64,000 nucleotides of DNA from Cryobacterium melibiosiphilum (GTDB taxonomy: Bacteria > Actinomycetota > Actinomycetes > Actinomycetales > Microbacteriaceae), in assembly GCF_003602235.1 (NCBI RefSeq), contig NZ_QZVS01000095.1, positions 124,356 to 188,355 of the forward strand, in the 5' to 3' direction. The position numbers and the translations under genes are program-made. The notes below the pieces were generated by a model. That model was not told the origin of the DNA. It did not search any database and saw only the letters and a program-made list of their open reading frames with translations. The first letter of the stretch is position 1. Every line of letters begins with the position of its first letter. Shown here piece after piece: positions 1-64,000 of this stretch.

Positions 1-1156
1 TGTGCTCGGCGACGACGACACAGACCTGCGCCTCGTGGGCGAGGTCAGCGAGCACCGCGCAGACCCGCAACCGGGCCGCCTCATCGAGGTCGGCGAGAGG
101 TTCGTCGACGAGGAGCAGAATCGGCCGGGCCACGAGGGCACTGGCGATGGCGACGAGGGTGGCCTCGCCCGCCGACAGGGCGTTGATCGGGCGCGGCACC
201 AGGGCGGTGATCTGCAGCCGGGCGGCAACCTCGAGCACCCGTGCGTGCACGATCACGGGGGCGACGCCGCGCACGGCAAGGGCGAATCCGATCTCGTCGT
301 GCACGGTCTCGGCGGCGAAACCGAGCCGCACGTTCTGGCTGACCAGGCCGACGAACGCGGCCGTGTTGCGCGGGGGAGTGCGGGCCCGGTCGACGCCGGC
401 GACCTCGATCACTCCGCCCTGGGTGCCGTCGAAGAAATGCTGGAACAGCCCGCTGAGGCTGTGCAGCAGGCTGGTCTTGCCCGAGCCGGTCGGGCCCGCG
501 ATCACGGTCAGTGTGCCCGGGGCCAGAGCGAAGGCGAGGTGGTCGAGGTGCCAGGAGCCTGCGAAGGCGAGGGAGGCATCCGTCATCGTGGCCGGCCGGG
601 CACAGTCTGCGGTCAGCGCGTCGGCAGAACCGTCGGCGGAGCTGTCGGCGGCCAGGCCGCGGGTCTCCATCGAGGCCGCGAGGGCCAGGGCGCGCTCGAT
701 GGTCTGCTCGAAGACCGGCACGAGCAGGGCCGCGACTCCGCGTTCGCCGCGCAGCCGGCGGGCGATCCGCACCCGGCGCACCGAGTCGAGCAGCGCCGGA
801 AAGGTCGCCCAGGCGATGACCAGGGCCCGGGAGATCGCCCGCAGCGGGCCGCGGCCGGCCCCGCGCCCGAACAACCGGCTCACGTCGACGACGGCATTGA
901 GAGCCCCGAAAAACAGGATCACCGCGGCGACCGGAAGCGCGCTGAGGGCGGCGTTGCCGAGGCCCTGGAGCGTGATCGGGCCGAGCAGGGTGACGTGGCT
1001 GAACGGCCCGCCGAGGCGCAGCAGGGGAAGGTCGAGTAACACGGGCCCCGGGCCGCCGACCCCGCCGAAGGCGGCCCGGTAGACCACACGCAGCAGCACG
1101 AAGCCCACCGCGAGCAGCACGGCCGCCCGCAGCGGGCCCGGGCGCAGCCGAAACAC
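1..1156 (-). CDS. ECF transporter T-component/ATPase fusion (3' end outside window)
   Basis: The first ~200 residues form a hydrophobic CbiQ-like T (transmembrane coupling) domain, including two Arg-rich coupling stretches around RIARRLRGERG and METRGLAAD. An ABC ATPase domain follows, with Walker A GPTGSGKTS near residue 221, signature LSAGEATL and Walker B LLLVDEP. T and A modules on one chain would couple ATP hydrolysis to vitamin or metal uptake by an S component, which I do not see here; it may lie beyond the left edge. The GTG start at 1156 shares one base with the stop codon of the upstream lipoprotein gene, so the two are translationally coupled. The frame is still open at base 1. The substrate cannot be told from this sequence. 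Confidence 0.8.
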   Translation of the reverse strand, partial: MFRLRPGPLRAAVLLAVGFVLLRVVYRAAFGGVGGPGPVLLDLPLLRLGGPFSHVTLLGPITLQGLGNAALSALPVAAVILFFGALNAVVDVSRLFGRGAGRGPLRAISRALVIAWATFPALLDSVRRVRIARRLRGERGVAALLVPVFEQTIERALALAASMETRGLAADSSADGSADALTADCARPATMTDASLAFAGSWHLDHLAFALAPGTLTVIAGPTGSGKTSLLHSLSGLFQHFFDGTQGGVIEVAGVDRARTPPRNTAAFVGLVSQNVRLGFAAETVHDEIGFALAVRGVAPVIVHARVLEVAARLQITALVPRPINALSAGEATLVAIASALVARPILLLVDEPLADLDEAARLRVCAVLADLAHEAQVCVVVAEH

Positions 1157-1695
1157 TAGCTGCCGGGCGTGGGAGTCTCGGTGCCCGTCGTGTAGACAAG
1201 GCCGAGCGTCTCGCCCGGAGCGGTCTGCAACGAGCCGAGCCCCTCCTGCGCGTAGGCCCAGTCGGCGTCGGGGGTGGGCTTCACCCAGAGCGCCCAGTAG
1301 GCGTAGGCGGCGGGCATCGACGCGCAGGCTTCCGTGAAGGAGGCTTCGCCCTCGACCTCGACGGTCTCGTCGGCGGCCGGGCGGTCGTTGACGCGGCAGA
1401 CGATCTGGTCGCCGTACTCCACGGTGCCTTCGGTCGTGATGCCCGCGGTCTGCATGACAGTGGATGCCGCGAGGCTCGCGTCGGCGTCCACGCACTCGGT
1501 GAGCGCCTCGGCGTCGAGGGTGCCGAAGTCGACGACGACGGTGACGCCGCTGCAGTCACCCGTGCTGGACAGCGGGGTGCTCGAGGGGGTATCCGAGGAA
1601 GACGCCGAGGGTGCGGCCTGGGCGCATCCGCCCAGGGCCAGCGCGGCAATCAGGGCCAGCGCGCCCGGGGCATATGTGCGCAGAGTTTTTTTCAT
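1156..1695 (-). CDS. Lipoprotein, DUF4430/SCO2322-like, paired with ECF transporter
   Basis: This 179-residue protein has a typical lipoprotein signal: basic MKKTLR start, hydrophobic core and lipobox LGGC with Cys24 as the modified residue. A low-complexity Ser/Thr/Pro linker follows. The C-terminal part (YAYWALW, then an acidic DADWAYAQEGLGS stretch and PGETLGLVY) resembles the small domain of actinobacterial SCO2322/DUF4430 proteins, which commonly accompany ECF transporter genes. A role as surface binding or accessory protein for the downstream transporter is inferred from the one-base gene overlap. A start at 1734 is possible in frame, but the MKK start at 1695 gives the correct signal peptide. 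Confidence 0.7.
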   Translation of the reverse strand: MKKTLRTYAPGALALIAALALGGCAQAAPSASSSDTPSSTPLSSTGDCSGVTVVVDFGTLDAEALTECVDADASLAASTVMQTAGITTEGTVEYGDQIVCRVNDRPAADETVEVEGEASFTEACASMPAAYAYWALWVKPTPDADWAYAQEGLGSLQTAPGETLGLVYTTGTETPTPGS

Positions 1696-1768
1696 GGATT
1701 CAGGATAGCGAGCGGGCGGCCGACGCCCCGCCACGTGACGTTTTGTGCGGCAATCGCAGATCCGCGCC

Positions 1769-3583
1769 TCAGTCGCGGATGCGCACGGCCGTCTCCCGTA
1801 GGTACTGGTCCACCCGGGTGTACGCGTCGCGGGTCAGCGCCTTCCAGAGCTCGACCGCGAGGCGCGGGTCATCCAGCTCGAGCTGCGCGATCGCCTCGCT
1901 CGTCAGCACCTGAAGCTGAACCGGCCCGTCGGCCTTCTCCGTCGTCTCCTGGCGGTCGGCACTGCCGAGCGCGAGCTCGCCGAAGGTCATTCCGGCGCTC
2001 AGGGTGGTCAGCTTCACCCGTTCGTTGGTCGGACCGGGCACGATCGTGCTGATCCGCCCCGAGACGATGAAGAACACCCCGCCGAAGCGCTGCCCGACGC
2101 GACGCACGATCTCACCGTCGTCGCAGGCGCGCGGTTCCATGAGCGCGGCCACGGCCTCGGCGTCCTCCCGATCCAGGGCGCTGAGGGCGGGGGAGTCGGC
2201 GGCCGCGATCGGAGTCTGCACCCGCAGCTCGGGAGAATAGCGCCCGATCAGTACATTTTCGGCATATTCCACGGCCGCGCTGCGGGTACCGAAGGCGCGC
2301 ACGTGCGGGCCGAGGTCGGCGAGGGTTTCGGCGGCGGTCCCCTCGGTACCGATCAACAGCAGCTCTCGGCCAGCGGCGGCCAGACTGTGCTTCAGGGTCG
2401 ACAGCATCCGCAGCGCAACGGCGCCCACCTTATCGACGCGGCGCAGGTCGAGAATGACCAGCTCCACCTCGTCGCCCAGGGCGCAGACCTCGCGCAGGGT
2501 CGCTTCGGTGCCGGCGAACATGAGGTCGCCACTCAGCTCGATGACCCGCGCGCGGTGACCGTGTTCGGTCAGGGTTGCGGCGGTCTCATCCGGGTGACGG
2601 ATGCCCGAGGGCAGCTCGGTGATGTCGGTGGAGGACCGAATCGTGGAGCGTCCACTGCGTGCCGCCCGCACGAAGTGCAGTTCCAGCTCTTGGGAAAGGC
2701 GTTGGCTGGCCAGGCTACCGCGCACGCTGTTGCCGTGCGCGTCGATGCGCGGCGAGAACACGGCCACACCGAGCTGCCCCGGGAGCACGGCGAGGGTTCC
2801 GCCGCCGACCCCGGACTTGGCGGGCATGCCGACGGCGGTGAGCCAGGCGCCGGCGTCGTCGTACATTCCTGAGGTCATCATGACCGACAGCACGCGTTCG
2901 ACCGGGGCCAGGTCGAGGGCCTGTACGTCGGTGACCGGGTTGGTGCCGCCGTTGGCGAGGGTCGCCGCCATGATCGCCAAGTCCCGGCAGGTGACCTGCA
3001 CCGAGCAGTGCCTCAGGTAGTTCTCGAGCACTGTCGTCGGGTCGTCTTCGATGATGTCGAAGGAGCTCAGCAGGTAAGCGAGGGCGTGGTTACGGTCGCT
3101 GTGGCGGCGTTCGGCGGTGAAGACGGGCTCGCTGACGGCCAGCTCGCGGCCGGCGCAGTCGGAGAGCACCCTCACGATGCGTTTGATGGCGCTCTTTCCG
3201 CCGGAACCCTTGATCAGCGAGGTCACGGCGAGGGCACCGGCGTTGATCATGGCGTTGTCGGGACGGCCCGTGCCCGCCGCGAGGGAAATCTCATTGAACG
3301 GGTCGCCGGAGGGCTCCACATCGACCTTCGCGTCGACGGCGTCGAAGCCGAGATCGCTGAGTGCGACGGCGTAGGTGAAGACCTTCGAGAGCGACTGCAG
3401 CGTGAACTCGGTGCGGGTGTCGCCGACCTCGTAGACCTGGCCGTCGGTGGTAGCGAGGCAGATGCCGAACGCGTCGGGGTTGGCCAGACTCGGCGCGCCA
3501 CCGGGGGTGTACACGGTGCCGTCGCGTTGTTCGGAGAGCTCCGCGTGGAGGTGGCGCAGGTAGCTCTCGATGGGTGATTCCAC
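1769..3583 (-). CDS. glsA: Glutaminase A fused to STAS and cyclic-nucleotide-binding domains
   Basis: Residues 1-310 are a serine-dependent beta-lactamase-like glutaminase (glutamine to glutamate plus ammonia), with the catalytic Ser64-x-x-Lys67 in TLQSLSKV and the conserved GRPDNAMINAGA and KSGVGGG motifs. Residues ~335-445 look like a STAS domain (VIELSGDLMFAGTEATL, VILDLRRVDKVGAVALR). Residues ~465-600 look like a cyclic-nucleotide-binding fold (VRRVGQRFGGVFFIVSGRIS, MTFGELALGS). At 604 residues it is about twice a single-domain bacterial glutaminase. The added domains suggest allosteric control by a nucleotide or partner protein, which is inference. The GTG start at 3583 lies 6 bases after the stop of the histidine phosphatase gene, so the two are probably one operon. 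Confidence 0.88.
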   Translation of the reverse strand: MESPIESYLRHLHAELSEQRDGTVYTPGGAPSLANPDAFGICLATTDGQVYEVGDTRTEFTLQSLSKVFTYAVALSDLGFDAVDAKVDVEPSGDPFNEISLAAGTGRPDNAMINAGALAVTSLIKGSGGKSAIKRIVRVLSDCAGRELAVSEPVFTAERRHSDRNHALAYLLSSFDIIEDDPTTVLENYLRHCSVQVTCRDLAIMAATLANGGTNPVTDVQALDLAPVERVLSVMMTSGMYDDAGAWLTAVGMPAKSGVGGGTLAVLPGQLGVAVFSPRIDAHGNSVRGSLASQRLSQELELHFVRAARSGRSTIRSSTDITELPSGIRHPDETAATLTEHGHRARVIELSGDLMFAGTEATLREVCALGDEVELVILDLRRVDKVGAVALRMLSTLKHSLAAAGRELLLIGTEGTAAETLADLGPHVRAFGTRSAAVEYAENVLIGRYSPELRVQTPIAAADSPALSALDREDAEAVAALMEPRACDDGEIVRRVGQRFGGVFFIVSGRISTIVPGPTNERVKLTTLSAGMTFGELALGSADRQETTEKADGPVQLQVLTSEAIAQLELDDPRLAVELWKALTRDAYTRVDQYLRETAVRIRD

Positions 3584-3589
3584 AGGCCG

Positions 3590-4270
3590 TTAGGCCTGAG
3601 CGCTGAGGGTGTCGCCGGTGGGGTCCTCGGCGGTCGTGTCGGCGAGCTGCTGCCCACCCACGGGCATGCCGGCCCACGAAATGAGAGTCCAGCCATCCGC
3701 CGGTGTTCCGGTCAGCTCGACGACGCCGGTGTTGTCGAGGTTGTTCAGGCCCGCGAATTCCGGGGGCACGTTTCGGGCCCGTGCCGCCGCCCAGACGCGA
3801 ATGGCCGCGCCATGGCTGAACACCGCCGCCGTGTCGAGCTCCGACATCTCGATCTGGCCGCTGGCAGAGGCGATATCGGCGTCGAAACGGGTGAAGAAGT
3901 CGTGTCCGGTACCCGCTCCCGGCATACGCACATCGAGGTTTCCGGCGCCCCACGCGAAGACGGTTTCCATGTACCGGTAGACGGATGCCTGGTCGCTGCG
4001 CCCTTCGAGTTCGCCCGCCTCGATCTCGTGCAGGCCCCCGGCAACCTGAACGTCGAGGCCCCGCGCTGCAGCGAGCGGCCCCGCGGTGAGTTGCGTGCGC
4101 AGCAGCGTCGAGGCGAAGATCGCGTCGATTTGCTCGTTCTCGAGCGCCTTCGGGATGACCGCCGCCTGTTGTTCGCCGAGCCGGGTGAGACCGGGACCGG
4201 GATGGTTCGTGTCGAGCGAACCGAGAACGTTGGCGGGCGTCTGGCCGTGGCGGATCAGGAAAAGTCGCAT
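3590..4270 (-). CDS. Histidine phosphatase family protein
   Basis: A 226-residue phosphoglycerate-mutase-like phosphatase. The N-terminal LIRHGQT carries the catalytic phosphohistidine (RHG motif), and the acid/base and second-His motifs appear as [10 protein letters not shown] and FSHGAAI. The substrate is unknown; close family members act on phosphorylated sugars, nucleotides or cofactor intermediates. It is the first gene of a probable two-gene operon with the glutaminase fusion and is transcribed divergently from panD, with a 131-base intergenic region between the two starts. Confidence 0.8.
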
Positions 4271-4401
4271 GGTGCCTCCAGCTTAGGCAGTGCGCCCGGG
4301 TGCCGGTCGCGGATTGGCCGGGGGCCGGGAAAGAGCGCACACTGGAGCGTCGGCCGCGCTCGCGCGATCCGGCCGCTCACCTCGTGAAAGGGTTCCGACC
4401 A

Positions 4402-4815
4402 GTGCGCCGCACCATGTTCAAGTCCAAGATTCACCGTGCCACCGTCACGCACTCCGACCTGCACTACGTCGGGTCGCTCACCGTCGATCGTGACCTGCTC
4501 GATGCGGCCGACCTGCTGCCGGGCGAACTCGTGAGCATCGTCAACGTGAACAACGGCAACCGCTTCGAGACCTACCTGATCGCCGGGCAGCGAGGCAGCG
4601 GGGTGATCGGCGTGAACGGAGCGGCCGCCCGGCTGGCGCACCAGGGTGACCTCGTCATCATCATCTCCTACGCCCAGATGAGCACCAAGAAGGCCCGGGT
4701 CTTCGAGCCGTCTGTGGTGCACGTGGATGAACGCAACGCGATCGTGGCGGTCGACGCTGACGCATCCGCTGCCCACGTGCCGGGCCTGGTCTCGCCGCCC
4801 TTCGCCGAGCACTGA
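4402..4815 (+). CDS. panD: Aspartate 1-decarboxylase
   Basis: PanD decarboxylates L-aspartate to beta-alanine for pantothenate and coenzyme A synthesis. It is made as a proenzyme that cleaves itself at Gly24-Ser25 (HYVGSLTV) to form the pyruvoyl cofactor; both residues are present at the position known from the mycobacterial enzyme. Conserved [13 protein letters not shown] and the active-site Lys in [12 protein letters not shown] are also present. I place the start at GTG 4402 because a GAAAGGG ribosome-binding site lies about 9 bases upstream and the resulting MRRTMFKSK start matches mycobacterial MLRTM-type proteins; ATG 4414 is the alternative. The length (137 aa) is normal. Confidence 0.93.
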
Positions 4816-4844
4816 CCCCCCCCGAATCACCCCGCCCCGTTTCG

Positions 4845-4900
4845 CGAGTGAGCATTTTTTGCCCTTCCCGAGCTCGGGAAGTGCAAAAAATGCTCACTCG
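4845..4900. repeat. Long intergenic hairpin, family A copy 1
   Basis: A 56-base inverted repeat with 28-base arms and one mismatch (C4863 against T4882). The outer arm begins CGAGTGAGCATTTTTTGC and the centre is the perfect palindrome CTTCCCGAGCTCGGGAAG. It sits between the convergent panD and QorB-like genes, so it could end transcription from both sides, although no T-tract follows either arm. A second copy with changed arm bases lies at 43988-44047. Confidence 0.85.
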
Positions 4901-4918
4901 CCGGGATGTGCTCGCGGG

Positions 4919-5776
4919 TTAGGCCGCGTGCAGGCCGTCGAGCAGCGGAGTGGTCGGGCGGCCGATGAGGGTCGCCAGCTCGCCGGAGGTGCCGTCGAGC
5001 AGGCCGTCGCGAATGTTGCCGTCGAGGGCGACGACGAAGCCGACCGTGCCCTCGTCGAGGCCCGCGTTCTGCAAGATTCCGGCGTGCTGCTCGGGGCTGA
5101 CGGAGGTGAAGACGACGGGCTGGCCGAGCAGGGTGGTGAGTGCAGTGGCCATCTCGGTGCCGTCCCAGGCGACGTCGCCCGAGAGTTCGTAGGTCTTGCC
5201 CTCGTGGCCGGGACTGGTCAGTACGGCGGCGACGGCCTCGGCGTAGTCGGTGCGGGAGGCGCTCGACACCCGGCCGGTGCCGGCGCTCGTCAGGTAGGTT
5301 CCCGATTGCCGGGCCACGGCGACGACGTTCTGGTAGTTCTCGGTGTACCAGCCGTTGCGCAGGATCGTGAAGGGGATGCCGGAGGCGCGAATCAGTTCCT
5401 CGGTCGCCTTGTGCTCGGGTGCGAGAATCAGGGCCGAGGTGTCGGCCTTCGGGGCGCTCGTGTAGACGATGCGGGTGACGCCCGCGGCCTTCGCGGCGTT
5501 GATTACGTTCGTGTGCTGCTGCACCCGCTGGCCGACCTCGCTGCCGGAGACGAGCACGAGGGTGTCGGCACCGGCACCGGCGAGGGCGGTCGCGAGGCTC
5601 GCCGCGTCGCTGTAGTCCACGGTCGCGGTATGCACGCCCGTGGCGCTGAGCGCGGCGAGCCGGTCGGCGTTGCGCCCCACGCCGGTGATCTCGGCAGCAG
5701 AGATTCCCCTGCTGATCAGGTGGTCAATGATGAGAGCTCCGAGGTGTCCGGTGGCTCCGGTGACGACGATTGACAT
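4919..5776 (-). CDS. NAD(P)H-binding quinone oxidoreductase-like protein (QorB/NmrA type)
   Basis: A 285-residue atypical short-chain dehydrogenase with the N-terminal Rossmann motif VTGATGHLG and the HKATEELIRASGIPFTILR stretch typical of QorB/YtfG-type NAD(P)H:quinone oxidoreductases and NmrA-like proteins. A role in two-electron reduction of quinones is a family-level inference; NmrA-like redox sensing without catalysis is the alternative. It is convergent with panD, and family A and family B hairpins flank it on either side. Confidence 0.75.
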   Translation of the reverse strand: MSIVVTGATGHLGALIIDHLISRGISAAEITGVGRNADRLAALSATGVHTATVDYSDAASLATALAGAGADTLVLVSGSEVGQRVQQHTNVINAAKAAGVTRIVYTSAPKADTSALILAPEHKATEELIRASGIPFTILRNGWYTENYQNVVAVARQSGTYLTSAGTGRVSSASRTDYAEAVAAVLTSPGHEGKTYELSGDVAWDGTEMATALTTLLGQPVVFTSVSPEQHAGILQNAGLDEGTVGFVVALDGNIRDGLLDGTSGELATLIGRPTTPLLDGLHAA

Positions 5777-5871
5777 GGCATTCCCTTCGCGGGCGCGGTC
5801 TGCGCCCCCCGCGTTGTAACAGGCGGGATCGGGATTTCCTTCCCAAGCCCGCCGATGGGGCGCGGGCCGGT

Positions 5872-5928
5872 TGAGAGACGGACTTCGTGCCTTCGCGGGC
5901 GAAAGGAAGGTGCGAAGTCCGCACCTCA
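5872..5928. repeat. Long intergenic hairpin, family B copy 1
   Basis: The arms CGGACTTCGTGCCTTC (5879-5894) and GAAGGTGCGAAGTCCG (5906-5921) pair completely as RNA if two G-U wobbles are allowed. An outer TGAG/CTCA pair (5872-5875, 5925-5928) extends the stem across a small internal loop. It lies downstream of the LysE-type exporter gene and upstream of the QorB-like gene. A perfect version of the same element is at 14803-14859. Confidence 0.8.
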
Positions 5929-5956
5929 GCGGGCGTGCGTCGGGAGCAGCCTCGAA

Positions 5957-6583
5957 TCAGAAGCCGATCGCCATCCGCACGCCGAGGGCGAGCATGACGG
6001 CCGCGATGAGACCGTCGAGTACCCGCCACGAGTTGGGCCGGGCGAAGAACGGCCGCAGCAACCGGGCCCCGAAGCCGAGGCTCGTGAACCAGAGAAAACT
6101 CGCCGCGATCGCGCCCCCGCCCCACCACCAGCGGGCATCCGCGCCCTGCTGGTTGGCGACGGAACCGAGAAAGACCAGCGTGTCGAGGTAGACGTGCGGG
6201 TTCAGCCAGGTCAGGGCCACGATGGTGAGCACGGCCGCCTTCATGGTGATGCCACCGGTGCTGGCCGCCACCAGGGCTTTCGGTCGAAATACCCGCACGA
6301 GGGCGAACACCCCGTAGGCCAGCAGAAATGCCGCTCCCAGGTAGCGGATGACCACGATCGCCCCCGGCGCCGTCTCCACGAGGGCCCCGATCCCCACGAT
6401 CCCCGCCGCGATCAGCACCGCGTCGCTGACCGCGCAGACCGCCACGGCGACCGCGATGGTGCGATTGGAGCCGGCGATGCCGAGGCGCAGCAGGAAGGCG
6501 TTCTGGGTGCCGATCGCGACGATCAGGGCGAGGCCCGTGCCCAGACCGAAGAGCGCGGGGACGAGTGTGGTGGTGACGGTCAT
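5957..6583 (-). CDS. LysE/ArgO-family amino acid exporter
   Basis: A 208-residue inner-membrane protein with about six hydrophobic segments and the LysE-family N-terminal signature GTQNAFLLRLG. Family members export basic amino acids such as lysine or arginine (LysE, ArgO). The start at 6583 (MTVTTTLV) removes an unlikely 18-residue polar extension present from 6637. It is divergent from a LysR-type regulator, the same arrangement as lysE/lysG of Corynebacterium, so induction by basic amino acids is a reasonable inference. Confidence 0.85.
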   Translation of the reverse strand: MTVTTTLVPALFGLGTGLALIVAIGTQNAFLLRLGIAGSNRTIAVAVAVCAVSDAVLIAAGIVGIGALVETAPGAIVVIRYLGAAFLLAYGVFALVRVFRPKALVAASTGGITMKAAVLTIVALTWLNPHVYLDTLVFLGSVANQQGADARWWWGGGAIAASFLWFTSLGFGARLLRPFFARPNSWRVLDGLIAAVMLALGVRMAIGF

Positions 6584-6675
6584 GATTCTGACGTTAGAGC
6601 TAGGCTGGTCACCTGTACAGCTAAATATTCTTGTCACACCTAAGTAAAACTAATCACAAAATCACGAGGCGCACG
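6584..6675. promoter_or_regulatory. Divergent promoter region between exporter and LysR regulator
   Basis: This 92-base gap is much richer in A+T than its surroundings and must hold the start signals for both divergent genes. LysR regulators usually bind such shared regions. I could not pick out a convincing T-N11-A operator by eye. Confidence 0.5.
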
Positions 6676-7587
6676 ATGCGGTTTCAGATGGATCACTTGC
6701 ACGCCCTGGTTGCCGTGCTCGAAGAGGGCACCTTCGAGGCCGCGGCGCGTCGGCTGCGGGTCACGGCATCCGCTGTCTCGCAGCGCATCAAGGCGATGGA
6801 ACAGATCGCCGGGCAGGTGCTCGTGCAGCGGGTGACGCCCGTCACGACGACCGCCGCCGGCGATGTGGTGCTGCGGTATGCGCGCCAGATGCAGCTGCTC
6901 GAGGCGGACACCACCCGCGCGCTCGACGACGATCTGCTGCACTCGGGTAAACGGTCGATCGCGCTCGCCGTGAACGCCGACAGCCTCGCGACCTGGTTTC
7001 TCGAGGCCCTCGCGGCGCTGCCCCCGCGTGTCGACGTGGTCTTCACCATCAGCCGAGAGGACCAGGAACACACCACGAACCTGCTGCGGGCCGGCACGGT
7101 GATGGCCGCCGTCACGTCGACGCCCGAACCGGTGCAGGGCTGCCGCTCCGAGAAGCTCGGAATCATGCGGTACCGCGCCGTCTGCAGCCCCGGCTTTCGC
7201 GACCGCTGGCTCGGCGGCATCGCGGCACCCTGGCGGCTCGCGGGCGTGCCGGTCGTGAATTTCGACCGCCGCGACCTGTTGCAGGATGACTTCTTTCGCC
7301 GCGCCGTCGGCCAGGATCTCGACACCCCCGGCCAGGCAGCGCCCCGGCACTTCATACCCACGTCGGCCGATTTCGCTCGCGCGGTGGCGCTGGGTCTCGG
7401 CTGGGGGCTGCTGCCCGAACAGCAGTGCCTCGCCGAGATCGCCCGTGGCGACCTCGTCGAACTGGCCCCCGCACAGCCCGTCGACGTGCCGTTGTACTGG
7501 CAGCGCTGGAACCTCGACTCCGAGCTGCTCGACGACGTGACGGATGCCGTGCGCTCGGCCGCCGCCACGCGGCTGCACGCCCTGTAG
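6676..7587 (+). CDS. LysR-family regulator, ArgP/LysG type
   Basis: A 303-residue LysR-type regulator. Residues 1-60 hold the winged helix-turn-helix (FEAAARRLRVTASAVSQRIK) and the rest is the two-lobed effector-binding domain. The sequence and the divergent LysE-type exporter point to the ArgP/LysG group, which activate export genes when lysine or arginine accumulates. I chose ATG 6676 (MRFQMDHLHAL), preceded by a GAGG-type ribosome-binding site, over the longer frame from 6631. The EamA exporter gene starts 24 bases downstream and may be co-transcribed. Confidence 0.85.
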   Translation: MRFQMDHLHALVAVLEEGTFEAAARRLRVTASAVSQRIKAMEQIAGQVLVQRVTPVTTTAAGDVVLRYARQMQLLEADTTRALDDDLLHSGKRSIALAVNADSLATWFLEALAALPPRVDVVFTISREDQEHTTNLLRAGTVMAAVTSTPEPVQGCRSEKLGIMRYRAVCSPGFRDRWLGGIAAPWRLAGVPVVNFDRRDLLQDDFFRRAVGQDLDTPGQAAPRHFIPTSADFARAVALGLGWGLLPEQQCLAEIARGDLVELAPAQPVDVPLYWQRWNLDSELLDDVTDAVRSAAATRLHAL

Positions 7588-7611
7588 GCGCCCGGCCGGT
7601 ACGGTCGAACC

Positions 7612-8493
7612 ATGCCCCCTACTCCCACCCGCATCCCCGCGCCGCTGCTCATCGTGGGTGGCATGTTCTCGCTGCAGTTCGGGGCGGCGCTGGCGCAGTC
7701 CTCGTTCGAGACCGTCGGGCCGCTCGGAGCGACCCTGCTGCGGCTGGTCTTCGCCGCCGTGATTCTGGTGCTGCTGTTCCGCCCGAAGGTGTGGCAGTGG
7801 GGGTGGTCCGCGTGGCGAGCCGCGATCCTGCTCGGCATTGCCCTGGGCGCGATGAACCAGTTCATCTACCTGTCGATCGCGACGGTTCCGATCGGGGTGG
7901 CCATCACCATCGAGTTCCTCGGGCCCCTCGTGCTGGCGATGGTTCAGCTGCGACGCTGGACCGACGCGATCTGGGCCCTGCTCGCCCTCGCCGGGGTCGT
8001 GCTGCTCGGCGTACAGGCCGTCACCGAACTCGACCCGCTCGGAGTGGCCTATGCCGTGGCCGCCGGCATCTGCTGGGCGGGGTACATCCTCGCGAGCGCG
8101 AACCTCGGCAAGGCCCTGCCCGGCACCGGGGGCCTGGCCGTGGCGATGCTCGTCGCGGCCGCCCTGGCCGTGCCGCTCGGGGCATCCGGTGCCCTGAACA
8201 TCGTGCTGGAACCCTCGCTCATCGCCCTGTTGCTGCTGGTGGCCGTGATGTCGTCGGTGATCCCGTACGCACTCGAGTTGCGCGCCCTGCGCACGCTGCC
8301 GACCCGGGTGTTCGGCATCCTGCAGAGCGTCGGGCCGGCCGCGGCGGCGATCGCCGGGTTCGTCGTGCTCGGGCAGGGGCTGCACTGGCAGGAGATCGCG
8401 GCACTGGTTCTGGTCTCCGTCGCGAGCGTCGGGATTTCCCTCAGCACGCGGCCGCGCACGTCCCCGGCCGCGCGGGTCGAGATCCCCGGCTAA
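7612..8493 (+). CDS. EamA/DMT-family exporter, RhtA-like
   Basis: A 293-residue membrane protein with about ten hydrophobic segments arranged as two EamA repeats. The motif FIYLSIATVPIGVAITIEFLG is close to the threonine/homoserine exporter RhtA. Together with the LysE-type exporter and the LysR regulator it forms a small amino-acid-export island; the substrate is inferred only. Its last four bases overlap the end of the convergent phosphatase gene. Confidence 0.8.
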   Translation: MPPTPTRIPAPLLIVGGMFSLQFGAALAQSSFETVGPLGATLLRLVFAAVILVLLFRPKVWQWGWSAWRAAILLGIALGAMNQFIYLSIATVPIGVAITIEFLGPLVLAMVQLRRWTDAIWALLALAGVVLLGVQAVTELDPLGVAYAVAAGICWAGYILASANLGKALPGTGGLAVAMLVAAALAVPLGASGALNIVLEPSLIALLLLVAVMSSVIPYALELRALRTLPTRVFGILQSVGPAAAAIAGFVVLGQGLHWQEIAALVLVSVASVGISLSTRPRTSPAARVEIPG

Positions 8494-10217
8494 GGCGCCC
8501 CTTCGCGCGGGCCCAGCAGGATCTCGGCGACGGTTCTGACCCGCGGATGCTGGTGGTCCTGCCCGTCGACGATCCCGGCTTCCCAGACCAGCCGCACGCC
8601 CTCCGGGGTGACGCTGAGTCTGGCCAGACAGTTGTCGAACCACGGTCCGGTGACGCCGTTCCAGCGGAACGGTGGTTCGGGCACGCGGGCCGCGCGCGCC
8701 AGCAGGCCGCTGATGCGCCGCGACGCCCCATATGACAGCACGGCCGAGAACGAGCGCAGCAGCACCGGCAGGGGATTGCGAATCGGCGAGCACACCGCCT
8801 GCACGATGCGGCTGCCCGATGACCGCTCGACCTCTTCGACATAGGAGTAGTGCACGTCGCCCGAGAGGAACATCACCGTGTCGGGGGCGTCGCCGCGGTC
8901 GCCATCGGCCAGCTCGGTCACCATCGCGGCGACATCGTGAAAGCTGCGCTGGAAAGCTCCCCAATGCTCCAGGTCGACGGCCTGGCGCATCCGCTCACCC
9001 AGCGCGGCGGCCGGGCGCCCCCAGACTCCCTCGGAGATGGCTTCGTCCCAGGCTTCCAGCCGTTGCAGCCCGGTGGGCAGCAGAAAGGGCAACGAGGTGC
9101 CGATCAGTAGGTGGCGAAAGCCGCCCTGTAGCCGGTCGCTCAGCCACGCCGTTTCGCCGTCGTCGAGCAGGGCGCGGCGACTCGGCTCAAGCACCCGGGT
9201 GCTGCGGGAATCGAGCACGACCAGCCGGGTGTCCGCGAAGTCGCGGCAGTAGCTCCACCGGTAGGTCGATGGATGCTCGTCACATCGTTCGGCGAAGGCG
9301 TCGAGCACGGCGGTGAGGTCGAGTTCAGCCGCCTGTTCGGCGTTCTGGTCGAGGGCGTTCTCGTGCAGGGCGTTCTCGTGCACAGCAGCCTCGTGTGCCG
9401 CGACCTGCTGCCAGATCTCGTCAGCCTCCCGCTCGGCCGGTGACAGGTTGCCCAGGTGCTGGTACACCCAGTACGACGCCAGGCCCGCGACGATGCGGCC
9501 GTGCCACCACGGTGTGGCGTCCATCGTGCGCTTCCAGCTGAGCGACGCGTTCCAGTCGTCGCGAATGTCGTGGTCGTCGAAGATCATGGCGGTCGGCAGC
9601 GTCGAGAGCAGCCACCGGTTGGCCGGATCGGTCCAGGCCAGCCCGTAGAGGTGGGCGTACTCGGCGAAATCGGCGAGTTCCTCACCGGGCGGCTCGCTGA
9701 TCTCCCGCCGGCCCCTGATGAAGACCTGCATGGCCTCGCTCGTCATGTCGGCATAGACCTGGTCACCGAGAAAGAGCACGAGGTCGGGCCGGGCCGCCTG
9801 CTCGCCGTCAGCGGCGGCCAGGCGCAGGGCGTAGGCGCGCAGCGCGTCGACCCCGTGGGTATGGTTTCCGAGCTTGTCGTGGGGAACGCTCGTGCGGCAC
9901 GACCCGAAGGCCAGCTGCAACGGTCGAGCACGATCGAGGGTCGCGATGACGGATGCCGGGTAGCCCGAGTCAGCGGGCGGCCAGACCTCTTTTCCCGAGA
10001 CAGCCACGGTGTAGGGCGTGACCGATCCCGGGTCGAGGCCGTGCAGCGCGACCAGCGCGTAGTGGTGCCCGTGCACGGCGAAGGTCCGCGCCCGGAACGT
10101 GCGGTCGCCGGCGGTGACCGCGACGACGGCGGCGTCCCGGGTCTCGAACCAGATGCTCGCCGACACCTCGTCGACGTAGCGCAGCAACGGGCCCAGAATC
10201 AGCGGTGACGAGGTCAT
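8490..10217 (-). CDS. PhoD-like alkaline phosphatase D family protein
   Basis: A 575-residue member of the PhoD metallophosphatase family. Metal-binding motifs are visible as FLGDQVYADM, MIFDDHDIRDDW and FLSGDVHYSYVEE. Classical PhoD proteins are exported by the Tat system, but I see no signal peptide in front of MTSSPLILGP, so this one is probably cytoplasmic. An insertion near residue 290 contains short repeats (HENALHENALDQNAEQ) encoded by a 15-base tandem duplication. It follows folA by 39 bases on the same strand and may belong to the thyA-folA operon. Confidence 0.8.
   Translation of the reverse strand: MTSSPLILGPLLRYVDEVSASIWFETRDAAVVAVTAGDRTFRARTFAVHGHHYALVALHGLDPGSVTPYTVAVSGKEVWPPADSGYPASVIATLDRARPLQLAFGSCRTSVPHDKLGNHTHGVDALRAYALRLAAADGEQAARPDLVLFLGDQVYADMTSEAMQVFIRGRREISEPPGEELADFAEYAHLYGLAWTDPANRWLLSTLPTAMIFDDHDIRDDWNASLSWKRTMDATPWWHGRIVAGLASYWVYQHLGNLSPAEREADEIWQQVAAHEAAVHENALHENALDQNAEQAAELDLTAVLDAFAERCDEHPSTYRWSYCRDFADTRLVVLDSRSTRVLEPSRRALLDDGETAWLSDRLQGGFRHLLIGTSLPFLLPTGLQRLEAWDEAISEGVWGRPAAALGERMRQAVDLEHWGAFQRSFHDVAAMVTELADGDRGDAPDTVMFLSGDVHYSYVEEVERSSGSRIVQAVCSPIRNPLPVLLRSFSAVLSYGASRRISGLLARAARVPEPPFRWNGVTGPWFDNCLARLSVTPEGVRLVWEAGIVDGQDHQHPRVRTVAEILLGPREGAP
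9352..9381. repeat. 15-bp tandem duplication in phosphatase gene
   Basis: Two exact copies of AGGGCGTTCTCGTGC, in frame, encoding the repeated HENAL stretch. This is one of many such short in-frame duplications in the window. Confidence 0.85.
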
Positions 10218-10256
10218 TCCCCAGTTGTACCGGCATGAGCGCCCGGGCACTACCGC

Positions 10257-10772
10257 TTAGACGCGCTCATAGCTCAGAAACCGGTAGCGGATGTCCGTGC
10301 GCGAGACCATCCACTCGCTCGCCGCCACTCGTCGCCACGATTCGTCGATGACGGGGGCCACGGTGTCGCCCTCGACCGCGAGGTCGAGTTCGGTCACCTC
10401 GAGGCGGGTCGCGAGCGTCAGGAACCGGGCATACACCTCACCGCCGCCGATGATCCAGACCGGGGTGGTCGACGTGAGGGCGAGCGCCGCGGCGGGGGAA
10501 GTGGCGACCTCCGCGCCATCCGCTGCCCAGACGGCGCTGCGGGTGAGCACGATGTTCTGCCGGTGCGGCAGCGGGCGAAACCGTTCCGGCAGCGAGTCCC
10601 AGGTGCGCCGGCCCATGACGACCGCGCCGCCGGCGGTCAGCTCCTTGAAACGAATCTGGTCTTCGGGCAGGCGCCACGGAATCGTGTTCTCGCCGCCGAT
10701 GACCCCGCCGCGGGCCTGCGCCCAGATCATCGCGACGTCGGGAGCCGCGGCCGAGGCGCGGTCAGACGGCAA
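10257..10772 (-). CDS. folA: Dihydrofolate reductase
   Basis: A 171-residue DHFR that reduces dihydrofolate to tetrahydrofolate with NADPH. Visible landmarks are the substrate-loop [16 protein letters not shown] with its catalytic acidic residue, the NADPH-binding [12 protein letters not shown] and the WIIGGGEVY motif. It overlaps the end of thyA by 11 bases; thyA-folA coupling is logical because thymidylate synthase turns methylene-tetrahydrofolate into the dihydrofolate that this enzyme recycles. Confidence 0.95.
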
Positions 10773-11583
10773 CGGGGGCCTTGATGCTCGGGTGGTGCTG
10801 GTAGTCGACGACCTCGAAGTCGGCGTACTCGTAGTCGAACAGGCTGTCGCGGGCGGCGATCTTCAGGCTCGGAGCCGGAAAAGCCGTGCGGCCGAGCTGT
10901 TCGGCGACCTGCTCGCGGTGGTTGTCATAGATGTGGCAGTCACCGCCGGTCCACACGAAGTCGCCGACCTCGAGGCCGACCTGCGCCGCGACCAGATGGG
11001 TGAGCAGCGCGTAGCTGGCGATGTTGAACGGGACACCCAGGAATAGGTCTGCGCTGCGCTGATAGAGCTGGCAGGACAGCTTGCCGTCGGCGACGTAGAA
11101 CTGGAACAGCGCATGGCAGGGCGCCAATGCCATTTCGGGAATATCCGCGACGTTCCATGCCGAAACAAGCATGCGGCGGGAATCGGGGTCGCGGCGGAGG
11201 GTATCGAGCACCTGGGAGATCTGGTCGATGTGCGTACCCGACGGGGTCGGCCACGATCGCCACTGCACGCCGTAGACGGGGCCGAGTTCGCCGTCGGCGT
11301 CGGCCCATTCGTTCCAGATGGACACGCCGTTCTCGCGCAACCAGCCCACGTTGCTCTCACCGCGGAGGAACCACAGCAGTTCGTAGGCGATCGACTTGAA
11401 GTGCACACGCTTCGTCGTGATCAGCGGAAAACCCTGGCTGAGGTCGAACCGCAGCTGCGCGCCGAACACGCTCGTGGTGCCGGTTCCGGTGCGGTCGGCT
11501 TTCGCGGTACCGGTCTCGAGCACGTGCCGGAGCAGGTCCTCATACGGAGTGGATACGGCCGGGGCACTATTTGGCGAAGACAT
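10762..11583 (-). CDS. thyA: Thymidylate synthase
   Basis: ThyA methylates dUMP to dTMP using methylene-tetrahydrofolate. The 273-residue protein contains the catalytic Cys156 in [12 protein letters not shown], the phosphate-binding RRMLVSAWN, and [18 protein letters not shown] place the start at ATG 11583 ([10 protein letters not shown]); the longer open frame to 11679 lies inside the upstream gene and has shadow composition. The first 17 bases overlap the end of the PucR regulator gene, and the 3' end overlaps folA. Confidence 0.95.
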
Positions 11584-13219
11584 CACGGTCCAGACTACGT
11601 GAACCGCGGCCCTGAGGCGCCTCGCCCGGATCCGTGGCGAGCAGCGCCGCCCACAGGTCGGCGCGGGCCGGAAACCCACTCAGATCTCGCCCGGTCAGGG
11701 TCTCGATCTGGCCAATGCGGGCCCGAATCGTGTGCCGGTGCACCCCGAGCAGCGTGGCGACGGCTCCATATTGACCATTGTGTTCCAGCCACACCCGCAG
11801 CGTCGGCACCAGCCCGGAGCCGTGTTCGGTGTCGTGGGCGAGCAGCGGGGCGAGGGCCGCGAGGCCGATCTCCCGGGCATCCGTTCCGGCCAGCAAAGCC
11901 AGTACCCCCTGGCGCGCGATCGCCGCGAACTCCACCATTCCCGGCTGCACCTCGGCCGCTCGGTCCAGCGCCTGCCCGGATTGGGCGAGTGCTCCCGGGA
12001 GCCCGTCGTACCCGCTCGGGTCGGAGATTCCCGCCCAGGCCTCGAATCGAGAGCACGCCTCGGCGACCAGTGCTCTGTCATCGGCTTCGACGCAGAGCAC
12101 AACCGAGTCGTCGAGAAGGGCGAAGAACAGCGTTCCGGGCCGGGTTTCCACCCGCAGTTCCAGCCATTCGGTCAAGGCGTCGCGGCGATTCGCCGCCACC
12201 TGCACGCTCACCACCCGCACGGGTGAGGGCGGAAGGGCGCCCCATAACTGCTCGGCGACACCCTGCACCAGGTCCAGGTCTCCCAAGAGCAGCGTGCGCA
12301 GCAGCCCCGACCGCAGGTGGCCGACGGCGCGGCCGAGGGTGGCGTTCTGCTCCAGGGACAGTCCGGCGAGGGCGATGACCGAGGTCACGACGCTGTGGCT
12401 GGCCCGATCGAGCGCGGTCGTGCCGCCGAGCGCGAGCACTCCGCGCAGGGCGCCCGGGCGCCCGAGGGTCTGCAGCGTCAGGGTCTCCCCGCCGGCGATC
12501 ACCGAGCTGCTGGCCCGCTTTCCGGCGCTCAGCAGTCGGGCCGCGTCGCGCTGCAGGGACTCCAGGGCGAGGCCCCGAGCGGATGTCGCGGCGAGCGACG
12601 ATTCGGGGAATACCCGGTCGAGCTTGCCGCTGGCATCGAACAGGGCCACCCAGTGGTCCAACTGGCGACTCAGCTCGGCGAGGGTTGCGCCAAGACCGTC
12701 CGGCCGCAGGGCCGCCAGGGCAATCGCGTGCTGGGCCGCGAGCGCCCAGGTGCTGCGGGCATAGCGTTCTTCGGCGATCAGGTCGCCGGCCGCACGTTCG
12801 ACGGCGATGAAGGGGATGCGAAAGGGCACCTCGAACAGCGGCAGCCCGCGTGCCCGGCAGGCATCGATCAGCGGCTGCGGAGTTCCGGCGCGCACGACCT
12901 CGGTGCCGAAGCCGAGGGCGACGACCCCGCACGCCTGCAGCCGGTCGACGTAATCGGCGTAACGGGCATCCGCTTCGGCATCATCAACGACGTCGCCGGT
13001 GCCGAACTGGGTTCCGGTGGTGAGCAGCAGGTGCCCCGCCGCGAGAAACGGCGTCGGGTCGAGCAGGTCGGAGCTGTGCACCCAGACGACGGATGCGTCC
13101 ACTCCCTCGGCCGGTACCGCCGGCTCCGCGGGCAGCACCTCCGGGTCCAGGCTGTCGGGCGCGAGCAGCGTCAGGGCGAGCTCGGGCCGGGTGAGCAGTC
13201 GACGCAGGGTGGGCAGCAC
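11567..13219 (-). CDS. PucR-family regulator, candidate GabR
   Basis: A 550-residue PucR-type regulator. The N-terminal PucR domain is visible around [25 protein letters not shown], a GGDEF-like middle region follows, and the C-terminal helix-turn-helix reads [20 protein letters not shown]. It is divergent from gabT; in Corynebacterium a PucR-type protein (GabR) activates GABA-utilisation genes, so the same job is inferred. It starts with GTG behind a GAGG ribosome-binding site. Its 3' end overlaps thyA by 17 bases, so regulator transcription may read into thyA-folA. Confidence 0.8.
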
Positions 13220-13352
13220 GGAACCTCAATACATGTACATCCGGGTGAAAAAGAGTGATCTCACTGTACAACGCGGACCGGTGCCCGGGGTGGCGCCTCC
13301 CTACGATAGGTCTCGGCCGGACTACTTTCGACCCGGAACGACCCAGCACCAC

Positions 13353-13364
13353 TCACGATCGTGA
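13353..13364. promoter_or_regulatory. Palindrome upstream of gabT, candidate operator
   Basis: TCACGATCGTGA is a perfect 12-base palindrome, 24 bases before the gabT start in the 169-base divergent region. A second palindromic spot, TACATGTA, lies near 13232, close to the regulator start. Either could bind the PucR-type regulator. Confidence 0.4.
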
Positions 13365-13388
13365 ACTATCTAGAACTGGAGCAGCCAG

Positions 13389-14768
13389 ATGACCCTTGTT
13401 GACGCCACCACCCCCGCGACCCTGCCGGAAACCGCGACGACTCCGCTCGGCGGACCAACGCTGCCCCAGGAACGCCGGCTCGTCACGAGCATTCCCGGTC
13501 CCGCATCCCGCGCCCTGACGCTGCGCAAGAACCAGGCCGTGTCGGCCGGAGTGGGCGTCACCCTGCCCGTCTACGCCGTCGCGGCCGGCGGCGCCGTGAT
13601 CGTCGACGTCGACGGCAACTCGCTCATCGACCTCGGCTCGGGAATCGCCGTGACCGGGGTCGGCAACAGCGCCCCCGCCGTCGTCGCCGCGGTCTCCGCG
13701 CAGCTCGCCCAGTTCACCCACACGTGCTTCTCCGTGGTGCCCTACGACTCCTACATCGACGTCGCCGAAGCCCTCAACCGGCTCACGCCCGGCGACCACG
13801 AGAAGCGCAGCGCCCTGTTCAACTCCGGCGCCGAAGCGGTCGAGAACGCCGTCAAGATCGCCCGCCACTTCACGGGCAAACAGGCTGTCGTCGCCTTCGA
13901 CCACGCCTATCACGGCCGCACCAACCTCACCATGGGCCTGACGGCGAAGAACCAGCCCTACAAGAACGGGTTCGGACCCTTCGCCCCCGAGGTCTATCGG
14001 GTGCCCACCTCCTACCCCTACCGCGACGGCGGCCTCTCCGGTGCTGAAGCCGCCCGCCGCACGATCAGCCAGATCGAGAAGCAGATCGGCGCCGACAACC
14101 TCGCCGCCGTCATCATCGAACCCATCCAGGGCGAGGGCGGTTTCATCGTGCCCGCGGCGGGCTTTCTGCCCGCGCTCGTGGACTGGTGCCGGGCCCACAA
14201 CGTGGTCTTCATCGCCGACGAGGTGCAGACCGGCTTTGCGCGCACCGGCGACCTGTTCGCCTGCGAGCACGAGGGCATCGTGCCCGACCTGATCTGCACC
14301 GCCAAGGGCATCGCCGGCGGACTGCCGCTGTCCGCGGTGACCGGCCGCGCCGACATCATGGACGCGCCCCAGGGCGGCGGCCTCGGCGGCACCTACGGCG
14401 GCAACCCGCTCGCCTGCGTGGCGGCGCTCGCGACCATCGCCACCTACGAGAGCGAGAACCTCGTCGGCCGCGCCCGCCAGATCGGTGCGATCATCACCGC
14501 GAGCCTGACCGCGATCGACGACCCGCGCATCGGCGAAGTGCGCGGCCGCGGCGCCATGATGGCCCTCGAACTGATCGACCCGGCCACCGGGGAGCCTGAC
14601 GCCGCGTTGACGGGCCGAGTGCTTGCATCCGCTCACGCGCAGGGAGTGTTGCTGCTGGGCTGCGGCACCTACGGCAACGTGATTCGCCTGCTTCCGCCGC
14701 TCAGCATCACGGATGCCCTGCTGCGCGAGGCCCTGCAGGTTCTCGCCGAGGTGCTCGCCGCGTCCTGA
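13389..14768 (+). CDS. gabT: 4-aminobutyrate aminotransferase
   Basis: A class III PLP-dependent aminotransferase of 459 residues that moves the amino group of GABA to 2-oxoglutarate, giving succinate semialdehyde and glutamate. Motifs include NSGAEAVENAVKIAR, DEVQTGFARTG with the PLP-binding aspartate, and the PLP-lysine Lys306 in TAKGIAGGLP. A ribosome-binding site (CTGGAG) precedes ATG 13389. No succinate-semialdehyde dehydrogenase gene (gabD) is nearby, so the pathway must be completed elsewhere. The convergent family B hairpin follows the gene. Confidence 0.92.
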   Translation: MTLVDATTPATLPETATTPLGGPTLPQERRLVTSIPGPASRALTLRKNQAVSAGVGVTLPVYAVAAGGAVIVDVDGNSLIDLGSGIAVTGVGNSAPAVVAAVSAQLAQFTHTCFSVVPYDSYIDVAEALNRLTPGDHEKRSALFNSGAEAVENAVKIARHFTGKQAVVAFDHAYHGRTNLTMGLTAKNQPYKNGFGPFAPEVYRVPTSYPYRDGGLSGAEAARRTISQIEKQIGADNLAAVIIEPIQGEGGFIVPAAGFLPALVDWCRAHNVVFIADEVQTGFARTGDLFACEHEGIVPDLICTAKGIAGGLPLSAVTGRADIMDAPQGGGLGGTYGGNPLACVAALATIATYESENLVGRARQIGAIITASLTAIDDPRIGEVRGRGAMMALELIDPATGEPDAALTGRVLASAHAQGVLLLGCGTYGNVIRLLPPLSITDALLREALQVLAEVLAAS

Positions 14769-14802
14769 CCCGCCGCGCTGAGCTCGCGGCAGAGCTCGCA
14801 GC

Positions 14803-14859
14803 TGAGTCGCGGACTTCGTGCCTTCATCTCGCGGGTGAAGGCACGAAGTCCGCAACTCA
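14803..14859. repeat. Long intergenic hairpin, family B copy 2
   Basis: Perfect 18-base arms GCGGACTTCGTGCCTTCA (14809-14826) and TGAAGGCACGAAGTCCGC (14836-14853) surround a 9-base loop. An outer TGAGT/ACTCA pair adds a further five base pairs. It lies between the convergent gabT and giant membrane protein genes and could stop transcription from both sides. The core is shared with the copy at 5872-5928. Confidence 0.85.
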
Positions 14860-14910
14860 CCCGGGCGCCAGGGGCTGCTGTCGGGTCGGTTCGGGTCGGT
14901 TCGGGCCGGG

Positions 14911-17900
14911 TCAGGTCAGGTCGCGCAAGCGGGCCGCCACACCCGTTCCCGCGCTGCCCTTGCGCTCGCTCGTGATGGCGATCACCAGCAGAACGGCGCC
15001 GGCCACGGCCAGGGCGATCCACCACAGCAGCGGGTTGATGGTGCGGCCGATCTGCACCAGGAACACCACGATGATCTCGATCGGCAGCACGGCCAGGCTC
15101 AGCACAAACGGGGCCGCAAGGCGCCGCACCGACCCGATCACGATTGCGGCGAGCGCGAGGCCCATCACCATGATCGCTCGCCAGGTCAGCGGATCCGTGC
15201 CGGTCGCGAGTACCGAGGGCAGGAAGATCACCACGAGGCCGGGGGTCAGCAGGCGCCACGATCCGCTGAACCCGGTGGGCCAGGCCGTCCAGGCCGTCCA
15301 CCTCGATACCCATCGTGCACCACGAGACGCAACCGGCCGGGACGGGCCTGTCGCCGCCGCTCCTTGCGGGGCCCGCTGCAGCACCAGGATTCCGGCGAGC
15401 AGCAGCGCCACCCCGAGCGGCAGCGACCATGCCTCGACCCGCAGCTCGCGTTCGCTCCAGCCGGCGACGGCCGTGCACCAGGCCAGCGCGAAGATGAACC
15501 CGGCCGGCGGCAGTGACACCGTGACGGAGCGGGCCAGCCAGACGGTGATGAGCATGAAGCCGAGCAGGGCGAGGGTGAGCGCCATGAGCGTGATGATGGA
15601 GAACGGGTCGTGCCGAATCGCGGTGATCGGCCCCACCACGAGAAACGCGGTCGCGGCTGCATAGCGCCAGCGTGACGGCGCTCCCTGCAACACAAATCCG
15701 GCCCCGACCGCGAGCAGCATCGCCAGCAGGCTGATCCCCAACACGGGTACCATCACGAGCGCGTCGGCGGCGAGGTCGAGCGGGTCGACGCCGAGGCCCC
15801 AGCGCACGGCCTGCACGGCCCCCGCGGCGGCGGCGATCGTCGCGACCCAGAGCGTCGGGGCGCGCAGCCCCCGCAACGACTCATACCGCGGCCCATCCGG
15901 CGGAGCGGCGACGGTCCGGGCGGCCACCCGCTGGGCGGTCGACCGCTCGTCGGCGTCCTGCGCGTCGTTGTCAGTCTGACCGGCCGGCAGGTGGTCGGCC
16001 GTGAGCTGTGCGGGCAGCGGATGCCGACTCACGATTCGGCCCAGCACGACTCGGCCCAGCACCACCAGAAGCAGCGCCCCGCCCAGCAGCGCATAGCTGC
16101 GCCACGACGTCGTCACCTCGGTGCTGCCGGCGCTCACCGAGCCGACCGCGAGCACCGCGAGGCTCGGTACGACGGCAACCAGCAGGCCCGTCGTATAGAG
16201 CGCCTCGCCGTCCCGGCCGCGGTGCGTCAGCAAGGCGCCGACAATGATCGCGGCGAGCGCCGGGGGCAGCAGGTAGGGCTCGAGCACGTCCACGCCCTGG
16301 ATCGCCCAGACACACCACAGGGCGCCGGTCCAGCTGGCGGCAGCCGCCCACCAGGCATACCGGTGGTGAATCGTGAGGGCGCTGGCGGCAGCGCCGGCAC
16401 CCAGGATGACGAGCACGACGAACGTTGTCTCGAGCCCCGCGGCGACGCGCACGAGGGCCAGCAGGATCGTGAGCACGCCGGTGGCCCCGGCCGAGAGCTC
16501 GATCCAGCGGCGCGCGGCATCCGCTTCGGCGATCGACAGCCCGGAGCGGGCCAGTCCCTGCGCGATCAGCGACGCCATCGGGATGGTCACGGCGACGAGG
16601 GCGGCCACGATCGGCAGTACGATCGGCGATCCGCTCATCGGCAGCTGGGCGCCGAGGCACACGATGACCACGGCGAGCGCCGGCACGAGCAGCGCCGCCG
16701 CGGCCGAGCGCAGGAGCAGGGTCATGCCGGGTCGCCGGCTCGTCACCAGGGTGAAGGCCAACGCGAACGCGACACCGGTCGACAAGGCCGTCCAACCGCT
16801 GCGCTCGAGCAGTACTCCGACCACCCCGATCAGGAACGGCACCGCGGTCACGATCAGGGCCGCATACCAGCTGCGCGGCGACAGCCAGGTCGTCAGCGTC
16901 GCGGCCAGGGCGACGAGCAGCGCGAGGGTCGTCGTGAGGCACAGCACGGCAATGCTCTCGAGCGGGGCGAGGTCGAGCGCGGTCGCGAAGACGACGAGCG
17001 CGTAAGCGTAGCCGATGCCGAAATACCACGGCCGGGTCGACCCGGGCCGGGTGTGCGCGACCGCGACCAGCACGAGCACGGCCGCGGCGCCCACCCAGAC
17101 GGATGCTTCCGGCCGTATCCAACCGACGGTCGCCGCGAACAGCAGCAGCGCGTGCGCGCCGATGACCAGCGGCCGGCGCAGCGCCGTCGGGGCCTGCGCC
17201 ACCCGGGGCACCCACACGAGCACCGCGCAGACGAGAACGGCGAGCCCGAGCCCGACCATCGCCTGCACGGGCCGGTCGAAGCCGTTCCAGCCGGCCACGG
17301 TCAGCAACACCAGCATGAGTGCCGCGAGCGACCGGCCGCGCAGGGCCAGGCGCCCGCCGACGGATGCCCCCTCCGCTACCGGGGCCTCATCTGCCAGCGG
17401 GGCCTGATCCGCCACGAGGGACAGCGCCCAGAGCGTCGCGGCGCTGGCCGACACCCCGCCGAGGGCGGCAAGGCCGAGGAGCGGCGACACGATGAACGAG
17501 TCGGGGTCACGCGTCTCGAAGCCCACCAGGAGCGTGAAAATGGGGGAGACCAGCTGGAGTCCGGCGAGGAACAGGGCCGGCACAGCGGCCAGCAGCGCCA
17601 TCAGGCCGGCACCCAGTCTCAGGCTGCGACGACTCGCGGCGACCGCGTTGCCGCGCGTGGTGACACCCAGCGCTGTCAGAGCCATCAGCGCCGCCCCGGC
17701 GAACAGCGGCGCCAGGGCCACAATCCATTCGCCACTGTTCGCTAGCCCGACGCCACTGTTCAGCCCGACGCCACTGTTCAGGCTGACGGGAAGCAGTCCG
17801 ATCGCGGCCACCGCGAAGGCCCCCGACACGAAGCTCCAGAACCGGGGGAGCCCGTTCCGGCTGCCGAGGGCCGTCACGACCGCGAGGCACACGAGGATGC

Positions 17901-18966
17901 CCGCGGTGCCGAACACCCGGGCTGCCCCCGGCGACAGGTCGAGCACCGCGAGCTGAACCAGCGCGACGCCGACGGCACTGACCTGGATGACCAGGGCGGT
18001 GCCGTGTTCCGCGGCCAGGGTACGCCCGAAGCGCGGTGCGAGACGGCGCACAATCGGGTGCAGGCCGAGCACGACTGCCGCGACGACCACGCTGCCGAGC
18101 ACCGCCGACCAGGCGCTACCGCCGGCCGATCCGAACAGTCCCGGCGTGAGGGCCAGACCGACGACGGATGCCCACACCCACGTGCGCACGCGCGCCCGAG
18201 CCCCGAGGAACATCAGCCCCGCCGACGTGATCAGCGTGCCCAGCCCGGCGAAGACGAACGGGCTGATGCCGGCCGGGGCCAGCTGCGAGAACGCCCAAAC
18301 GTCGAGCAGTACGAAGACCCCGCCGAGGGCACCGACCGACTCGGCCGAGAACTGCAGTCCGCTGTGGGCGAAGAACCAGGCGCCGCCAAGAAAGACCACC
18401 GTGATCGCGGCGATGATCGTGGTGCGCCCGGCAAAGCTGGTGAGGTCGGGATTCAAGAACGTGAAGACGAGGGCAGCGACGGCGAGAAGCGCGGCGCCGG
18501 CGACGGAGAGCACCGACTGCACGCTCACCTGCGAGCGTGAGTCGGCCGGGGCGGCCGCGATCCCCGCGGCCGCCCACTCGGGAGCGCGATACTGCGGCAC
18601 GCTCGGGAGCACAGCCGCCGATCCCGCTTCCGATCCGACAGCCGATCCGACAGCCGATCCGACAGCCGATCCCGCAGCTGAGCCGGCTGGCACGCAACCC
18701 GGGGTGGGCATCGCGACCGAATCCACGGGGTCGCCCCACGCGGCGGGACCGGGAATGGTGGGCAGCCGGGCGATGATGTGCTGGCGTGCGTCCAAGGCAT
18801 CCGCTGCCTGAGACGATGCCGCGGTCAGTTCGACAGCGACCGATCCGCTGAGATCGGCACCGCACGCGCGGCACCAGCCAGGTCGCTGCAGTTCGGCGTC
18901 GCAGCGCGGGCAGAGACGCGCATCGACGAGATACCGCACCGCACTGTCACTCCAGGTTTTGCCCAT
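14911..18966 (-). CDS. Giant SCO7613-like polytopic membrane protein
   Basis: A 1351-residue protein. Residues ~12-40 form a zinc-ribbon (CPRCDAELQ...CRACGADL). A linker with Gly-Ser-Ala repeats follows at ~105-125, and the remainder is almost entirely hydrophobic segments, probably 30 or more membrane helices. It resembles actinobacterial SCO7613-C-terminal-domain membrane proteins of unknown function. It stands alone on the minus strand. Two regions contain tandem duplications (GSAVGSAVGSAVGS near residue 110; NSGVGLNSGVGL near residue 405). Nothing in the sequence shows a transport or enzymatic motif. Confidence 0.75.
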   Translation of the reverse strand: MGKTWSDSAVRYLVDARLCPRCDAELQRPGWCRACGADLSGSVAVELTAASSQAADALDARQHIIARLPTIPGPAAWGDPVDSVAMPTPGCVPAGSAAGSAVGSAVGSAVGSEAGSAAVLPSVPQYRAPEWAAAGIAAAPADSRSQVSVQSVLSVAGAALLAVAALVFTFLNPDLTSFAGRTTIIAAITVVFLGGAWFFAHSGLQFSAESVGALGGVFVLLDVWAFSQLAPAGISPFVFAGLGTLITSAGLMFLGARARVRTWVWASVVGLALTPGLFGSAGGSAWSAVLGSVVVAAVVLGLHPIVRRLAPRFGRTLAAEHGTALVIQVSAVGVALVQLAVLDLSPGAARVFGTAGILVCLAVVTALGSRNGLPRFWSFVSGAFAVAAIGLLPVSLNSGVGLNSGVGLANSGEWIVALAPLFAGAALMALTALGVTTRGNAVAASRRSLRLGAGLMALLAAVPALFLAGLQLVSPIFTLLVGFETRDPDSFIVSPLLGLAALGGVSASAATLWALSLVADQAPLADEAPVAEGASVGGRLALRGRSLAALMLVLLTVAGWNGFDRPVQAMVGLGLAVLVCAVLVWVPRVAQAPTALRRPLVIGAHALLLFAATVGWIRPEASVWVGAAAVLVLVAVAHTRPGSTRPWYFGIGYAYALVVFATALDLAPLESIAVLCLTTTLALLVALAATLTTWLSPRSWYAALIVTAVPFLIGVVGVLLERSGWTALSTGVAFALAFTLVTSRRPGMTLLLRSAAAALLVPALAVVIVCLGAQLPMSGSPIVLPIVAALVAVTIPMASLIAQGLARSGLSIAEADAARRWIELSAGATGVLTILLALVRVAAGLETTFVVLVILGAGAAASALTIHHRYAWWAAAASWTGALWCVWAIQGVDVLEPYLLPPALAAIIVGALLTHRGRDGEALYTTGLLVAVVPSLAVLAVGSVSAGSTEVTTSWRSYALLGGALLLVVLGRVVLGRIVSRHPLPAQLTADHLPAGQTDNDAQDADERSTAQRVAARTVAAPPDGPRYESLRGLRAPTLWVATIAAAAGAVQAVRWGLGVDPLDLAADALVMVPVLGISLLAMLLAVGAGFVLQGAPSRWRYAAATAFLVVGPITAIRHDPFSIITLMALTLALLGFMLITVWLARSVTVSLPPAGFIFALAWCTAVAGWSERELRVEAWSLPLGVALLLAGILVLQRAPQGAAATGPSRPVASRGARWVSRWTAWTAWPTGFSGSWRLLTPGLVVIFLPSVLATGTDPLTWRAIMVMGLALAAIVIGSVRRLAAPFVLSLAVLPIEIIVVFLVQIGRTINPLLWWIALAVAGAVLLVIAITSERKGSAGTGVAARLRDLT
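17744..17779. repeat. 18-bp tandem duplication in giant membrane protein gene
   Basis: Two exact copies of AGCCCGACGCCACTGTTC, in frame, giving the repeated NSGVGL stretch. Confidence 0.85.
18631..18678. repeat. 12-bp tandem repeat in giant membrane protein gene
   Basis: Three exact copies of CGATCCGACAGC are followed by one near copy, and another near copy precedes them. They encode the Gly-Ser-Ala-Val linker between the zinc ribbon and the membrane part. Confidence 0.85.
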
Positions 18967-19016
18967 GCGGGCAGTCTAGGGGCGACCGATCCCCGGGAAG
19001 AGCGACCAGGGAGCGA

Positions 19017-19322
19017 CTAGAAGAGCGACCCGATCGACCGCAGCAGCACGAGCGCGATGGCACCGATCGAGAGCCCCAGCGCCGCGAGCACGAGCCCCCG
19101 GCCGCGCGCCCGCACCGGAATCACCCGGTACGCCTGCATCGTGAAGGTCAGGCCGATCACGGCGACGATGATGGCGGGAAACGGAAAGACGACCGCGAGC
19201 ACAAACCCGGCGGCCGACAGCCAGAATCCCGGCGCCCGGCCGGGCGTCCTGGTGTAGTCCGCCCGGGGCTTGCCGAGGTTGAAGAGGTTGTTGCCGTCCA
19301 TGTTCGCGCGGGGGTCGTTCAC
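19017..19322 (-). CDS. Small membrane protein, DUF4190-like
   Basis: A 101-residue protein: a polar N-terminal third, then a hydrophobic pair of segments (PGFWLSAAGFVLAVVFPFPA, IIVAVIGLTFTM) and a further C-terminal helix. The pattern is that of DUF4190-type actinobacterial membrane proteins of unknown function. It ends 50 bases from the giant membrane protein gene on the same strand, so the two may be co-transcribed. ATG 19301 (MDGNNLF) is an alternative start. Confidence 0.65.
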   Translation of the reverse strand: MNDPRANMDGNNLFNLGKPRADYTRTPGRAPGFWLSAAGFVLAVVFPFPAIIVAVIGLTFTMQAYRVIPVRARGRGLVLAALGLSIGAIALVLLRSIGSLF

Positions 19323-19477
19323 CGTGGATCCTCCAGAAAAGTCGTTGTGACAGTCTCACACACCCGGCCCAGACACCCGCCTCACACCCGGGTCAGGGCG
19401 GGGCTGGCGGCCGACCCGGGAAGGCCGCGCCCATTCGTCGGTTAAAGTTAATCCTTTGGCGGGAAAGGAACAACTGA

Positions 19478-21040
19478 GTGAGTGACATTGCGGCCGAATT
19501 GGCGCGGGTGCGCGAGGCCTTCGACAAACCCACCCTGCGCCTGCTGGACCGCAAGTGGGCTCCGTTCGTGCTCGCCGTCTTCAAGAGTTCCTTCAGCCGG
19601 GACCGCCGCAGCGTGCAGGCCGACCTTCTGCACACCCAGGTGGATGCCTACCTCGCCGACCTGCGCAGTGTCGGCAGCGAGGTGCCCGGCAAGAACGGCC
19701 GTGCCCTGTGCGTGCAGTGGATGAACGACCTCTGGCTGTACCGCGAAATGGGGGACACCAGCGCGGCCAAAGGTGGGAATACCAGCGGGAATACCAGCGA
19801 GGAATTCTACTCCCTCACCTCTCATGCCCTCGAAGCGCTGTTGCTGGTCGATGGGCTCGCCCGTGACCGTGCGCTGATCAGCGAGTCCCGCCTCACGACC
19901 ATCGTCGACACCGCGAGGCACCGCGCGACGCAGGCGAACCCGGATCGGCAGGAACGCATCCGTCGCCTCGACCAGGAGATCGCCGAGAAGCAGAGCGAAC
20001 GGGATCGACTGGATGCCGGCGGCGAGGTCGCGAGCGCCTCCAATGAGCAGATGCTCGAGGGCTACGCTAACCTCATCGACCTGATCAACCAGCTGCCGAG
20101 CGACTTCAAACGGGTCGAAGAGTCCGTCGCGGGCATGCATCGGCAGATCATCAACGACTTCCGCGGTGAGGAACGCCCGATCAGCGAGGTGCTCGACGAC
20201 TACCTCGCCAAGACGGATGCCCTCATGACCTCCACCAAGGAGGGCCGCGCCTTCGAGGGCGCCTTCGCCCTGCTGCGTAACGACACCCTCATGCGGGGGC
20301 TCAAGAACGACCTCGAAACGATCCTGCTGCATCCCTTCGCGCTCGAGCTGAGCGGCAGCGACCGCCGCAGCTTCATGGGCACCGTCGGCCTGATCCGCAA
20401 GGGCATCGACGACGTGCTCACCCAGCGCAACGGCCTCAGCACGACCCTGCGCGAACACATCGTCAACCACGACGTCGTGAAAGACCGCGAACTCGAGCGG
20501 ATGCTGCGGGACATCAACAAAGAACTGGCCGTCTGGATGCAGACGGCCGGCCCGCGCTCGACCGTCACCGCCGAGCTCATGCCGGGCACCCTCGACGTGG
20601 AACACCTGCAGGAACGGTTCTACGACCCGATGGCCCACCTCGCGCCGCCGGAGCTCGACGACGTGATGGGTGACGCGCCCGAACCGCCGAGCCTCGACGC
20701 GATGCGCCAGCAGGGCGGCCCGCTGCTCGCGGAGATGCGCGACGCCCTGGTGAGCGCTTTCAGCAGCGGGGATGCGGCATCCGTCGGTGCCGCGTTCAAC
20801 GCCCTCGAGGTAACACTGCGACGCCCGGTCGAGATCCTGGGCATGCTGCAGATCGCGACCCAGGTCGACGCGGTGCACCGGGCCGAGGCCGTGGAGAGCT
20901 TCGAGACCGTGCGGCCCGACGGCAGCGTGCGCAGCTTCACGGTGCCGCGCATCATGCTGACGGATGCCGAAACGGCCGCCCTGGCTGCGCTGCCCTACGG
21001 CGCCAGTGAGCCAGACCTGACTTTTGACCGGAATGAGTAG
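19478..21040 (+). CDS. jetA: Wadjet JetA-like protein (DUF3375), kleisin-type subunit
   Basis: A 520-residue DUF3375 protein ([26 protein letters not shown] near the start). In type I Wadjet systems JetA is the kleisin-like subunit that joins JetB and the SMC-like JetC into a DNA-loop-extruding condensin that recognises small circular DNA. The middle of the protein (~140-260) is rich in charged helices. A small GNTSGNTS duplication lies near residue 105. The GTG start at 19478 has a strong GGAAAGGA ribosome-binding site. It overlaps jetB by 8 bases, so the three genes form a tightly coupled operon. Confidence 0.88.
19775..19798. repeat. 12-bp tandem duplication in jetA
   Basis: Two exact copies of GGGAATACCAGC, in frame, encoding GNTSGNTS. 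Confidence 0.8.
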
Positions 21041-21782
21041 CAGCATGAGTGACACCGAAACCGATGACCGGACCGCAGGGGCCGGTGACACCTCCAGTGT
21101 TGAACGCGACCCGGCCAGCTTCTCGCTGTTCGAGGGCGATGAGGGCGGGCTCAGCATCGAGCAGCGTCGCACCCTCGTGCTGCTGCTGAAGTACCGCTAC
21201 ATTTCGGCGGCGCTGCAACCGGCCGAATGGCAGACCCTGCTGGCGTCGCAGAGTCTGCTGCGCTCGCGCCTGAACGATGTCTTCCTCGACCTGCACGTCG
21301 ACCTGCACTACGAGGTCGCCTTCAAACGCCAGGCCGTCGCCGAGGGAGGGGACCGGTTCCCCACGCTGCTGCACGATGTGGCGTACACGCGGGAGGAGAC
21401 AATCCTGCTCGTGCTGCTGCGGCAGCGGTTCCGCAGCGAGCGGGCCAGTGGCCAGGAGATCGTGCTCGTCGACCGCGACAACCTGGTCGAGAACGTGGCG
21501 CACTTTCGCCCGGAACACGCAACCGACCGCTCCGGCGACGCCCGCCGGGCCATGGCCGCCGTCGAGAGCCTGGCCAAGGCGCGGGTGTTGCTGAAAACCA
21601 GCGATGCCGACCGGTTTCGGGTGTCGGCCGTGATCGAGGTGCTGCTACCGGTCGAACGTCTGGGGGAGCTGCTCGAGTGGCTCGTCAGCCAGAACGACAG
21701 CACGCCCACCAACGAGAACACCCGCACCACCGACACCACGAGCACCGCCCTGCCCGCCATCTGGAGCCCCGCCCATGACTGA
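21033..21782 (+). CDS. jetB: Wadjet JetB-like protein (DUF4194), KITE-type subunit
   Basis: A DUF4194 protein of about 249 residues with winged-helix-like content ([32 protein letters not shown]). JetB/MksE proteins dimerise and bind the kleisin subunit of the condensin. The start is uncertain: ATG 21033 overlaps the jetA stop, ATG 21045 is possible, and the frame extends to TTG 21024. The C-terminal tail is Thr-rich (TTDTTSTA). Its last 8 bases overlap jetC, which supports translational coupling. Confidence 0.85.
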
Positions 21783-24700
21783 TTCGCCCCTCTTCTACAT
21801 TGACGGCTCGACCGAGGGCACCACGCAGTGGAAGGCCGAGTCCTTCCAGATGGTTAACTGGGGCGGCTTCCAGGGCCACCACGAGATCGCCTTCGCGCCG
21901 ACGGCAACACTGGTCTCCGGGGCGTCCGGAACCGGCAAGAGCAGCCTGCTCGACGCCTACCTCGCGCTCATGATGCCCTCCGACACCCCCTTCAACGGCG
22001 CCAGCAATGATGCCGGCTCCGGGCGCGCGCGCAGCGTGGACCAGCGCAACCTGATGACCTACCTCCGCGGCAAGACCGACTCGAGCCGCGAAGCCGGAAC
22101 CGGCGCGCTGCAGGACCAGGTCTTGCGCGGATCACAGGAGGCCACCTGGGGCGCGGTCGCGATGACGTTCATCGACGACAACAACCGCCGTTTCACGGTT
22201 TTGCGGGCCTACTTCGTGCCGCGCGGCGCGAGCAAGTTCGCCGACCTGTCGATGAAGATGGCGACCATCGACGGGCGCCTCGACCTGCGCGACCTCGCCG
22301 AGGTCACCGAGAGCCGCTTCGACAAGCGCGCCCTCAAGACCCGGTTTCCCGAGCTCGACATCTTCGACACCTATGCCGCGTTCGCGCAGACCCTCTACAC
22401 CCGGCTCGGGATCGGCGCCAACGGTGAGGGCGGCAAAGCCCTGCGCTTGCTCGCCCGCATCCAGGCCGGTCAGCAGGTCAAGACCGTTGACGGCCTCTAC
22501 AAGTCGATGGTGCTCGAAGAACCCGCCACCTTTGCCGCCGCCGACAAGGCCGTCGCGCACTTCGAAGACCTCGAGCGCTCCTACCGGGCCATGGTCACCG
22601 AGGCCCAGAAAGCGCAGGTGCTCGAACGCATCCCGGCCCTGCACCGCGACTTTCAGGCCGCCAGTCTGAAGGCCGACCTGATCGACACGTTCGGCGTGCA
22701 CCGCCCCGGCGACACCCCCTTCGTGCTGTGGACGCTGCTCACCGAACGCGCCCTGCTCGACGGCGCCGCCGACCTGAACGGTGCCGAGCGGCGCGGCAAC
22801 CTCGTCGAGCTCACCCGGGCCCGCGACGCCGAAACCGCTCTCAAGGCCCGCGTCGCCGCGGTGCAGCACCAGCAGCGTGACAACGGCGGTGACGTGCTCG
22901 CGAGCCTCGCCAACGACCTCGAGCAGCTGACCCACCAGCGCGACGACATCCGCGCCGAACGCGCCACCTTCGACAGCCGGATCAGCCTGCTCGAGACCGA
23001 GATCTCCGGTCAGCCCGAGTTTCTCGCCGCCCAAACCGCCGCGGCCGGCTTTCTCGGCACCTTCGCGCAGGCAGCGGATGCCCTCGACAGCGACCGCGCG
23101 ACCCTGCAGCGCACCGCGTATCCGGTCGAGGAACAGATCCGCACCCTCAAGCAGGAGCAGGCCTTCCTCGCCGGGCGCGCCAGCCTGGTGCCGCAGCACC
23201 TGCACAACGCGCGGCTGATGATCGCCGAGGCCGCCGGGATCCCCGCCGATGAGCTGCCCTTCGTGGCCGAACTCATCGACCTCGCGGCCGACGAGGAGCA
23301 GTGGCGCCAGGCGGCCGAGGTCACCCTCGCCTCCGTCGTGCGGGTGATGCTCGTCGACGAGACCAAACTCGCCGCGCTCAGCCAGGCCATCGACCCGCTG
23401 CGTATCCCGGTGCGCATCCACTTTGAAGGCGTCGCGCTGCGCGACTACGAACCGATCGCCGGTGATGCCCGCTACGTCTCCGGCAAGCTCACCTTCGTCG
23501 ACTCGCCGTTCAGCGGCTGGGTCCGGGAGCGCGTGCAGGCCGGCAACCTCGACGCGCTCTGCGTCGACACCCCCGCCGAGCTGGTCGGCGACGGCCCCCG
23601 AGTCACGCCGAGCGGGCAGACCCGCAACGGCGCCCGCGGCGCGCACGGCTGGAACCAGGACCAGAAGTCGATCATCGGATACTCCAGTCGGGCCCGGCTG
23701 GATGACATTGTCGCCGAGCTCGCCGAGCGCACGGCGACGGCGAATGCGGTGGCGGGGGAGGCATCCGCTGTCTCCGATCAGATCGGTGATCTGCGCGCTC
23801 GCAAGGCGGCCCACCAGTTCGTGGCGGATGCCGCTTGGCTCGCGATCGACGTGGCCGCCGCCGAGGCGAAAATCGCCGACAAGCAGGCAGAGCAGGAGCG
23901 CGTTCTCGCCGGCAGCGACGTGCTGCGTGCCCTGAAAGACGAGGAGGCGCGTCTGGTCGACGAGCTGGAGAGTGCCCAGAAGCTCAAGCACTCCACCGAT
24001 CAGCAGGCGGTGCGGCTCGGCGCCGAGCAGAGTGGAATCGTGGACGACCAGGACGTTGTCACCGATCGGCTCGACCGCATCGAACGGGACGAGACCGTCG
24101 TCTTGACGGCGGACCACGCCGCGCACCTCGACGCCCAGTTCGCCCTTGTCGGCGACCAGCACGACCTGGCCGCGTTTGCCGGCGGGGTGAAGCGGCTGCG
24201 GGAACGCCTGACGGAGCAGTCCGCGCAGGACCGCGGCGCCGCCACGAGCGCCCGCGATTCGCTGCTGCGCATCTTCGAGACGTTCCAGAGCCGCTGGCCC
24301 GACCCGAACATCGGGGTGGGCCTGGAGTCGTTCCCGAGCTACAACGACATCCTCGACGCCGTCTACACTCTCGGCCTGCACGAGCGGCGCCAGGAATGGA
24401 AGCGGCGCCTCGCAGCGTGGAGCGGCCAAGACCTCGTGCCGCTCGCCGGGGCGTTCACCACGGCGATCGAGGAGATCGAAGACCGCTTGCGGCCGATCAA
24501 CGAGATCCTCACGACGCTGCCGTTCGGCGCGGGCCGCGACCGACTGAAGATCGCGCTGCGCCGGCTGCACCGCGACGACGCGACCGCTTTTCGCCGGGAG
24601 CTCAAGCTGCTCTCCTCGGGCGCAACGGAACTCTTCACCGACGAACAGACCGAGAACCGCTTCACCCGGCTGCGGGCCTTCATGGCGCTCATTCGCAAGC

Positions 24701-25173
24701 CTGACGGCGGCGAGGTTCGACGTGATGCGCAGCGCGACCTGCTGCTCGACGTGCGCAAGCACGTCGAGATCACGGCCGTGCGCCTGACGCCCGAGGGCGT
24801 GGAGGTCAGTACCTATTCCTCGCTCGGCGGCAAGAGCGGTGGCGAATCGCAGGAGCTCGTGGCGTTCGTCGTGGGTGCTGCGCTGCGTTTCCAGCTCGGC
24901 GACGAGAGTCGCACCCGGCCGCGGTTCGCCCCGGTGTTCCTCGACGAGGGCTTCGTGAAGTCCGACGCCGAGTTCGCCGGTCGGGCCGTGGCGGCCTGGA
25001 AGGGGCTCGGGTTCCAGCTCATCGTCGGTGCCCCGCTCGACAAGGTCACCGCGCTCGAACCGCACATGGACCTCGTGCTGTCGATGACGAAGAACAACGC
25101 CACCGGCTACTCCTACATCACGCCGCTCTCCACCCCCGAGCCGAGCCCTGTGTCGACCCCCATTCACGCCTAG
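21775..25173 (+). CDS. jetC: Wadjet JetC-like SMC ATPase (SbcC/MukB type)
   Basis: A 1132-residue SMC-like ATPase. Walker A GASGTGKS is at residues 49-56. Two long coiled-coil regions (~250-480 and ~640-800) flank a hinge-like middle. The C-terminal head has the signature GGKSGGES (1018-1025) and Walker B FLDE (1055-1058). All ATPase motifs are intact, so the motor should work. JetC extrudes DNA loops; in a full Wadjet system JetD then cuts small circular DNA. Here no jetD follows: the TAG stop lies within a CTAG shared with the stop of the convergent dehydrogenase gene. Confidence 0.9.
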
Positions 25174-26189
25174 TCGTTCACGGTGAGCACGATCTTGCCG
25201 CGGGTCTGCTCCTCGGTCAGGTAGCGCAGGGCCGCGGCGGCCTCGGCGAGCGGATACGTGCGGTCGACCACCGGGGTCAGGTCGCCGGCTGCGACCATCT
25301 CGGTGACCACCGCGAAGCGGTCGTTGGGAGCGCCGGCGCCGCGCAGCCCGGGAAGCTGCTTCACGAACAGGCTGCGCACCATCAGGGGGAAAAACCTGCC
25401 GAGGCTGCCCATCCACTTGTGGCCGGTGGCCCCGTAGTGGTCGTGGCCCACGAGCACATAGGTGCCGGTCGGAGCGAGCACCCGGCGGCAGATCGAAAAC
25501 GGATGGTTGCCGGCTATATCGAGGATGAGGTCGTACGGTATCCCGACGTTCTCCTGCGTGTAGTCCACCAAGGTGTAATCGACCACGCGGTCCGCGCCGA
25601 TCGCCCGCAGCATGTCCAGCTTGTCGGTGCTGTCCACTGCCGTCACGTGCGCGCCGAAAGCGTGCGCAAGCTGCACCGCGAAGGTACCGACCGCACCGCC
25701 GGCGCCGTTGATGAGTACCCGCTGTCCACGCTGGATGCGGCCCTCATCGCGCAGGCAGCCGAGGGCGATGCTGGCCGAGGTGGGCACGGCAGCCGCCTGC
25801 TCGAAACTCAGCCGGGCCGGCATCGGCGCGAGGCGCTTGGCCGACACGGCCACGTATTCGGCGAAGGCTCCGCCGTTGTGCCACTGGTTCACCCCGACAC
25901 ACTCGCCGTAGACGGCGTCACCGGGGTGGAATTCGGTCACGTAGGGGCCGACGGATTCGACGACCCCTGCAACATCCGTTCCCGGAATCGCGGTCTTCGG
26001 CCGCCGCACTCCCGAGCCCATGAACCGCAGCGCGTAGGGTTCGCCGCGCACCGCGTGCCAGACATCGGCGTGAACGGATGTCGCCCGCACCTTCACGAGC
26101 ACCTCGCCGTCGCCGGCGGTCGGCTTGGGCACCTCGCGTAGCGTGAGCACGTCGAGCGGGCCGTAGGTGTCCTGCACAATCGCCTTCAT
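25170..26189 (-). CDS. NAD(P)-dependent alcohol dehydrogenase/quinone reductase-like protein
   Basis: A 339-residue medium-chain dehydrogenase/reductase. The N-terminal GroES-like fold (MKAIVQDTYGPLDVL) is followed by the NAD(P)-binding motif INGAGGAVGTFAVQLA. The usual catalytic-zinc cysteine and histidine pattern is absent, which fits the quinone-oxidoreductase-like subgroup. Start ATG 26189 is preferred over the 16-residue extension from 26237. The stop codon overlaps the jetC stop on the other strand. It is divergent from the GntR regulator gene, which may control it. Confidence 0.78.
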   Translation of the reverse strand: MKAIVQDTYGPLDVLTLREVPKPTAGDGEVLVKVRATSVHADVWHAVRGEPYALRFMGSGVRRPKTAIPGTDVAGVVESVGPYVTEFHPGDAVYGECVGVNQWHNGGAFAEYVAVSAKRLAPMPARLSFEQAAAVPTSASIALGCLRDEGRIQRGQRVLINGAGGAVGTFAVQLAHAFGAHVTAVDSTDKLDMLRAIGADRVVDYTLVDYTQENVGIPYDLILDIAGNHPFSICRRVLAPTGTYVLVGHDHYGATGHKWMGSLGRFFPLMVRSLFVKQLPGLRGAGAPNDRFAVVTEMVAAGDLTPVVDRTYPLAEAAAALRYLTEEQTRGKIVLTVND

Positions 26190-26260
26190 CGTGGTCTCCT
26201 GCTCCGTCGCGGGTCGCGCTCTCGCGTTCTGGGGCACAGGATACGCCCGGGCTCCCCGTC

Positions 26261-26298
26261 AGTGGCCGAGCCCAATTGCAGTGACCGAGTCCAATTGC
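26261..26298. promoter_or_regulatory. 19-bp adjacent direct repeat in divergent promoter region
   Basis: AGTGGCCGAGCCCAATTGC is followed immediately by AGTGACCGAGTCCAATTGC (two mismatches). It lies between the divergent dehydrogenase and GntR genes, 34 bases before the GntR start. It could be a paired binding site or simply a tandem duplication; each unit contains a CAATTG palindrome. Confidence 0.5.
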
Positions 26299-26331
26299 GC
26301 AAATCACGTTGCGCGGTGAAAGAATTCGCCC

Positions 26332-27024
26332 ATGACCGATCACAATTCCCTCCGGGCACCCATGCTCAAACGCAAGGTTCTCGCCGACTACGTTTACGAG
26401 GAGATCCTGTCGTCGCTGATCGACGGCCGCCGCGAACCGGCCGGCACCATCAGTATCGACGGATTGGCGAGGGAACTCAACGTGTCGCAGACGCCCGTTC
26501 GCGAAGCTCTGGCGAGGCTTGAGCACACCGGCATGGTGCGGCGCGTCGCACTCAAGGGCTACACCGTCGCGCCGCTGTCGACCGCCGCCGAACTCGCTCA
26601 GCTCGTGGATGCCCGCCTCGTCATTGAACCCACGAACGCGGAGTGGGCCTGCAGCCGTGCCACCGCCGAACTCTGCGATGCCCTGCGCGAAACCATTGAA
26701 CGCCTCGGTGCCTCGCACACCGGAGCGACGTACGCGGAATTTCGCGACTATTGGAAAGCCGACGAGGATTTTCACCGCATCATCGCCGAGAACGCCGACA
26801 ACCCGTTTGTGCTTGCCGCCTATAAGACCCTGGGCGGGCAGATCCAGCGGTTCAGGTACTTCGCCGGCATGGGCGTGACGGATGCCGAGAGCGCGATTCT
26901 CGAGCACACCGCCATTCTCCAGGCGTTCCTCGACCGCAAGCCCGAGCGGGCGCGGGAAGCCATGGTTGAGCACCTGCAGGGCGTCAAGTCGAGGTCGGTG
27001 CGGGACAGCGGCGGAACGGCGTAG
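26332..27024 (+). CDS. GntR-family regulator with FCD domain
   Basis: A 230-residue regulator. Residues ~15-80 hold the winged helix-turn-helix (LARELNVSQTPVREALARLE) and residues ~90-220 the all-helical FCD effector domain, with candidate metal or ligand residues in EDFHRIIAEN and LEHTAILQA. FCD regulators usually repress sugar-acid or organic-acid catabolic genes. The sugar-acid-type cluster starts 129 bases downstream on the same strand, so this is the likely pathway regulator. Confidence 0.85.
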   Translation: MTDHNSLRAPMLKRKVLADYVYEEILSSLIDGRREPAGTISIDGLARELNVSQTPVREALARLEHTGMVRRVALKGYTVAPLSTAAELAQLVDARLVIEPTNAEWACSRATAELCDALRETIERLGASHTGATYAEFRDYWKADEDFHRIIAENADNPFVLAAYKTLGGQIQRFRYFAGMGVTDAESAILEHTAILQAFLDRKPERAREAMVEHLQGVKSRSVRDSGGTA

Positions 27025-27111
27025 TTCCGGCGCAACCCCGGTGTGACGTTCTGCCGACGGCCGTTGGGCACCTCCAAGCCGTCGCTCAGATTTGACAAGC
27101 GTCTGTGAATC

Positions 27112-27138
27112 GTAGATCCTATAGGAAATACGATCTAC
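27112..27138. promoter_or_regulatory. Candidate operator for the GntR regulator
   Basis: GTAGATC (27112-27118) and GATCTAC (27132-27138) are perfect inverted arms, and the perfect palindrome TCCTATAGGA (27117-27126) lies between them. A TTGACA-like -35 element sits just upstream at 27092-27097, so a bound repressor would cover the promoter of the sugar-acid cluster. Confidence 0.5.
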
Positions 27139-27153
27139 ACGACGGAGTGATGT

Positions 27154-28149
27154 ATGCGCTACACAGCAGAAACCTGGCCCATCACTGCAGCACTGCTGCA
27201 GTTCCCCGGAACGGATGCCCAGGGCCGCACCGCCCAGCAGGCCGACGCGAGCGTCTGGGCCGAGGTCTTCACCGAGGTCAAGGACGCCGGCTTCGCCAAC
27301 GTCGACCTGTTCGATTCCTGGATTCGCCCGGGGGACCTGTCCTCTGCGCGGCTGGACGAGCTGAAGGCCACCGCGAGCAGCGTCGGCGTCGGCGCTCCTT
27401 CCATCTCCGCCATCCGTCGGAGCGTCATCGACGAGGCCAACGGGGAAGACAACCTCGCCTACAGCCACCGCACCCTCGACGCCGCCGCGCAGCTCGGCTG
27501 CGAGGTCGTCTCCTTCGGACTCCACCAGGCACTCACCGCCGAGCAGCAGAAGCAGCTGTGGTTCTGGACCGTCGAAGGCCACCACGACCCGGTCGGCGAC
27601 CCCGCGGTCTGGGGCAAGGCCGTCTCCCGACTCAGGGAACTCGGCGCCCACGCCGCCGAACTCGGTCTGCTCATGAGCCTCGAACTCTACGAGGACACCT
27701 ACCTCGGCACCGGCGATTCGGCCGTGCAGCTCGTTCAGGACATCGGCCTCACAAACGTCGGCCTCAACCCCGACATGGGAAACCTGGTGCGCCTGCACCG
27801 CCCGATCGAGGCCGTGCAGGAGATGATCGCCAAGACCGTCCCGTATGCCAACTACTGGCACGTGAAGAACTACAGCCGCGACGAAGATGTTGCCCGCGGC
27901 CAGTTCACCGCCGTTCCGGCGCCGCTCGAGACCGGCATCATCAGCTACCGGGAAGCCTTCCGCACCGCGCTGTCCTTCGGCTTCCAGGGCATCATCTGCA
28001 CCGAACACTACGGCGGCGACGGTCTCAGCGTGTCGGCGACCAACCAGGCCTACCTGCGCGAGAAGATCCTCCCGAAGACCGAGAACTACGTGCTCGGCAC
28101 CCCGCTCGTGGCCCAGGGCCGCCAGACGCCGACCGCGGTCGCCGCGTAG
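27154..28149 (+). CDS. Sugar phosphate isomerase/epimerase-family TIM-barrel protein
   Basis: A 331-residue AP-endonuclease-2-like TIM barrel. Four likely metal ligands are visible: Glu in LMSLELYED, Asp in NPDMGN, His in YWHVKNY and Glu in ICTEHYGG. Family members include isomerases, epimerases and decarboxylases, among them 3-oxo-isoapionate decarboxylase (OiaC), which yields L-erythrulose. As the first gene of a cluster whose other enzymes fit tetrulose metabolism, a decarboxylase or isomerase feeding erythrulose is my inference; a true isomerase cannot be excluded. A GGAG ribosome-binding site precedes ATG 27154. Confidence 0.72.
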   Translation: MRYTAETWPITAALLQFPGTDAQGRTAQQADASVWAEVFTEVKDAGFANVDLFDSWIRPGDLSSARLDELKATASSVGVGAPSISAIRRSVIDEANGEDNLAYSHRTLDAAAQLGCEVVSFGLHQALTAEQQKQLWFWTVEGHHDPVGDPAVWGKAVSRLRELGAHAAELGLLMSLELYEDTYLGTGDSAVQLVQDIGLTNVGLNPDMGNLVRLHRPIEAVQEMIAKTVPYANYWHVKNYSRDEDVARGQFTAVPAPLETGIISYREAFRTALSFGFQGIICTEHYGGDGLSVSATNQAYLREKILPKTENYVLGTPLVAQGRQTPTAVAA

Positions 28150-28164
28150 GCCTTCGCAACACCC

Positions 28165-28192
28165 GGTGGGGCCGCACCAACGCGGCCCCACC
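28165..28192 (+). terminator. Hairpin between first and second cluster genes
   Basis: GGTGGGGCCGC and GCGGCCCCACC form a perfect 11-base-pair stem with a 6-base loop, 16 bases after the stop codon. No T-tract follows; instead a CCCCACGGCC-type short repeat runs to about 28222. It may be a partial terminator or an RNA-stability element that lowers expression of the downstream genes. Confidence 0.55.
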
Positions 28193-28293
28193 CCACGGCC
28201 TTACCCCACGGCCCCACCCCACGTCACCGCGCCCTCGTCGTCGCCCACATTCGTGTGCGCGGCCGCCGGGCCCAACGGATTCAATGAGGAACC

Positions 28294-30084
28294 ATGACAC
28301 GGATATTTGACGATCCCGCAGCATTCGCCGACGAGGCACTCGCGGGCTTTGTCGCCGCCAACCGCCGCTACGTGGCCCGCGTCGACGGCGGCGTCGTGCG
28401 CGCCACGGAAATGAACCCCAACCAGGTCGCCCTTGTCATCGGCGGCGGTTCGGGGCACTATCCGGCGTTTGCCGGACTGGTCGGCCAGGGTCTCGCCGCC
28501 GGCTCGGCCTGCGGCAACATGTTCGCATCCCCGGCGGCCGCACAGATCTACCGAGTCGCCAAGGCCGCCCACGCCGGGGGAGGCGTTCTGCTCAGCTACG
28601 GCAACTATGCCGGGGACGTGCTGCACTTCGGCCAGGCCCAGGACCGACTCAACGCGGAGGGAATCCGCACTCGCACCGTGGTCGTCACTGATGACACTGC
28701 CAGCGCATCGCTGGCCGAGATCGACAAGCGCCGCGGAATTGCGGGGGATCTCACGGTTTTCAAGATCGCCGGCGCGGCAGCGGATGCCGGACTCGACCTC
28801 GCCGAGGTCGAGCGCCTGGCCCGCAAGGCCAACCTCGCGACGCGTTCCCTCGGGGTGGCCTTTGACGGCTGCACCCTGCCGGGCGCGACCGAACCCCTCT
28901 TCAGTGTTCCCGCCGGCCAGATGTCGCTTGGGCTGGGCATCCACGGCGAACCGGGAATCTCCGACCACGACCTGCCCACCGCGAGCGAACTCGCCGAACT
29001 CCTCGTCGGCCGGCTCCTGGCCGAAGAACCCGCGGGAGCCGGACACCGCGTCGTCCCCATCGTCAACGGGCTCGGCACGGTCAAGTACGACGAACTCTTT
29101 CTGCTGTTCGGAAAGATCGAAACCCTGCTCCAGCAGGCCGGGCTCGAGGTCGTCGAACCCGAGTGCGGAGAACTCGTCACCAGCCTCGACATGTCCGGCC
29201 TCTCGCTCACCCTGTTCTGGGTCGACGACGAGCTTCTGAGCCTCTGGACGGCGCCGGCCGACACCCCCGCCTTCCGCAGGGGCAACGCCGTGGCCCGTCC
29301 GCAGCGGGTCATCGAGGAGTCCGCCCACGACGACCGCACCGACACCCCGCCGGCGACGATCGCCGCGGCCCGCCTCGGCTCGGGAGCCGTCACCCTGCTG
29401 CAGGCCGTGCAGTCCGTCGTCGTGGAACACGAACAGGAACTTGGCCGCCTCGATGCGGTCGCCGGTGACGGCGACCATGGAATCGGGATGCGCCGTGGCG
29501 TCGATGCTGCCGTGCAGGCAGCAAACGACGCCAGCCGCGACGGCGCCGGTGTCGATCAGGTGCTCACCGCGGCCGGGGAGGCCTGGGCGGAAAAGGCCGG
29601 TGGTACCTCCGGCGCCCTGTGGGGGGCCGCACTGTGCGCTTCGGGCGGAGCCCTCGGCAATCGGGAGTCCTATGGGTCTGCCGACGCCCTTGGTGTCGCC
29701 GAGGCGTTCAGCGCCGCGATCATCGACCTGGGCAAGGCCGAACTCGGCGACAAGACCATGGTCGACGCCTTGCTGCCCTATGTCGCGACGTTCACGGCCG
29801 AGAGCCAGGCCGAGGCATCCGTCGCCGATGTGTTGACTGCGGCGGCCACGGCAGCCGTGGGCGCCGCCGCCGACACCGCCGCGCTCAGCCCCCGCCGCGG
29901 ACGCGCCCGGCCGCTCGCCGAACGGAGCATCGGACACCCCGATCCGGGAGCCGTGTCATTCGGCTTGATCGCCGCGGGCGTGGCCCGGGCTTACACAGAT
30001 TTCACCGCTACCGATTTCACAGCTACCGATTTCACAGCTACAGATTTCACAGCACGATCAAGAGCAGAGGACGTGACAGCATGA
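28294..30084 (+). CDS. DhaK-DhaL fusion kinase, candidate erythrulose kinase
   Basis: A 596-residue ATP-dependent ketose kinase. The DhaK half (1-330) has [10 protein letters not shown] and the substrate-binding His217 in GIHGEPG, which forms a hemiaminal with the ketose. The DhaL half (~370-570) has the Mg-ATP-binding GDGDHG near 391-396. Two-domain DhaK-DhaL kinases act on dihydroxyacetone or, as LerK and DerK of Mycobacterium, on erythrulose. The neighbouring RpiB- and TIM-like genes favour erythrulose, as inference. The C-terminus carries a four-copy repeat (DFTAT). Its stop overlaps the next gene by 4 bases (ATGA). Confidence 0.85.
29998..30057. repeat. 15-bp tandem repeat at the 3' end of the kinase gene
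   Basis: Four copies of GATTTCACAGCTACC (first and last slightly changed), in frame, adding a threonine-rich DFTAT tail of about 20 residues beyond the DhaL fold. Confidence 0.88.
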
Positions 30085-30548
30085 GCAAGAAATGGCGCAT
30101 CGTCATCGGAAACGACGAAGCCGGGGTTGAATTCAAGACCGCGCTGAAACAACTATTGGAAGCGGATGACCGCGTCGAGTCCGTCACCGACGTCGGGGTC
30201 GGCGAGAAGGACACCACGGCATACCCGCACATTGCCGTCACCGCGGCCCGCAAGGTTGCTGCGGGGGAGTTCGACCGCGCCCTGTTGATCTGCGGCACCG
30301 GAATGGGAGTAGCCATCTCGGCCAACAAGGTGCCCGGCATTCGTGCCGTCACCGCACACGACAGCTATTCCATCGAGCGTTCCGTGCTCAGCAACAACGC
30401 CCAGGTCCTCACCCTCGGCCAGCGTGTGATTGGCCTCGAACTGGCCAAGAAGCTGGTCACGGAGTGGCTCGGCTACCGGTTCGACGACAGTTCCGCCTCG
30501 GCCGACAAGGTCGCGGCGATCGCATCCTACGAAGTGAAAGAGAACTAA
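30081..30548 (+). CDS. RpiB/LacAB-family isomerase, candidate D-erythrulose-4-phosphate isomerase
   Basis: A 155-residue RpiB-fold isomerase. The catalytic-type Cys71 is in [13 protein letters not shown], with His93 in [10 protein letters not shown] and the conserved [15 protein letters not shown]. The usual RpiB GCDHAG motif reads GNDEAG here, so a His is replaced by Glu, which argues against simple ribose-5-phosphate isomerase activity. Next to an erythrulose-type kinase and a TIM paralogue it fits DerI, which converts D-erythrulose 4-phosphate to D-erythrose 4-phosphate. ATG 30081 overlaps the kinase stop codon. Confidence 0.8.
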
Positions 30549-30552
30549 CACC

Positions 30553-31503
30553 ATGACGCACACCATCGCAATCGTCGGATCCGGCTACATGGGCGGCGGC
30601 ATCGCCCAGGTGCTCGCCCTTGCCGGCAACCACGTCTATCTGTCCGACGTCTCGCTCGACGTGACCGAGAAGAACTACCAGCGCCTCATCGACGAGTCGA
30701 AGGACTTCGTTGCCGCCGGACTGTTCCCAGAAGGCTCCACGGAGATTCTCAAGACCAACCTGCACGTCGCCGCCACCGTCGAGGAGGCCGTCGCCAATGC
30801 CGACTTCATCGAAGAAGCGGTGCCCGAGGTGCTCGCGATCAAGCACGACATCCTCGCCCGAATCAGCGGCGCGGCCCGTGCCGACGCCATCATCGGCTCC
30901 AACACCTCGACCATCTCGATCGGGGACATGGCCACCGCCGTCACCAATCCCGAACGCTTCCTCGGCGTGCACTTCTCCAACCCGTCACCCTTCATCCCGG
31001 GCGTCGAGGTTATCCCGCACGCCGGCACCGCCGCCGACGTCGTCGACCGCGCCCGCGCAATCGTGCACTCCACCGGCAAGCAGACCGCCGTGGTGAAGGA
31101 CGTCACCGGGTTCGTGCTGAACCGCCTGCAGTACGCCCTCTTCCACGAGGCCACCCAGTTGGTCGAAGAGGGCGTCGCGACTCCCGACGACATCGACACC
31201 CTGGTGCGCACGACCTTCGGTTTTCGTCTGCCGATCTTCGGACCGTTCGCGATCGCCGATATGGCCGGCCTCGACGTGTACAACTTCTGCTACAAGTCGC
31301 TGCAGACCGGTTTCCCGGAACGTTTCGCAACGCCGAAGATTCTTTCCGACCTCGTCGACGCCGGCAAGCTCGGCACCAAGTCCGGCGCGGGATTCCTCGA
31401 TGTGCCCGCGGAGCGCACGGCCGACCTGATCGCCTACCGCAACAAGGCCTACGTGGCGATGCAGAAGCTCATCGACGACCTCGGCCCGGCGCCGCTGCAC
31501 TAG
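30553..31503 (+). CDS. 3-hydroxyacyl-CoA dehydrogenase-like oxidoreductase
   Basis: A 316-residue protein of the 3-hydroxyacyl-CoA dehydrogenase fold: NAD motif VGSGYMGGGIA (residues 8-18), His140 and Glu152 as the catalytic pair in GVHFSNPSPF and VEVIPH, and a C-terminal all-helical domain. The family also includes L-gulonate 3-dehydrogenase and carnitine dehydrogenase, which oxidise free 3-hydroxy acids without CoA. Between a tetrulose kinase/isomerase set and a GntP permease, oxidation of a sugar acid at C3 is the better guess than beta-oxidation. It starts 4 bases after the RpiB-like gene. Confidence 0.75.
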   Translation: MTHTIAIVGSGYMGGGIAQVLALAGNHVYLSDVSLDVTEKNYQRLIDESKDFVAAGLFPEGSTEILKTNLHVAATVEEAVANADFIEEAVPEVLAIKHDILARISGAARADAIIGSNTSTISIGDMATAVTNPERFLGVHFSNPSPFIPGVEVIPHAGTAADVVDRARAIVHSTGKQTAVVKDVTGFVLNRLQYALFHEATQLVEEGVATPDDIDTLVRTTFGFRLPIFGPFAIADMAGLDVYNFCYKSLQTGFPERFATPKILSDLVDAGKLGTKSGAGFLDVPAERTADLIAYRNKAYVAMQKLIDDLGPAPLH

Positions 31504-31528
31504 CTCACCACCGTCAGGAGCCCAGACC

Positions 31529-32317
31529 GTGCCAGCATCCCGCGCCGCCGAGACCGCGCATCCGCTCTGCTACGTCGGAGTCAGCACCAAGATGTACCTG
31601 GGCTACCAGGCGAGTCTGGACTGGCTCACGGCCGTGCACGGCATTGTGGCGGCTCGGTCTCCGTTGCCCCGCGGCCTCACCGTTTTCGTCGCACCGTCGT
31701 TCCCCATTTTGGAAAGCGCGCGCCGAATTCTGGCCGGCAGCGGGGTAGTTCTGGGCGCGCAAGACTGCGGCACGGCGGGTGGGGCACTCACCGGAGAGGT
31801 AAGCCCGGCCCTCTTGGCGGAAATGGGAGTGGAGCTGGTCGAAATCGGCCATGCCGAGCGCCGCCGACTGTTCGGCGAAACGGATGCGGTGGTGGCCGAG
31901 AAGACGGCGGCCGCCGCCCTGGCCGGACTGACCCCGCTACTGTGCGTGGGCGAGACGGTGCGTGGCAGCCCCGCCGCTGCTGCCCGTTTCTGCTGGGAGC
32001 AGGTCACCGCCGCACTCGGCGCGAGCGTGCCGCCCGAGCGCGTTGTCGTGGCCTATGAACCGGTCTGGGCCATCGGCGCCGCCATTCCGGCAGACCCCGA
32101 CTATGTGAACGATGTCGTCGCCCGCCTGCGCGAGCTGCTGGACCAGCCCGAGCGGGCGGGCCGCGCCCGCATCATCTACGGCGGCAGCGCGGGGCCGGGC
32201 CTGCTTCCGCGGCTCGAGAGCGTGGATGGCCTGTTTCTCGGCCGATTCGCCCACGACCCGGCCGGATTCGGCCGGGTGCTCGACGAGGCCATACTCCGCG
32301 CCAGCCTGCAGCCCTGA
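31529..32317 (+). CDS. Triosephosphate isomerase paralogue, candidate L-erythrulose-1-phosphate isomerase
   Basis: A 262-residue TIM-barrel isomerase with the full catalytic triad: Lys21 in STKMY, His108 in EIGHAER and Glu177 in AYEPVWAIG. Two signatures of housekeeping TpiA are changed: the asparagine of the N-terminal NWKM motif is replaced by STKM, and the mobile loop 6 (usually AIGTGK) reads AIGAAIPAD. Such divergent paralogues in tetritol pathways (LerI) interconvert L-erythrulose 1-phosphate and D-erythrulose 4-phosphate. GTG 31529 follows a CAGGAG ribosome-binding site. A housekeeping role is unlikely, given the neighbours. Confidence 0.8.
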   Translation: MPASRAAETAHPLCYVGVSTKMYLGYQASLDWLTAVHGIVAARSPLPRGLTVFVAPSFPILESARRILAGSGVVLGAQDCGTAGGALTGEVSPALLAEMGVELVEIGHAERRRLFGETDAVVAEKTAAAALAGLTPLLCVGETVRGSPAAAARFCWEQVTAALGASVPPERVVVAYEPVWAIGAAIPADPDYVNDVVARLRELLDQPERAGRARIIYGGSAGPGLLPRLESVDGLFLGRFAHDPAGFGRVLDEAILRASLQP

Positions 32318-32431
32318 CCTGCATCTGCCCACCGATCTGCCCACCGATCTGTCTCGCTCCCTCGAATGACCGGCGCCAGCTCGCTGCCGCTGTTTCCCAT
32401 GAATCAATGACGTTTCGTAAGGATAAAATCC

Positions 32432-33829
32432 ATGCTCCATCTGTCGACGGCGGCTGAGCTCGCCCTCCCCATTCCCGCGTTGCTCAGCATCGCCATTGGC
32501 GCGGTGGTCGTGCTCTTGGTCTTGATCATCAAGGTGCGCATGCACGCCTTCTTCGCGCTCATCATCGTCAGCATCGTGACGGCCGTCGTGGCCGGAGTGA
32601 GCGCCGACGAGCTCATCGACACCCTCGTCGGGCCGTTCGGACGGACCCTGGGAAATGTCGCATTGCTGGTCGGGTTCGGTGCCGTTCTGGGCCGCATCGT
32701 CGAGACCTCTGGCGGCGCCCAGGTTCTCGCCGACAGCCTGCTGCGCAAATTCGGCGAGAAGCGAGCGCCGCTCGCACTGTCTGTCGCCTCCCTGCTGTTC
32801 GGCTTCCCGATCTTCCTCGACGCCGGGTTCCTGGTCATGCTGCCGATCATCTACACCGTGGCCCGCCGCCTCGGCGGTGGACTGCTGCTCTACGCCCTTC
32901 CGGCCGCTGGCGCCTTCCTGATGATGCACGCCATCGTCCCGCCTCATCCGGGTCCGGTCGCTGCGGCAGGGATCATCGGTGCCGATGTCGGTCTCGTCCT
33001 GATGGTCGCGCTGCTCGTCGGACTCCCAACCTGGTACGTCGCCGGCTACCGGCTTGCGCTCGTGCTCGCCAAGCGGCACCCCGGCATCGTCGTTCCCGAG
33101 TTGCTGGGGCTTCCTCCCAAGAACGTCGTGAACCCGCCGAAATTCGGTATCGTCCTGCTCGTCCTCCTGCTGCCCTTGGTACTCATCTTCATGAACACCG
33201 GCCTCTCCACCCTGATCGCCACCGGCACCGTGGGGGAGGACCAGCTCTGGGCGCAGGTTCTCATCTTCATCGGCAACACCCCGATCGCGCTGCTGCTGTC
33301 GACTCTGCTCGCCATGTACCTCCTCGTGATTCGCCGCACCCGCAGTTCCATCGGCGGCGCCCTGGAAGACCTCGTCGACGATGCCCTCGCTCCGGTCTGC
33401 TCGATCATCCTCATCACCGGTGCCGGCGGAATGTTCGGCGGCGTGTTGACGGCAACCGGAATCGGCGGGGCGATGGCCGAGAGCCTCGACGCGATCGGGC
33501 TCCCGCTCATCCTCGCGGGATTCCTCGTGGCCGTCATCATGCGTGTCGCCCAGGGCTCGGCGACGGTGGCCGGAACCACGGCAGCCGGCCTGATGGCCCC
33601 CGCGATCCTGGCGTCGGGCGAAACCAGCCCGATCGGACTCGCCTGCATCACCGTCGCGATCGTTGCGGGCGCCATCACGTTCTCGCACGTCAATGACTCC
33701 GGCTTCTGGCTGGTCAGCCGATTCCTCGGTCTCAGCACGTCGCTCGCGTTGAAGACCTGGAGTGTCATCGCGACGGCGATCGGTTTCATGGCCTTCGGCC
33801 TGGTGTGGATTCTCTACAGCTTCGTCTAG
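32432..33829 (+). CDS. GntP-family permease
   Basis: A 465-residue membrane protein with about 12-14 hydrophobic segments and the GntP-family features GFPIFLDAGFLVMLPI and HAIVPPHPGP. GntP proteins are proton symporters for gluconate and related sugar acids, so this is the likely uptake system of the cluster and suggests that the substrate is an acid rather than a neutral polyol. An AAGGAT ribosome-binding site precedes ATG 32432. The preceding 114 bases hold a short 12-base direct repeat after the isomerase gene. Confidence 0.87.
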   Translation: MLHLSTAAELALPIPALLSIAIGAVVVLLVLIIKVRMHAFFALIIVSIVTAVVAGVSADELIDTLVGPFGRTLGNVALLVGFGAVLGRIVETSGGAQVLADSLLRKFGEKRAPLALSVASLLFGFPIFLDAGFLVMLPIIYTVARRLGGGLLLYALPAAGAFLMMHAIVPPHPGPVAAAGIIGADVGLVLMVALLVGLPTWYVAGYRLALVLAKRHPGIVVPELLGLPPKNVVNPPKFGIVLLVLLLPLVLIFMNTGLSTLIATGTVGEDQLWAQVLIFIGNTPIALLLSTLLAMYLLVIRRTRSSIGGALEDLVDDALAPVCSIILITGAGGMFGGVLTATGIGGAMAESLDAIGLPLILAGFLVAVIMRVAQGSATVAGTTAAGLMAPAILASGETSPIGLACITVAIVAGAITFSHVNDSGFWLVSRFLGLSTSLALKTWSVIATAIGFMAFGLVWILYSFV

Positions 33830-33921
33830 GTGTCTTCGTCTGAGCGTCGTCATCTGAGCGGCGTCATCTGAGCGTCGTCGCAGTCCTCACAGCCACCACC
33901 AACACGAACCAGGGAAACTCT

Positions 33922-34710
33922 ATGACCACCACCGAAACACTCCCCACGCCCTTTCCGACCGAACGCACCGTCGTCGTTACGGGGGCGGCCTCGGTCCGCG
34001 GCATCGGCCGGGCCACGGCCGACAGGCTGGCTGGCCTGGGCTGGTCCGTCGCCATCGTCGACATCAACGCCGAGGCGGCGCGGGCGGCAGCGGCCGACAT
34101 CGCCCTGCGCCACAGCGTCCCGGCCATCGGGGTGGGCGCAGACATCGCGAGTGAGGCATCCGTTGACGCCGCAGTCGCGCAAATTGAGACGTCGCTGGCC
34201 CCCATCGTTGCGCTCGTGAACCTCGCGGGCATCAGCTCACCGACCGAGTTCATGGATGAAACGGTCGCCGGCTGGGAGAGGATCTTCTCGGTGAATATGA
34301 CGGGAACGTTCATTGTTACGCAGCGGGTACTGCGCGGCATGATTCAACGCCGCCTCGGCCGCATCGTCAGCGCGTCGTCGATCTCCGCCCAGCGTGGCGG
34401 CGGCACCTTCTCCAAGGTCGCCTACAGCGCGTCGAAGGCCGGAATCATCGGTTTCACGCGCGGGCTGGCTCGGGAAATGGGCCAGCACGGCATCACGGTG
34501 AACTGCGTGTCGCCCGGCCCGGTGGACACCGACATCATGGGCGGCACTCTGACCGATGAGCGCAAGAACGACCTGTCCGCCGACACCCTCATGGGTCGAG
34601 TCGGCACCGTAACCGACATCGCCGCCCTGATTGCCTTTCTGGTCGGAGAGGATGCCGGCTACATCACCGCCGCGACGTACGACATCAATGGAGGCCTGCA
34701 GATCTCCTGA
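33922..34710 (+). CDS. Short-chain dehydrogenase/reductase
   Basis: A 262-residue classical SDR: cofactor motif TGAASVRGIGRA (residues 20-31), NLAG, catalytic Ser in SASSIS and Tyr168-x-x-x-Lys172 in YSASK, and PGPVDTDIMGG. It is the last gene of the cluster and could oxidise the incoming substrate or reduce a keto intermediate. Short imperfect repeats of CGTCATCTGAG fill the 92-base gap after the permease gene. Confidence 0.82.
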   Translation: MTTTETLPTPFPTERTVVVTGAASVRGIGRATADRLAGLGWSVAIVDINAEAARAAAADIALRHSVPAIGVGADIASEASVDAAVAQIETSLAPIVALVNLAGISSPTEFMDETVAGWERIFSVNMTGTFIVTQRVLRGMIQRRLGRIVSASSISAQRGGGTFSKVAYSASKAGIIGFTRGLAREMGQHGITVNCVSPGPVDTDIMGGTLTDERKNDLSADTLMGRVGTVTDIAALIAFLVGEDAGYITAATYDINGGLQIS

Positions 34711-34742
34711 CCGGTTCCCGCACCGGCTGCAGGGCGCCGAAG

Positions 34743-34769
34743 CGTCGCCGATCCCCAGGGTCGGCGACG
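34743..34769 (+). terminator. Hairpin ending the sugar-acid cluster
   Basis: CGTCGCCGA and TCGGCGACG form a perfect 9-base-pair stem; a T-G wobble and two more C-G pairs can extend it toward a 3-base loop. It lies 32 bases after the SDR stop codon. There is no clear T-tract. Confidence 0.6.
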
Positions 34770-34860
34770 TCTCGGGCGCCGAAGATGCGCGCCCCGCCCC
34801 CGCGAAGAGATCTAAACTAGGTGTTTGGATTTGAGGGGTTGGCACTTGAGGGGCACACAC

Positions 34861-37077
34861 GTGGATCAGGAACTTCAGCGCGAGCAGGACTATGTCACCA
34901 CGCTGTACTCGCGGCTCGACGCCCTGCTGAGCGAAGCCGAGCAGCAGCTCAGCGCCGTGAAGGCACTCAACGTTGGCGGTAACCACCAGGCCCGCACTGA
35001 GCGGGACTCCTTCGCCCGGCTCTACCAGGAGCGCATCGTTCAGCTGCGCGACGTCGACGATCGGCTCGCGTTCGGGCGGCTGGAGACGGCCCCGGAGACG
35101 CCGGGCGGGGCATCCGTCTACCGGTATATCGGACGGGTGGGCCTGCGGGACGAAGCCCTGCACCCGATGCTGCTCGACTGGCGGGTGCCGCTCGCGAGCG
35201 CCTTCTACCAGGCGACCGCCGCGACGCCGCTCGGTGCCCGGGCCCGGCGCCACCTGTCCTCCGAGGGCCGCCGCGTCACCCGCATCGACGATGAGGTGCT
35301 CGACGCGACCCTGCTCACCGAAGAGGGCGCCGCGAGCCTGCATCAGGGCGAGGGCGCGCTGCTGAACGCGCTCACCCAGCAGCGCACCGGGCAGATGAGT
35401 GACATCGTCTCGACGATCCAGGCCGAGCAGGATCGCATCATCCGCTCGGGGCTGAACGGCGTGCTCGTGGTGCAGGGCGGGCCCGGCACCGGCAAGACCG
35501 CCGTGGCGTTGCACCGCGCCGCGTATCTGCTCTACACGCATCGCGACCGGCTGCAGAACTCCGGCGTGCTCATCGTCGGGCCGTCCCGTTCGTTTCTGCA
35601 GTACATCGAGGCCGTGCTGCCCTCGCTCGGTGAGACCGGGGTTGTGCTGGCCTCGGTCGGCCAGCTCTACCCCGGCATCGAGGCCACCCATGAGGACCCG
35701 CCGGCCGTCGCCGCGCTCAAAGGGCAGACGTTCATGGCCGACCTGATCGCACGCGCGGTGAGGAGTCGCCAGCGGGTGCCGGCCGAGACGCAGGAGCTGC
35801 AGGTCAACGGTGACCCGCTGCGGCTCAGCCCGCAGCTGATCCGCAACGCGATCGAGCACGCCCGGGCGAGCGGCAAGCCGCACAACGAGGCCCGGGTCGC
35901 GTTCGTCAACCACGCGCTCAACGCCCTCGCTAAAGCCTGGCTCGGCCAGCTGCAGGTGCGCAGCCGCTCGCTCGACGACGACGATATCCCGCTGCTGCGT
36001 GAAGACCTGCGCGGCTCGAACGACGTGCGCATCGCCCTGAACACGGCGTGGCTGCCGTTGACCCCCGAGAAGCTGCTCAAAGACCTCTACGCACGGCCGC
36101 AGTGGCTCGCCGAGCTGACCCCGGCGTGGACGCCCGAGCGACGGGCCCTGCTGCTGCGCCCCCGCGACGCACAGCTCACGATCGCCGACGTGCCGCTGCT
36201 CGACGAGGCCGCCGAGCACCTCGGCGAGTACAGCGCCGTCGACCAGGCGAAGAAGCGTGCCGCCGACCAGCAGCGCCAGCTCGACCTGGAGAACGCCGAA
36301 GCCGCGATCGAGAATATGAAGGTGAAGGGCCTGGTCAGTGCCGAACACCTCGCCGACGGCTTCACGGAGTTCACCGACCGGGGCACGACCGCCGAGCGCG
36401 CCGCCCACGACCGCACCTGGACGTACGGCCACGTCGTCGTCGACGAGGCCCAGGAACTCTCGCCGATGCAGTGGCGGCTGCTGCTGCGCCGCGGGCCCCG
36501 CCGCTCGTTCACGATTGTCGGCGACATCGCCCAGGCCGCTTCGGCCGCGGCGGCCCGCAGCTGGAAGGACGCGTTGAAGCCGATCCTCGCCGGCTCCTTC
36601 GAGGTCGACCGCTGGCGCCTCGAAGAACTCACCGTCAATTACCGCACGCCCAGCCAGATCGCCGCCGCCGCCGAGACCACCGCGATCGCGCACGGCCTGC
36701 CGATCACCCCCGCACGGTCGGTGCGGGCGAGCGAGTGGCCGGTCGAAACGGTGACGGATGTCGCGGCCGCCATCGCGAAGGACCGCGCGCTCCCGGACGC
36801 CGGCACCCTCGCCGTCATCGTGGTCGACGCTGGCCTTGAAACGCTCCATGCGTCCCTGCGCGCGCAGTTCGGCAACATGATCGGTCGCGGGGCGCTGGGG
36901 CTGAATCGTCCGGTCGCGCTGCTGACGCCATTCGACTCGAAAGGCCTCGAGTTCGACGCCGTGATCGTCGTCAACCCGGCGGCCATCCTTGCCGCGTCGG
37001 AGCGCGGCGCCGGGGCGCTCTATGTGGCCATGACCCGTTCGACCCAGCGCCTGTACCTGGCCGAAACCGCGGACTGA
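34861..37077 (+). CDS. HelD-like RNA polymerase-associated ATPase/helicase
   Basis: A 738-residue UvrD/Rep-type superfamily 1 protein. A helical N-terminal arm (1-60) precedes Walker A GGPGTGKTAVALH near residue 206. Further motifs include VVVDEAQELSPMQW (Walker B), IVGDIAQAA, and a C-terminal LTPFDSKGLEFDAVIVV. The N-terminal arm and spacing fit HelD/HelR, which removes stalled RNA polymerase from DNA and in actinobacteria can protect against rifamycins. The GTG start at 34861 follows a GAGGGG ribosome-binding site; an in-frame TTG lies upstream at 34825. Confidence 0.82.
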   Translation: MDQELQREQDYVTTLYSRLDALLSEAEQQLSAVKALNVGGNHQARTERDSFARLYQERIVQLRDVDDRLAFGRLETAPETPGGASVYRYIGRVGLRDEALHPMLLDWRVPLASAFYQATAATPLGARARRHLSSEGRRVTRIDDEVLDATLLTEEGAASLHQGEGALLNALTQQRTGQMSDIVSTIQAEQDRIIRSGLNGVLVVQGGPGTGKTAVALHRAAYLLYTHRDRLQNSGVLIVGPSRSFLQYIEAVLPSLGETGVVLASVGQLYPGIEATHEDPPAVAALKGQTFMADLIARAVRSRQRVPAETQELQVNGDPLRLSPQLIRNAIEHARASGKPHNEARVAFVNHALNALAKAWLGQLQVRSRSLDDDDIPLLREDLRGSNDVRIALNTAWLPLTPEKLLKDLYARPQWLAELTPAWTPERRALLLRPRDAQLTIADVPLLDEAAEHLGEYSAVDQAKKRAADQQRQLDLENAEAAIENMKVKGLVSAEHLADGFTEFTDRGTTAERAAHDRTWTYGHVVVDEAQELSPMQWRLLLRRGPRRSFTIVGDIAQAASAAAARSWKDALKPILAGSFEVDRWRLEELTVNYRTPSQIAAAAETTAIAHGLPITPARSVRASEWPVETVTDVAAAIAKDRALPDAGTLAVIVVDAGLETLHASLRAQFGNMIGRGALGLNRPVALLTPFDSKGLEFDAVIVVNPAAILAASERGAGALYVAMTRSTQRLYLAETAD

Positions 37078-37262
37078 CCACGGAGCGGAGCACGACCCCT
37101 GAAAGGGGGTGACACGACACGCCGAAAGGCTACGTGATCACCCCTTCTGCGGGTCATAAGTCGCCCCATTCATGCCGTAACATTCTCGAAGAATCGTGCG
37201 CATCCGGCGCAGCGACAGCGGGCTTCACCGGTAGCGGTCGGCCCTTCGGGAAAGGTCGCGGC

Positions 37263-38312
37263 GTGCGGAAACGTGGCGTGCACGTGTTGATGCGAGCGGA
37301 CGTGCTCATGGTGCTCGCGAGTGCACCGGCCTATGTGGCCACGCGTGAGGCGCTCAGCGTGTTCTCGCCGCAAGATCTGACGCCGCTGCGCTACCTGGCG
37401 TCCGCAGCCCTGCTCGGCCTGTACATGTTCGTGCGGCGGCAGCGGGTGCGCCTCACCCGCCGCGACATGCCGCGGATGCTCGCGGTCGCCCTCTGCGGGT
37501 ACGGCGGCTACGGCCTGCTGCTCAACTTCGGCCAGGCCACCGTGCCGGCCGGCACCACGAGCCTGCTGCTGAATATCTCCCCGGTCTTCGCCTTCGTGCT
37601 GGGCTACTTCATCCTCGTGGAGCGCACCACCCTGCGCGGGTACCTCGGCATGGGCGTCGCCGTGCTCGGTGTCGTTGTGATCACCCTCGGTGACAGCACT
37701 GCGACGGGTTTTCAGGGCAACACCCTGCTGATCGTGGCCGCGGCGCTGCTGCTCTCGATCTTTCTGATCGTGCAGCAGCCGCTCCTTGCACGGATGCCGC
37801 CGGTCGAGGTGGTCTTCTGGGGTTGCCTGGTCGGCGGGATCGCGACCCTGCCGACGGCCCGGTTCGATCCGCTGCCGGCGCAGGTGCCGGCATCCGTGTG
37901 GCTCGCCCTGACAGTGCTGATCGTGCTGGGCACGGCCGTGGCGTACGCGCTCTGGAACGTCACGCTCGCTCGCACCAGCGTGGCCGAGGGTGGGTCCCTG
38001 CTGCTGGTGATACCGATCTTCTCGGTGCTGCTCGGCTGGGCTTTGCTGGGGGAGGTGCCGAGCATGGCCGCTGTTCTCGGCGGTGCCGCCGCACTCATGG
38101 GCGTGACGATGCTGTCCACGGCGACACACGCCCGAGAGCAGGCCGGTCCCGGGCTGCTCACCGGGGCGATACCGATCATCGCGGCGTTGCCCTTGGTGAA
38201 TGCGCTGACCGGGTCGATCACGATCATCTCGCCGCCCGTGCCGCCCGTGCCGCCTGCGCCGCAGAAGACCGAGGTGGCCGCCGGGGCTAGCAGAGGCGAC
38301 CGTATCGGGTGA
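37263..38312 (+). CDS. EamA/DMT-family transporter
   Basis: A membrane protein of about 349 residues with ten hydrophobic segments in two EamA repeats (LLNISPVFAFVLGYF; LLLVIPIFSVLLGWALLGE). The substrate is unknown; relatives export amino acids or other metabolites. The start is uncertain: GTG 37263 has an AAAGG ribosome-binding site 7 bases upstream, and the stretch before it (from 37134) is not hydrophobic. The C-terminus ends in a proline-rich PPVPPVPPAP tail. It overlaps the longest frame of the next gene. Confidence 0.75.
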   Translation: MRKRGVHVLMRADVLMVLASAPAYVATREALSVFSPQDLTPLRYLASAALLGLYMFVRRQRVRLTRRDMPRMLAVALCGYGGYGLLLNFGQATVPAGTTSLLLNISPVFAFVLGYFILVERTTLRGYLGMGVAVLGVVVITLGDSTATGFQGNTLLIVAAALLLSIFLIVQQPLLARMPPVEVVFWGCLVGGIATLPTARFDPLPAQVPASVWLALTVLIVLGTAVAYALWNVTLARTSVAEGGSLLLVIPIFSVLLGWALLGEVPSMAAVLGGAAALMGVTMLSTATHAREQAGPGLLTGAIPIIAALPLVNALTGSITIISPPVPPVPPAPQKTEVAAGASRGDRIG

Positions 38313-38359
38313 GAATCGGGTCAGCTGTGCCCCGACGCACGGTCGAGATGAGGCTGCCC

Positions 38360-40723
38360 ATGTCTGAAGAACCGACCAACCCGACCGTCGACCTGCCCAC
38401 TGACCTGCCCACTGACCTGCCCGACCTGCCCGACCTGCCCGACCTGACCGACGCGAACATCGAGGTCACCCACCCCAAGTCCTGGGCGGCCGGGGTTCCC
38501 GGTGTCGTGCACTCCATGAAGCCGGCACTGGCGCAGATGGGGCCGGGGCGCAGCTTCAAGACCTTACTGGCGTTGAACCAGAAAGACGGTTTCGACTGCA
38601 TGAGCTGCGCGTGGCCAGATCCGGCCCACCGCAAGGCCTTCGAGTTCTGTGAAAACGGAGCGAAGGCGGTGACCTGGGAGGCGACGCCGGTGACCGTGCC
38701 TCGGAGCTTCTGGGCGCAGCATCCGCTCAGTGAGCTCGCGGACAAGTCGGAGTACTGGCTGGGCATGCAGGGTCGGCTCGTGGAACCGGTGTACAAGCCC
38801 GCCGGCGAAGACCATTACCGGCCGATCGAGTGGAGCGAGGCGTTCGACGTCATCGCCACGGCGCTCGGTCAGCTCGACAGCCCGAACGAGGCCTGCTTCT
38901 ACACGAGCGGGCGGGCATCGAACGAGGCCGCGTTCGCCTACCAGCTGTTCGTGCGGGCGTTCGGCACCAACAACCTGCCGGACTGCTCCAATATGTGTCA
39001 CGAATCCACCGGTTGGGCGATGGGCCAGACCCTCGGCATCGGCAAGAGCACTATCAGTTACGACGACTTCGCCCTGGCCGACCTGATCATCATCATGGGC
39101 CAGAACCCCGGCACCAACCATCCGCGCATGCTGACCGCCCTCGAAGAGGCCAAGGCCAACGGGGCCGAGATCGTGGCGGTGAACCCGCTGCCCGAGGCTG
39201 GCCTGCGCCGATACAAGAACCCGCAGACGGTGCGCGGAGTGCTGGGCCACGGCACCGACATCGCCGACCAGTTCGTGCAAGTTCGCATCGGCGGCGACAT
39301 GGCCCTGCTGCAGGCGGTCTGCAAACGGGTGCTCGACGCCGAAGCGGCCAACCCGGGCACCGTGCTCGACCACGCTTTTCTCGACGAGCACTGCCTCGGA
39401 CTCGAGGAACTGCGTGAGCACCTCGCCGAACTCGACGAAGAGGCTGTGCTCGCCGCAACCGGGCTGCGGGTGCAGGTCATCGACGAGCTCGCCGCCCGCT
39501 ATCTCAAGGCCGAAAAGGTCATCATCACCTGGGCTATGGGGCTCACGCAGCAGAAGAAGGGCGTCGCGACGATCAAGGAGATCGTCAACCTGCTGCTGCT
39601 GCGGGGAAACATCGGCAAGCCCGGTGCCGGCGCCTCGCCCATTCGCGGGCACAGCAACGTTCAGGGCGACCGCACCATGGGAATCTGGGAGCAGATGCCG
39701 CCCCGGTTCCTCGACGCCCTCGCGGCCGAGTTCCACTTCGACCCACCCCGCGAGCACGGGCTCGACGCGGTCGACAGCGTACGGGCCATGCGCGACGGAA
39801 AGATCAGGGTCTGGCTGGGCCTCGGCGGTAATTTCGTCGCCGCCGTGTCCGACACCGCCGTCGTCGAGGCCTCTGTGCGCCGCACCGCGCTGTCGGTGCA
39901 GATTTCCACCAAGCTCAACCGATCGCACGTCGTCACGGGTGAGGCCGCGCTGATCTTGCCGACGCTGGGCCGCACCGAGGTCGACCGCCAGATCAGCGGT
40001 GAACAGTTCGTGTCGGTCGAGGACTCGGTCTGCGCCGTGCACGCCTCGCGGGGCACGGTCGAACCGGTATCGTCGAACCTCCTCTCCGAAGTCGCCATCA
40101 TTTCCCGCCTGGCCCGCACGGTTCTCGCCGGCCGGGACCCGGCCGCCGGGGGCGGTATCGACTGGGCGGGGTTCGAGGCCGACTACGACCTCATTCGAGG
40201 GCACATCTCCCGCGTGGTGAGCGGATGCGAGAACTATAACGAACGCATCCGTCACGACGGCGGGTTTGTGCTCGCGAACGGGCCGCGGGATTCCCGAACG
40301 TTCACCACCCCGACCGGAAAGGCCCATCTCACGGTGAATCAGCTCGAGCACATCGAGCTTCCCGCCGGGCGGCTGCTGCTCCAGACGCTGCGCTCCCACG
40401 ACCAGTTCAACACCACGATCTACGGCAACGACGACCGCTACCGCGGTATCAAGAAGGGCCGGCACGTGGTCTTCATCAACAAGCATGACCTGGTCACGCT
40501 CGGATTCGCCGACGGCGACCACGTCGACGTGCACAGCGAGTTCAGCGACCAGGTCGACCGGGTGCTGCGGGGCTACCGGCTCGTCGAGTATCCCACCCCC
40601 CGCGGATGCGCCGCCGCCTATTTTCCCGAGGCCAACGTGCTCGTGCCCCTGGACAGCGTCGCCGAGGGCAGCAACACCCCGGTCTCGAAGGCGGTCATCA
40701 TCCGCCTCGAGCGTGCCGCTTGA
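38360..40723 (+). CDS. FdhF/YdeP-family molybdopterin oxidoreductase
   Basis: A 787-residue member of the formate-dehydrogenase-alpha-like (YdeP) group that binds bis-molybdopterin guanine dinucleotide. Cys-x2-Cys in GFDCMSCAWPDP and a further Cys after it could bind an iron-sulfur cluster; DCSNMCHEST probably holds the molybdenum ligand; IIIMGQNPGTNHP and ASPIRGHSNVQGDRTMG are cofactor-binding. The electron partner and substrate are unknown, and no fdhD or small subunit is adjacent. The N-terminus has a Leu-Pro-Asp repeat encoded by 12- and 9-base duplications. ATG 38360 is preferred; ATG 38348 is possible. Confidence 0.82.
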   Translation: MSEEPTNPTVDLPTDLPTDLPDLPDLPDLTDANIEVTHPKSWAAGVPGVVHSMKPALAQMGPGRSFKTLLALNQKDGFDCMSCAWPDPAHRKAFEFCENGAKAVTWEATPVTVPRSFWAQHPLSELADKSEYWLGMQGRLVEPVYKPAGEDHYRPIEWSEAFDVIATALGQLDSPNEACFYTSGRASNEAAFAYQLFVRAFGTNNLPDCSNMCHESTGWAMGQTLGIGKSTISYDDFALADLIIIMGQNPGTNHPRMLTALEEAKANGAEIVAVNPLPEAGLRRYKNPQTVRGVLGHGTDIADQFVQVRIGGDMALLQAVCKRVLDAEAANPGTVLDHAFLDEHCLGLEELREHLAELDEEAVLAATGLRVQVIDELAARYLKAEKVIITWAMGLTQQKKGVATIKEIVNLLLLRGNIGKPGAGASPIRGHSNVQGDRTMGIWEQMPPRFLDALAAEFHFDPPREHGLDAVDSVRAMRDGKIRVWLGLGGNFVAAVSDTAVVEASVRRTALSVQISTKLNRSHVVTGEAALILPTLGRTEVDRQISGEQFVSVEDSVCAVHASRGTVEPVSSNLLSEVAIISRLARTVLAGRDPAAGGGIDWAGFEADYDLIRGHISRVVSGCENYNERIRHDGGFVLANGPRDSRTFTTPTGKAHLTVNQLEHIELPAGRLLLQTLRSHDQFNTTIYGNDDRYRGIKKGRHVVFINKHDLVTLGFADGDHVDVHSEFSDQVDRVLRGYRLVEYPTPRGCAAAYFPEANVLVPLDSVAEGSNTPVSKAVIIRLERAA
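38390..38449. repeat. 12-bp and 9-bp tandem repeats in molybdoenzyme gene
   Basis: Two copies of GACCTGCCCACT are followed by three copies of GACCTGCCC and one degenerate copy. They encode the DLPT/DLP repeats in the disordered N-terminus. Confidence 0.88.
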
Positions 40724-40740
40724 CGCCGGGTAGCCCCTCC

Positions 40741-40800
40741 CAGCCCCAGAAGCCCCGGGGTCAGCCCCAGAAGCCCAGGGTCAGCCCCAGAAGCCCAGGG
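40741..40800. repeat. ~20-bp triple repeat across the DUF3100 stop codon
   Basis: Three copies of CAGCCCCAGAAGCCCAGGG (19-21 bases each). The innermost copy is the last coding sequence and part of the stop codon of the minus-strand DUF3100 gene; the other two lie downstream of it. Confidence 0.88.
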
Positions 40801-42178
40801 CGAATTCGGCGATCAGCGTCGAGAGAAGGAACGATGCGGTGATCGCCACCAGTCCCACCGGGATGATTTTCCAGCCCACCGTTTTAAGGAGCGGCAAGTC
40901 CTTGCCGAGGCTGAGGCCCGCGAACGTGAGTGTCACACAGGCGATGGAGAGAAAATCGACCGAAGCCACGAGTGCGACCAGCTGGGTGCCGATGGGCGAC
41001 CAGGGGCTGGAGATGACGGCGCCGAGCGTGGTCACCCAGACGATGGAGGACACCTTGCGGGAGACCTTGGCCAGCAACATTCCGAGCAGGAGCAGCGCGA
41101 TCAGCACGGCATAGCCACCGAGAATCTGCAGGCTCAGACCGCCCGCGAATACCGATGCCGTCGTGACACCCACGACGGCAAGGATCGGAATCGACGTCCA
41201 GGGCCGGATGGAGATCGGCGCCGACGAGGCGAGAACCTGCGCACGAAAGGCCCGGTTGGTCTCGACTCCCGCGGTGTCTGCTGCCGAATGCACCGTACTC
41301 GCGGCCGTCGCCGTCGCGGCTGCCTCATCGCGACGGGACTGACGGCGCGTCAGCACCCGATAGAAGCGGTCAGCGAGGGGCAGTGCGATGTAGATCCCGA
41401 CGTAGACCCCGAGCACCGTGGTGATCAGGTTGGACACCGCCGCAATGCTGAGAATGGCGGATTCCTGATCGGGGTGCGCTGCGATGATGCTGCCCACGGA
41501 AGCGGCCATCATCGATCCGGAGCCGACTCCGGCGCCCATCGCCATGGCGAGCGGGTCGAAGAAGTTGAGCGAGGAGATGACGGACGTCAGAAGCGACACG
41601 TAGATGGCTCCGAAGAGGGTGCCGAAGACGTACATGGCGAGCACGCCCCGGTACTGGTCGGAGTCCGGGCCGTATTTCTCGCTCACCATCGCAAAAGCGG
41701 GCTCCCGGTCCAGCGAGAATGTCGCTCCGACGGTGGCTTTGCCCATGCGCAGAAGAACGGCCAGGGGCAGGGCGAGCGCGATTGTGCCGAGCAGATGACC
41801 GACTTCCTGCAGCAACAGGGCCGGTCCGGCATCCAGGAGAAGGGGAAGGTTCGGTCCGATGTTGAAAGCGAGCCGGGCGATCAGGAACAGCACCGCAACG
41901 CCGACGAAGGCGTTGGCGACCCGCTGAAAATCGAGCCCGACGGGCCTGAACTTCTGGAATGAGATCGCGGCACCCATCAGAAGGCCCCACACCATCGGGA
42001 AGAAGACAATCGCGGCGGGCCCGAGGTCGAAGGTGTGCATGCCGATGACCTGGGCGATCAGCGCGATGATGAACGCGGCGACGGATGCGGGCCAGATCTG
42101 CGGCAGCGTCATCCTCACGGGAACGATTTTCTCGCGGATTTCGGTCCTGGGCAGTCCGGTTTTGGGCAGTTCGGTCAT
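40781..42178 (-). CDS. DUF3100 membrane protein, putative permease
   Basis: A 465-residue protein with about 10-12 hydrophobic segments and the DUF3100-type stretches LGPAAIVFFPMVWGLLMG and MGAGVGSGSMMAASVGS. A charged, Ala/Thr-rich cytoplasmic loop lies near residues 285-320. DUF3100 proteins have no settled function; adjacency to M20 amidohydrolases suggests uptake of the conjugate that the hydrolase splits, which is inference. It starts 2 bases after the M20 gene, so the two are one operon. The 3' end is triplicated as described in the repeat entry. Confidence 0.78.
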   Translation of the reverse strand: MTELPKTGLPRTEIREKIVPVRMTLPQIWPASVAAFIIALIAQVIGMHTFDLGPAAIVFFPMVWGLLMGAAISFQKFRPVGLDFQRVANAFVGVAVLFLIARLAFNIGPNLPLLLDAGPALLLQEVGHLLGTIALALPLAVLLRMGKATVGATFSLDREPAFAMVSEKYGPDSDQYRGVLAMYVFGTLFGAIYVSLLTSVISSLNFFDPLAMAMGAGVGSGSMMAASVGSIIAAHPDQESAILSIAAVSNLITTVLGVYVGIYIALPLADRFYRVLTRRQSRRDEAAATATAASTVHSAADTAGVETNRAFRAQVLASSAPISIRPWTSIPILAVVGVTTASVFAGGLSLQILGGYAVLIALLLLGMLLAKVSRKVSSIVWVTTLGAVISSPWSPIGTQLVALVASVDFLSIACVTLTFAGLSLGKDLPLLKTVGWKIIPVGLVAITASFLLSTLIAEFALGFWG

Positions 42179-42180
42179 GG

Positions 42181-43416
42181 TCAGAGGCCTTTCTGGGCGG
42201 CGACCAGGGGAGCCGGGCACCGATCGTGCGCACGCGTCAGGAATTCCTGCCGATCGGAGGGATCCTGCGCGACGTCGGCAATGGTCCACGCCATGCCCAG
42301 TGCCGACTCGAACATCGTCGTGTAGGCGCCGGCCGTGTTGGCGGTGTCGGCGAATCCGGCCGAGTGGATGGGGCTGGTGGCCCCGGGGATGCCCACCCAG
42401 GGGTGGATGCTCGGCACGAGCTGGGACACGTTGCCCATGTCGGTGGACCCGCCGCTGAGACCGGGGGATCGTGACACGTCCCGCCCCAGGAACTCCATCG
42501 CCGAGCACCAGTGGGAGCTCAGGACATCGTCCTGAACGAGCGCCTCGTAGACCGGGCCGACATCGACGTAGTCGACGGTTGCGCCGGTGGCGAGGGCGCC
42601 CGCATCGAAGCAGCGGCGCACGCGAGCCTGCAGGGAATCGAATTGCTCGCGGGTGAAGGCTCGGCACTCATAGTTGACGACGGCCGTGTCCGGGATGATG
42701 TTCGTGACCACGCCTGCCTCCGCGACGAAGAGGGCGACTCGGTGGTCACTCGGCAGTTGCTGGCGCAGCAGTCCGATTGCGACCTGGGAGACGACGGCCG
42801 CATCCGCTGCGTTGATGCCGAGGTGGGGTGCCGCAGCCGCGTGGGAGGCCTTGCCGTGAAACGTGACCCGGTAGCGGCCGACGACCTGGCTGGACGTGCC
42901 CGCCGGGTTCACAGAGAGTCCCTCCGAAACCGGATGCACCATCATGGCCAGCGCGACATCGTCGAAGATTCCCTGCTCCAGCAGGTACACCTTGCCGCCA
43001 CCGTGTTCCTCGGCGGGGGTGCCGATCACCTTGAGCGTGATGCCCAATTCGTCGACGAAGGGCACCAGGCTGGTGGCCGCGGCCAGGCTCGCACCGGTGA
43101 TGAGGTTGTGACCGCAGGCGTGCCCGATCTCCGGTAGGGCGTCGTATTCCACGCAGATCCCCACGACGAGCGGTCCGCTCCCGGCGACGGCCACGAAGGC
43201 CGTCGGGCTGCCGGTCAGCGGCTCCGCGAGCGTGAAGCCGGCGGCTGCAAGGAAGGCGGAAATCTTTGCCGCCGAGGTGAATTCCCGAAAGGACGTCTCG
43301 GGATGGGCATGCAGGTCGCGGCTCAGCGATTCGATCGCCGGGGCCGCATCGTTCATGTGCGCTGCTATCGATGAGTGCAGGTTCGCTGTCGCGGCCAAGG
43401 CACGGGAAAAGTCCAC
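42181..43416 (-). CDS. M20-family amidohydrolase, AbgB-like
   Basis: A 411-residue zinc-dependent peptidase/amidohydrolase. Metal-site motifs are visible: DLHAHPETSFREF, the HACGHN motif, PAEEHGGGK and a later MMVHPV. A lid or dimerisation domain lies in the middle (GKASHAAAAPHLGINAADA). Relatives hydrolyse N-acyl amino acids, p-aminobenzoyl-glutamate or indole-3-acetyl conjugates. The start is GTG at 43416. With the DUF3100 membrane protein gene it forms a two-gene operon that probably imports and cleaves an amide conjugate. Confidence 0.83.
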   Translation of the reverse strand: MDFSRALAATANLHSSIAAHMNDAAPAIESLSRDLHAHPETSFREFTSAAKISAFLAAAGFTLAEPLTGSPTAFVAVAGSGPLVVGICVEYDALPEIGHACGHNLITGASLAAATSLVPFVDELGITLKVIGTPAEEHGGGKVYLLEQGIFDDVALAMMVHPVSEGLSVNPAGTSSQVVGRYRVTFHGKASHAAAAPHLGINAADAAVVSQVAIGLLRQQLPSDHRVALFVAEAGVVTNIIPDTAVVNYECRAFTREQFDSLQARVRRCFDAGALATGATVDYVDVGPVYEALVQDDVLSSHWCSAMEFLGRDVSRSPGLSGGSTDMGNVSQLVPSIHPWVGIPGATSPIHSAGFADTANTAGAYTTMFESALGMAWTIADVAQDPSDRQEFLTRAHDRCPAPLVAAQKGL

Positions 43417-43557
43417 GGGTTCCGTTCGTCAGGTTTCTGCAGGTGCGGTCGCAATGAAGCAACACACAATTGCTGTTGCATTCAATCTAGTGACTCAGGG
43501 CATCTGCGAAGAGACTCTCGCGCTCGAGACCGTGACGATCGGTGCCGCGAATGACGG

Positions 43558-43926
43558 CTACTGGGCGGTGCTGAGCCAGCCTTCGGCATCGGGCGCATCG
43601 GGCGCATCGGGCGCGGTCGCCGGGCGGGGGGTGTTCGCGTCGGCCTGCGCACACACCTGCAGGGCGACATCCGCTGCCCGGGACACAGCCTGATGGGGAG
43701 GCCCCGAGCCGGTCGCCGCAGCGAGACCGGCGGCATAGCCGACGACGAAGGTGGTCAGGGGAGCGGATGCGGGGCCGCCCGACGCCGTGGACCGCGCTGC
43801 GAGGTCCGCGACCAGCGACCGATCCACGTCGAGGTCGAGAATTTGCAGGGCCTGGGTGAGCTGCCGGGTCCAGTGGGCCAGGTCCGACTCGGACGGGGTA
43901 GAACGTATCGGGCTCGGGTCAGTCAT
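43558..43926 (-). CDS. DUF6457-family protein
   Basis: A 122-residue protein with a helical core (HWTRQLTQALQILDLDVDRS; APLTTFVVGYAAGLAAATG) matching the DUF6457 pattern. This domain is often found next to or fused with molybdenum-cofactor guanylyltransferase MobA in actinobacteria, as far as I recall, so a link with the molybdoenzyme three genes away is possible but unproven. The C-terminus has a DAPDAPDA repeat encoded by a 9-base duplication. Confidence 0.68.
   Translation of the reverse strand: MTDPSPIRSTPSESDLAHWTRQLTQALQILDLDVDRSLVADLAARSTASGGPASAPLTTFVVGYAAGLAAATGSGPPHQAVSRAADVALQVCAQADANTPRPATAPDAPDAPDAEGWLSTAQ
43586..43612. repeat. 9-bp tandem repeat in DUF6457 gene
   Basis: Three exact copies of GCATCGGGC, in frame, encoding the Asp-Ala-Pro repeats near the C-terminus. 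Confidence 0.85.
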
Positions 43927-43987
43927 CAGAGTGCCTCCAGGTCGGGTCGTCGTGCCAGCACCCTAGCCGGATTGCCGCGCCACCTTC

Positions 43988-44047
43988 CGCGAGTGAGCAG
44001 TTTCTGCACTTCCCGAACGTGGGAAGTGCAGAAACTGCTCACTCGCG
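43988..44047. repeat. Long intergenic hairpin, family A copy 2
   Basis: Perfect 27-base arms (43988-44014 and 44021-44047) flank a 6-base loop. The arm begins CGCGAGTGAGCAGTTTCTGC and ends CACTTCCC. Compared with the copy at 4845-4900, the arm bases TTTTTT read GTTTCT, and the opposite arm changes to match. It lies downstream of the 3-hydroxyacyl-CoA dehydrogenase gene and upstream of the DUF6457 gene. Confidence 0.88.
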
Positions 44048-44060
44048 AGTTGTTGACCTC

Positions 44061-44120
44061 GATCTAGCGGGCGGGGATCTAGCGGGCGGGGATCTAGCGG
44101 GCGGGGATCTAGCGGGCGGG
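44061..44120. repeat. 15-bp quadruple repeat across a stop codon
   Basis: Four exact copies of GATCTAGCGGGCGGG. The copy at 44106-44120 contains the stop codon and last codons of the minus-strand 3-hydroxyacyl-CoA dehydrogenase gene; the other three lie downstream and each repeats the in-frame stop. Confidence 0.92.
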
Positions 44121-44969
44121 GTAGGTGTAGAAGCCCTCGCCGGTGCTCAGGCCGAGCTTGCCCTTGTCGATGTAGTTCGACTTGAGATATTCGGCGAACT
44201 TCTGCTGCTTCGGCCCGCCGTGCGAGGAGATGTTGTACGCCGTGGTCAGCCCGACGATGTCGAAGATCTGGAACGGGCCGGCCGGCGCTCCTGTGCCGAT
44301 GCGCCAGGTCTTGTCGATCATGTCCGGCTCGGCGATCCCCTCCACGAGCAGGTCTCCCGCAGCATCCAGCAGCGGGATCAGCAGCGAATTGAGCAGATAT
44401 CCTGCCTTTTCCTTCTTCAACTCGATCGGCACCATGCCGATATCGCTGGCGAATTCGACCACCGTGCGGTAGACCTCGGGATCGGTCTCGTCGGTGCCCA
44501 TGACCTCTGCGGTGTTGTGCACCCAAACGTGGTTGGCGAAGTGCAGGGCGAGAAAACGCTCGGGCCGCCCGGTGAAGCCCATCAGGTCACTCGGCAGCAG
44601 CGTCGACGAGTTCGTCGCGAAGATGGTCGCGGCGGGCGCCGCGAGGTTCAGCTTCTCGTAGGTCTCGCGCTTGATCGTGAGGTTCTCGGGAATCGCCTCG
44701 ATCACGAGGTCGGCCTGCGCGACTGCCGCGTCGAGGTCGGCGCTGAACGTGATCGAACGCAGCACGGCGTCGGTGCGGTCGGTGTCGCCGGCGGCCATTT
44801 CGAGGGCGTAGGTGTCGGCGAGGGTCTGCATGCGCGTCTTCGCGGTGTTCAGAATCGCGTCGCTGATGTCGTAAGCGACCACGTCGAAGCCGTGGAAGGC
44901 GGCCTGGAACGCGATCTGGGAGCCGAGAACGCCGGTTCCCAGCACGGTGATGTGGGTGAGTCTGGCCAT
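44109..44969 (-). CDS. 3-hydroxyacyl-CoA dehydrogenase
   Basis: A 286-residue NAD-dependent dehydrogenase: LGTGVLGSQIAFQAA near the start, catalytic His in LALHFANHVWVH and a helical C-terminal dimerisation domain ending GKLGLSTGEGFYTYP. It is the PaaH/3-hydroxybutyryl-CoA dehydrogenase type, oxidising 3-hydroxyacyl-CoA to 3-ketoacyl-CoA. It starts 10 bases after the TetR regulator gene, probably in one operon. The residues around the catalytic His differ from the FFNP pattern of fatty-acid enzymes, so the true substrate may be another 3-hydroxy acid. Confidence 0.8.
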   Translation of the reverse strand: MARLTHITVLGTGVLGSQIAFQAAFHGFDVVAYDISDAILNTAKTRMQTLADTYALEMAAGDTDRTDAVLRSITFSADLDAAVAQADLVIEAIPENLTIKRETYEKLNLAAPAATIFATNSSTLLPSDLMGFTGRPERFLALHFANHVWVHNTAEVMGTDETDPEVYRTVVEFASDIGMVPIELKKEKAGYLLNSLLIPLLDAAGDLLVEGIAEPDMIDKTWRIGTGAPAGPFQIFDIVGLTTAYNISSHGGPKQQKFAEYLKSNYIDKGKLGLSTGEGFYTYPAR

Positions 44970-44979
44970 GAGAATGTCC

Positions 44980-45651
44980 TTAGTCTGGTTGTGGGGAGTC
45001 GTCGTGTGGTGAGTGCAGAAAACCGTGCGCGATGAGCGTGAACTGCGCGCGCAGTTCGCCTTGCAGCCGCGGGGTGGGCGTGCCGAACAACCCGGCACGG
45101 GCGAGTTCGAGGTGCAGCACATCCGAGGCGGTGCGCGCGGCGAGGGTCGGGTCCGGTCGCGGCCGTGAAGCGGATGCCCCCGCCGCGTCCCACGCATCCG
45201 CCAGCACCGCCGCGAACAGCGACTGCAGCTCGCGGGCCAGCTCGAGGGCCTCGGCCCGGTACCGTTCGTGCGGTTCGCCGAAGAGCACTTCCCGCTGGTA
45301 CGCGGTGGTGTTCTCATCGTTTTGTCGCCCGGCGCCGATCAGGGGAGTGACGAGGGCCAGCATCCGCTCACCGGGAGTGCCTGCTGCGGGCAACGCTGTG
45401 CGCCCGGCGGCGAGTCCCACGCGAAAATCCTCGTTGCAGACCATGAGCAGAAGCTCGGCCTTGGTGGCTGCATAACGAAAAAGGGTGCCGCCGGCCACAT
45501 CGGCCCGCTCGGCGATCTGCTGGGTAGTGACGGCGGCGTAGCCGTGGGCGGCGAAGAGTTCGGAGGCAGCCGCGAAGATCCGCTGCTGTTTGTCCCGCTT
45601 GTTGCGTTCGCGGCGACCCGCCGCAGTTTGGGTGATTTCGCTCGCGACCAT
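44980..45651 (-). CDS. TetR-family regulator
   Basis: A 223-residue TetR-type repressor with the N-terminal helix-turn-helix (ELFAAHGYAAVTTQQIAERADVAGGTLFRYAATK) at residues ~32-65 and a helical ligand domain. It precedes the 3-hydroxyacyl-CoA dehydrogenase gene in the same operon and is divergent from a reductase gene; it probably represses one or both. A GAGAAGGG ribosome-binding site precedes ATG 45651. Four 12-base repeats lie directly upstream. Confidence 0.85.
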   Translation of the reverse strand: MVASEITQTAAGRRERNKRDKQQRIFAAASELFAAHGYAAVTTQQIAERADVAGGTLFRYAATKAELLLMVCNEDFRVGLAAGRTALPAAGTPGERMLALVTPLIGAGRQNDENTTAYQREVLFGEPHERYRAEALELARELQSLFAAVLADAWDAAGASASRPRPDPTLAARTASDVLHLELARAGLFGTPTPRLQGELRAQFTLIAHGFLHSPHDDSPQPD

Positions 45652-45665
45652 GGGACCCTTCTCAA

Positions 45666-45713
45666 CGATTCACAACACGATTCACTACACGATTCACAAC
45701 ACGATTCAAAACT
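45666..45713. promoter_or_regulatory. Four 12-bp repeats upstream of the TetR gene
   Basis: Consecutive units CGATTCACAACA, CGATTCACTACA, CGATTCACAACA and CGATTCAAAACT, 15 bases before the TetR start. The 12-base period is just over one DNA turn, so they could form a ladder of regulator sites; they could also be another tandem duplication. Confidence 0.55.
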
Positions 45714-45801
45714 GAGTGTGCTCATTTCTGATCGTAGTCTGAAAGTCGCCCGATGATCGGGGTGCGCGCGGAATATCCCCGATCGGGGGGAGGTTTCGCC
45801 A

Positions 45802-46761
45802 GTGATGTCACAAACAACCATGAACGCAATCACCTACTCCCACTACGGAACCCCCGATGTGCTCGAACTCACCGAGCAGCCCATGCCCAAGGTCGGCCCG
45901 GGTTCGGTGCTGATTCGCGTGAAGGCCGCCGCGGTCAACCCCGTCGACTGGAAAGTCATGGGCGGCTACCTCGACACCATGATGGACGTCGTCTTTCCGG
46001 CGACCCCCGGCTGGGACGTCGCCGGCGTCGTCGAGTCCGTCGGCGTCGACGCACCGCGCTTTCAGGTCGGCGACGAGGTCATCGCCAATGGCCGCAAAGA
46101 CTGGGTGCACGGCGGCAGTTTCGCCGAATTCATCGCGCTGCCCGAACGCCTCGTCGCGCGCAAGCCCGCGTCGCTGACCTGGCCCGAAGCCGCCGGATTG
46201 CCGCTCACCGGCATGACCGCCTTCCAAGTTCTGAACCGGCTCGGCGTCGCGGCGAACGACACCGTGCTGATCCATGGCGGTGCCGGCGGAGTCGGCTCGA
46301 TCGCAATCCAGATTGCCGTCGCCGAGGGCGCCCGCGTCATCGCGACCGCGTCCGCCGTCAACCACGACTACCTGCGCACCCTCGGTGCCGAGCCGGTCAC
46401 CTACGGCAGCGGACTCGCCGAGCGCGTGCGGGCACTCGCCCCCGACGGCGTCACCGTCGTCGCAGACTTTGTCGGCGGAGTGCTCGACACGACGCTCGAG
46501 GTGCTCGCCGAGGGCGGGCGGCACGCATCCGTTGCCGACGGCGACGTCGAACAGCACGGCGGCACCTGGATGTGGGTCGACCCGACCGCAACCGCCCCGC
46601 AGGCCGCGCCGCAAACCGGTCTCCAGGCCCTCGCCGACCTCGTCGATGCGAAGGGCCTGCAGATCGAGGTCGCGCGCAGCTTTCCGCTCGCTCAGGCAGC
46701 GGATGCCTACCGGCTGAGCATGCTCGGCCATACCCGCGGCAAAATCGTCGTCACCCCCTAA
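45802..46761 (+). CDS. NADP-dependent oxidoreductase, quinone reductase-like
   Basis: A 319-residue zinc-independent medium-chain dehydrogenase with a GroES-like N-terminal domain (MNAITYSHYGTPDVLELTEQ) and the cofactor motif IHGGAGGVGSIAIQIA. It may reduce quinones or unsaturated carbonyls. Its start is GTG 45802 (ribosome-binding site GGGGGAGG about 9 bases upstream) or ATG 45805; ATG 45820 is also possible. It is divergent from the TetR gene and followed after 38 bases by an aldo/keto reductase gene, likely one operon for handling reactive carbonyls. Confidence 0.8.
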   Translation: MMSQTTMNAITYSHYGTPDVLELTEQPMPKVGPGSVLIRVKAAAVNPVDWKVMGGYLDTMMDVVFPATPGWDVAGVVESVGVDAPRFQVGDEVIANGRKDWVHGGSFAEFIALPERLVARKPASLTWPEAAGLPLTGMTAFQVLNRLGVAANDTVLIHGGAGGVGSIAIQIAVAEGARVIATASAVNHDYLRTLGAEPVTYGSGLAERVRALAPDGVTVVADFVGGVLDTTLEVLAEGGRHASVADGDVEQHGGTWMWVDPTATAPQAAPQTGLQALADLVDAKGLQIEVARSFPLAQAADAYRLSMLGHTRGKIVVTP

Positions 46762-46799
46762 CCTCACCCGATCTCGAACCCGAACGAGGAGCTAATTCC

Positions 46800-47645
46800 A
46801 TGACTAACACCACGACCACCGTGCCCACGATCACTTTGAACAACGCCACCACCATCCCGCAGCTCGGCTTCGGAACCTACCAGGTCACCCCCGAGACGAC
46901 GAAGGCGGCCACCCTCGCCGCCCTCGCAGCCGGCTACCGCCACATCGACACCGCCGAAATGTACGGCAACGAGAAAGAGGTCGGCCAGGCTATCGCCGAG
47001 TCCGGCCTCGACCGCGCCGACATCTACGTCACGAGCAAGCTCAACAACGGCTTCCATGACCGCGCCGACGCCCTCGCCGCCTTCGACCGCACCCTCGAGG
47101 CGCTCGGCTTCGACTACCTCGACCTGTTCCTGATCCACTGGCCGCTCCCGGCCGTCGGTGACTACGTCGAGACCTGGAAGGCGATGGAGGAGATGCAGGC
47201 CTCCGGCCGAGTCAAGACCATCGGCGTCAGCAACTTTCAGCAGGAGCACCTGCAGCGCCTGTTCGACGAGACCGACACCGTTCCGGCCGTCAATCAGATC
47301 GAGGTGCACCCGTACCTCACGCAGGAGCCGCTGCGTGCCTTCAACACCGCCCACGGCATCGTCACCGAAGCCTGGTCGCCGCTCGCCCAGGGCGGCGTGC
47401 TGGCCGACCCGGTGATCGCCGCGATCGCCGAGCGCGTGGGTCGCACGACCGCGCAAGTCACTCTGCGCTGGCACCTGCAGCGCGGCGACGTGATCTTCCC
47501 GAAGTCCGTGACCCAGAGTCGCGTCGAAGAGAACTTCGCCCTCTTCGACTTCGAACTGACGGATGCCGATCTGGCCGCCATCGGCACCCTCAACCGCGAT
47601 GAGCGCACCGGCCCCAACCCCGACGAGTTCAACTACATCCCCTAA
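46800..47645 (+). CDS. Aldo/keto reductase, 2,5-diketo-D-gluconate reductase-like
   Basis: A 281-residue AKR5-like enzyme with the full catalytic tetrad: Asp50 and Tyr55 in DTAEMYGNE, Lys80 in TSKLNN and His113 in LIHWPLP. The C-terminal NADPH-binding stretch IFPKSVTQSRVEEN is present. Such enzymes reduce aldehydes, methylglyoxal or 2,5-diketogluconate. It is downstream of the reductase gene, and a strong hairpin terminator follows. Confidence 0.87.
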   Translation: MTNTTTTVPTITLNNATTIPQLGFGTYQVTPETTKAATLAALAAGYRHIDTAEMYGNEKEVGQAIAESGLDRADIYVTSKLNNGFHDRADALAAFDRTLEALGFDYLDLFLIHWPLPAVGDYVETWKAMEEMQASGRVKTIGVSNFQQEHLQRLFDETDTVPAVNQIEVHPYLTQEPLRAFNTAHGIVTEAWSPLAQGGVLADPVIAAIAERVGRTTAQVTLRWHLQRGDVIFPKSVTQSRVEENFALFDFELTDADLAAIGTLNRDERTGPNPDEFNYIP

Positions 47646-47661
47646 CTCGAACCCGTCTCAG

Positions 47662-47695
47662 CACAAACGCCGCCCCGAAAGGGGCGGCGTTTGTG
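47662..47695 (+). terminator. Hairpin terminator after aldo/keto reductase gene
   Basis: Perfect 15-base arms CACAAACGCCGCCCC and GGGGCGGCGTTTGTG with a GAAA tetraloop. The stem includes an AAACG/CGTTT base, so transcript in either direction ends with a short T-run. Confidence 0.85.
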
Positions 47696-47757
47696 TGAGC
47701 GCACCAGGTTCGTGTCGGCCATCAACCATCGACGACTCGGGTCGCTACCGAGCAGGG

Positions 47758-48318
47758 CTAGCGTCTGGTGCGCGCCGGGCCGTGCACCGGGTCGAGCACC
47801 TTCTCCAGCACCTCGAGGCGCAGATCGTCGCGCCGGGGGAGCCCAAACCGCTCGTCACCGTACGGAAAGGGCGTGTAGGTTGCGGTGCGGCGGTAGCCGC
47901 GGCGCTCGTAGAACGCCAGCAGCTCGGAGCGGGCATCCAGCACCGTCATCGTCATCACCGAGCTCATCCATTCGGCGGCGACGAATCGCTCGGCCTCGGC
48001 GAGAATCCGTTTACCATCGCCCTGGGCCTGGCCGAGCGGGTGAACCGCGAACATTCCAAAATAGGCGTGTGTCGTGTCGGTGCGGGCGACGTGGGCGCAA
48101 CCCACAAGACCGCCCCCACGTTCGGCGAGAAGCACCACGCTGTTCGGGCGACGGATGTCGGCGCTCAGCACCTCGAGGTTGATCCGCTGCCCATCGATCA
48201 GGTCGGCCTCGCTGGTCCAGCCCTGCTTGCTGGCCTCACCCCGGTAAGCGCTGGTGACGAGCTCGATCACGGTCGGGGCGTCGTCGAGATCGGCGGGGCG
48301 AAAACTGAGGGAGTCCAT
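47758..48318 (-). CDS. GNAT-family N-acetyltransferase
   Basis: A 186-residue acetyltransferase. The acetyl-CoA-binding region is at FGMFAVHPLGQAQGDGKRIL and the late motif ELLAFYERRGYRRT is typical of GNAT proteins. The N-terminal half matches the usual fold (FRPADLDDAPTVIELV). The substrate is not recognisable. It is convergent with the aldo/keto reductase gene. Confidence 0.8.
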   Translation of the reverse strand: MDSLSFRPADLDDAPTVIELVTSAYRGEASKQGWTSEADLIDGQRINLEVLSADIRRPNSVVLLAERGGGLVGCAHVARTDTTHAYFGMFAVHPLGQAQGDGKRILAEAERFVAAEWMSSVMTMTVLDARSELLAFYERRGYRRTATYTPFPYGDERFGLPRRDDLRLEVLEKVLDPVHGPARTRR

Positions 48319-48349
48319 TCTGGTTACCCTAGCTGCCTGTGAACGCCGA

Positions 48350-48395
48350 GACTCCGAGGGTGTCAGCAGCCGTGGCTGCCGACACCCTCGGAGTC
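48350..48395. terminator. Long hairpin after the MHS transporter gene
   Basis: Outer arms GACTCCGAGGGTGTC and GACACCCTCGGAGTC (15 bases, perfect) enclose an inner GCAGCC/GGCTGC stem. It lies 27 bases beyond the stop of the minus-strand transporter gene and upstream of the acetyltransferase gene. Confidence 0.8.
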
Positions 48396-48422
48396 AAGGG
48401 CAGAGTCGTGCGAAGGGACCGG

Positions 48423-49805
48423 TTACACCAGTGCGTCGTCCCGTTCCGGCGTCTTGCCGGCCGCGACATCCGCGGTGCCAAGGTCGATGCCGCGGGTCTC
48501 CGGCAGGCCGAAGGTCGCGATCAGGCTGACCACGCTGACTCCGGCGAGCAGGAACCCGATCGACGCGCTTCCGGAGCTGGCGATGATGGATGCCGCCACC
48601 AGCGGGGTGATGCCGCCGCCGACGAGCGCGCCCAGGTTGTAGGCCATTCCGGCGCCGGTGTAGCGGTAGCGGGTGGCGAACAGCTCCGGCAGGAACGCAC
48701 CGACGGGCCCGTAGATGCCGGCGACGATGAGCAGCGTGCCCGAGAGGCCGAGGCCGAACGACCAGGTCGTGCCGATGTCGAGGATCGGGAACAGTGCGAG
48801 CGACCACGGCACTGCGATGATGCAGGAGGCCACGATGACGGCCCGGCGCCCGACCCGGTCGCTGAGGATCGCGCTGGCGATGGTGCCCACCGCGAAGACG
48901 AGGGCGCCGACGATGCCGAGCGTGAGGATGGTCGGGCGGGTGTGGGCGAGCCCCTCGGGGTTGGTGCCGTAGGCCGAGAGCAGGGCGGTGCCGGTGTAGA
49001 AGAAGGCGAACAACATCATGGTGGAGGCACCGCCGAGCAGGATCTGGCGGGGCTGGTGACGCACGACCTCCCAGACCGGGAGCTTGCGGGCGACCGGCTT
49101 GGCGGCCTGGGCATCCGTCACGGCCTTGAAAACGGGGGTCTCTTCGATCTTGAGACGGATGTAGAGGCCGATCATCACGAGTACGGCGCTGAGGATGAAC
49201 GGAATGCGCCAGCCGTAGCTGAGGAACGCCTCGGACTTGTCGCCGAGCGTCAGGTTGATGATGAGGAACGTGCCGCTGGCCAGGGCGAAACCGATCGACG
49301 GTCCGAGCTGGGGGAACGCAGCGTAGAGGCCGCGGCGGCGCGGGGGAGCGTATTCGGCGGCCATCAGGGCGGCACCGGCCCATTCGCCACCGACGGCGAA
49401 GCCTTGCAGGAAGCGCAGCAGCACGAGGATGATCGGGGCTGCGATGCCGATGACGCTCGCGTCGGGAAGCAGCCCGATCGTGACGGTCGCGATGCCCATG
49501 ATCAGCAGGGTGCTGACCAGGGTCTTCTTGCGCCCGAGCCGGTCACCGAAGTGGCCGAAGAGAATGGCGCCGAGCGGGCGGGAGACGAACGCGACGGCGA
49601 AGGTTCCGAAGCTGGCGATGGTGCCGGCGGCCGAGCCGAGGGCGGGAAAGAACACCTGCGGAAAGACGAGTGCCGCCGCGGTGCCGTAGATGAGAAAGTC
49701 GTAAAACTCGATGATGCTGCCCATGGAGCTGGCGACGGCCACCCGGGCCATCGAGGTGCGGCGCGGAGCGGGCTGCGCGCGTCGCTGTGCGGTGCTTTCG
49801 AGCAT
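48423..49805 (-). CDS. MFS transporter, metabolite:H+ symporter (MHS) type
   Basis: A 460-residue, 12-segment major facilitator. FYDFLIYGTAAALVF at the start, GHFGDRLGRKKTLV in loop 2-3 and RFLQGFAVGGEWAGAALMAAEY are hallmarks of the MHS subfamily (ShiA, ProP, CitA). Likely substrates are shikimate-like or dicarboxylic acids; which one cannot be read from the sequence. Start ATG 49805 (MLESTAQRR). It follows the GAF-HTH regulator gene on the same strand after 106 bases, which contain the palindromic CCTCCCGAGGGAGG. Confidence 0.85.
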   Translation of the reverse strand: MLESTAQRRAQPAPRRTSMARVAVASSMGSIIEFYDFLIYGTAAALVFPQVFFPALGSAAGTIASFGTFAVAFVSRPLGAILFGHFGDRLGRKKTLVSTLLIMGIATVTIGLLPDASVIGIAAPIILVLLRFLQGFAVGGEWAGAALMAAEYAPPRRRGLYAAFPQLGPSIGFALASGTFLIINLTLGDKSEAFLSYGWRIPFILSAVLVMIGLYIRLKIEETPVFKAVTDAQAAKPVARKLPVWEVVRHQPRQILLGGASTMMLFAFFYTGTALLSAYGTNPEGLAHTRPTILTLGIVGALVFAVGTIASAILSDRVGRRAVIVASCIIAVPWSLALFPILDIGTTWSFGLGLSGTLLIVAGIYGPVGAFLPELFATRYRYTGAGMAYNLGALVGGGITPLVAASIIASSGSASIGFLLAGVSVVSLIATFGLPETRGIDLGTADVAAGKTPERDDALV

Positions 49806-49911
49806 GCGATATCTCCCTTGACATCGTAAGTCGGGACCAAGCTGTCCCGGCGAGATGCCAGCGTGGCAGGCGATTCGCGGTGCCACTACCTCCCGAGGGA
49901 GGTGATTCGGT

Positions 49912-50784
49912 TCAGGGCAAAAGATGAAAGCGGCGGGCTACGATCACGGCTTCGATGCGGCTGTGGGCGTCGAGCTTGGCCATGATCGCCTGCATGTAGC
50001 TTTTCACCGTGACGCTCTGCAGGGCGAGCCGCTTGCCGACCTCCGCATACGAACAGCCCAGGGCGACCTGGGCGAGCACATCGGTTTCACGGGGGGTGAG
50101 GCGCGGGGCATCCGCTCGCGAGGCCGCGCCGGTGACGGATGCCGTGCCCACCAGCCGGGCGGTCACCGCCAGGATGCGCTCGGCCAGTTCGGGATCGGCC
50201 GTGATGCGGGCGACGGAGAGCAACTCGGCGTGGGCGAGGCGCACCACCTCGATCAGGTCGCGGTCGATCGGTTCGGCGGCGAGGCTGCCGACGACCCGCA
50301 AAATCGCGACCCGGTGGTCGACCTCGTCGCGTATCTGCAGCTCGCGGGAGATCTGCACGGCCCCGGCATTCAGTTCGGTGACGAGGCGTTCGCCGATCGG
50401 GGAGCGGTCGCGGGTGGCGGCGTAGAGGATGCTGCGGCCCCGACCGTCGACCAGCACGGGCAGCGCGACCATCGACCGCAACCCCTCGATGCGCACGGCC
50501 TGGTCGTGGTGGTGGGTGATGCGGTCGCTGTCGAAGTAGTCCGAGACGCCGACCGGTCGGGCGTTGCGCAATGCACGGCCGCCGACGCCCTCACCGGGCT
50601 GCACGTTGAGGTTTTTCAGCCCCTGGGTGGTGGTGCCGACGAATTCTGTGATGACGAGTTCGCTGTGGTTGACGAGGCCGGCGAAGATGACGCCGAGGCC
50701 GGTCTGGGCGGCCAGCTGACGGATGGCGCCCTTCAGCAACTCCCGGTCGCTCGGCCGGTAGACATCATCGTTGGGTGCGCTCAT
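49912..50784 (-). CDS. GAF-domain regulator with LuxR-type helix-turn-helix
   Basis: A 290-residue regulator. Residues ~15-150 look like a GAF sensor (VIFAGLVNHSELVITEFVG; MVALPVLVDGRGRSILYAA) and residues ~225-285 a LuxR-type helix-turn-helix (LTPRETDVLAQVALGCSYAE, LQSVTVKSYMQAIMAKL). It lies between the MHS transporter gene and the divergent DASS transporter gene and may control both in response to a small aromatic or carboxylic acid, as inference from position. Confidence 0.8.
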   Translation of the reverse strand: MSAPNDDVYRPSDRELLKGAIRQLAAQTGLGVIFAGLVNHSELVITEFVGTTTQGLKNLNVQPGEGVGGRALRNARPVGVSDYFDSDRITHHHDQAVRIEGLRSMVALPVLVDGRGRSILYAATRDRSPIGERLVTELNAGAVQISRELQIRDEVDHRVAILRVVGSLAAEPIDRDLIEVVRLAHAELLSVARITADPELAERILAVTARLVGTASVTGAASRADAPRLTPRETDVLAQVALGCSYAEVGKRLALQSVTVKSYMQAIMAKLDAHSRIEAVIVARRFHLLP

Positions 50785-50959
50785 GCTGCCTCTCCCGAAT
50801 CTCGGGGTGTCAGTCTCGGGGCGTCAGTCCGAGGTGCTAGCCGGAGGTTAGCAGCTTCTGCGCGAAGCGTGGCTGGCTGCGAAGCTAGGCTGGAGGAACG
50901 GACTCCGTTCCCGCAGCGTGGCCTGGGCGAGAGGGATCGTCGAGGAACCGTGGAGAACC

Positions 50960-52489
50960 ATGAGCAACGCCAGTAGTCGCACCCATAAGCCCGGCACACC
51001 GGATCCGACCCCGCCCGGCAAGGCGACCCCGCCCGGCAAGGCGACCCCGCCCGGCAAGGCGACCCCGAAACACCCGGGCCGCCGGTCTCTCATCATCAAG
51101 GTGCTCGTGATTGTGCTGGTGACGGTCGGAATCTTCCTCGTCCCGGCACCCGACGGCGTCGACGGGCGTGGCATGCACATGCTCGGCATTTTCGTGGGGA
51201 CGATTCTCGGGCTGATCCTGCAGCCGCTGCCCACGCCATCCGTCGCCCTGATCGGGCTGTCGCTCGCGATGATCACCGGCACGATGAACCCCGGCACCGA
51301 GGCCCTCGAAGGGTTCGCCAACCCGACGATCTGGCTGATCGTCGCCGCATTCTTCATCGCCGAGGGGTTTCTCATCACCGGCCTCGGGCGCCGCATCGCC
51401 CTGTGGTTCATCTCCAAACTCGGCGGATCAAGCCTCGGCCTCAGCTACGGCATGGCCCTGACCGACCTGGTGCTCGCGCCGGCCACCCCCTCGAACACCG
51501 CCCGGAACGGCGGCGTGCTCTACCCGATCATCGCGTCGCTCAGCCGTGAGCAGGGGTCTACCCCCGACACGGACCAGTCCCGCCGCAAGCTCGGCGCCTA
51601 CCTCTCGTTCACGTCGCTGCAGGTCAACGCGGTCACCTCCGCGATGTTCATCACCGCGATGGCCGGCAACCCGATCGCCCAGCAGGCCGCGGTCGACGCC
51701 GGCATCGACGTGACCTGGGGCAACTGGGCGCTCGCCGCTCTCGTTCCCGGGGTGCTGAGCCTTCTGGCCGTGCCGTGGGTGATGTCGAAGATCTACGCCC
51801 CGACCATCACCAAGACCCCTGAGGCGCCCGCATTCGCGAAGGCCGAACTGGCCAAGATGGGTCGCCTCAGCCGCGGCCAGATCATCATGGCGCTGACCTT
51901 CGTGCTGCTGCTCGTGCTCTGGATCTTCGGCGGCATACTCGGTATCACCGCGACGACGGCCGCGTTTGTGGGCGTGTCGATCCTGCTGCTGACCGGGGTG
52001 CTCACCTGGAAAGACATGGCGCAGAACGGCTCGGCGTGGAGCACGCTGATCTTCTTCTCGGTGCTCGTCGGCATGGCCGACCAGCTCAATGCGCTCGGCG
52101 TGATCGCCTGGATCGGCGACGGCGTCGCCGTCGCGGTGGGCGGTCTGCCGTGGATGCTCGCCTTCGCGATCCTCACCCTCGTCTACTTCTACGCGCACTA
52201 TTTTTTCGCGTCGAACACGGCCCAGATCGTTGCGATGTACGCCATCTTCCTCGGCGCTGCGATGGCCGCGGGAGCGCCGCCGCTGTTCGCCGCGCTCGTG
52301 CTCGGCTTCATCGGCAACCTGTTCGGCGCCATCACGCACTACGCCTCGGGGCCGGCCGGGGTCACCTACGGCTCGGGCTACGTGAAGACGAGCGAGTGGT
52401 TCCGTATCGGCTTCATCATGAGCGTCGTGCTGATCGCGATCTGGGTCGTCGCCGGCGGTGCCTGGATGAAGCTCCTCGGCATGTGGTGA
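50960..52489 (+). CDS. SLC13/DASS-family anion transporter
   Basis: A 509-residue divalent-anion sodium symporter-type protein with about 12 hydrophobic segments. Family motifs are NPTIWLIVAAFFIAEGF, LAPATPSNTARNGGVLYPI and a second APATPSNT-like repeat near HYFFASNTAQIVAMY. Such transporters carry dicarboxylates, tricarboxylates or sulfate. The start ATG 50960 follows a GGAG ribosome-binding site. The cytoplasmic N-terminus contains three TPPGKA repeats from an exact 18-base triplication. It is divergent from the GAF regulator gene. Confidence 0.85.
   Translation: MSNASSRTHKPGTPDPTPPGKATPPGKATPPGKATPKHPGRRSLIIKVLVIVLVTVGIFLVPAPDGVDGRGMHMLGIFVGTILGLILQPLPTPSVALIGLSLAMITGTMNPGTEALEGFANPTIWLIVAAFFIAEGFLITGLGRRIALWFISKLGGSSLGLSYGMALTDLVLAPATPSNTARNGGVLYPIIASLSREQGSTPDTDQSRRKLGAYLSFTSLQVNAVTSAMFITAMAGNPIAQQAAVDAGIDVTWGNWALAALVPGVLSLLAVPWVMSKIYAPTITKTPEAPAFAKAELAKMGRLSRGQIIMALTFVLLLVLWIFGGILGITATTAAFVGVSILLLTGVLTWKDMAQNGSAWSTLIFFSVLVGMADQLNALGVIAWIGDGVAVAVGGLPWMLAFAILTLVYFYAHYFFASNTAQIVAMYAIFLGAAMAAGAPPLFAALVLGFIGNLFGAITHYASGPAGVTYGSGYVKTSEWFRIGFIMSVVLIAIWVVAGGAWMKLLGMW
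51007..51060. repeat. 18-bp triplication in DASS transporter gene
   Basis: Three exact copies of GACCCCGCCCGGCAAGGC, in frame, encoding basic, proline-rich TPPGKA units before the first membrane segment. Confidence 0.92.
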
Positions 52490-52578
52490 CCACCGCGTGA
52501 CCTGATGGACGCCGATCTCGTGCACGAGGTTATCGGGGCGAACGGTCGTTGCGCACGGGTCTTATCATCGGCTGCAAC

Positions 52579-52610
52579 GTGGCGACGGATGCAGCGGCAT
52601 CCGTCGCCAC
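52579..52610. terminator. Perfect hairpin between DASS and sdhB genes
   Basis: GTGGCGACGGATGC and GCATCCGTCGCCAC are 14-base arms around an AGCG loop, about 90 bases after the DASS gene. The arms contain the heptamer CGGATGC/GCATCCG that is very common in the window. Confidence 0.7.
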
Positions 52611-52652
52611 AGGCGGCCCGCCTGCCGCGCACGCTCGGCTCGCCGACGTTGG

Positions 52653-52712
52653 TGCGCCGGAAAGCTGCTCGTGCGCCTGGCCTGCCACGCGCCCGAGCAG
52701 TTTTCCGGCGCA
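52653..52712. repeat. Extended hairpin with 11+7-base arms
   Basis: TGCGCCGGAAA pairs with TTTCCGGCGCA, and CTGCTCG with CGAGCAG, separated by one-base bulges and a loop of about 22 bases. It lies in the gap between the convergent DASS and sdhB genes. Confidence 0.65.
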
Positions 52713-52843
52713 TGACCGCGTCGGACTGAAAATTTCGGGCGCAGGTGCAGTTTTGGGGCGCACAGCGACGTGCCGGGTTGCGTCGCACGAGTAGCTTTGG
52801 GGCGCGTGAGCGTGACCTCAGGCAGCGGGGGCGATCCGCGGGG

Positions 52844-53593
52844 TTATTTGCCGCGGCCGCGCAGCACCGCGCGCAGCTTCTCCTTGTTGAGGCCGGCGAT
52901 CGCGGTCAGCGGAATGCCCGCCGGGCACACCTGCACGCACTCGCCGAAGACCGAGCAGGGACCGAACTCCTCGTCCATTGCCTCCACCATGCCGTCGGCG
53001 CGTGAGCCGCGCTCCACGGCCGTGGTCGGCAGCAGCGACAGGTGCATGAGCTTGGCTCCGGTGAACAGGTTCGCCGACCCGTTCGGGCAGGCCGCCACGC
53101 ACGCGCCGCAGCCGATGCACGCCGCGAAGTCGAGGGCGGCCTCCGCGGTGTCGTGGCTGACCGGGTGGGCGTCGGCATCCGCTGCCGTGCCGGCCGCGAG
53201 GGAGACGTAGCCGCCGCCCTCGATGATGCGGTCAAGACCGGAGCGGTCGACGGCGAGATCTTTCACGACCGGGAACGCGCCCGAGCGGAACGGCTCGAGC
53301 ACGACGGTGCTGCCGTCGGGAAAACTGCGCAGGTGCTGCCGGCACGAGGGCGTGTTGGCGACCGGGCCGTGCGGCTGGCCGTCGACGGTCACCCCGCAGG
53401 ACCCGCAGATGCCCTCACGGCAGTCGGAGTCGAACGCGACGGGTTCCTTGCCGGTGCTGACGAGCTGGTCATTGAGCTTGTCGAGGGCTTCGAGCAGCGT
53501 GAATTCCGCGCCGGCGCCCTCGAGGTCGTAGCTCTCGAAGCGGCCGTGGACCGCGGTGGATTCCTGGCGCCAAATCTTGAACGTGAGCTTCAT
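52844..53593 (-). CDS. sdhB: Succinate dehydrogenase iron-sulfur subunit
   Basis: A 249-residue SdhB that passes electrons from FADH2 to quinone through three clusters. Ligands are visible: [2Fe-2S] in CREGICGSCG with the earlier and later Cys, [4Fe-4S] in CIGCGACVAACP, and the third cluster in CSVFGECVQVCPAGIP. The start ATG 53593 (MKLTFKIWRQ) overlaps the sdhA stop by four bases. It is the last gene of the sdhCAB operon. Confidence 0.93.
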   Translation of the reverse strand: MKLTFKIWRQESTAVHGRFESYDLEGAGAEFTLLEALDKLNDQLVSTGKEPVAFDSDCREGICGSCGVTVDGQPHGPVANTPSCRQHLRSFPDGSTVVLEPFRSGAFPVVKDLAVDRSGLDRIIEGGGYVSLAAGTAADADAHPVSHDTAEAALDFAACIGCGACVAACPNGSANLFTGAKLMHLSLLPTTAVERGSRADGMVEAMDEEFGPCSVFGECVQVCPAGIPLTAIAGLNKEKLRAVLRGRGK

Positions 53594-55578
53594 GAGGTCT
53601 TGTAGTTCCTTGTCTGCGGTCGTACCGATTCGAAGGTGAGGGGTTCGGCGTGGCGCCGATAACGGCCATCCGGACGGCGTTCCCACGCGGAGACGAACGC
53701 CCAGTTATCGTCGTCGCGGGCGGCTTCGCCGTCGGCCAGCTGGTGTTCCACACGAAAGTGCGCGCCGCACGACTCGTCGCGGTCGAGCGCGTCGAGGCAC
53801 ATCAACTCGCCGAGGTCGATGAAATCCGCCACCCGGCCGGCGCGTTCGAGCTCCTGGTTGAACCCTGCTGCCGTGCCGGCGACACGCAGGTCACGCTGAA
53901 AGTCGGCGCGCAGTTCACGAATCAGGCGGATGCCCTCGCTCAGCCCCGCCGCCGACCGGCTGACCCCGCAGCGTGCGTACAAAATCTCACCCAGCCTCCG
54001 GTGGAACCGGTCCGGTCCCTGGGTTCCCGGCGACGCCGCGAGGGCCTGCACGGCGCCCTCGGTCTCCGCCACGGTGCGGATCACGGCCATGTCGTCGGCC
54101 GGCAGGGCCGGTGTGCCGAGCAGCGGCGCGAGGTAGTTCGGAATCGACGCCGGCAGGGTGAACCAGCCGTCGACGTTCGCCGAGAGCAGCGAGTTCGCGC
54201 CGAGCCGGTTGGCGCCGTGGTAGGCCCAGCCGGCCTCGCCGCCCACGAACAGGCCGGGAATCGAGGTCATCAGGTCGTAATCGCTCCACAGCCCGCCCAT
54301 GGCGAAGTGCGCGCCAGGAGCGATGCGCATCGGCACCTCGAAGGGGCTCTCGCCCGTCGCATCCGCGTACATCTCGAACAGGTTGCCGTAGCGCTCCTCG
54401 ATGACCGTGCGGCCGATGCGGGCGAGCGGGTCGCGAAAGTCGAGGTAGACGCTGTTCTGCAGCGGCCCTACCCCGCGGCCGGCCTCGATCTCGTCGCGCG
54501 CGGCCCGGCTGGCGACATCGCGCGGGGCGAGGTTGCCGAACGCCGGATAGCGCCGCTCGAGGTAGTAGTCGCGTTCGGCTTCGGGAATGTCGTTGGCCGC
54601 GCGCGGGTCACCGGGCGCCACCGGAACCCAGATCCGGCCGTCGTTGCGCAGCGACTCGCTCATCAGGATGGTCTTGGACTGCCAGTCCGATCCGAGCGGC
54701 AGTGCCGTCGGGTGGAACTGCAGGAAGGACGGCGAGGCGAACAGGGCACCGCGGCGATGCGCGCGAAACGCCGCCGAGACGTTGGAGTTCTTGGCGAGCG
54801 TCGATTTGAAGAACGCGTTGCCGTAGCCGCCGGTGGCGAGCACCACGGCGTGGCCGGTCTGCGACCAGATCTCGCCACTGATCAGGTCGCGCACGACGAT
54901 GCCGCTCGCGACGCCGTCTTTCACGATCAGGTCGAGCATCTCGCTGCGGGTGTGCAGGGTGACGGTGCCGGCGGCGACCTGCCGCAGCAGCGCCTGCGAG
55001 GCCGCGGTCTGCAGCTGCTGACCGGTCTGGCCGCGCGTGTAGTAGGTGCGGGAGACCTGCACACCGCCGAACGACCGGGTCGCGAGCTGGCCGCCGTACT
55101 CCCGGGCGAACGGCGCTCCGATCGCGTCGAGATGGTCGATCACCCGCACGCTCTCTTCGGCGAGGCGCCAGCAGTCGGCTTCGCGGGCGCGAAAGTCGCC
55201 GCCCTTGACGGTGTCTTTCACGAATCGGGCGAGGCTGTCGTTGTCGACCTGACGGGCGCGGGCGGCGTTGATGCCGCCCTGCGCGGCCACGCTGTGCGCG
55301 CGGCGGGGGGAGTCGTGAAAGGTGAAGCTGTGCACGTTGTAGCCCTGCTCGCCGAGGGCGGCCGCGCAGGCGGCGCCGGCCAGCCCGGTGCCCACGACGA
55401 TCACGGTGAATTTGCGGCGGTTCAGCGGCGAGACGAGCTTGTAGTGCAGCTTGCGGTCGGCCCAGGCCTCGGCGGGGTCGCCGGTGGGCTGCCCGCCGGC
55501 GATGGGCTCGCCCAGCGTGCGCAGGTCATCGAGGGTGAGCGGGGCATCTGTCGTCGTTGCAGTCGAGGAAATCGTCAT
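53590..55578 (-). CDS. sdhA: Succinate dehydrogenase/fumarate reductase flavoprotein subunit
   Basis: A 662-residue flavoprotein that oxidises succinate to fumarate in the citric acid cycle. The FAD motif VVGTGLAGAACAAAL, the flavin-linking His in HSVAAQGGINAA, substrate-site HPTALP and GGEAGWAYHGANRLGANSLL are present. The first ~45 residues are polar and variable. ATG 55578 overlaps the sdhC stop by four bases (ATGA), as does its own stop with sdhB. Confidence 0.93.
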   Translation of the reverse strand: MTISSTATTTDAPLTLDDLRTLGEPIAGGQPTGDPAEAWADRKLHYKLVSPLNRRKFTVIVVGTGLAGAACAAALGEQGYNVHSFTFHDSPRRAHSVAAQGGINAARARQVDNDSLARFVKDTVKGGDFRAREADCWRLAEESVRVIDHLDAIGAPFAREYGGQLATRSFGGVQVSRTYYTRGQTGQQLQTAASQALLRQVAAGTVTLHTRSEMLDLIVKDGVASGIVVRDLISGEIWSQTGHAVVLATGGYGNAFFKSTLAKNSNVSAAFRAHRRGALFASPSFLQFHPTALPLGSDWQSKTILMSESLRNDGRIWVPVAPGDPRAANDIPEAERDYYLERRYPAFGNLAPRDVASRAARDEIEAGRGVGPLQNSVYLDFRDPLARIGRTVIEERYGNLFEMYADATGESPFEVPMRIAPGAHFAMGGLWSDYDLMTSIPGLFVGGEAGWAYHGANRLGANSLLSANVDGWFTLPASIPNYLAPLLGTPALPADDMAVIRTVAETEGAVQALAASPGTQGPDRFHRRLGEILYARCGVSRSAAGLSEGIRLIRELRADFQRDLRVAGTAAGFNQELERAGRVADFIDLGELMCLDALDRDESCGAHFRVEHQLADGEAARDDDNWAFVSAWERRPDGRYRRHAEPLTFESVRPQTRNYKTS

Positions 55579-56315
55579 TGCAGTACCCCCAGCAGCACCA
55601 GAATTGGAATCGAGATATTGCCGATCAGAATCACCAGGGCGATGACACCGGATGCCGCCACCAGGGTCGCGCGCAGCCGGCGGCCGGTCGCCCCCAGGTC
55701 GTGGGCGGCGGTCCAGATACCGTGGGCCACGTGCAGGGCCAGCACGATCATCGCGAGGGCGTAGAACACGCCCACCTCGGGGCGCTGAAAGCTCGCGATC
55801 AGGTTCTCGTAGGCGTGGCTGCTGTCCGTGGTCGCGGCCGCAAACGAATCGCTCGCTGCGGGGCTCGTTCCGGTGGTCAGGTCGAGCACGTGAAAGACCA
55901 CGAAGAACAGCAGCACGAGGCCGGTGACCGGCATGGTGCGTGCGGTGAACGAGCGCAGCGGCAGGTGGCGGCGGCGAAACGGGCCGCGGGCGAGCCGAGC
56001 GCGACGCCAGAGGATCGCGGCGCACACGACGTGGCCGGTGAGGCTCGCGAGCAGCACAAGACGCAGCACCCAAAGCAGTCCTTCGTGGGGGAGCACGGGC
56101 TCGAAGGCGGCGCGCAGCCACGCGGCGTAGGCGTTGAAGTGCTCGGCGCCCTGGTAGACCTTGAGGTTGCCGAACATGTGCACGAGCACGAAGGCCGAGA
56201 AGATCAGGCCGGTGACGGCCATCACGATCTTGCACCAGAACGTCGACAGCAGCGGATGCCGCCGCGCCGACGTGCTGCGCCCGCCCGGTCTGATCTCGGT
56301 CGTTTTCGTACTCAT
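55575..56315 (-). CDS. sdhC: Succinate dehydrogenase cytochrome b subunit
   Basis: A 246-residue membrane anchor with five hydrophobic helices and no separate SdhD gene, which fits the single-subunit diheme cytochrome b type (class B). Candidate heme-ligand histidines are in FVLVHMFGNLKVYQG, LASLTGHVVCA, LLFFVVFHVLD and IVLALHVAHG. ATG 56315 (MSTKTTEIRPGG) is chosen over an upstream extension. It is the first gene of sdhCAB and is divergent from umuD. Confidence 0.88.
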   Translation of the reverse strand: MSTKTTEIRPGGRSTSARRHPLLSTFWCKIVMAVTGLIFSAFVLVHMFGNLKVYQGAEHFNAYAAWLRAAFEPVLPHEGLLWVLRLVLLASLTGHVVCAAILWRRARLARGPFRRRHLPLRSFTARTMPVTGLVLLFFVVFHVLDLTTGTSPAASDSFAAATTDSSHAYENLIASFQRPEVGVFYALAMIVLALHVAHGIWTAAHDLGATGRRLRATLVAASGVIALVILIGNISIPILVLLGVLQ

Positions 56316-56463
56316 TCGTACCCCCTGCGCGCCGGTGACAGCGCGCATCCTCGTTCGTGCGTTGAACCGTTGGAAACCGGCCCCCCAGTATCGGTGCTGC
56401 GACACCAGTCTGGCAGTACTTCTCTGCCCGGGGACTACCCTGCTCCTACTCAGCGAAGAAAGC

Positions 56464-56469
56464 TAGAAT
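56464..56469 (+). promoter_or_regulatory. -10 element for leaderless umuD transcript
   Basis: TAGAAT at 56464-56469 ends 6 bases before the ATG at 56476, the spacing expected if transcription starts at the start codon itself. No ribosome-binding site precedes this ATG, which supports a leaderless message. Confidence 0.55.
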
Positions 56470-56471
56470 TA

Positions 56472-56487
56472 TCGAATGTATGTTCCC
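56472..56487. promoter_or_regulatory. LexA (SOS) box overlapping the umuD start
   Basis: TCGAATGTATGTTCCC resembles the actinobacterial/Gram-positive SOS box TCGAAC-N4-GTTCGA, with mismatches at the sixth and last two bases. It covers the start codon and presumed transcription start, so LexA binding would block initiation. Confidence 0.65.
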
Positions 56488-56979
56488 GATCGACCCGAGC
56501 TGGATCGACCCGAGCTGGATCGACCCGCACTGGTGACCACGGTCAGCCCGATCGCCGAGGCCGTCGCCATGCCGGCACGCGGCTACGCGCAGGCGGCCCC
56601 CGAATCCGTGCATGCCGGATTCCCCTCCCCGGCCGGGGGCTACTACACCGGTCCGGTCGACCTGAACCGGCACCTGATCCAAGACCCGACGGCGACCTTC
56701 ATCGTGCGCGTCAGCGGCGACAGCATGACCGGGGCCGGCATCTTCGACGGCGACGAGATCATCGTCGACCGCTCCCTCGAGGCCCGGGATGGCAGCGTCA
56801 TCATCGCCGTCGTCGACAGCGAGCTGACGATCAAGCGGCTGCGGATCGACGAGGGCGGCACCCGGCCGGGCGGCATCCGTCTGGTGCCCGAAAATCCGGC
56901 GTACCCCGATATCGTGCTCGAAGAAATGAGCGAGCTGACCGTTTGGGGAGTGGTCACCCGGTGCCTGCACCGTGTCTGA
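56476..56979 (+). CDS. umuD: UmuD-like S24 peptidase, polymerase V accessory subunit
   Basis: A 167-residue LexA/UmuD-fold protein. The self-cleavage site is Ala47-Gly48 in VHAGFPSPA, and the Ser-Lys dyad is Ser83 in SGDSM and Lys120 in LTIKRL. After RecA-stimulated cleavage, UmuD' would join UmuC as DNA polymerase V for translesion synthesis. The N-terminus carries a PELDR repeat from a 15-base duplication. ATG 56476 lies inside the SOS box and fits a leaderless start; ATG 56569 (MPARGYAQA) is the alternative. It overlaps umuC by 8 bases. Confidence 0.88.
   Translation: MYVPDRPELDRPELDRPALVTTVSPIAEAVAMPARGYAQAAPESVHAGFPSPAGGYYTGPVDLNRHLIQDPTATFIVRVSGDSMTGAGIFDGDEIIVDRSLEARDGSVIIAVVDSELTIKRLRIDEGGTRPGGIRLVPENPAYPDIVLEEMSELTVWGVVTRCLHRV
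56488..56532. repeat. 15-bp triple repeat at the 5' end of umuD
   Basis: GATCGACCCGAGCTG twice, followed by GATCGACCCGCACTG, in frame (DRPEL units), immediately after the SOS box. Confidence 0.88.
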
Positions 56980-58264
56980 GACGAAGGCTCCCGCACCGTC
57001 GATCGCGATCGTCGACGCCAACAACTTCTACGTCTCCTGCGAGCGCATCTTCAACCCGAAGCTGGAGGGCAAGCCGGTCGTCGTGCTGTCCAACAACGAC
57101 GGATGCGTCATTGCCCGTTCACAGGAGGCCAAGGCGCTGAAGATCGACATGGCCGCGCCGTGGCACAGCATATCCGCCGAAGCGACCGCGCACGGCGTCA
57201 TCGCCCGCTCGAGCAACTATGAGCTCTACGGTGACCTGTCCGCCCGCACCGTGGAACTGCTCGGCCGCTACACCTCATCGCAGGAGGTGTATTCGATCGA
57301 CGAGAGCTTCATCCGCCTCACCGGCACCCCGGGCGAGGTGACGGCGACCGCCCGGGAGATCCGCACGGCCGTGAAAAAGCTGATCGGCCTGCCGGTCAGC
57401 GTCGGCATCGCGACCAGCAAGACCCTCGCGAAACTTGCCAATCGCGGCTCGAAAACCGCTCCGGCGCTGGCCGGGGTCTGCAACCTGGCCGCCTACTCGC
57501 CCGAGCAGCTGACCACGATTTTGACCTCGATCGAGGTCGGCCAGGTGTGGGGCATCGGAGCCCGTACCGCGCAGAAGCTGATCGGCATGGGCATCTACAG
57601 CGCGGCCGACCTGCGCGATGCGGATGCCGTTCGGGTACGCAGCCGGTTCGGCGTCGTGCAGGAGCGGGTGCTGCAGGAACTGCGTGGCCTGGACTGCCTG
57701 CCCCTGGAGGAGCTGCGCGCCGACAAGGAACAGATCCAGTTCTCGCGGTCGTTCTCGATCCCGATCAGCACCGTGCATGAGCTGAGAGAAGTGCTGTCGG
57801 TCTACACGCAGCGGGCCGCGGCCCGGCTGCGGGAACAGGGATCCCTGGCCCGCCTCATGCGCTGCTACGCGTCCACGTCGCCCTTCAAGGAAGACCATGT
57901 CACGCACGCGGTCTCACTCGCCTTCCCCAATCCGACCGACGATCCCGTCGAAATGTACCGGGCCGCGATCGCCGCGCTCGGGCCGCAGCTGCAGTCTCAT
58001 CGGAAGTATGTTCGGGTCGGGGTGAGCTTGCATGACTTCTCGCCGAGTGACTCCCATGCGGCCCTCGACATCTTCGACACCGATCCCGCTGCGTTCAAAG
58101 CTGGTGCCGTGCTCGACGCCATCACGGCGAAGTACGGTGCCGACACTCTCGGCCTGGGGCTCGGCGGGCTGCGCACGAATCGTGCCTGGACCATGCGCCG
58201 CGACATGGTCTCCCCGCGGGCGACCACCCATTGGTCTGAGCTGGCCACCGTGCACGCCCGCTGA
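56972..58264 (+). CDS. umuC: Y-family DNA polymerase V catalytic subunit
   Basis: A 430-residue UmuC. Palm-domain motifs with the catalytic acidic residues are IVDANNFYVSCERIF and VYSIDESFIRLTGT; the finger/thumb region includes GVGIATSKTLAKLAN-like (VSVGIATSKTLAKLAN) and a helix-hairpin-helix at QVWGIGARTAQKLIGMGI. The little-finger domain ends near residue 400. It replicates past lesions and is error-prone. The GTG start overlaps umuD; both should be under the SOS box upstream of umuD. Confidence 0.93.
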   Translation: MSETKAPAPSIAIVDANNFYVSCERIFNPKLEGKPVVVLSNNDGCVIARSQEAKALKIDMAAPWHSISAEATAHGVIARSSNYELYGDLSARTVELLGRYTSSQEVYSIDESFIRLTGTPGEVTATAREIRTAVKKLIGLPVSVGIATSKTLAKLANRGSKTAPALAGVCNLAAYSPEQLTTILTSIEVGQVWGIGARTAQKLIGMGIYSAADLRDADAVRVRSRFGVVQERVLQELRGLDCLPLEELRADKEQIQFSRSFSIPISTVHELREVLSVYTQRAAARLREQGSLARLMRCYASTSPFKEDHVTHAVSLAFPNPTDDPVEMYRAAIAALGPQLQSHRKYVRVGVSLHDFSPSDSHAALDIFDTDPAAFKAGAVLDAITAKYGADTLGLGLGGLRTNRAWTMRRDMVSPRATTHWSELATVHAR

Positions 58265-58296
58265 CCGCAGGCCGCTGGGCCTGCACCGCTGCGCCG

Positions 58297-58578
58297 TTAT
58301 ATTGCCGGAGGGATGGGGACGACCGGAAGGTCCGGCGTCGTTTCCGGGTGGATGCTGCGGGTTTCGGACCGCCGACGCCGCCCGGGAATCAGATCGCCCA
58401 GATGCACCATCGGCACGATCTTCGCGATGGCGAGCGCCGCGAACATCACCGTGTTGATCGCCACGAAGGCGGCGAGGATGGCGAAGAACTCGGAGTGCAG
58501 CGTGGACTCCGGCAGCAGGATCCCCGTCGGAATCAGGATCCCCGTCAAAGTCAGGGGATTGCCGAGCACGGTGATCAT
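58297..58578 (-). CDS. Small membrane protein coupled to glycosyltransferase
   Basis: A 93-residue protein with one or two hydrophobic segments (FFAILAAFVAINTVMFAALA and a shorter N-terminal one) and a basic, proline-rich C-terminal tail. I do not recognise a family. ATG 58578 overlaps the stop of the glycosyltransferase gene by four bases (ATGA), so it is translationally coupled and may be an accessory subunit. A small direct repeat encodes the doubled GILIPTGILLP. Confidence 0.68.
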   Translation of the reverse strand: MITVLGNPLTLTGILIPTGILLPESTLHSEFFAILAAFVAINTVMFAALAIAKIVPMVHLGDLIPGRRRRSETRSIHPETTPDLPVVPIPPAI

Positions 58579-60011
58579 CGGGTCGCATCTTCCCGGGGCT
58601 GGGCCGTATGTGCGACGTGTCCCCAGGTGCCCTGCCGTCCGCGGGTGATGTCCACGATGCCCTTCACATAAATCACGTTGAGGAACATATCGAAGAGCAA
58701 CTCCGGCACCACGGTGACGGCGAGCAGTCGGGCCGGCCAGCCGCCCTTCCAGACCGAGACCACGCGCTCGGCCGTGAAGACGATGCCGAGGCCGAGCCAG
58801 AACGGAAACCAGACCCACGCGCTGATCGACACGAGCGTCAGCACGATCAGGAACATGAAGCCGCTGAGGGCGATCACGCTGTACCCGATGCCGAGTTGTT
58901 GCGCCCAGTACCGGAAGGTGGGCGGGGTGATGCCGTAGGCCCCGAGGTTTTCGAGCGCACCGCGCTGCCAGCGCAGCCGCTGCGTCCAGAGGCTGCCGAG
59001 GCTGGGCATGACTTCGGTGACCACGGTGCACTCCGAGGGCGAGATGATGAGCGCGCCGAGGGACTTCAGCGCGATCGTCAGCTCGTTGTCTTCGGTCAGG
59101 GCCAGGGTGTCATAGACGTGGCCCGGGGTGCCGGGGATCGTGACCCCGCGATTGCGGGCGACTTCCCGCAGGGCGCGGGAGCGGAACATCGACGCGGTGC
59201 CGGTGAGCACGAAGACCTTGCCCCGGCGGCGGTGGATCTGAGCCGAGTAGCGCACGTATTCGTTGCGCTGCATCTGCCCGAGGAGCCCGGCACCGGGTTC
59301 TCCGTAGAACAGTCCGCCGATGGCCATGAGGGCCCGGTCGCTCGTGAAGCGCGCGACGCCGGCGGACAGAAAACCGGCATCCAGGGTCGTGTCCGCGTCG
59401 AGCACCATGATGATGTCGTTGTCGCCCTGGAGGGGCAGGATCTGTTCCAGCACCTGGTTGAGGGCGCCGGCCTTCTTCTCCCGGTTGTCGACGGTTGTGT
59501 GAACCTCGACGCCGTGGCGGCGGGCGATGCCGGCGGTGTTGTCGGTGCAGTTGTCCGCGACCACGATCACCCGGTCCGGAGGATGCGACTGGGACAACAG
59601 TGAGCTCAGGGTCGCCGACAGCGACGCCTCCTCGTTGTAGGCGGGGATCAAGACGGTGAGGCGCACGGGACCGGCGTAGACCCCCCGGGTGGCGGCCATC
59701 ACGATTTTCGGGGCGAGCGGCGCAGTACGCGGATTGGTCGACCGTCTCGAGGTGTTGGTCACCTTCCGCTCGAGAAGGGCGACACCGGCGGCGAACAGCA
59801 CGGCAAGCGCGACGGCCGCCCACAAGACCCGCGGCGGCGGCGCTTCGAGGGCGTAGAGGTACGTCCAGATGCCGAAGATCAACCCCTCGCTGGGTGCCTC
59901 ACCCGCGGCGGGGGTGTCGGCGGCGACGGCGATCCAGAGAATTGTGGCGGCGACGATGACGGCCGCGCCCACGACAAGGCCCACCGTGCGTCCGAATAGT
60001 GTGGCCCCCAT
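58575..60011 (-). CDS. Membrane glycosyltransferase family 2 (BcsA/poly-GlcNAc synthase-like)
   Basis: A 478-residue processive-type glycosyltransferase. Two N-terminal membrane segments are followed by the GT-A domain: LTVLIPAYNEEASL, the DxD-type MVLDADTTLD, a TEDNEL motif with the catalytic acid, and QRLRWQRG, the QxxRW product-binding motif. Three or four C-terminal membrane segments follow. Such enzymes polymerise and export beta-linked sugars; the sugar is unknown. The perfect palindrome CCCCCATATGGGGG (60005-60018) covers the start codon, and no ordinary ribosome-binding site is visible. Confidence 0.85.
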   Translation of the reverse strand: MGATLFGRTVGLVVGAAVIVAATILWIAVAADTPAAGEAPSEGLIFGIWTYLYALEAPPPRVLWAAVALAVLFAAGVALLERKVTNTSRRSTNPRTAPLAPKIVMAATRGVYAGPVRLTVLIPAYNEEASLSATLSSLLSQSHPPDRVIVVADNCTDNTAGIARRHGVEVHTTVDNREKKAGALNQVLEQILPLQGDNDIIMVLDADTTLDAGFLSAGVARFTSDRALMAIGGLFYGEPGAGLLGQMQRNEYVRYSAQIHRRRGKVFVLTGTASMFRSRALREVARNRGVTIPGTPGHVYDTLALTEDNELTIALKSLGALIISPSECTVVTEVMPSLGSLWTQRLRWQRGALENLGAYGITPPTFRYWAQQLGIGYSVIALSGFMFLIVLTLVSISAWVWFPFWLGLGIVFTAERVVSVWKGGWPARLLAVTVVPELLFDMFLNVIYVKGIVDITRGRQGTWGHVAHTAQPREDATR

Positions 60012-60018
60012 ATGGGGG
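60005..60018. promoter_or_regulatory. Perfect 14-base palindrome over the glycosyltransferase start
   Basis: CCCCCATATGGGGG places the ATG in the exact centre of a symmetric sequence. It could bind a repressor, or fold so as to hide the start codon. Confidence 0.45.
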
Positions 60019-60083
60019 AGTCTAAATGGCGGTTATGTCGTTATCCTGTGCAAATCTCAGCATAATGATCGGGTGCTGGCGGC

Positions 60084-60422
60084 CTAGCCGTGCAGATGGT
60101 GAATGGGCCAGCCGGTGGTCGTCACGAGGGTGTCGAGCAGCGCCTGGGCCGCGCGCCGAGCTTCGGCCGAGCCACGCGGGTCGGAGACATCGATCGCGAG
60201 CGGCGGGGCTTCGCCGAATTTCGGAATGTCGACGACGACCCGGCCGCCGTGGGGCAGTGCCACGAAGGGATTGCGGGTGCCCGCTCCATGCACGGGGGAG
60301 TCCAGCGCCGCCGCAATCGCGTCGAGCGCGTCGAGTTTGGTGATGGCTGCGTCGACGATGATCGTTGCGGTGTTGTTGGTTGTCGTCGTGTTCGTCGCGG
60401 TGTCGGGTGGGGTCGTAGCCAT
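60084..60422 (-). CDS. Small conserved-looking protein of unknown function
   Basis: A 112-residue soluble protein. The Thr/Asn-rich start (TATNTTTTNNTAT) precedes a compact alpha/beta-looking core (VVVDIPKFGEAPPLAIDVSD; RRAAQALLDTLVTTTGWPI). I do not recognise a family. It lies 50 bases after hutI on the same strand and may be the end of the hut operon; a possible role there cannot be inferred from the sequence. Confidence 0.6.
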   Translation of the reverse strand: MATTPPDTATNTTTTNNTATIIVDAAITKLDALDAIAAALDSPVHGAGTRNPFVALPHGGRVVVDIPKFGEAPPLAIDVSDPRGSAEARRAAQALLDTLVTTTGWPIHHLHG

Positions 60423-60472
60423 GCGGGCTCCCTGCTGGTGGGTGTGTGACGACCTTAGCGGGGTCGGCTGTC

Positions 60473-61657
60473 CTACAGCGCCGGCGGGCGAGGCATCCGC
60501 TGCCCGCGCTGCCAGACCGCGATCGTGAGCGGCACGCCGGGTCGGTAGGCCAGATGGGCGACGGATGGCGCATCCAGCACCTGAAAGTCGGCCCGCCCGC
60601 CCGCGACCAGCGACCCGACGGCGTCTGCGCCCGTGTCGCGCTGCAGGGCCCGGGCACCGCCGCGGGTCGCCGCCCACACGGCCTCCTCGATGGTGAGGCC
60701 CATCTGCAGCACCGCCGTCGCCACAGCGAACTGCATCGAGGTCGTATACGAGGTGCCGGGGTTGCAGTTGGTGGCGAGGGCGACGGTGACCCCGGCGTCG
60801 AGCAGCCGCCGGGCGGGGGCGAGCGGTTGGCGCGTCGACAGGTCGCAGGCCGGCAGCACCGTGGCCACCGTCGTAGCGCCGGCGAGCGCGTCGAGATCGG
60901 CGGGCGAGACAGCATTGCAGTGGTCGACGCTCGCCGCGCCGAGCTCGACGGCGAGCGCGATGCCCCCGCCCGGTCCGAGCTGGTTGCCGTGCACCCGCAG
61001 GCCCAGGCCCGCTGCCCGCCCGGCGAGCAGCACCTCGTGGCTCTGCTCCACGTCGAAGGCGCCGCGCTCGCAGAAGACATCGATGAACGATACCCAGGGC
61101 AGAACGGCGGCGAGCATCGGCCCGGTCACCAGGTCGAGGTAGTCGCGAGTGTCGATCTCGTCGGGTACGACGTGGGCGCCGAGAAAGCTGACGACGTCGG
61201 CGTGGCGCGCACCGATCTGCGCCGCCCGCCGCTCGGAGTCGACGTCGAGCCCGTAGCCGGTCTTCGTTTCGAGAAAGGTCGTGCCCTGGGCGAGGGCCTC
61301 GGCGGCCAGGCGCTGCACGGTCGACTCGAGTTCGGCATCCGTGGCCGCCCGCGTCGCCGTCACCGTGTCACGGATGCCGCCCGCCGCGTAGGGCTGTCCC
61401 GCCATGCGCGCTTCGAATTCGGCGGAACGGTCGCCGGCGAAAAGCAGGTGGGTATGCGAGTCGACCCACCCCGGCAACACGGCCCGGCCGCCGACCGACA
61501 CCCGGGTGTCGGCGGCGGGGGCGTGCGTGGCATCCCCGATCCAGCGGATGCGGCCGCCCTGCACCAGCATCGCCCGGTCGGCCCGGCGCGGCTCGCCATC
61601 GGCCTGGGTGGTGAGTTCGCCGATGTCGGTGATCAGCTGGGTCGTCTCGTTCGTCAT
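60473..61657 (-). CDS. hutI: Imidazolonepropionase
   Basis: A 394-residue metal-dependent amidohydrolase that opens the imidazolone ring to give N-formimidoyl-L-glutamate, the third step of histidine degradation. HTHLLFAGDR near the start holds metal ligands; ETKTGYGLD, VHGNQLGPGGG, DHCNAVS and ATNCNPG are family motifs. ATG 61657 overlaps the hutF stop by four bases. Catalytic regions are complete. Confidence 0.93.
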   Translation of the reverse strand: MTNETTQLITDIGELTTQADGEPRRADRAMLVQGGRIRWIGDATHAPAADTRVSVGGRAVLPGWVDSHTHLLFAGDRSAEFEARMAGQPYAAGGIRDTVTATRAATDAELESTVQRLAAEALAQGTTFLETKTGYGLDVDSERRAAQIGARHADVVSFLGAHVVPDEIDTRDYLDLVTGPMLAAVLPWVSFIDVFCERGAFDVEQSHEVLLAGRAAGLGLRVHGNQLGPGGGIALAVELGAASVDHCNAVSPADLDALAGATTVATVLPACDLSTRQPLAPARRLLDAGVTVALATNCNPGTSYTTSMQFAVATAVLQMGLTIEEAVWAATRGGARALQRDTGADAVGSLVAGGRADFQVLDAPSVAHLAYRPGVPLTIAVWQRGQRMPRPPAL

Positions 61658-63069
61658 CGGGAGACCTCGCTCGCCGGCCGCGGCACGGTCGTCGACGTGT
61701 CGAGTCGCGCGAGAGCCCGCTCGAGCAGCACGGCGGGGTCGGCTGCGGTACTCGGGGTCACCCCGGTCGGGGTGACCAGCAGCCCGTGTTGCGCCACCAC
61801 CCGGCCGCCGACGATGACCGAGCGCACGTCCGCGGCGGTGCCGGCGAGCACAATCTGGCCCGGGTCGGCGCCCGCCGTGCGCACCGAGGCCGCATCGAGT
61901 TCGACGAGGTCGCACCACGCGCCGACCCGCAGCCCGCCCGCCGTCTCCTCCGGGCCGGCAGACAGGCCCAGCGCGCGGTATCCGTGGTCGGTGGCGATGC
62001 GCGCCAGCTCGGCCGGGGAGAAGCGGCCACGCCGCCCCGAGGCGAGGCGCTCGCCGTATTCGAGGCCGCGGATTTCGAGCAGCGGATCGACGACCGCATT
62101 CTGGTCGGAGCCGAGTGCCAGCCGGGCCCCGGCGTCGACCAGGCGGCGTGCCGGGCCGATGCCGTCGCCGAGGTCTGCCTCGGTCGTGGGGCAGAATACC
62201 GCGGTGACGCCGGCCGCTCCGAGCAGGGCCAGGTCGGTTTCGGTGAGGTGGGTGGCATGAACCACGCTCAGGCGCGGGGAGAGGGCGCCGAGTTCGGCCA
62301 GCAGCCCGGTCGGGGTGAGGCCGTACTCGCGCACGCAGTCCGCGTTCTCCTGCGGCTGCTCAGACAGGTGCATGTGCAGGGGAACGTCGGAGGGCAGCCC
62401 GGCGAGCAGGGTGGTGATCGCCGCGCGGGGCACACCGCGCACCGAGTGCAGGGCAGCGCCGAGGCGCACCGAATCGCCGTAGCCGGTCAGGCTGTCGCGC
62501 AGGGCATACCAGCGCTCCAGATAGCGTTCGGCCGTCTCGTCGCTGAAACCGGCTTGCTCGGGGGCGAGCGGTTGGCCGATTCCGCCGGCGAGATAGCAGG
62601 TATCCAGCAGGGTCAGGCGGATTCCGCACGCCCGTGCGGCCCGGGCCAGGGCATGCTCCATCGCGTGTGGCGCGTACTGATCGCACCACGGCGCGCCGCC
62701 GGGCCGATGATGCAGGTAATGGAATTCGCCCACGGCCGTGTAACCGCTCGTGAGCATCTCGGCGAAGACCGCGTGCGCCAATTGCTCATACAGCTCGGGA
62801 TCCAGGGCGGTCGCGGCGGCATACATGCGCTGTCGCCACTGCCAGAAGTCCCCGCCCGCATCGTGGGTGCGCCCCCGCAGGGCCCGGTGAAAGGCGTGCG
62901 AGTGGGCATTGCCGAAACCGGGCAGCACCAGGCCCAGAGGCACATCCCCGGCGCTCGCCGCGACCTCGGTCTGCAGCCGACGGATGCGCCCGTCCGCATC
63001 CGCAGACACCCGCACCCCCTCGACGGGGTCGCCGTCGATCAGTGCCGTGTGGCACCAGAAAACGCTCAC
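61654..63069 (-). CDS. hutF: Formimidoylglutamate deiminase
   Basis: A 471-residue amidohydrolase that removes ammonia from N-formimidoyl-L-glutamate to give N-formyl-L-glutamate. [14 protein letters not shown] carries the first metal ligands; [12 protein letters not shown] and [12 protein letters not shown] are HutF motifs. With HutF the pathway ends through formylglutamate (HutG) rather than HutE-like direct hydrolysis; hutG is not in the window. The GTG start at 63069 overlaps the hutU stop (GTGA). The longer frame from 63081 would start inside hutU. Confidence 0.9.
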
Positions 63070-64000
63070 CGGCCCTCCCACATCGGCACCCGCAGGCCGC
63101 GCTCGCGGGCGACATCAGCGGCGTGTTCGTAGCCCGCGTCGACGTGCCGCATGACGCCGGTGCCGGGGTCGTTCACGAGCACCCGTTCGATCTTCTGAGC
63201 GGCCAAAGCGGTGCCGTCGGCGACCACGACCTGTCCGGCGTGAATGGACCGACCGATGCCGACCCCACCGCCGTGGTGGATCGACACCCAGGTCGCGCCC
63301 GACGCGGTGTTGAGCAGGGCGTTCAACAACGGCCAATCGGCGATCGCGTCGGAGCCGTCCTTCATTCCTTCGGTCTCCCGGTACGGGGAGGCGACCGAGC
63401 CGGAGTCGAGGTGGTCGCGGCCGATCACGATCGGAGCGCTGAGCTCGCCGCTGGCCACCATCTCATTGAACTTCAGGCCGGCGAGGTTGCGTTCCTGGTA
63501 GCCGAGCCAGCAGATGCGCGCCGGTAACCCCTCGAAGTGCACCTTCTCCTGCGCGCCGGCGATCCAGCGGGCGAGCTTGGCATCGTTCGGGAACAGCTCG
63601 AGAATCGCCCGGTCGGTCGCGGCAATATCGCCCGGATCGCCCGAGAGCGCCACCCAACGAAAGGGCCCCTTGCCCTCTTCGAACAGCGGGCGGATGTAGG
63701 CGGGCACGAACCCGGGAAAGTCGAACGCTCGCGCACACCCGCCGAGTAGCGCTTCGGCCCGGATCGAGTTGCCGTAGTCGAAGACCTCGGCGCCGGCATC
63801 CTGAAAGTCAACCATCGCCTGCACCTGCCGGGCCATCGAGGCTCGGGCGGCGAGGGTGAAGCCCTCCGGGTCCCGGGCCGCCTCGGCGTGCCAATCCGCC
63901 AGGGAGATGCTTTCGGGCAGGTAGCTGAGCGGATCGTGGGCGCTTGTCTGGTCGGTGACGATATCGATCGGCACGCCGAGCCTCAGCAACTCGGGGAACA
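63066..64000 (-). CDS. hutU: Urocanate hydratase (5' part outside window)
   Basis: The C-terminal ~311 residues of urocanate hydratase, an NAD+-dependent enzyme that converts urocanate to imidazolonepropionate. Strong matches are [30 protein letters not shown] with the conserved Cys, and [17 protein letters not shown]. The frame is open at the right edge, so the N-terminal ~250 residues lie outside. The order hutU-hutF-hutI with four-base overlaps indicates one operon. Confidence 0.93.

Follow-up and report, generated by a model that had tools for sequence, protein, structure and literature searches.

The window analysed here, a 64,000-nucleotide stretch of contig NZ_QZVS01000095.1 from the soil bacterium Cryobacterium melibiosiphilum, contains eight intact genes that span 26332-34710 and are all encoded on the + strand, as read from the sequence and a Pfam scan (coordinates throughout are those of the window). 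The first encodes a transcriptional regulator with Pfam GntR and FCD domains (26332..27024), which is probably the repressor of the operon. It is followed by Dec (27154..28149), a xylose-isomerase-like TIM barrel (PF01261) that we propose to be a metal-dependent 3-keto-pentonate decarboxylase, and by a DhaK-DhaL fusion kinase (Dak1+Dak2; 28294..30084), a candidate LerK-like L-erythrulose 1-kinase. The kinase gene overlaps by 4 bp that of an RpiB-like, putatively DerI-like isomerase (LacAB_rpiB; 30081..30548), whose first four codons were left off in the Pfam and equivalog scans. Beyond these are HCDH (30553..31503), an NAD-dependent 3HCDH-family dehydrogenase (PF02737+PF00725) proposed to act as a sugar-acid 3-dehydrogenase, and a TIM-like isomerase with a GTG start (PF00121; 31529..32317), possibly LerI-like. 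The last two genes encode a GntP-family permease (PF02447, with TIGR00791 above cut-off; 32432..33829), the proposed sugar-acid importer, and an SDR oxidoreductase (PF13561; 33922..34710), a possible accessory.

The preliminary description of this region had placed these families together on one strand, and the Pfam assignments hold for all eight genes. It had also listed a hydroxyacid-type dehydrogenase; a dehydrogenase is indeed present, but it belongs to the 3-hydroxyacyl-CoA-dehydrogenase family and not to the 6PGDH/LtnD type. In HCDH both the 3HCDH_N and 3HCDH domains and the Ser/His/Glu/Asn set are present; S119, H140, E152 and N190, which we take to be the catalytic residues, are unchanged across 19 aligned relatives.

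Ahead of Dec, direct reading of the + strand revealed TTGACA (27092..27097), which probably serves the operon promoter as its -35 element, and a putative operator (27109..27134, +), in which an ATCGTA...TACGAT inverted repeat surrounds the palindrome TCCTATAGGA (27117-27126). A sigma-70 scan of the cluster returned no + strand promoter, though TTGACA stands before the operator.

Recurrence of the gene set

Peptide patterns for Dec relatives were used to collect actinobacterial loci, of which 80 of 283 were kept as named loci. Within an 8-kb radius of Dec at these loci, using identity floors of 45% for HCDH, 48% for the SDR and 40% for beta-HAD and isocitrate-DH types, DhaKL was found at 79/80, RpiB at 76/80, HCDH at 75/80, a GntR relative at 74/80, TIM at 72/80 and the SDR at 69/80. 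Loci cut by contig ends explain the sole DhaKL miss, all four RpiB misses, four of the five HCDH misses and four of the eight TIM misses. Chance association of the core gene set is excluded. The SDR is the weakest member of the set: it is lacking within 8 kb at 11 of the 80 loci, including all six (L002, L007, L013, L014, L027 and L030) at which GntP lies near Dec. A GntP 63% identical to that of the window occurs at the distant locus L094, and the transporters at Dec loci are of acid type, namely GntP, MFS or TctABC. A 2HAD gene is close to Dec at 10 of the 80 loci.

Across 249 Microbacteriaceae genomes, Dec is present in 48 of the 52 with HCDH, as against 17 of the 197 without it (Fisher 5e-32). 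This family has 73 Dec places in 65 genomes, and the regions of 35 of them besides the window, picked for spread of identity and not at random, were examined; L096 and L097 were not counted, since their contigs are those of L002 and L003. The cluster is accessory: many Arthrobacter carry it, as do some Cryobacterium and other Microbacteriaceae. A form containing PdxA is found on plasmids of Sinorhizobium, Shinella, Pararhizobium and Paracoccus; six of the 94 plasmid records with Dec were inspected.

HCDH and Dec are the tightest-linked gene pair. Of 55 HCDH places, 46 have Dec no further than 6 kb away, and in 36 of these fewer than 1150 bases separate the left ends of the two genes. At L117 and L120 the genes overlap by 4 bp, and at these loci and L140 the pair is present although the 20 kb examined gave no kinase match. 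When 43 other places are added to the 80 named loci, 112 of the 123 Dec places adjoin an acid-oxidising dehydrogenase of HCDH, PdxA, beta-HAD or isocitrate-DH type, and HCDH and PdxA were found together at none of the 123. PdxA-type enzymes commonly release CO2 and may decarboxylate unaided. Among further genes at Dec places, FMN hydroxyacid dehydrogenases are present in L111 and L004, a beta-HAD and acid-sugar kinase pair adjoins the L003 cluster, and lactonase-type (SGL) genes lie near two of the 43 other places.

The operator and its targets

The exact palindrome TCCTATAGGA lies upstream of Dec at 76/80 named loci, in 74 of these 76 with TTGAC[AT] no more than 45 bases ahead of it, and at 15/43 other Dec places. 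The exact operator is absent at the remaining 28 of those 43 (24 if one mismatch is allowed), which include the four alphaproteobacterial ones, and it stands upstream of the kinase gene at six of 32 other places. It is common to HCDH-type and PdxA-type clusters. In the 4.7-Mb genome of C. melibiosiphilum, the window site is the only one within one mismatch of ATCCTATAGGAAA, and 27 of the 40 exact 13-base sites in the 249 genomes are directly upstream of Dec. From this distribution we infer that the GntR protein binds the TCCTATAGGA operator and regulates one dedicated regulon.

All ten operator sites that lie far from Dec in the 249 genomes were examined. Two lie next to SDR genes, in two genomes (L193, L194), two next to genes of the alpha-L-fucosidase family (L196, L198) and one next to an aldo/keto reductase gene (L197). 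Another precedes PdxA in the L200/L203 operon, and one adjoins an enolase-superfamily gene resembling sugar-acid dehydratases, with all NCBIfam scores below cut-off (L202); the neighbours of the L195, L199 and L201 sites include no clear target gene. In genome G606, where the operator precedes PdxA, the gene that follows is nearest to D-threonate kinase (93 bits against a cut-off of 450). Dec clusters are thus not alone in having this operator, and the inducer could therefore be an acid other than the proposed substrate. Through such an operator the inducer, and hence the substrate, could be tested directly.

The kinase and isomerase module

The kinase scored 344 bits against the glycerone kinase model TIGR02361 (cut-off 575) and 737 bits against the PRK14479 family (cut-off 492). 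It falls in a Dec-only clade of a kinase tree that included one of the two further DhaK-DhaL pairs encoded away from the operon. The TIM-like protein reached 96.6 bits against the tim model TIGR00419 (cut-off 130.6), and the window RpiB 115.9 bits against TIGR01120 (cut-off 138.65), a model that the genome's other RpiB also misses at 92.5; TIGR02133 (cut-off 168) is passed by both RpiB proteins, with 191 and 184 bits, respectively. At the level of sequence, the three enzymes thus miss the equivalog models of the ordinary dihydroxyacetone kinase, triosephosphate isomerase and ribose-5-phosphate isomerase, best matches to which would have spoken against the preliminary description. Plain dihydroxyacetone metabolism was rejected on the grounds of the glycerone kinase score and the two other DhaK-DhaL pairs, and a housekeeping identity for the isomerases on the grounds of the missed equivalog cut-offs and the separate tpiA and RpiB elsewhere in the genome.

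The preliminary description had also called the isomerases LerI- and DerI-like. In the TIM tree the window protein belongs to a 29-row group separate from four housekeeping TPIs (both groups 100/99), but lies outside the rhizobial LerI reference group. Its top PDB match is 3S6D, a putative TPI, and the second 11EF, an L-erythrulose-1-phosphate isomerase. The window RpiB scored 160.9 bits against the DerI model NF051858, below the cut-off of 240; two rhizobial references score 256-258 and the genome's other RpiB, which was not included in the RpiB tree, 59. In the trees, the kinase, TIM and RpiB of several Dec clusters interleave with counterparts from PGDH_C loci. A kinase and two isomerases of this kind constitute a tetritol catabolism module, and LerK, LerI and DerI were functional when rebuilt in E. 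coli (PMC10733421); these are said to come from Mycolicibacterium smegmatis (PMC12780249). The window shares this trio with the tetritol system but has no assigned tetritol dehydrogenase in the operon, and an acid permease, HCDH and Dec would feed the module instead.

A proposed route from a sugar acid to erythrose-4-phosphate

Gene content, recurrence, HCDH-Dec linkage, the common operator and the separation from paralogues and from the ApnO/OiaC set are computed; the catalytic steps, carbon number, stereochemistry and substrate given below are predictions made from them. With a probability of roughly 0.6, the locus is a GntR-FCD-controlled operon that catabolises a linear C5 sugar acid (an aldopentonate) via erythrulose to erythrose-4-phosphate. 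GntP would bring in the acid, HCDH would use NAD to oxidise the C3 hydroxyl of the linear C5 acid to a 3-keto acid, and Dec, with a bound divalent metal, would decarboxylate this to erythrulose (L-erythrulose most likely). Phosphorylation by the DhaK-DhaL kinase would then give L-erythrulose-1-phosphate, from which the TIM-like isomerase would make D-erythrulose-4-phosphate; the RpiB-like isomerase would turn this into D-erythrose-4-phosphate, which enters the pentose phosphate pathway. Comparative evidence supports the outline anticipated earlier, in which oxidation and decarboxylation of a sugar acid yield a tetrulose for a kinase and two isomerases. L-gulonate 3-dehydrogenase prefers L-3-hydroxyacids; should HCDH share this preference, L-arabinonate or L-ribonate would therefore be expected, and otherwise L-xylonate or L-lyxonate, both of which arise from vitamin C.

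A wider reading, to which we would give slightly less than even odds, is that of a widespread unrecognised route from a linear L-pentonate through L-erythrulose to erythrose-4-phosphate, parallel to the apionate pathway. It would combine a sugar-acid 3-dehydrogenase of 3HCDH, PdxA, beta-HAD or isocitrate-DH type, a new family of metal-dependent 3-keto-aldonate decarboxylases (orphan structure 5TNV) and its own GntR-TCCTATAGGA regulon, with L-arabinonate, L-xylonate and L-lyxonate as candidate substrates. If true, this would tell what the orphan family of 5TNV, structurally solved, does, make the erythrulose-phosphate module a common hub with several independent sugar-acid entries through four interchangeable dehydrogenase families, and account for the accessory cluster in the actinobacteria named above and for its PdxA form on the plasmids.

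The solved Dec homologue, PDB 5TNV (E 3.5e-92), is titled 'AP endonuclease, family protein 2', without a substrate or reaction. An alignment shows the E177/D207/H236/E284 site of Dec to be common to the decarboxylase candidates of apionate-type loci; at 22% identity the two are homologous at the superfamily level only. Dec scored 27.7 bits against a profile of the PGDH_C-adjacent decarboxylase subfamily, whose own members score at least 327. Among annotated PDB entries, the Dec profile finds its best relatives in ketose 3-epimerases, and because a D-psicose 3-epimerase (35.5 bits) scores about as well as the best of 13 apionate-locus candidates (about 6 to 37.4), Dec might itself be such an epimerase. 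The 3-keto acid would then decarboxylate spontaneously or in the dehydrogenase, and Dec would turn D- into L-erythrulose for the kinase. An erythrulose-1-phosphate epimerase, EryC, is described in PMC10733421. The co-occurrence of Dec with the CO2-releasing PdxA types also fits this idea. Nevertheless, we consider it unlikely in view of the Dec-HCDH pairs with no kinase match in 20 kb, the 1.4 bits that the Dec profile gives to an EryC relative, against up to 37 for the apionate-locus candidates, and the D-x-x-N and H-x-K motifs that Dec has in common with the apionate-locus candidates.

Less probable still is a C4 substrate (threonate or erythronate), from which HCDH and Dec would produce dihydroxyacetone for an actual dihydroxyacetone kinase and triosephosphate isomerase. 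The DhaK-DhaL type of the kinase, the PdxA operon of G606 and the gene pair beside the L003 cluster are in its favour. However, it leaves the recurrent RpiB without a role, and it is at odds with the missed glycerone kinase and tim cut-offs, the genome's other DhaK-DhaL pairs and tpiA, and the service of kinase, TIM and RpiB relatives at PGDH_C loci.

D-apionate catabolism through ApnO and OiaC was reportedly described by Carter et al. in 2018, and leads from a C5 acid via a 3-oxo acid to L-erythrulose. It shares with the proposed pentonate route an AP_endonuc_2-type decarboxylase and the kinase, TIM-like and RpiB-like enzymes; in contrast, where that pathway uses a PGDH_C oxidoisomerase, the window encodes a 3HCDH-type dehydrogenase; Dec represents a separate decarboxylase subfamily, and the operator differs. 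PGDH_C (PF16896, ApnO-type) matches occur in 46 of 199 genomes of the family and not in that of the window (G000), and 13 of 14 PGDH_C loci examined have a decarboxylase candidate other than Dec. Hence this is not the ApnO/OiaC route; the preliminary description's suggestion of apionate via OiaC finds no support, and the entry route most likely differs from the known apionate pathway. That HCDH and Dec might serve apionate in place of ApnO and OiaC is very improbable: the downstream module is identical in kind, the transporters are of acid type and Dec is distantly homologous to the OiaC candidate (hhalign probability 98), but the C3 hydroxyl of apionate is tertiary, and so could not be oxidised by a 3-dehydrogenase. 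Moreover, the operator precedes PGDH_C genes at 0 of 12 fetched loci tested, and G558 carries adjacent PGDH_C and Dec sets, each with separate kinase and isomerases. Equally improbable is an erythritol or threitol pathway entered through the SDR, with HCDH and Dec in side roles, which the tetritol association of the trio and a sub-cut-off GolD/DthD match of the SDR (151 bits, cut-off 286) would favour and against which the acid-type transporters, the HCDH-Dec linkage and the SDR-less loci speak.

No description of the gene set was recognised in the papers cited here by accession or in the titles and abstract starts covered by our literature search, a scope that takes in neither of the two key papers (Carter 2018, Huang 2015) nor Malatesta 2025. 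RuBisCO-like OiaX, DUF1537 OiaK and acid-sugar kinase domains (SBD_N/NBD_C) are absent from the eight operon genes. D-threonate-type PdxA operons combine a DUF1537 kinase with PdxA2. A related GntR and the operator link such operons (G606) to the Dec clusters, in some of which PdxA stands for HCDH; in the window cluster, which has no acid-sugar kinase, decarboxylation would come before phosphorylation. A further parallel is L-gulonate 3-dehydrogenase (CRYL1), a 3HCDH enzyme followed by 3-dehydro-L-gulonate decarboxylase (C11orf54), with the domains fused in rotifers (PMC12435205). Both systems would involve 3HCDH-family oxidation of an aldonate at C3, loss of CO2 and a ketose one carbon shorter; the decarboxylase folds are unrelated (DUF1907 there, PF01261 here), and the operon would act on a C5 substrate in bacterial catabolism. 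The oiaX-annotated locus L175 carries a PGDH_C oxidoisomerase (ApnO).

Gene content and phyletic spread of the cluster

Direct reading of the sequence showed that all eight genes on the plus strand between 26332 and 34710, which the preliminary description had regarded as one same-strand cluster, are present and intact, in a genome of 4.7 Mb in 97 contigs. Pfam domains identify a regulator (GntR+FCD; GntR), a xylose-isomerase-like TIM barrel (AP_endonuc_2; Dec, 27154-28149), a fused kinase (Dak1+Dak2; DhaKL), an isomerase (LacAB_rpiB; RpiB), a dehydrogenase (3HCDH_N+3HCDH; HCDH, 30553-31503), a triosephosphate-isomerase-like protein (TIM), a permease (GntP_permease; GntP) and an SDR oxidoreductase (SDR), all on this strand. 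The predicted hydroxyacid-type dehydrogenase is thus present, but its domains are those of the 3HCDH family and not of the 6PGDH/LtnD type. A second 3HCDH-family stretch (44112-44957, minus strand) is 35% identical to HCDH. At 29998-30053 a tandem repeat encodes TDFTA units that extend the kinase C-terminus; further short repeats lie in reading frames at 38390-38452, 51006-51067 and 56488-56527, the four stretches having periods of 9, 12, 15 or 18 bases. The Wadjet-type defence genes jetA, jetB and jetC (19478-25173, plus strand; PADLOC bits 593, 363 and 1353) are followed on the opposite strand by a zinc-type oxidoreductase gene.

When 84,980 species genomes were scanned by peptide patterns, 283 relatives of Dec were recovered; the best 80, all actinobacterial, were retained. 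Among these best 80 of 283, the closest are from Cryobacterium lactosi and C. gelidum (89% identity), and within 8 kb of Dec lie DhaKL (79/80), RpiB (76/80), HCDH (75/80), GntR (74/80), TIM (72/80) and SDR (69/80), with absences of core enzymes mostly reflecting contig-end cuts. The nearby permease is of the MFS type in 67 of the 80 and GntP in six. None of these six GntP-type loci, which share the layout of the window, has an SDR within 8 kb, and hence the window SDR is perhaps not a core member. In C. gelidum (L003, 13997-16449) a beta-HAD gene paired with one for an acid-sugar kinase (SBD_N/NBD_C) adjoins the cluster.

The cluster is an accessory one: Dec was detected in 4 of 57 genus members (E 1e-40), 65 of 249 Microbacteriaceae (E 1e-60) and 4 of 396 genomes in a phylum sample (E 1e-40), this genome included. 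Of the 249 Microbacteriaceae, 52 have HCDH (E 1e-85); Dec is present in 48 of these versus 17 of the 197 lacking HCDH. A Dec gene lies within 6 kb of 46 of 55 HCDH places; in 36 of these the left ends of the two genes are separated by under 1150 bases. In two loci (L117, L120) the genes overlap by four bases, and the 20 kb fetched around each contained no kinase match. A locus related only at the class level (L094) retains GntR, Dec, HCDH, GntP, DhaKL, RpiB and TIM in a changed order.

The dehydrogenase partner of Dec is exchangeable. At 43 further Dec places (33 picked Microbacteriaceae regions, three from other genomes, six plasmid records and the window) the partner was HCDH in 19, PdxA-type in 12, beta-HAD in three, isocitrate-dehydrogenase type in three and absent in six. 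HCDH and PdxA accompany the same Dec at none of the 123 places, and a beta-HAD is found in addition to HCDH at five of the 80 loci. Plasmids of Sinorhizobium, Shinella and Pararhizobium carry the order GntR-PdxA-TctCBA-Dec-DhaKL, and one of Paracoccus GntR-Dec-DhaKL-PdxA-TctCBA. These four partner families oxidise a hydroxyl of hydroxy acids, commonly the beta one, which suggests that the partner of Dec yields a 3-keto acid.

A conserved putative operator and its distant sites

The palindrome TCCTATAGGA lies at 27117-27126, within ATCGTA-N14-TACGAT and 3' of a TTGACA. It precedes Dec exactly in 76 of the 80 loci (78 at up to one mismatch), with TTGAC[AT] within 45 bases 5' of it in 74 of those 76, and precedes GntR exactly in 45 of 74 (61 at up to one mismatch). 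Of the 43 further places, 15 have an exact copy before Dec and 19 a copy with at most one mismatch; all four alphaproteobacterial Dec places lack a match. The palindrome is common to HCDH-type (e.g. L093, L112, L126) and PdxA-type clusters (L119, L123, L136, L138, L141), and at six of 32 other places an exact copy lies upstream of the kinase, which there heads its own operon or gene run.

At up to one mismatch, ATCCTATAGGAAA has one site in the whole genome. The 249 family genomes contain 40 exact operator sites in 37 genomes, 32 of them with Dec, and no match to a reversed control. Of the sites, 27 are directly 5' of Dec, three more lie no further than 12 kb from it, and the other 10 are elsewhere. 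Two of these 10 adjoin SDR genes (L193, L194), which favours the SDR as a putative regulon member. Another, in genome G606 (L203, 6990-12459), precedes genes for PdxA, MFS, an amidohydrolase closest to L-fuconolactonase, at 73 bits against a cut-off of 400, and a kinase closest to D-threonate kinase, at 93 bits against a cut-off of 450; with a GntR 48% identical to that of the window, this run may form an acid-sugar operon controlled by a sister regulator. The 13-base operator also adjoins alpha-L-fucosidase-family genes in two genera (L196, L198), lies 16 bases 5' of an aldo/keto reductase gene in the genus of L196 (L197), and in a 1.3 Mb genome (L202) lies just 5' of an enolase-superfamily gene whose closest models are sugar-acid dehydratases, scoring under their cut-offs. 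Three of the 10 have no clear target gene. The distant non-SDR sites indicate that sister regulators for other sugar acids may share the operator, and count against reading it as proof of a C5 substrate.

The kinase-isomerase module and the apionate pathway

The kinase, TIM and RpiB fall under the equivalog cut-offs for glycerone kinase, tim and rpiB, respectively; the genome additionally has tpiA, a further RpiB and two more DhaK-DhaL pairs. Against a D-erythrulose-4-phosphate isomerase model the cluster RpiB scored 161 bits (cut-off 240) and the other RpiB 59. In one study LerK, LerI and DerI, co-expressed in E. coli with a tetritol dehydrogenase, supplied erythrose-4-phosphate from L-threitol and erythritol (PMC10733421). 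The top PDB match of TIM is 3S6D, a putative TPI, and the second 11EF, an L-erythrulose-1-phosphate isomerase. Curtobacterium is a genus of the Microbacteriaceae. It was among the actinobacterial isolates that another study obtained from L-erythrulose enrichments (PMC12780249); L-erythrulose is thus usable within this phylum, although these isolates are silent on this cluster.

A Rhizobium phaseoli locus with a RefSeq-named OiaX also encodes an acid-sugar kinase, TIM, RpiB and a protein annotated as "phosphogluconate dehydrogenase C-terminal domain" (PGDH_C), which we take to be ApnO. A PGDH_C protein from another locus (L163) weakly matches ketol-acid reductoisomerase models, as an oxidoisomerase would. 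Among 14 fetched PGDH_C loci, 13 encode an AP_endonuc_2 protein, the OiaC candidate, directly adjoining PGDH_C in 12 and about 3 kb away in L164; DhaKL and RpiB occur in eight and TIM in seven. Dec is homologous to this candidate across the barrel (hhalign probability 98) and shares its E/D/H/E site, D-x-x-N and H-x-K. The apionate (ApnO/OiaC) route proposed earlier was nevertheless rejected: PGDH_C, found in 46 of 199 family genomes, has no match in this one, Dec is only 22% identical to the OiaC candidate, and the palindrome precedes none of 12 PGDH_C and 13 OiaC-candidate genes tested at apionate-type loci.

One genome (G558) carries the PGDH_C and Dec sets side by side. In midpoint-rooted trees with long branches, and with the RpiB bootstrap not settled, the TIM, RpiB and kinase sequences from PGDH_C loci intermingle with the copies from several Dec clusters, and hence both routes probably lead to the same tetrulose. 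The window kinase falls within a Dec-only clade, and the window TIM pairs with that of locus L002, apart from rhizobial LerI references.

Proposed chemistry and substrate

The finding is best named a new entry into the known erythrulose-phosphate module. An alignment of HCDH with relatives, 19 in all, shows S119, H140, E152 and N190 conserved throughout, and nearly every sequence has the glycine-rich NAD motif. L-gulonate 3-dehydrogenase, of the same 3HCDH family, oxidises C3 of an aldonate to give 3-dehydro-L-gulonate, which a decarboxylase converts to L-xylulose, and in rotifers the two domains are fused (PMC12435205). By analogy, a C5 acid oxidised at C3 and then decarboxylated would give erythrulose. 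Dec could instead be an epimerase, its profile scoring psicose epimerase about as well as the best OiaC candidate; the title of its closest solved structure, 5TNV, gives the family only.

Under the decarboxylation scheme the C4 configuration of the acid would be that of erythrulose, so that a LerI-type step would favour an L-pentonate as the substrate. The gulonate enzyme prefers L-3-hydroxy acids, and if HCDH shares this preference L-arabinonate would be the better fit. Vitamin C breakdown yields L-xylonate, L-lyxonate and 2-oxo-L-threo-pentonate, according to two reports (PMC11066805, PMC6225978). A D-2-hydroxyacid dehydrogenase occurs in 10 of the 80 loci, and L004 and L111 contain FMN hydroxyacid dehydrogenases; speculatively, these enzymes would be consistent with inversion of such acids at C2.
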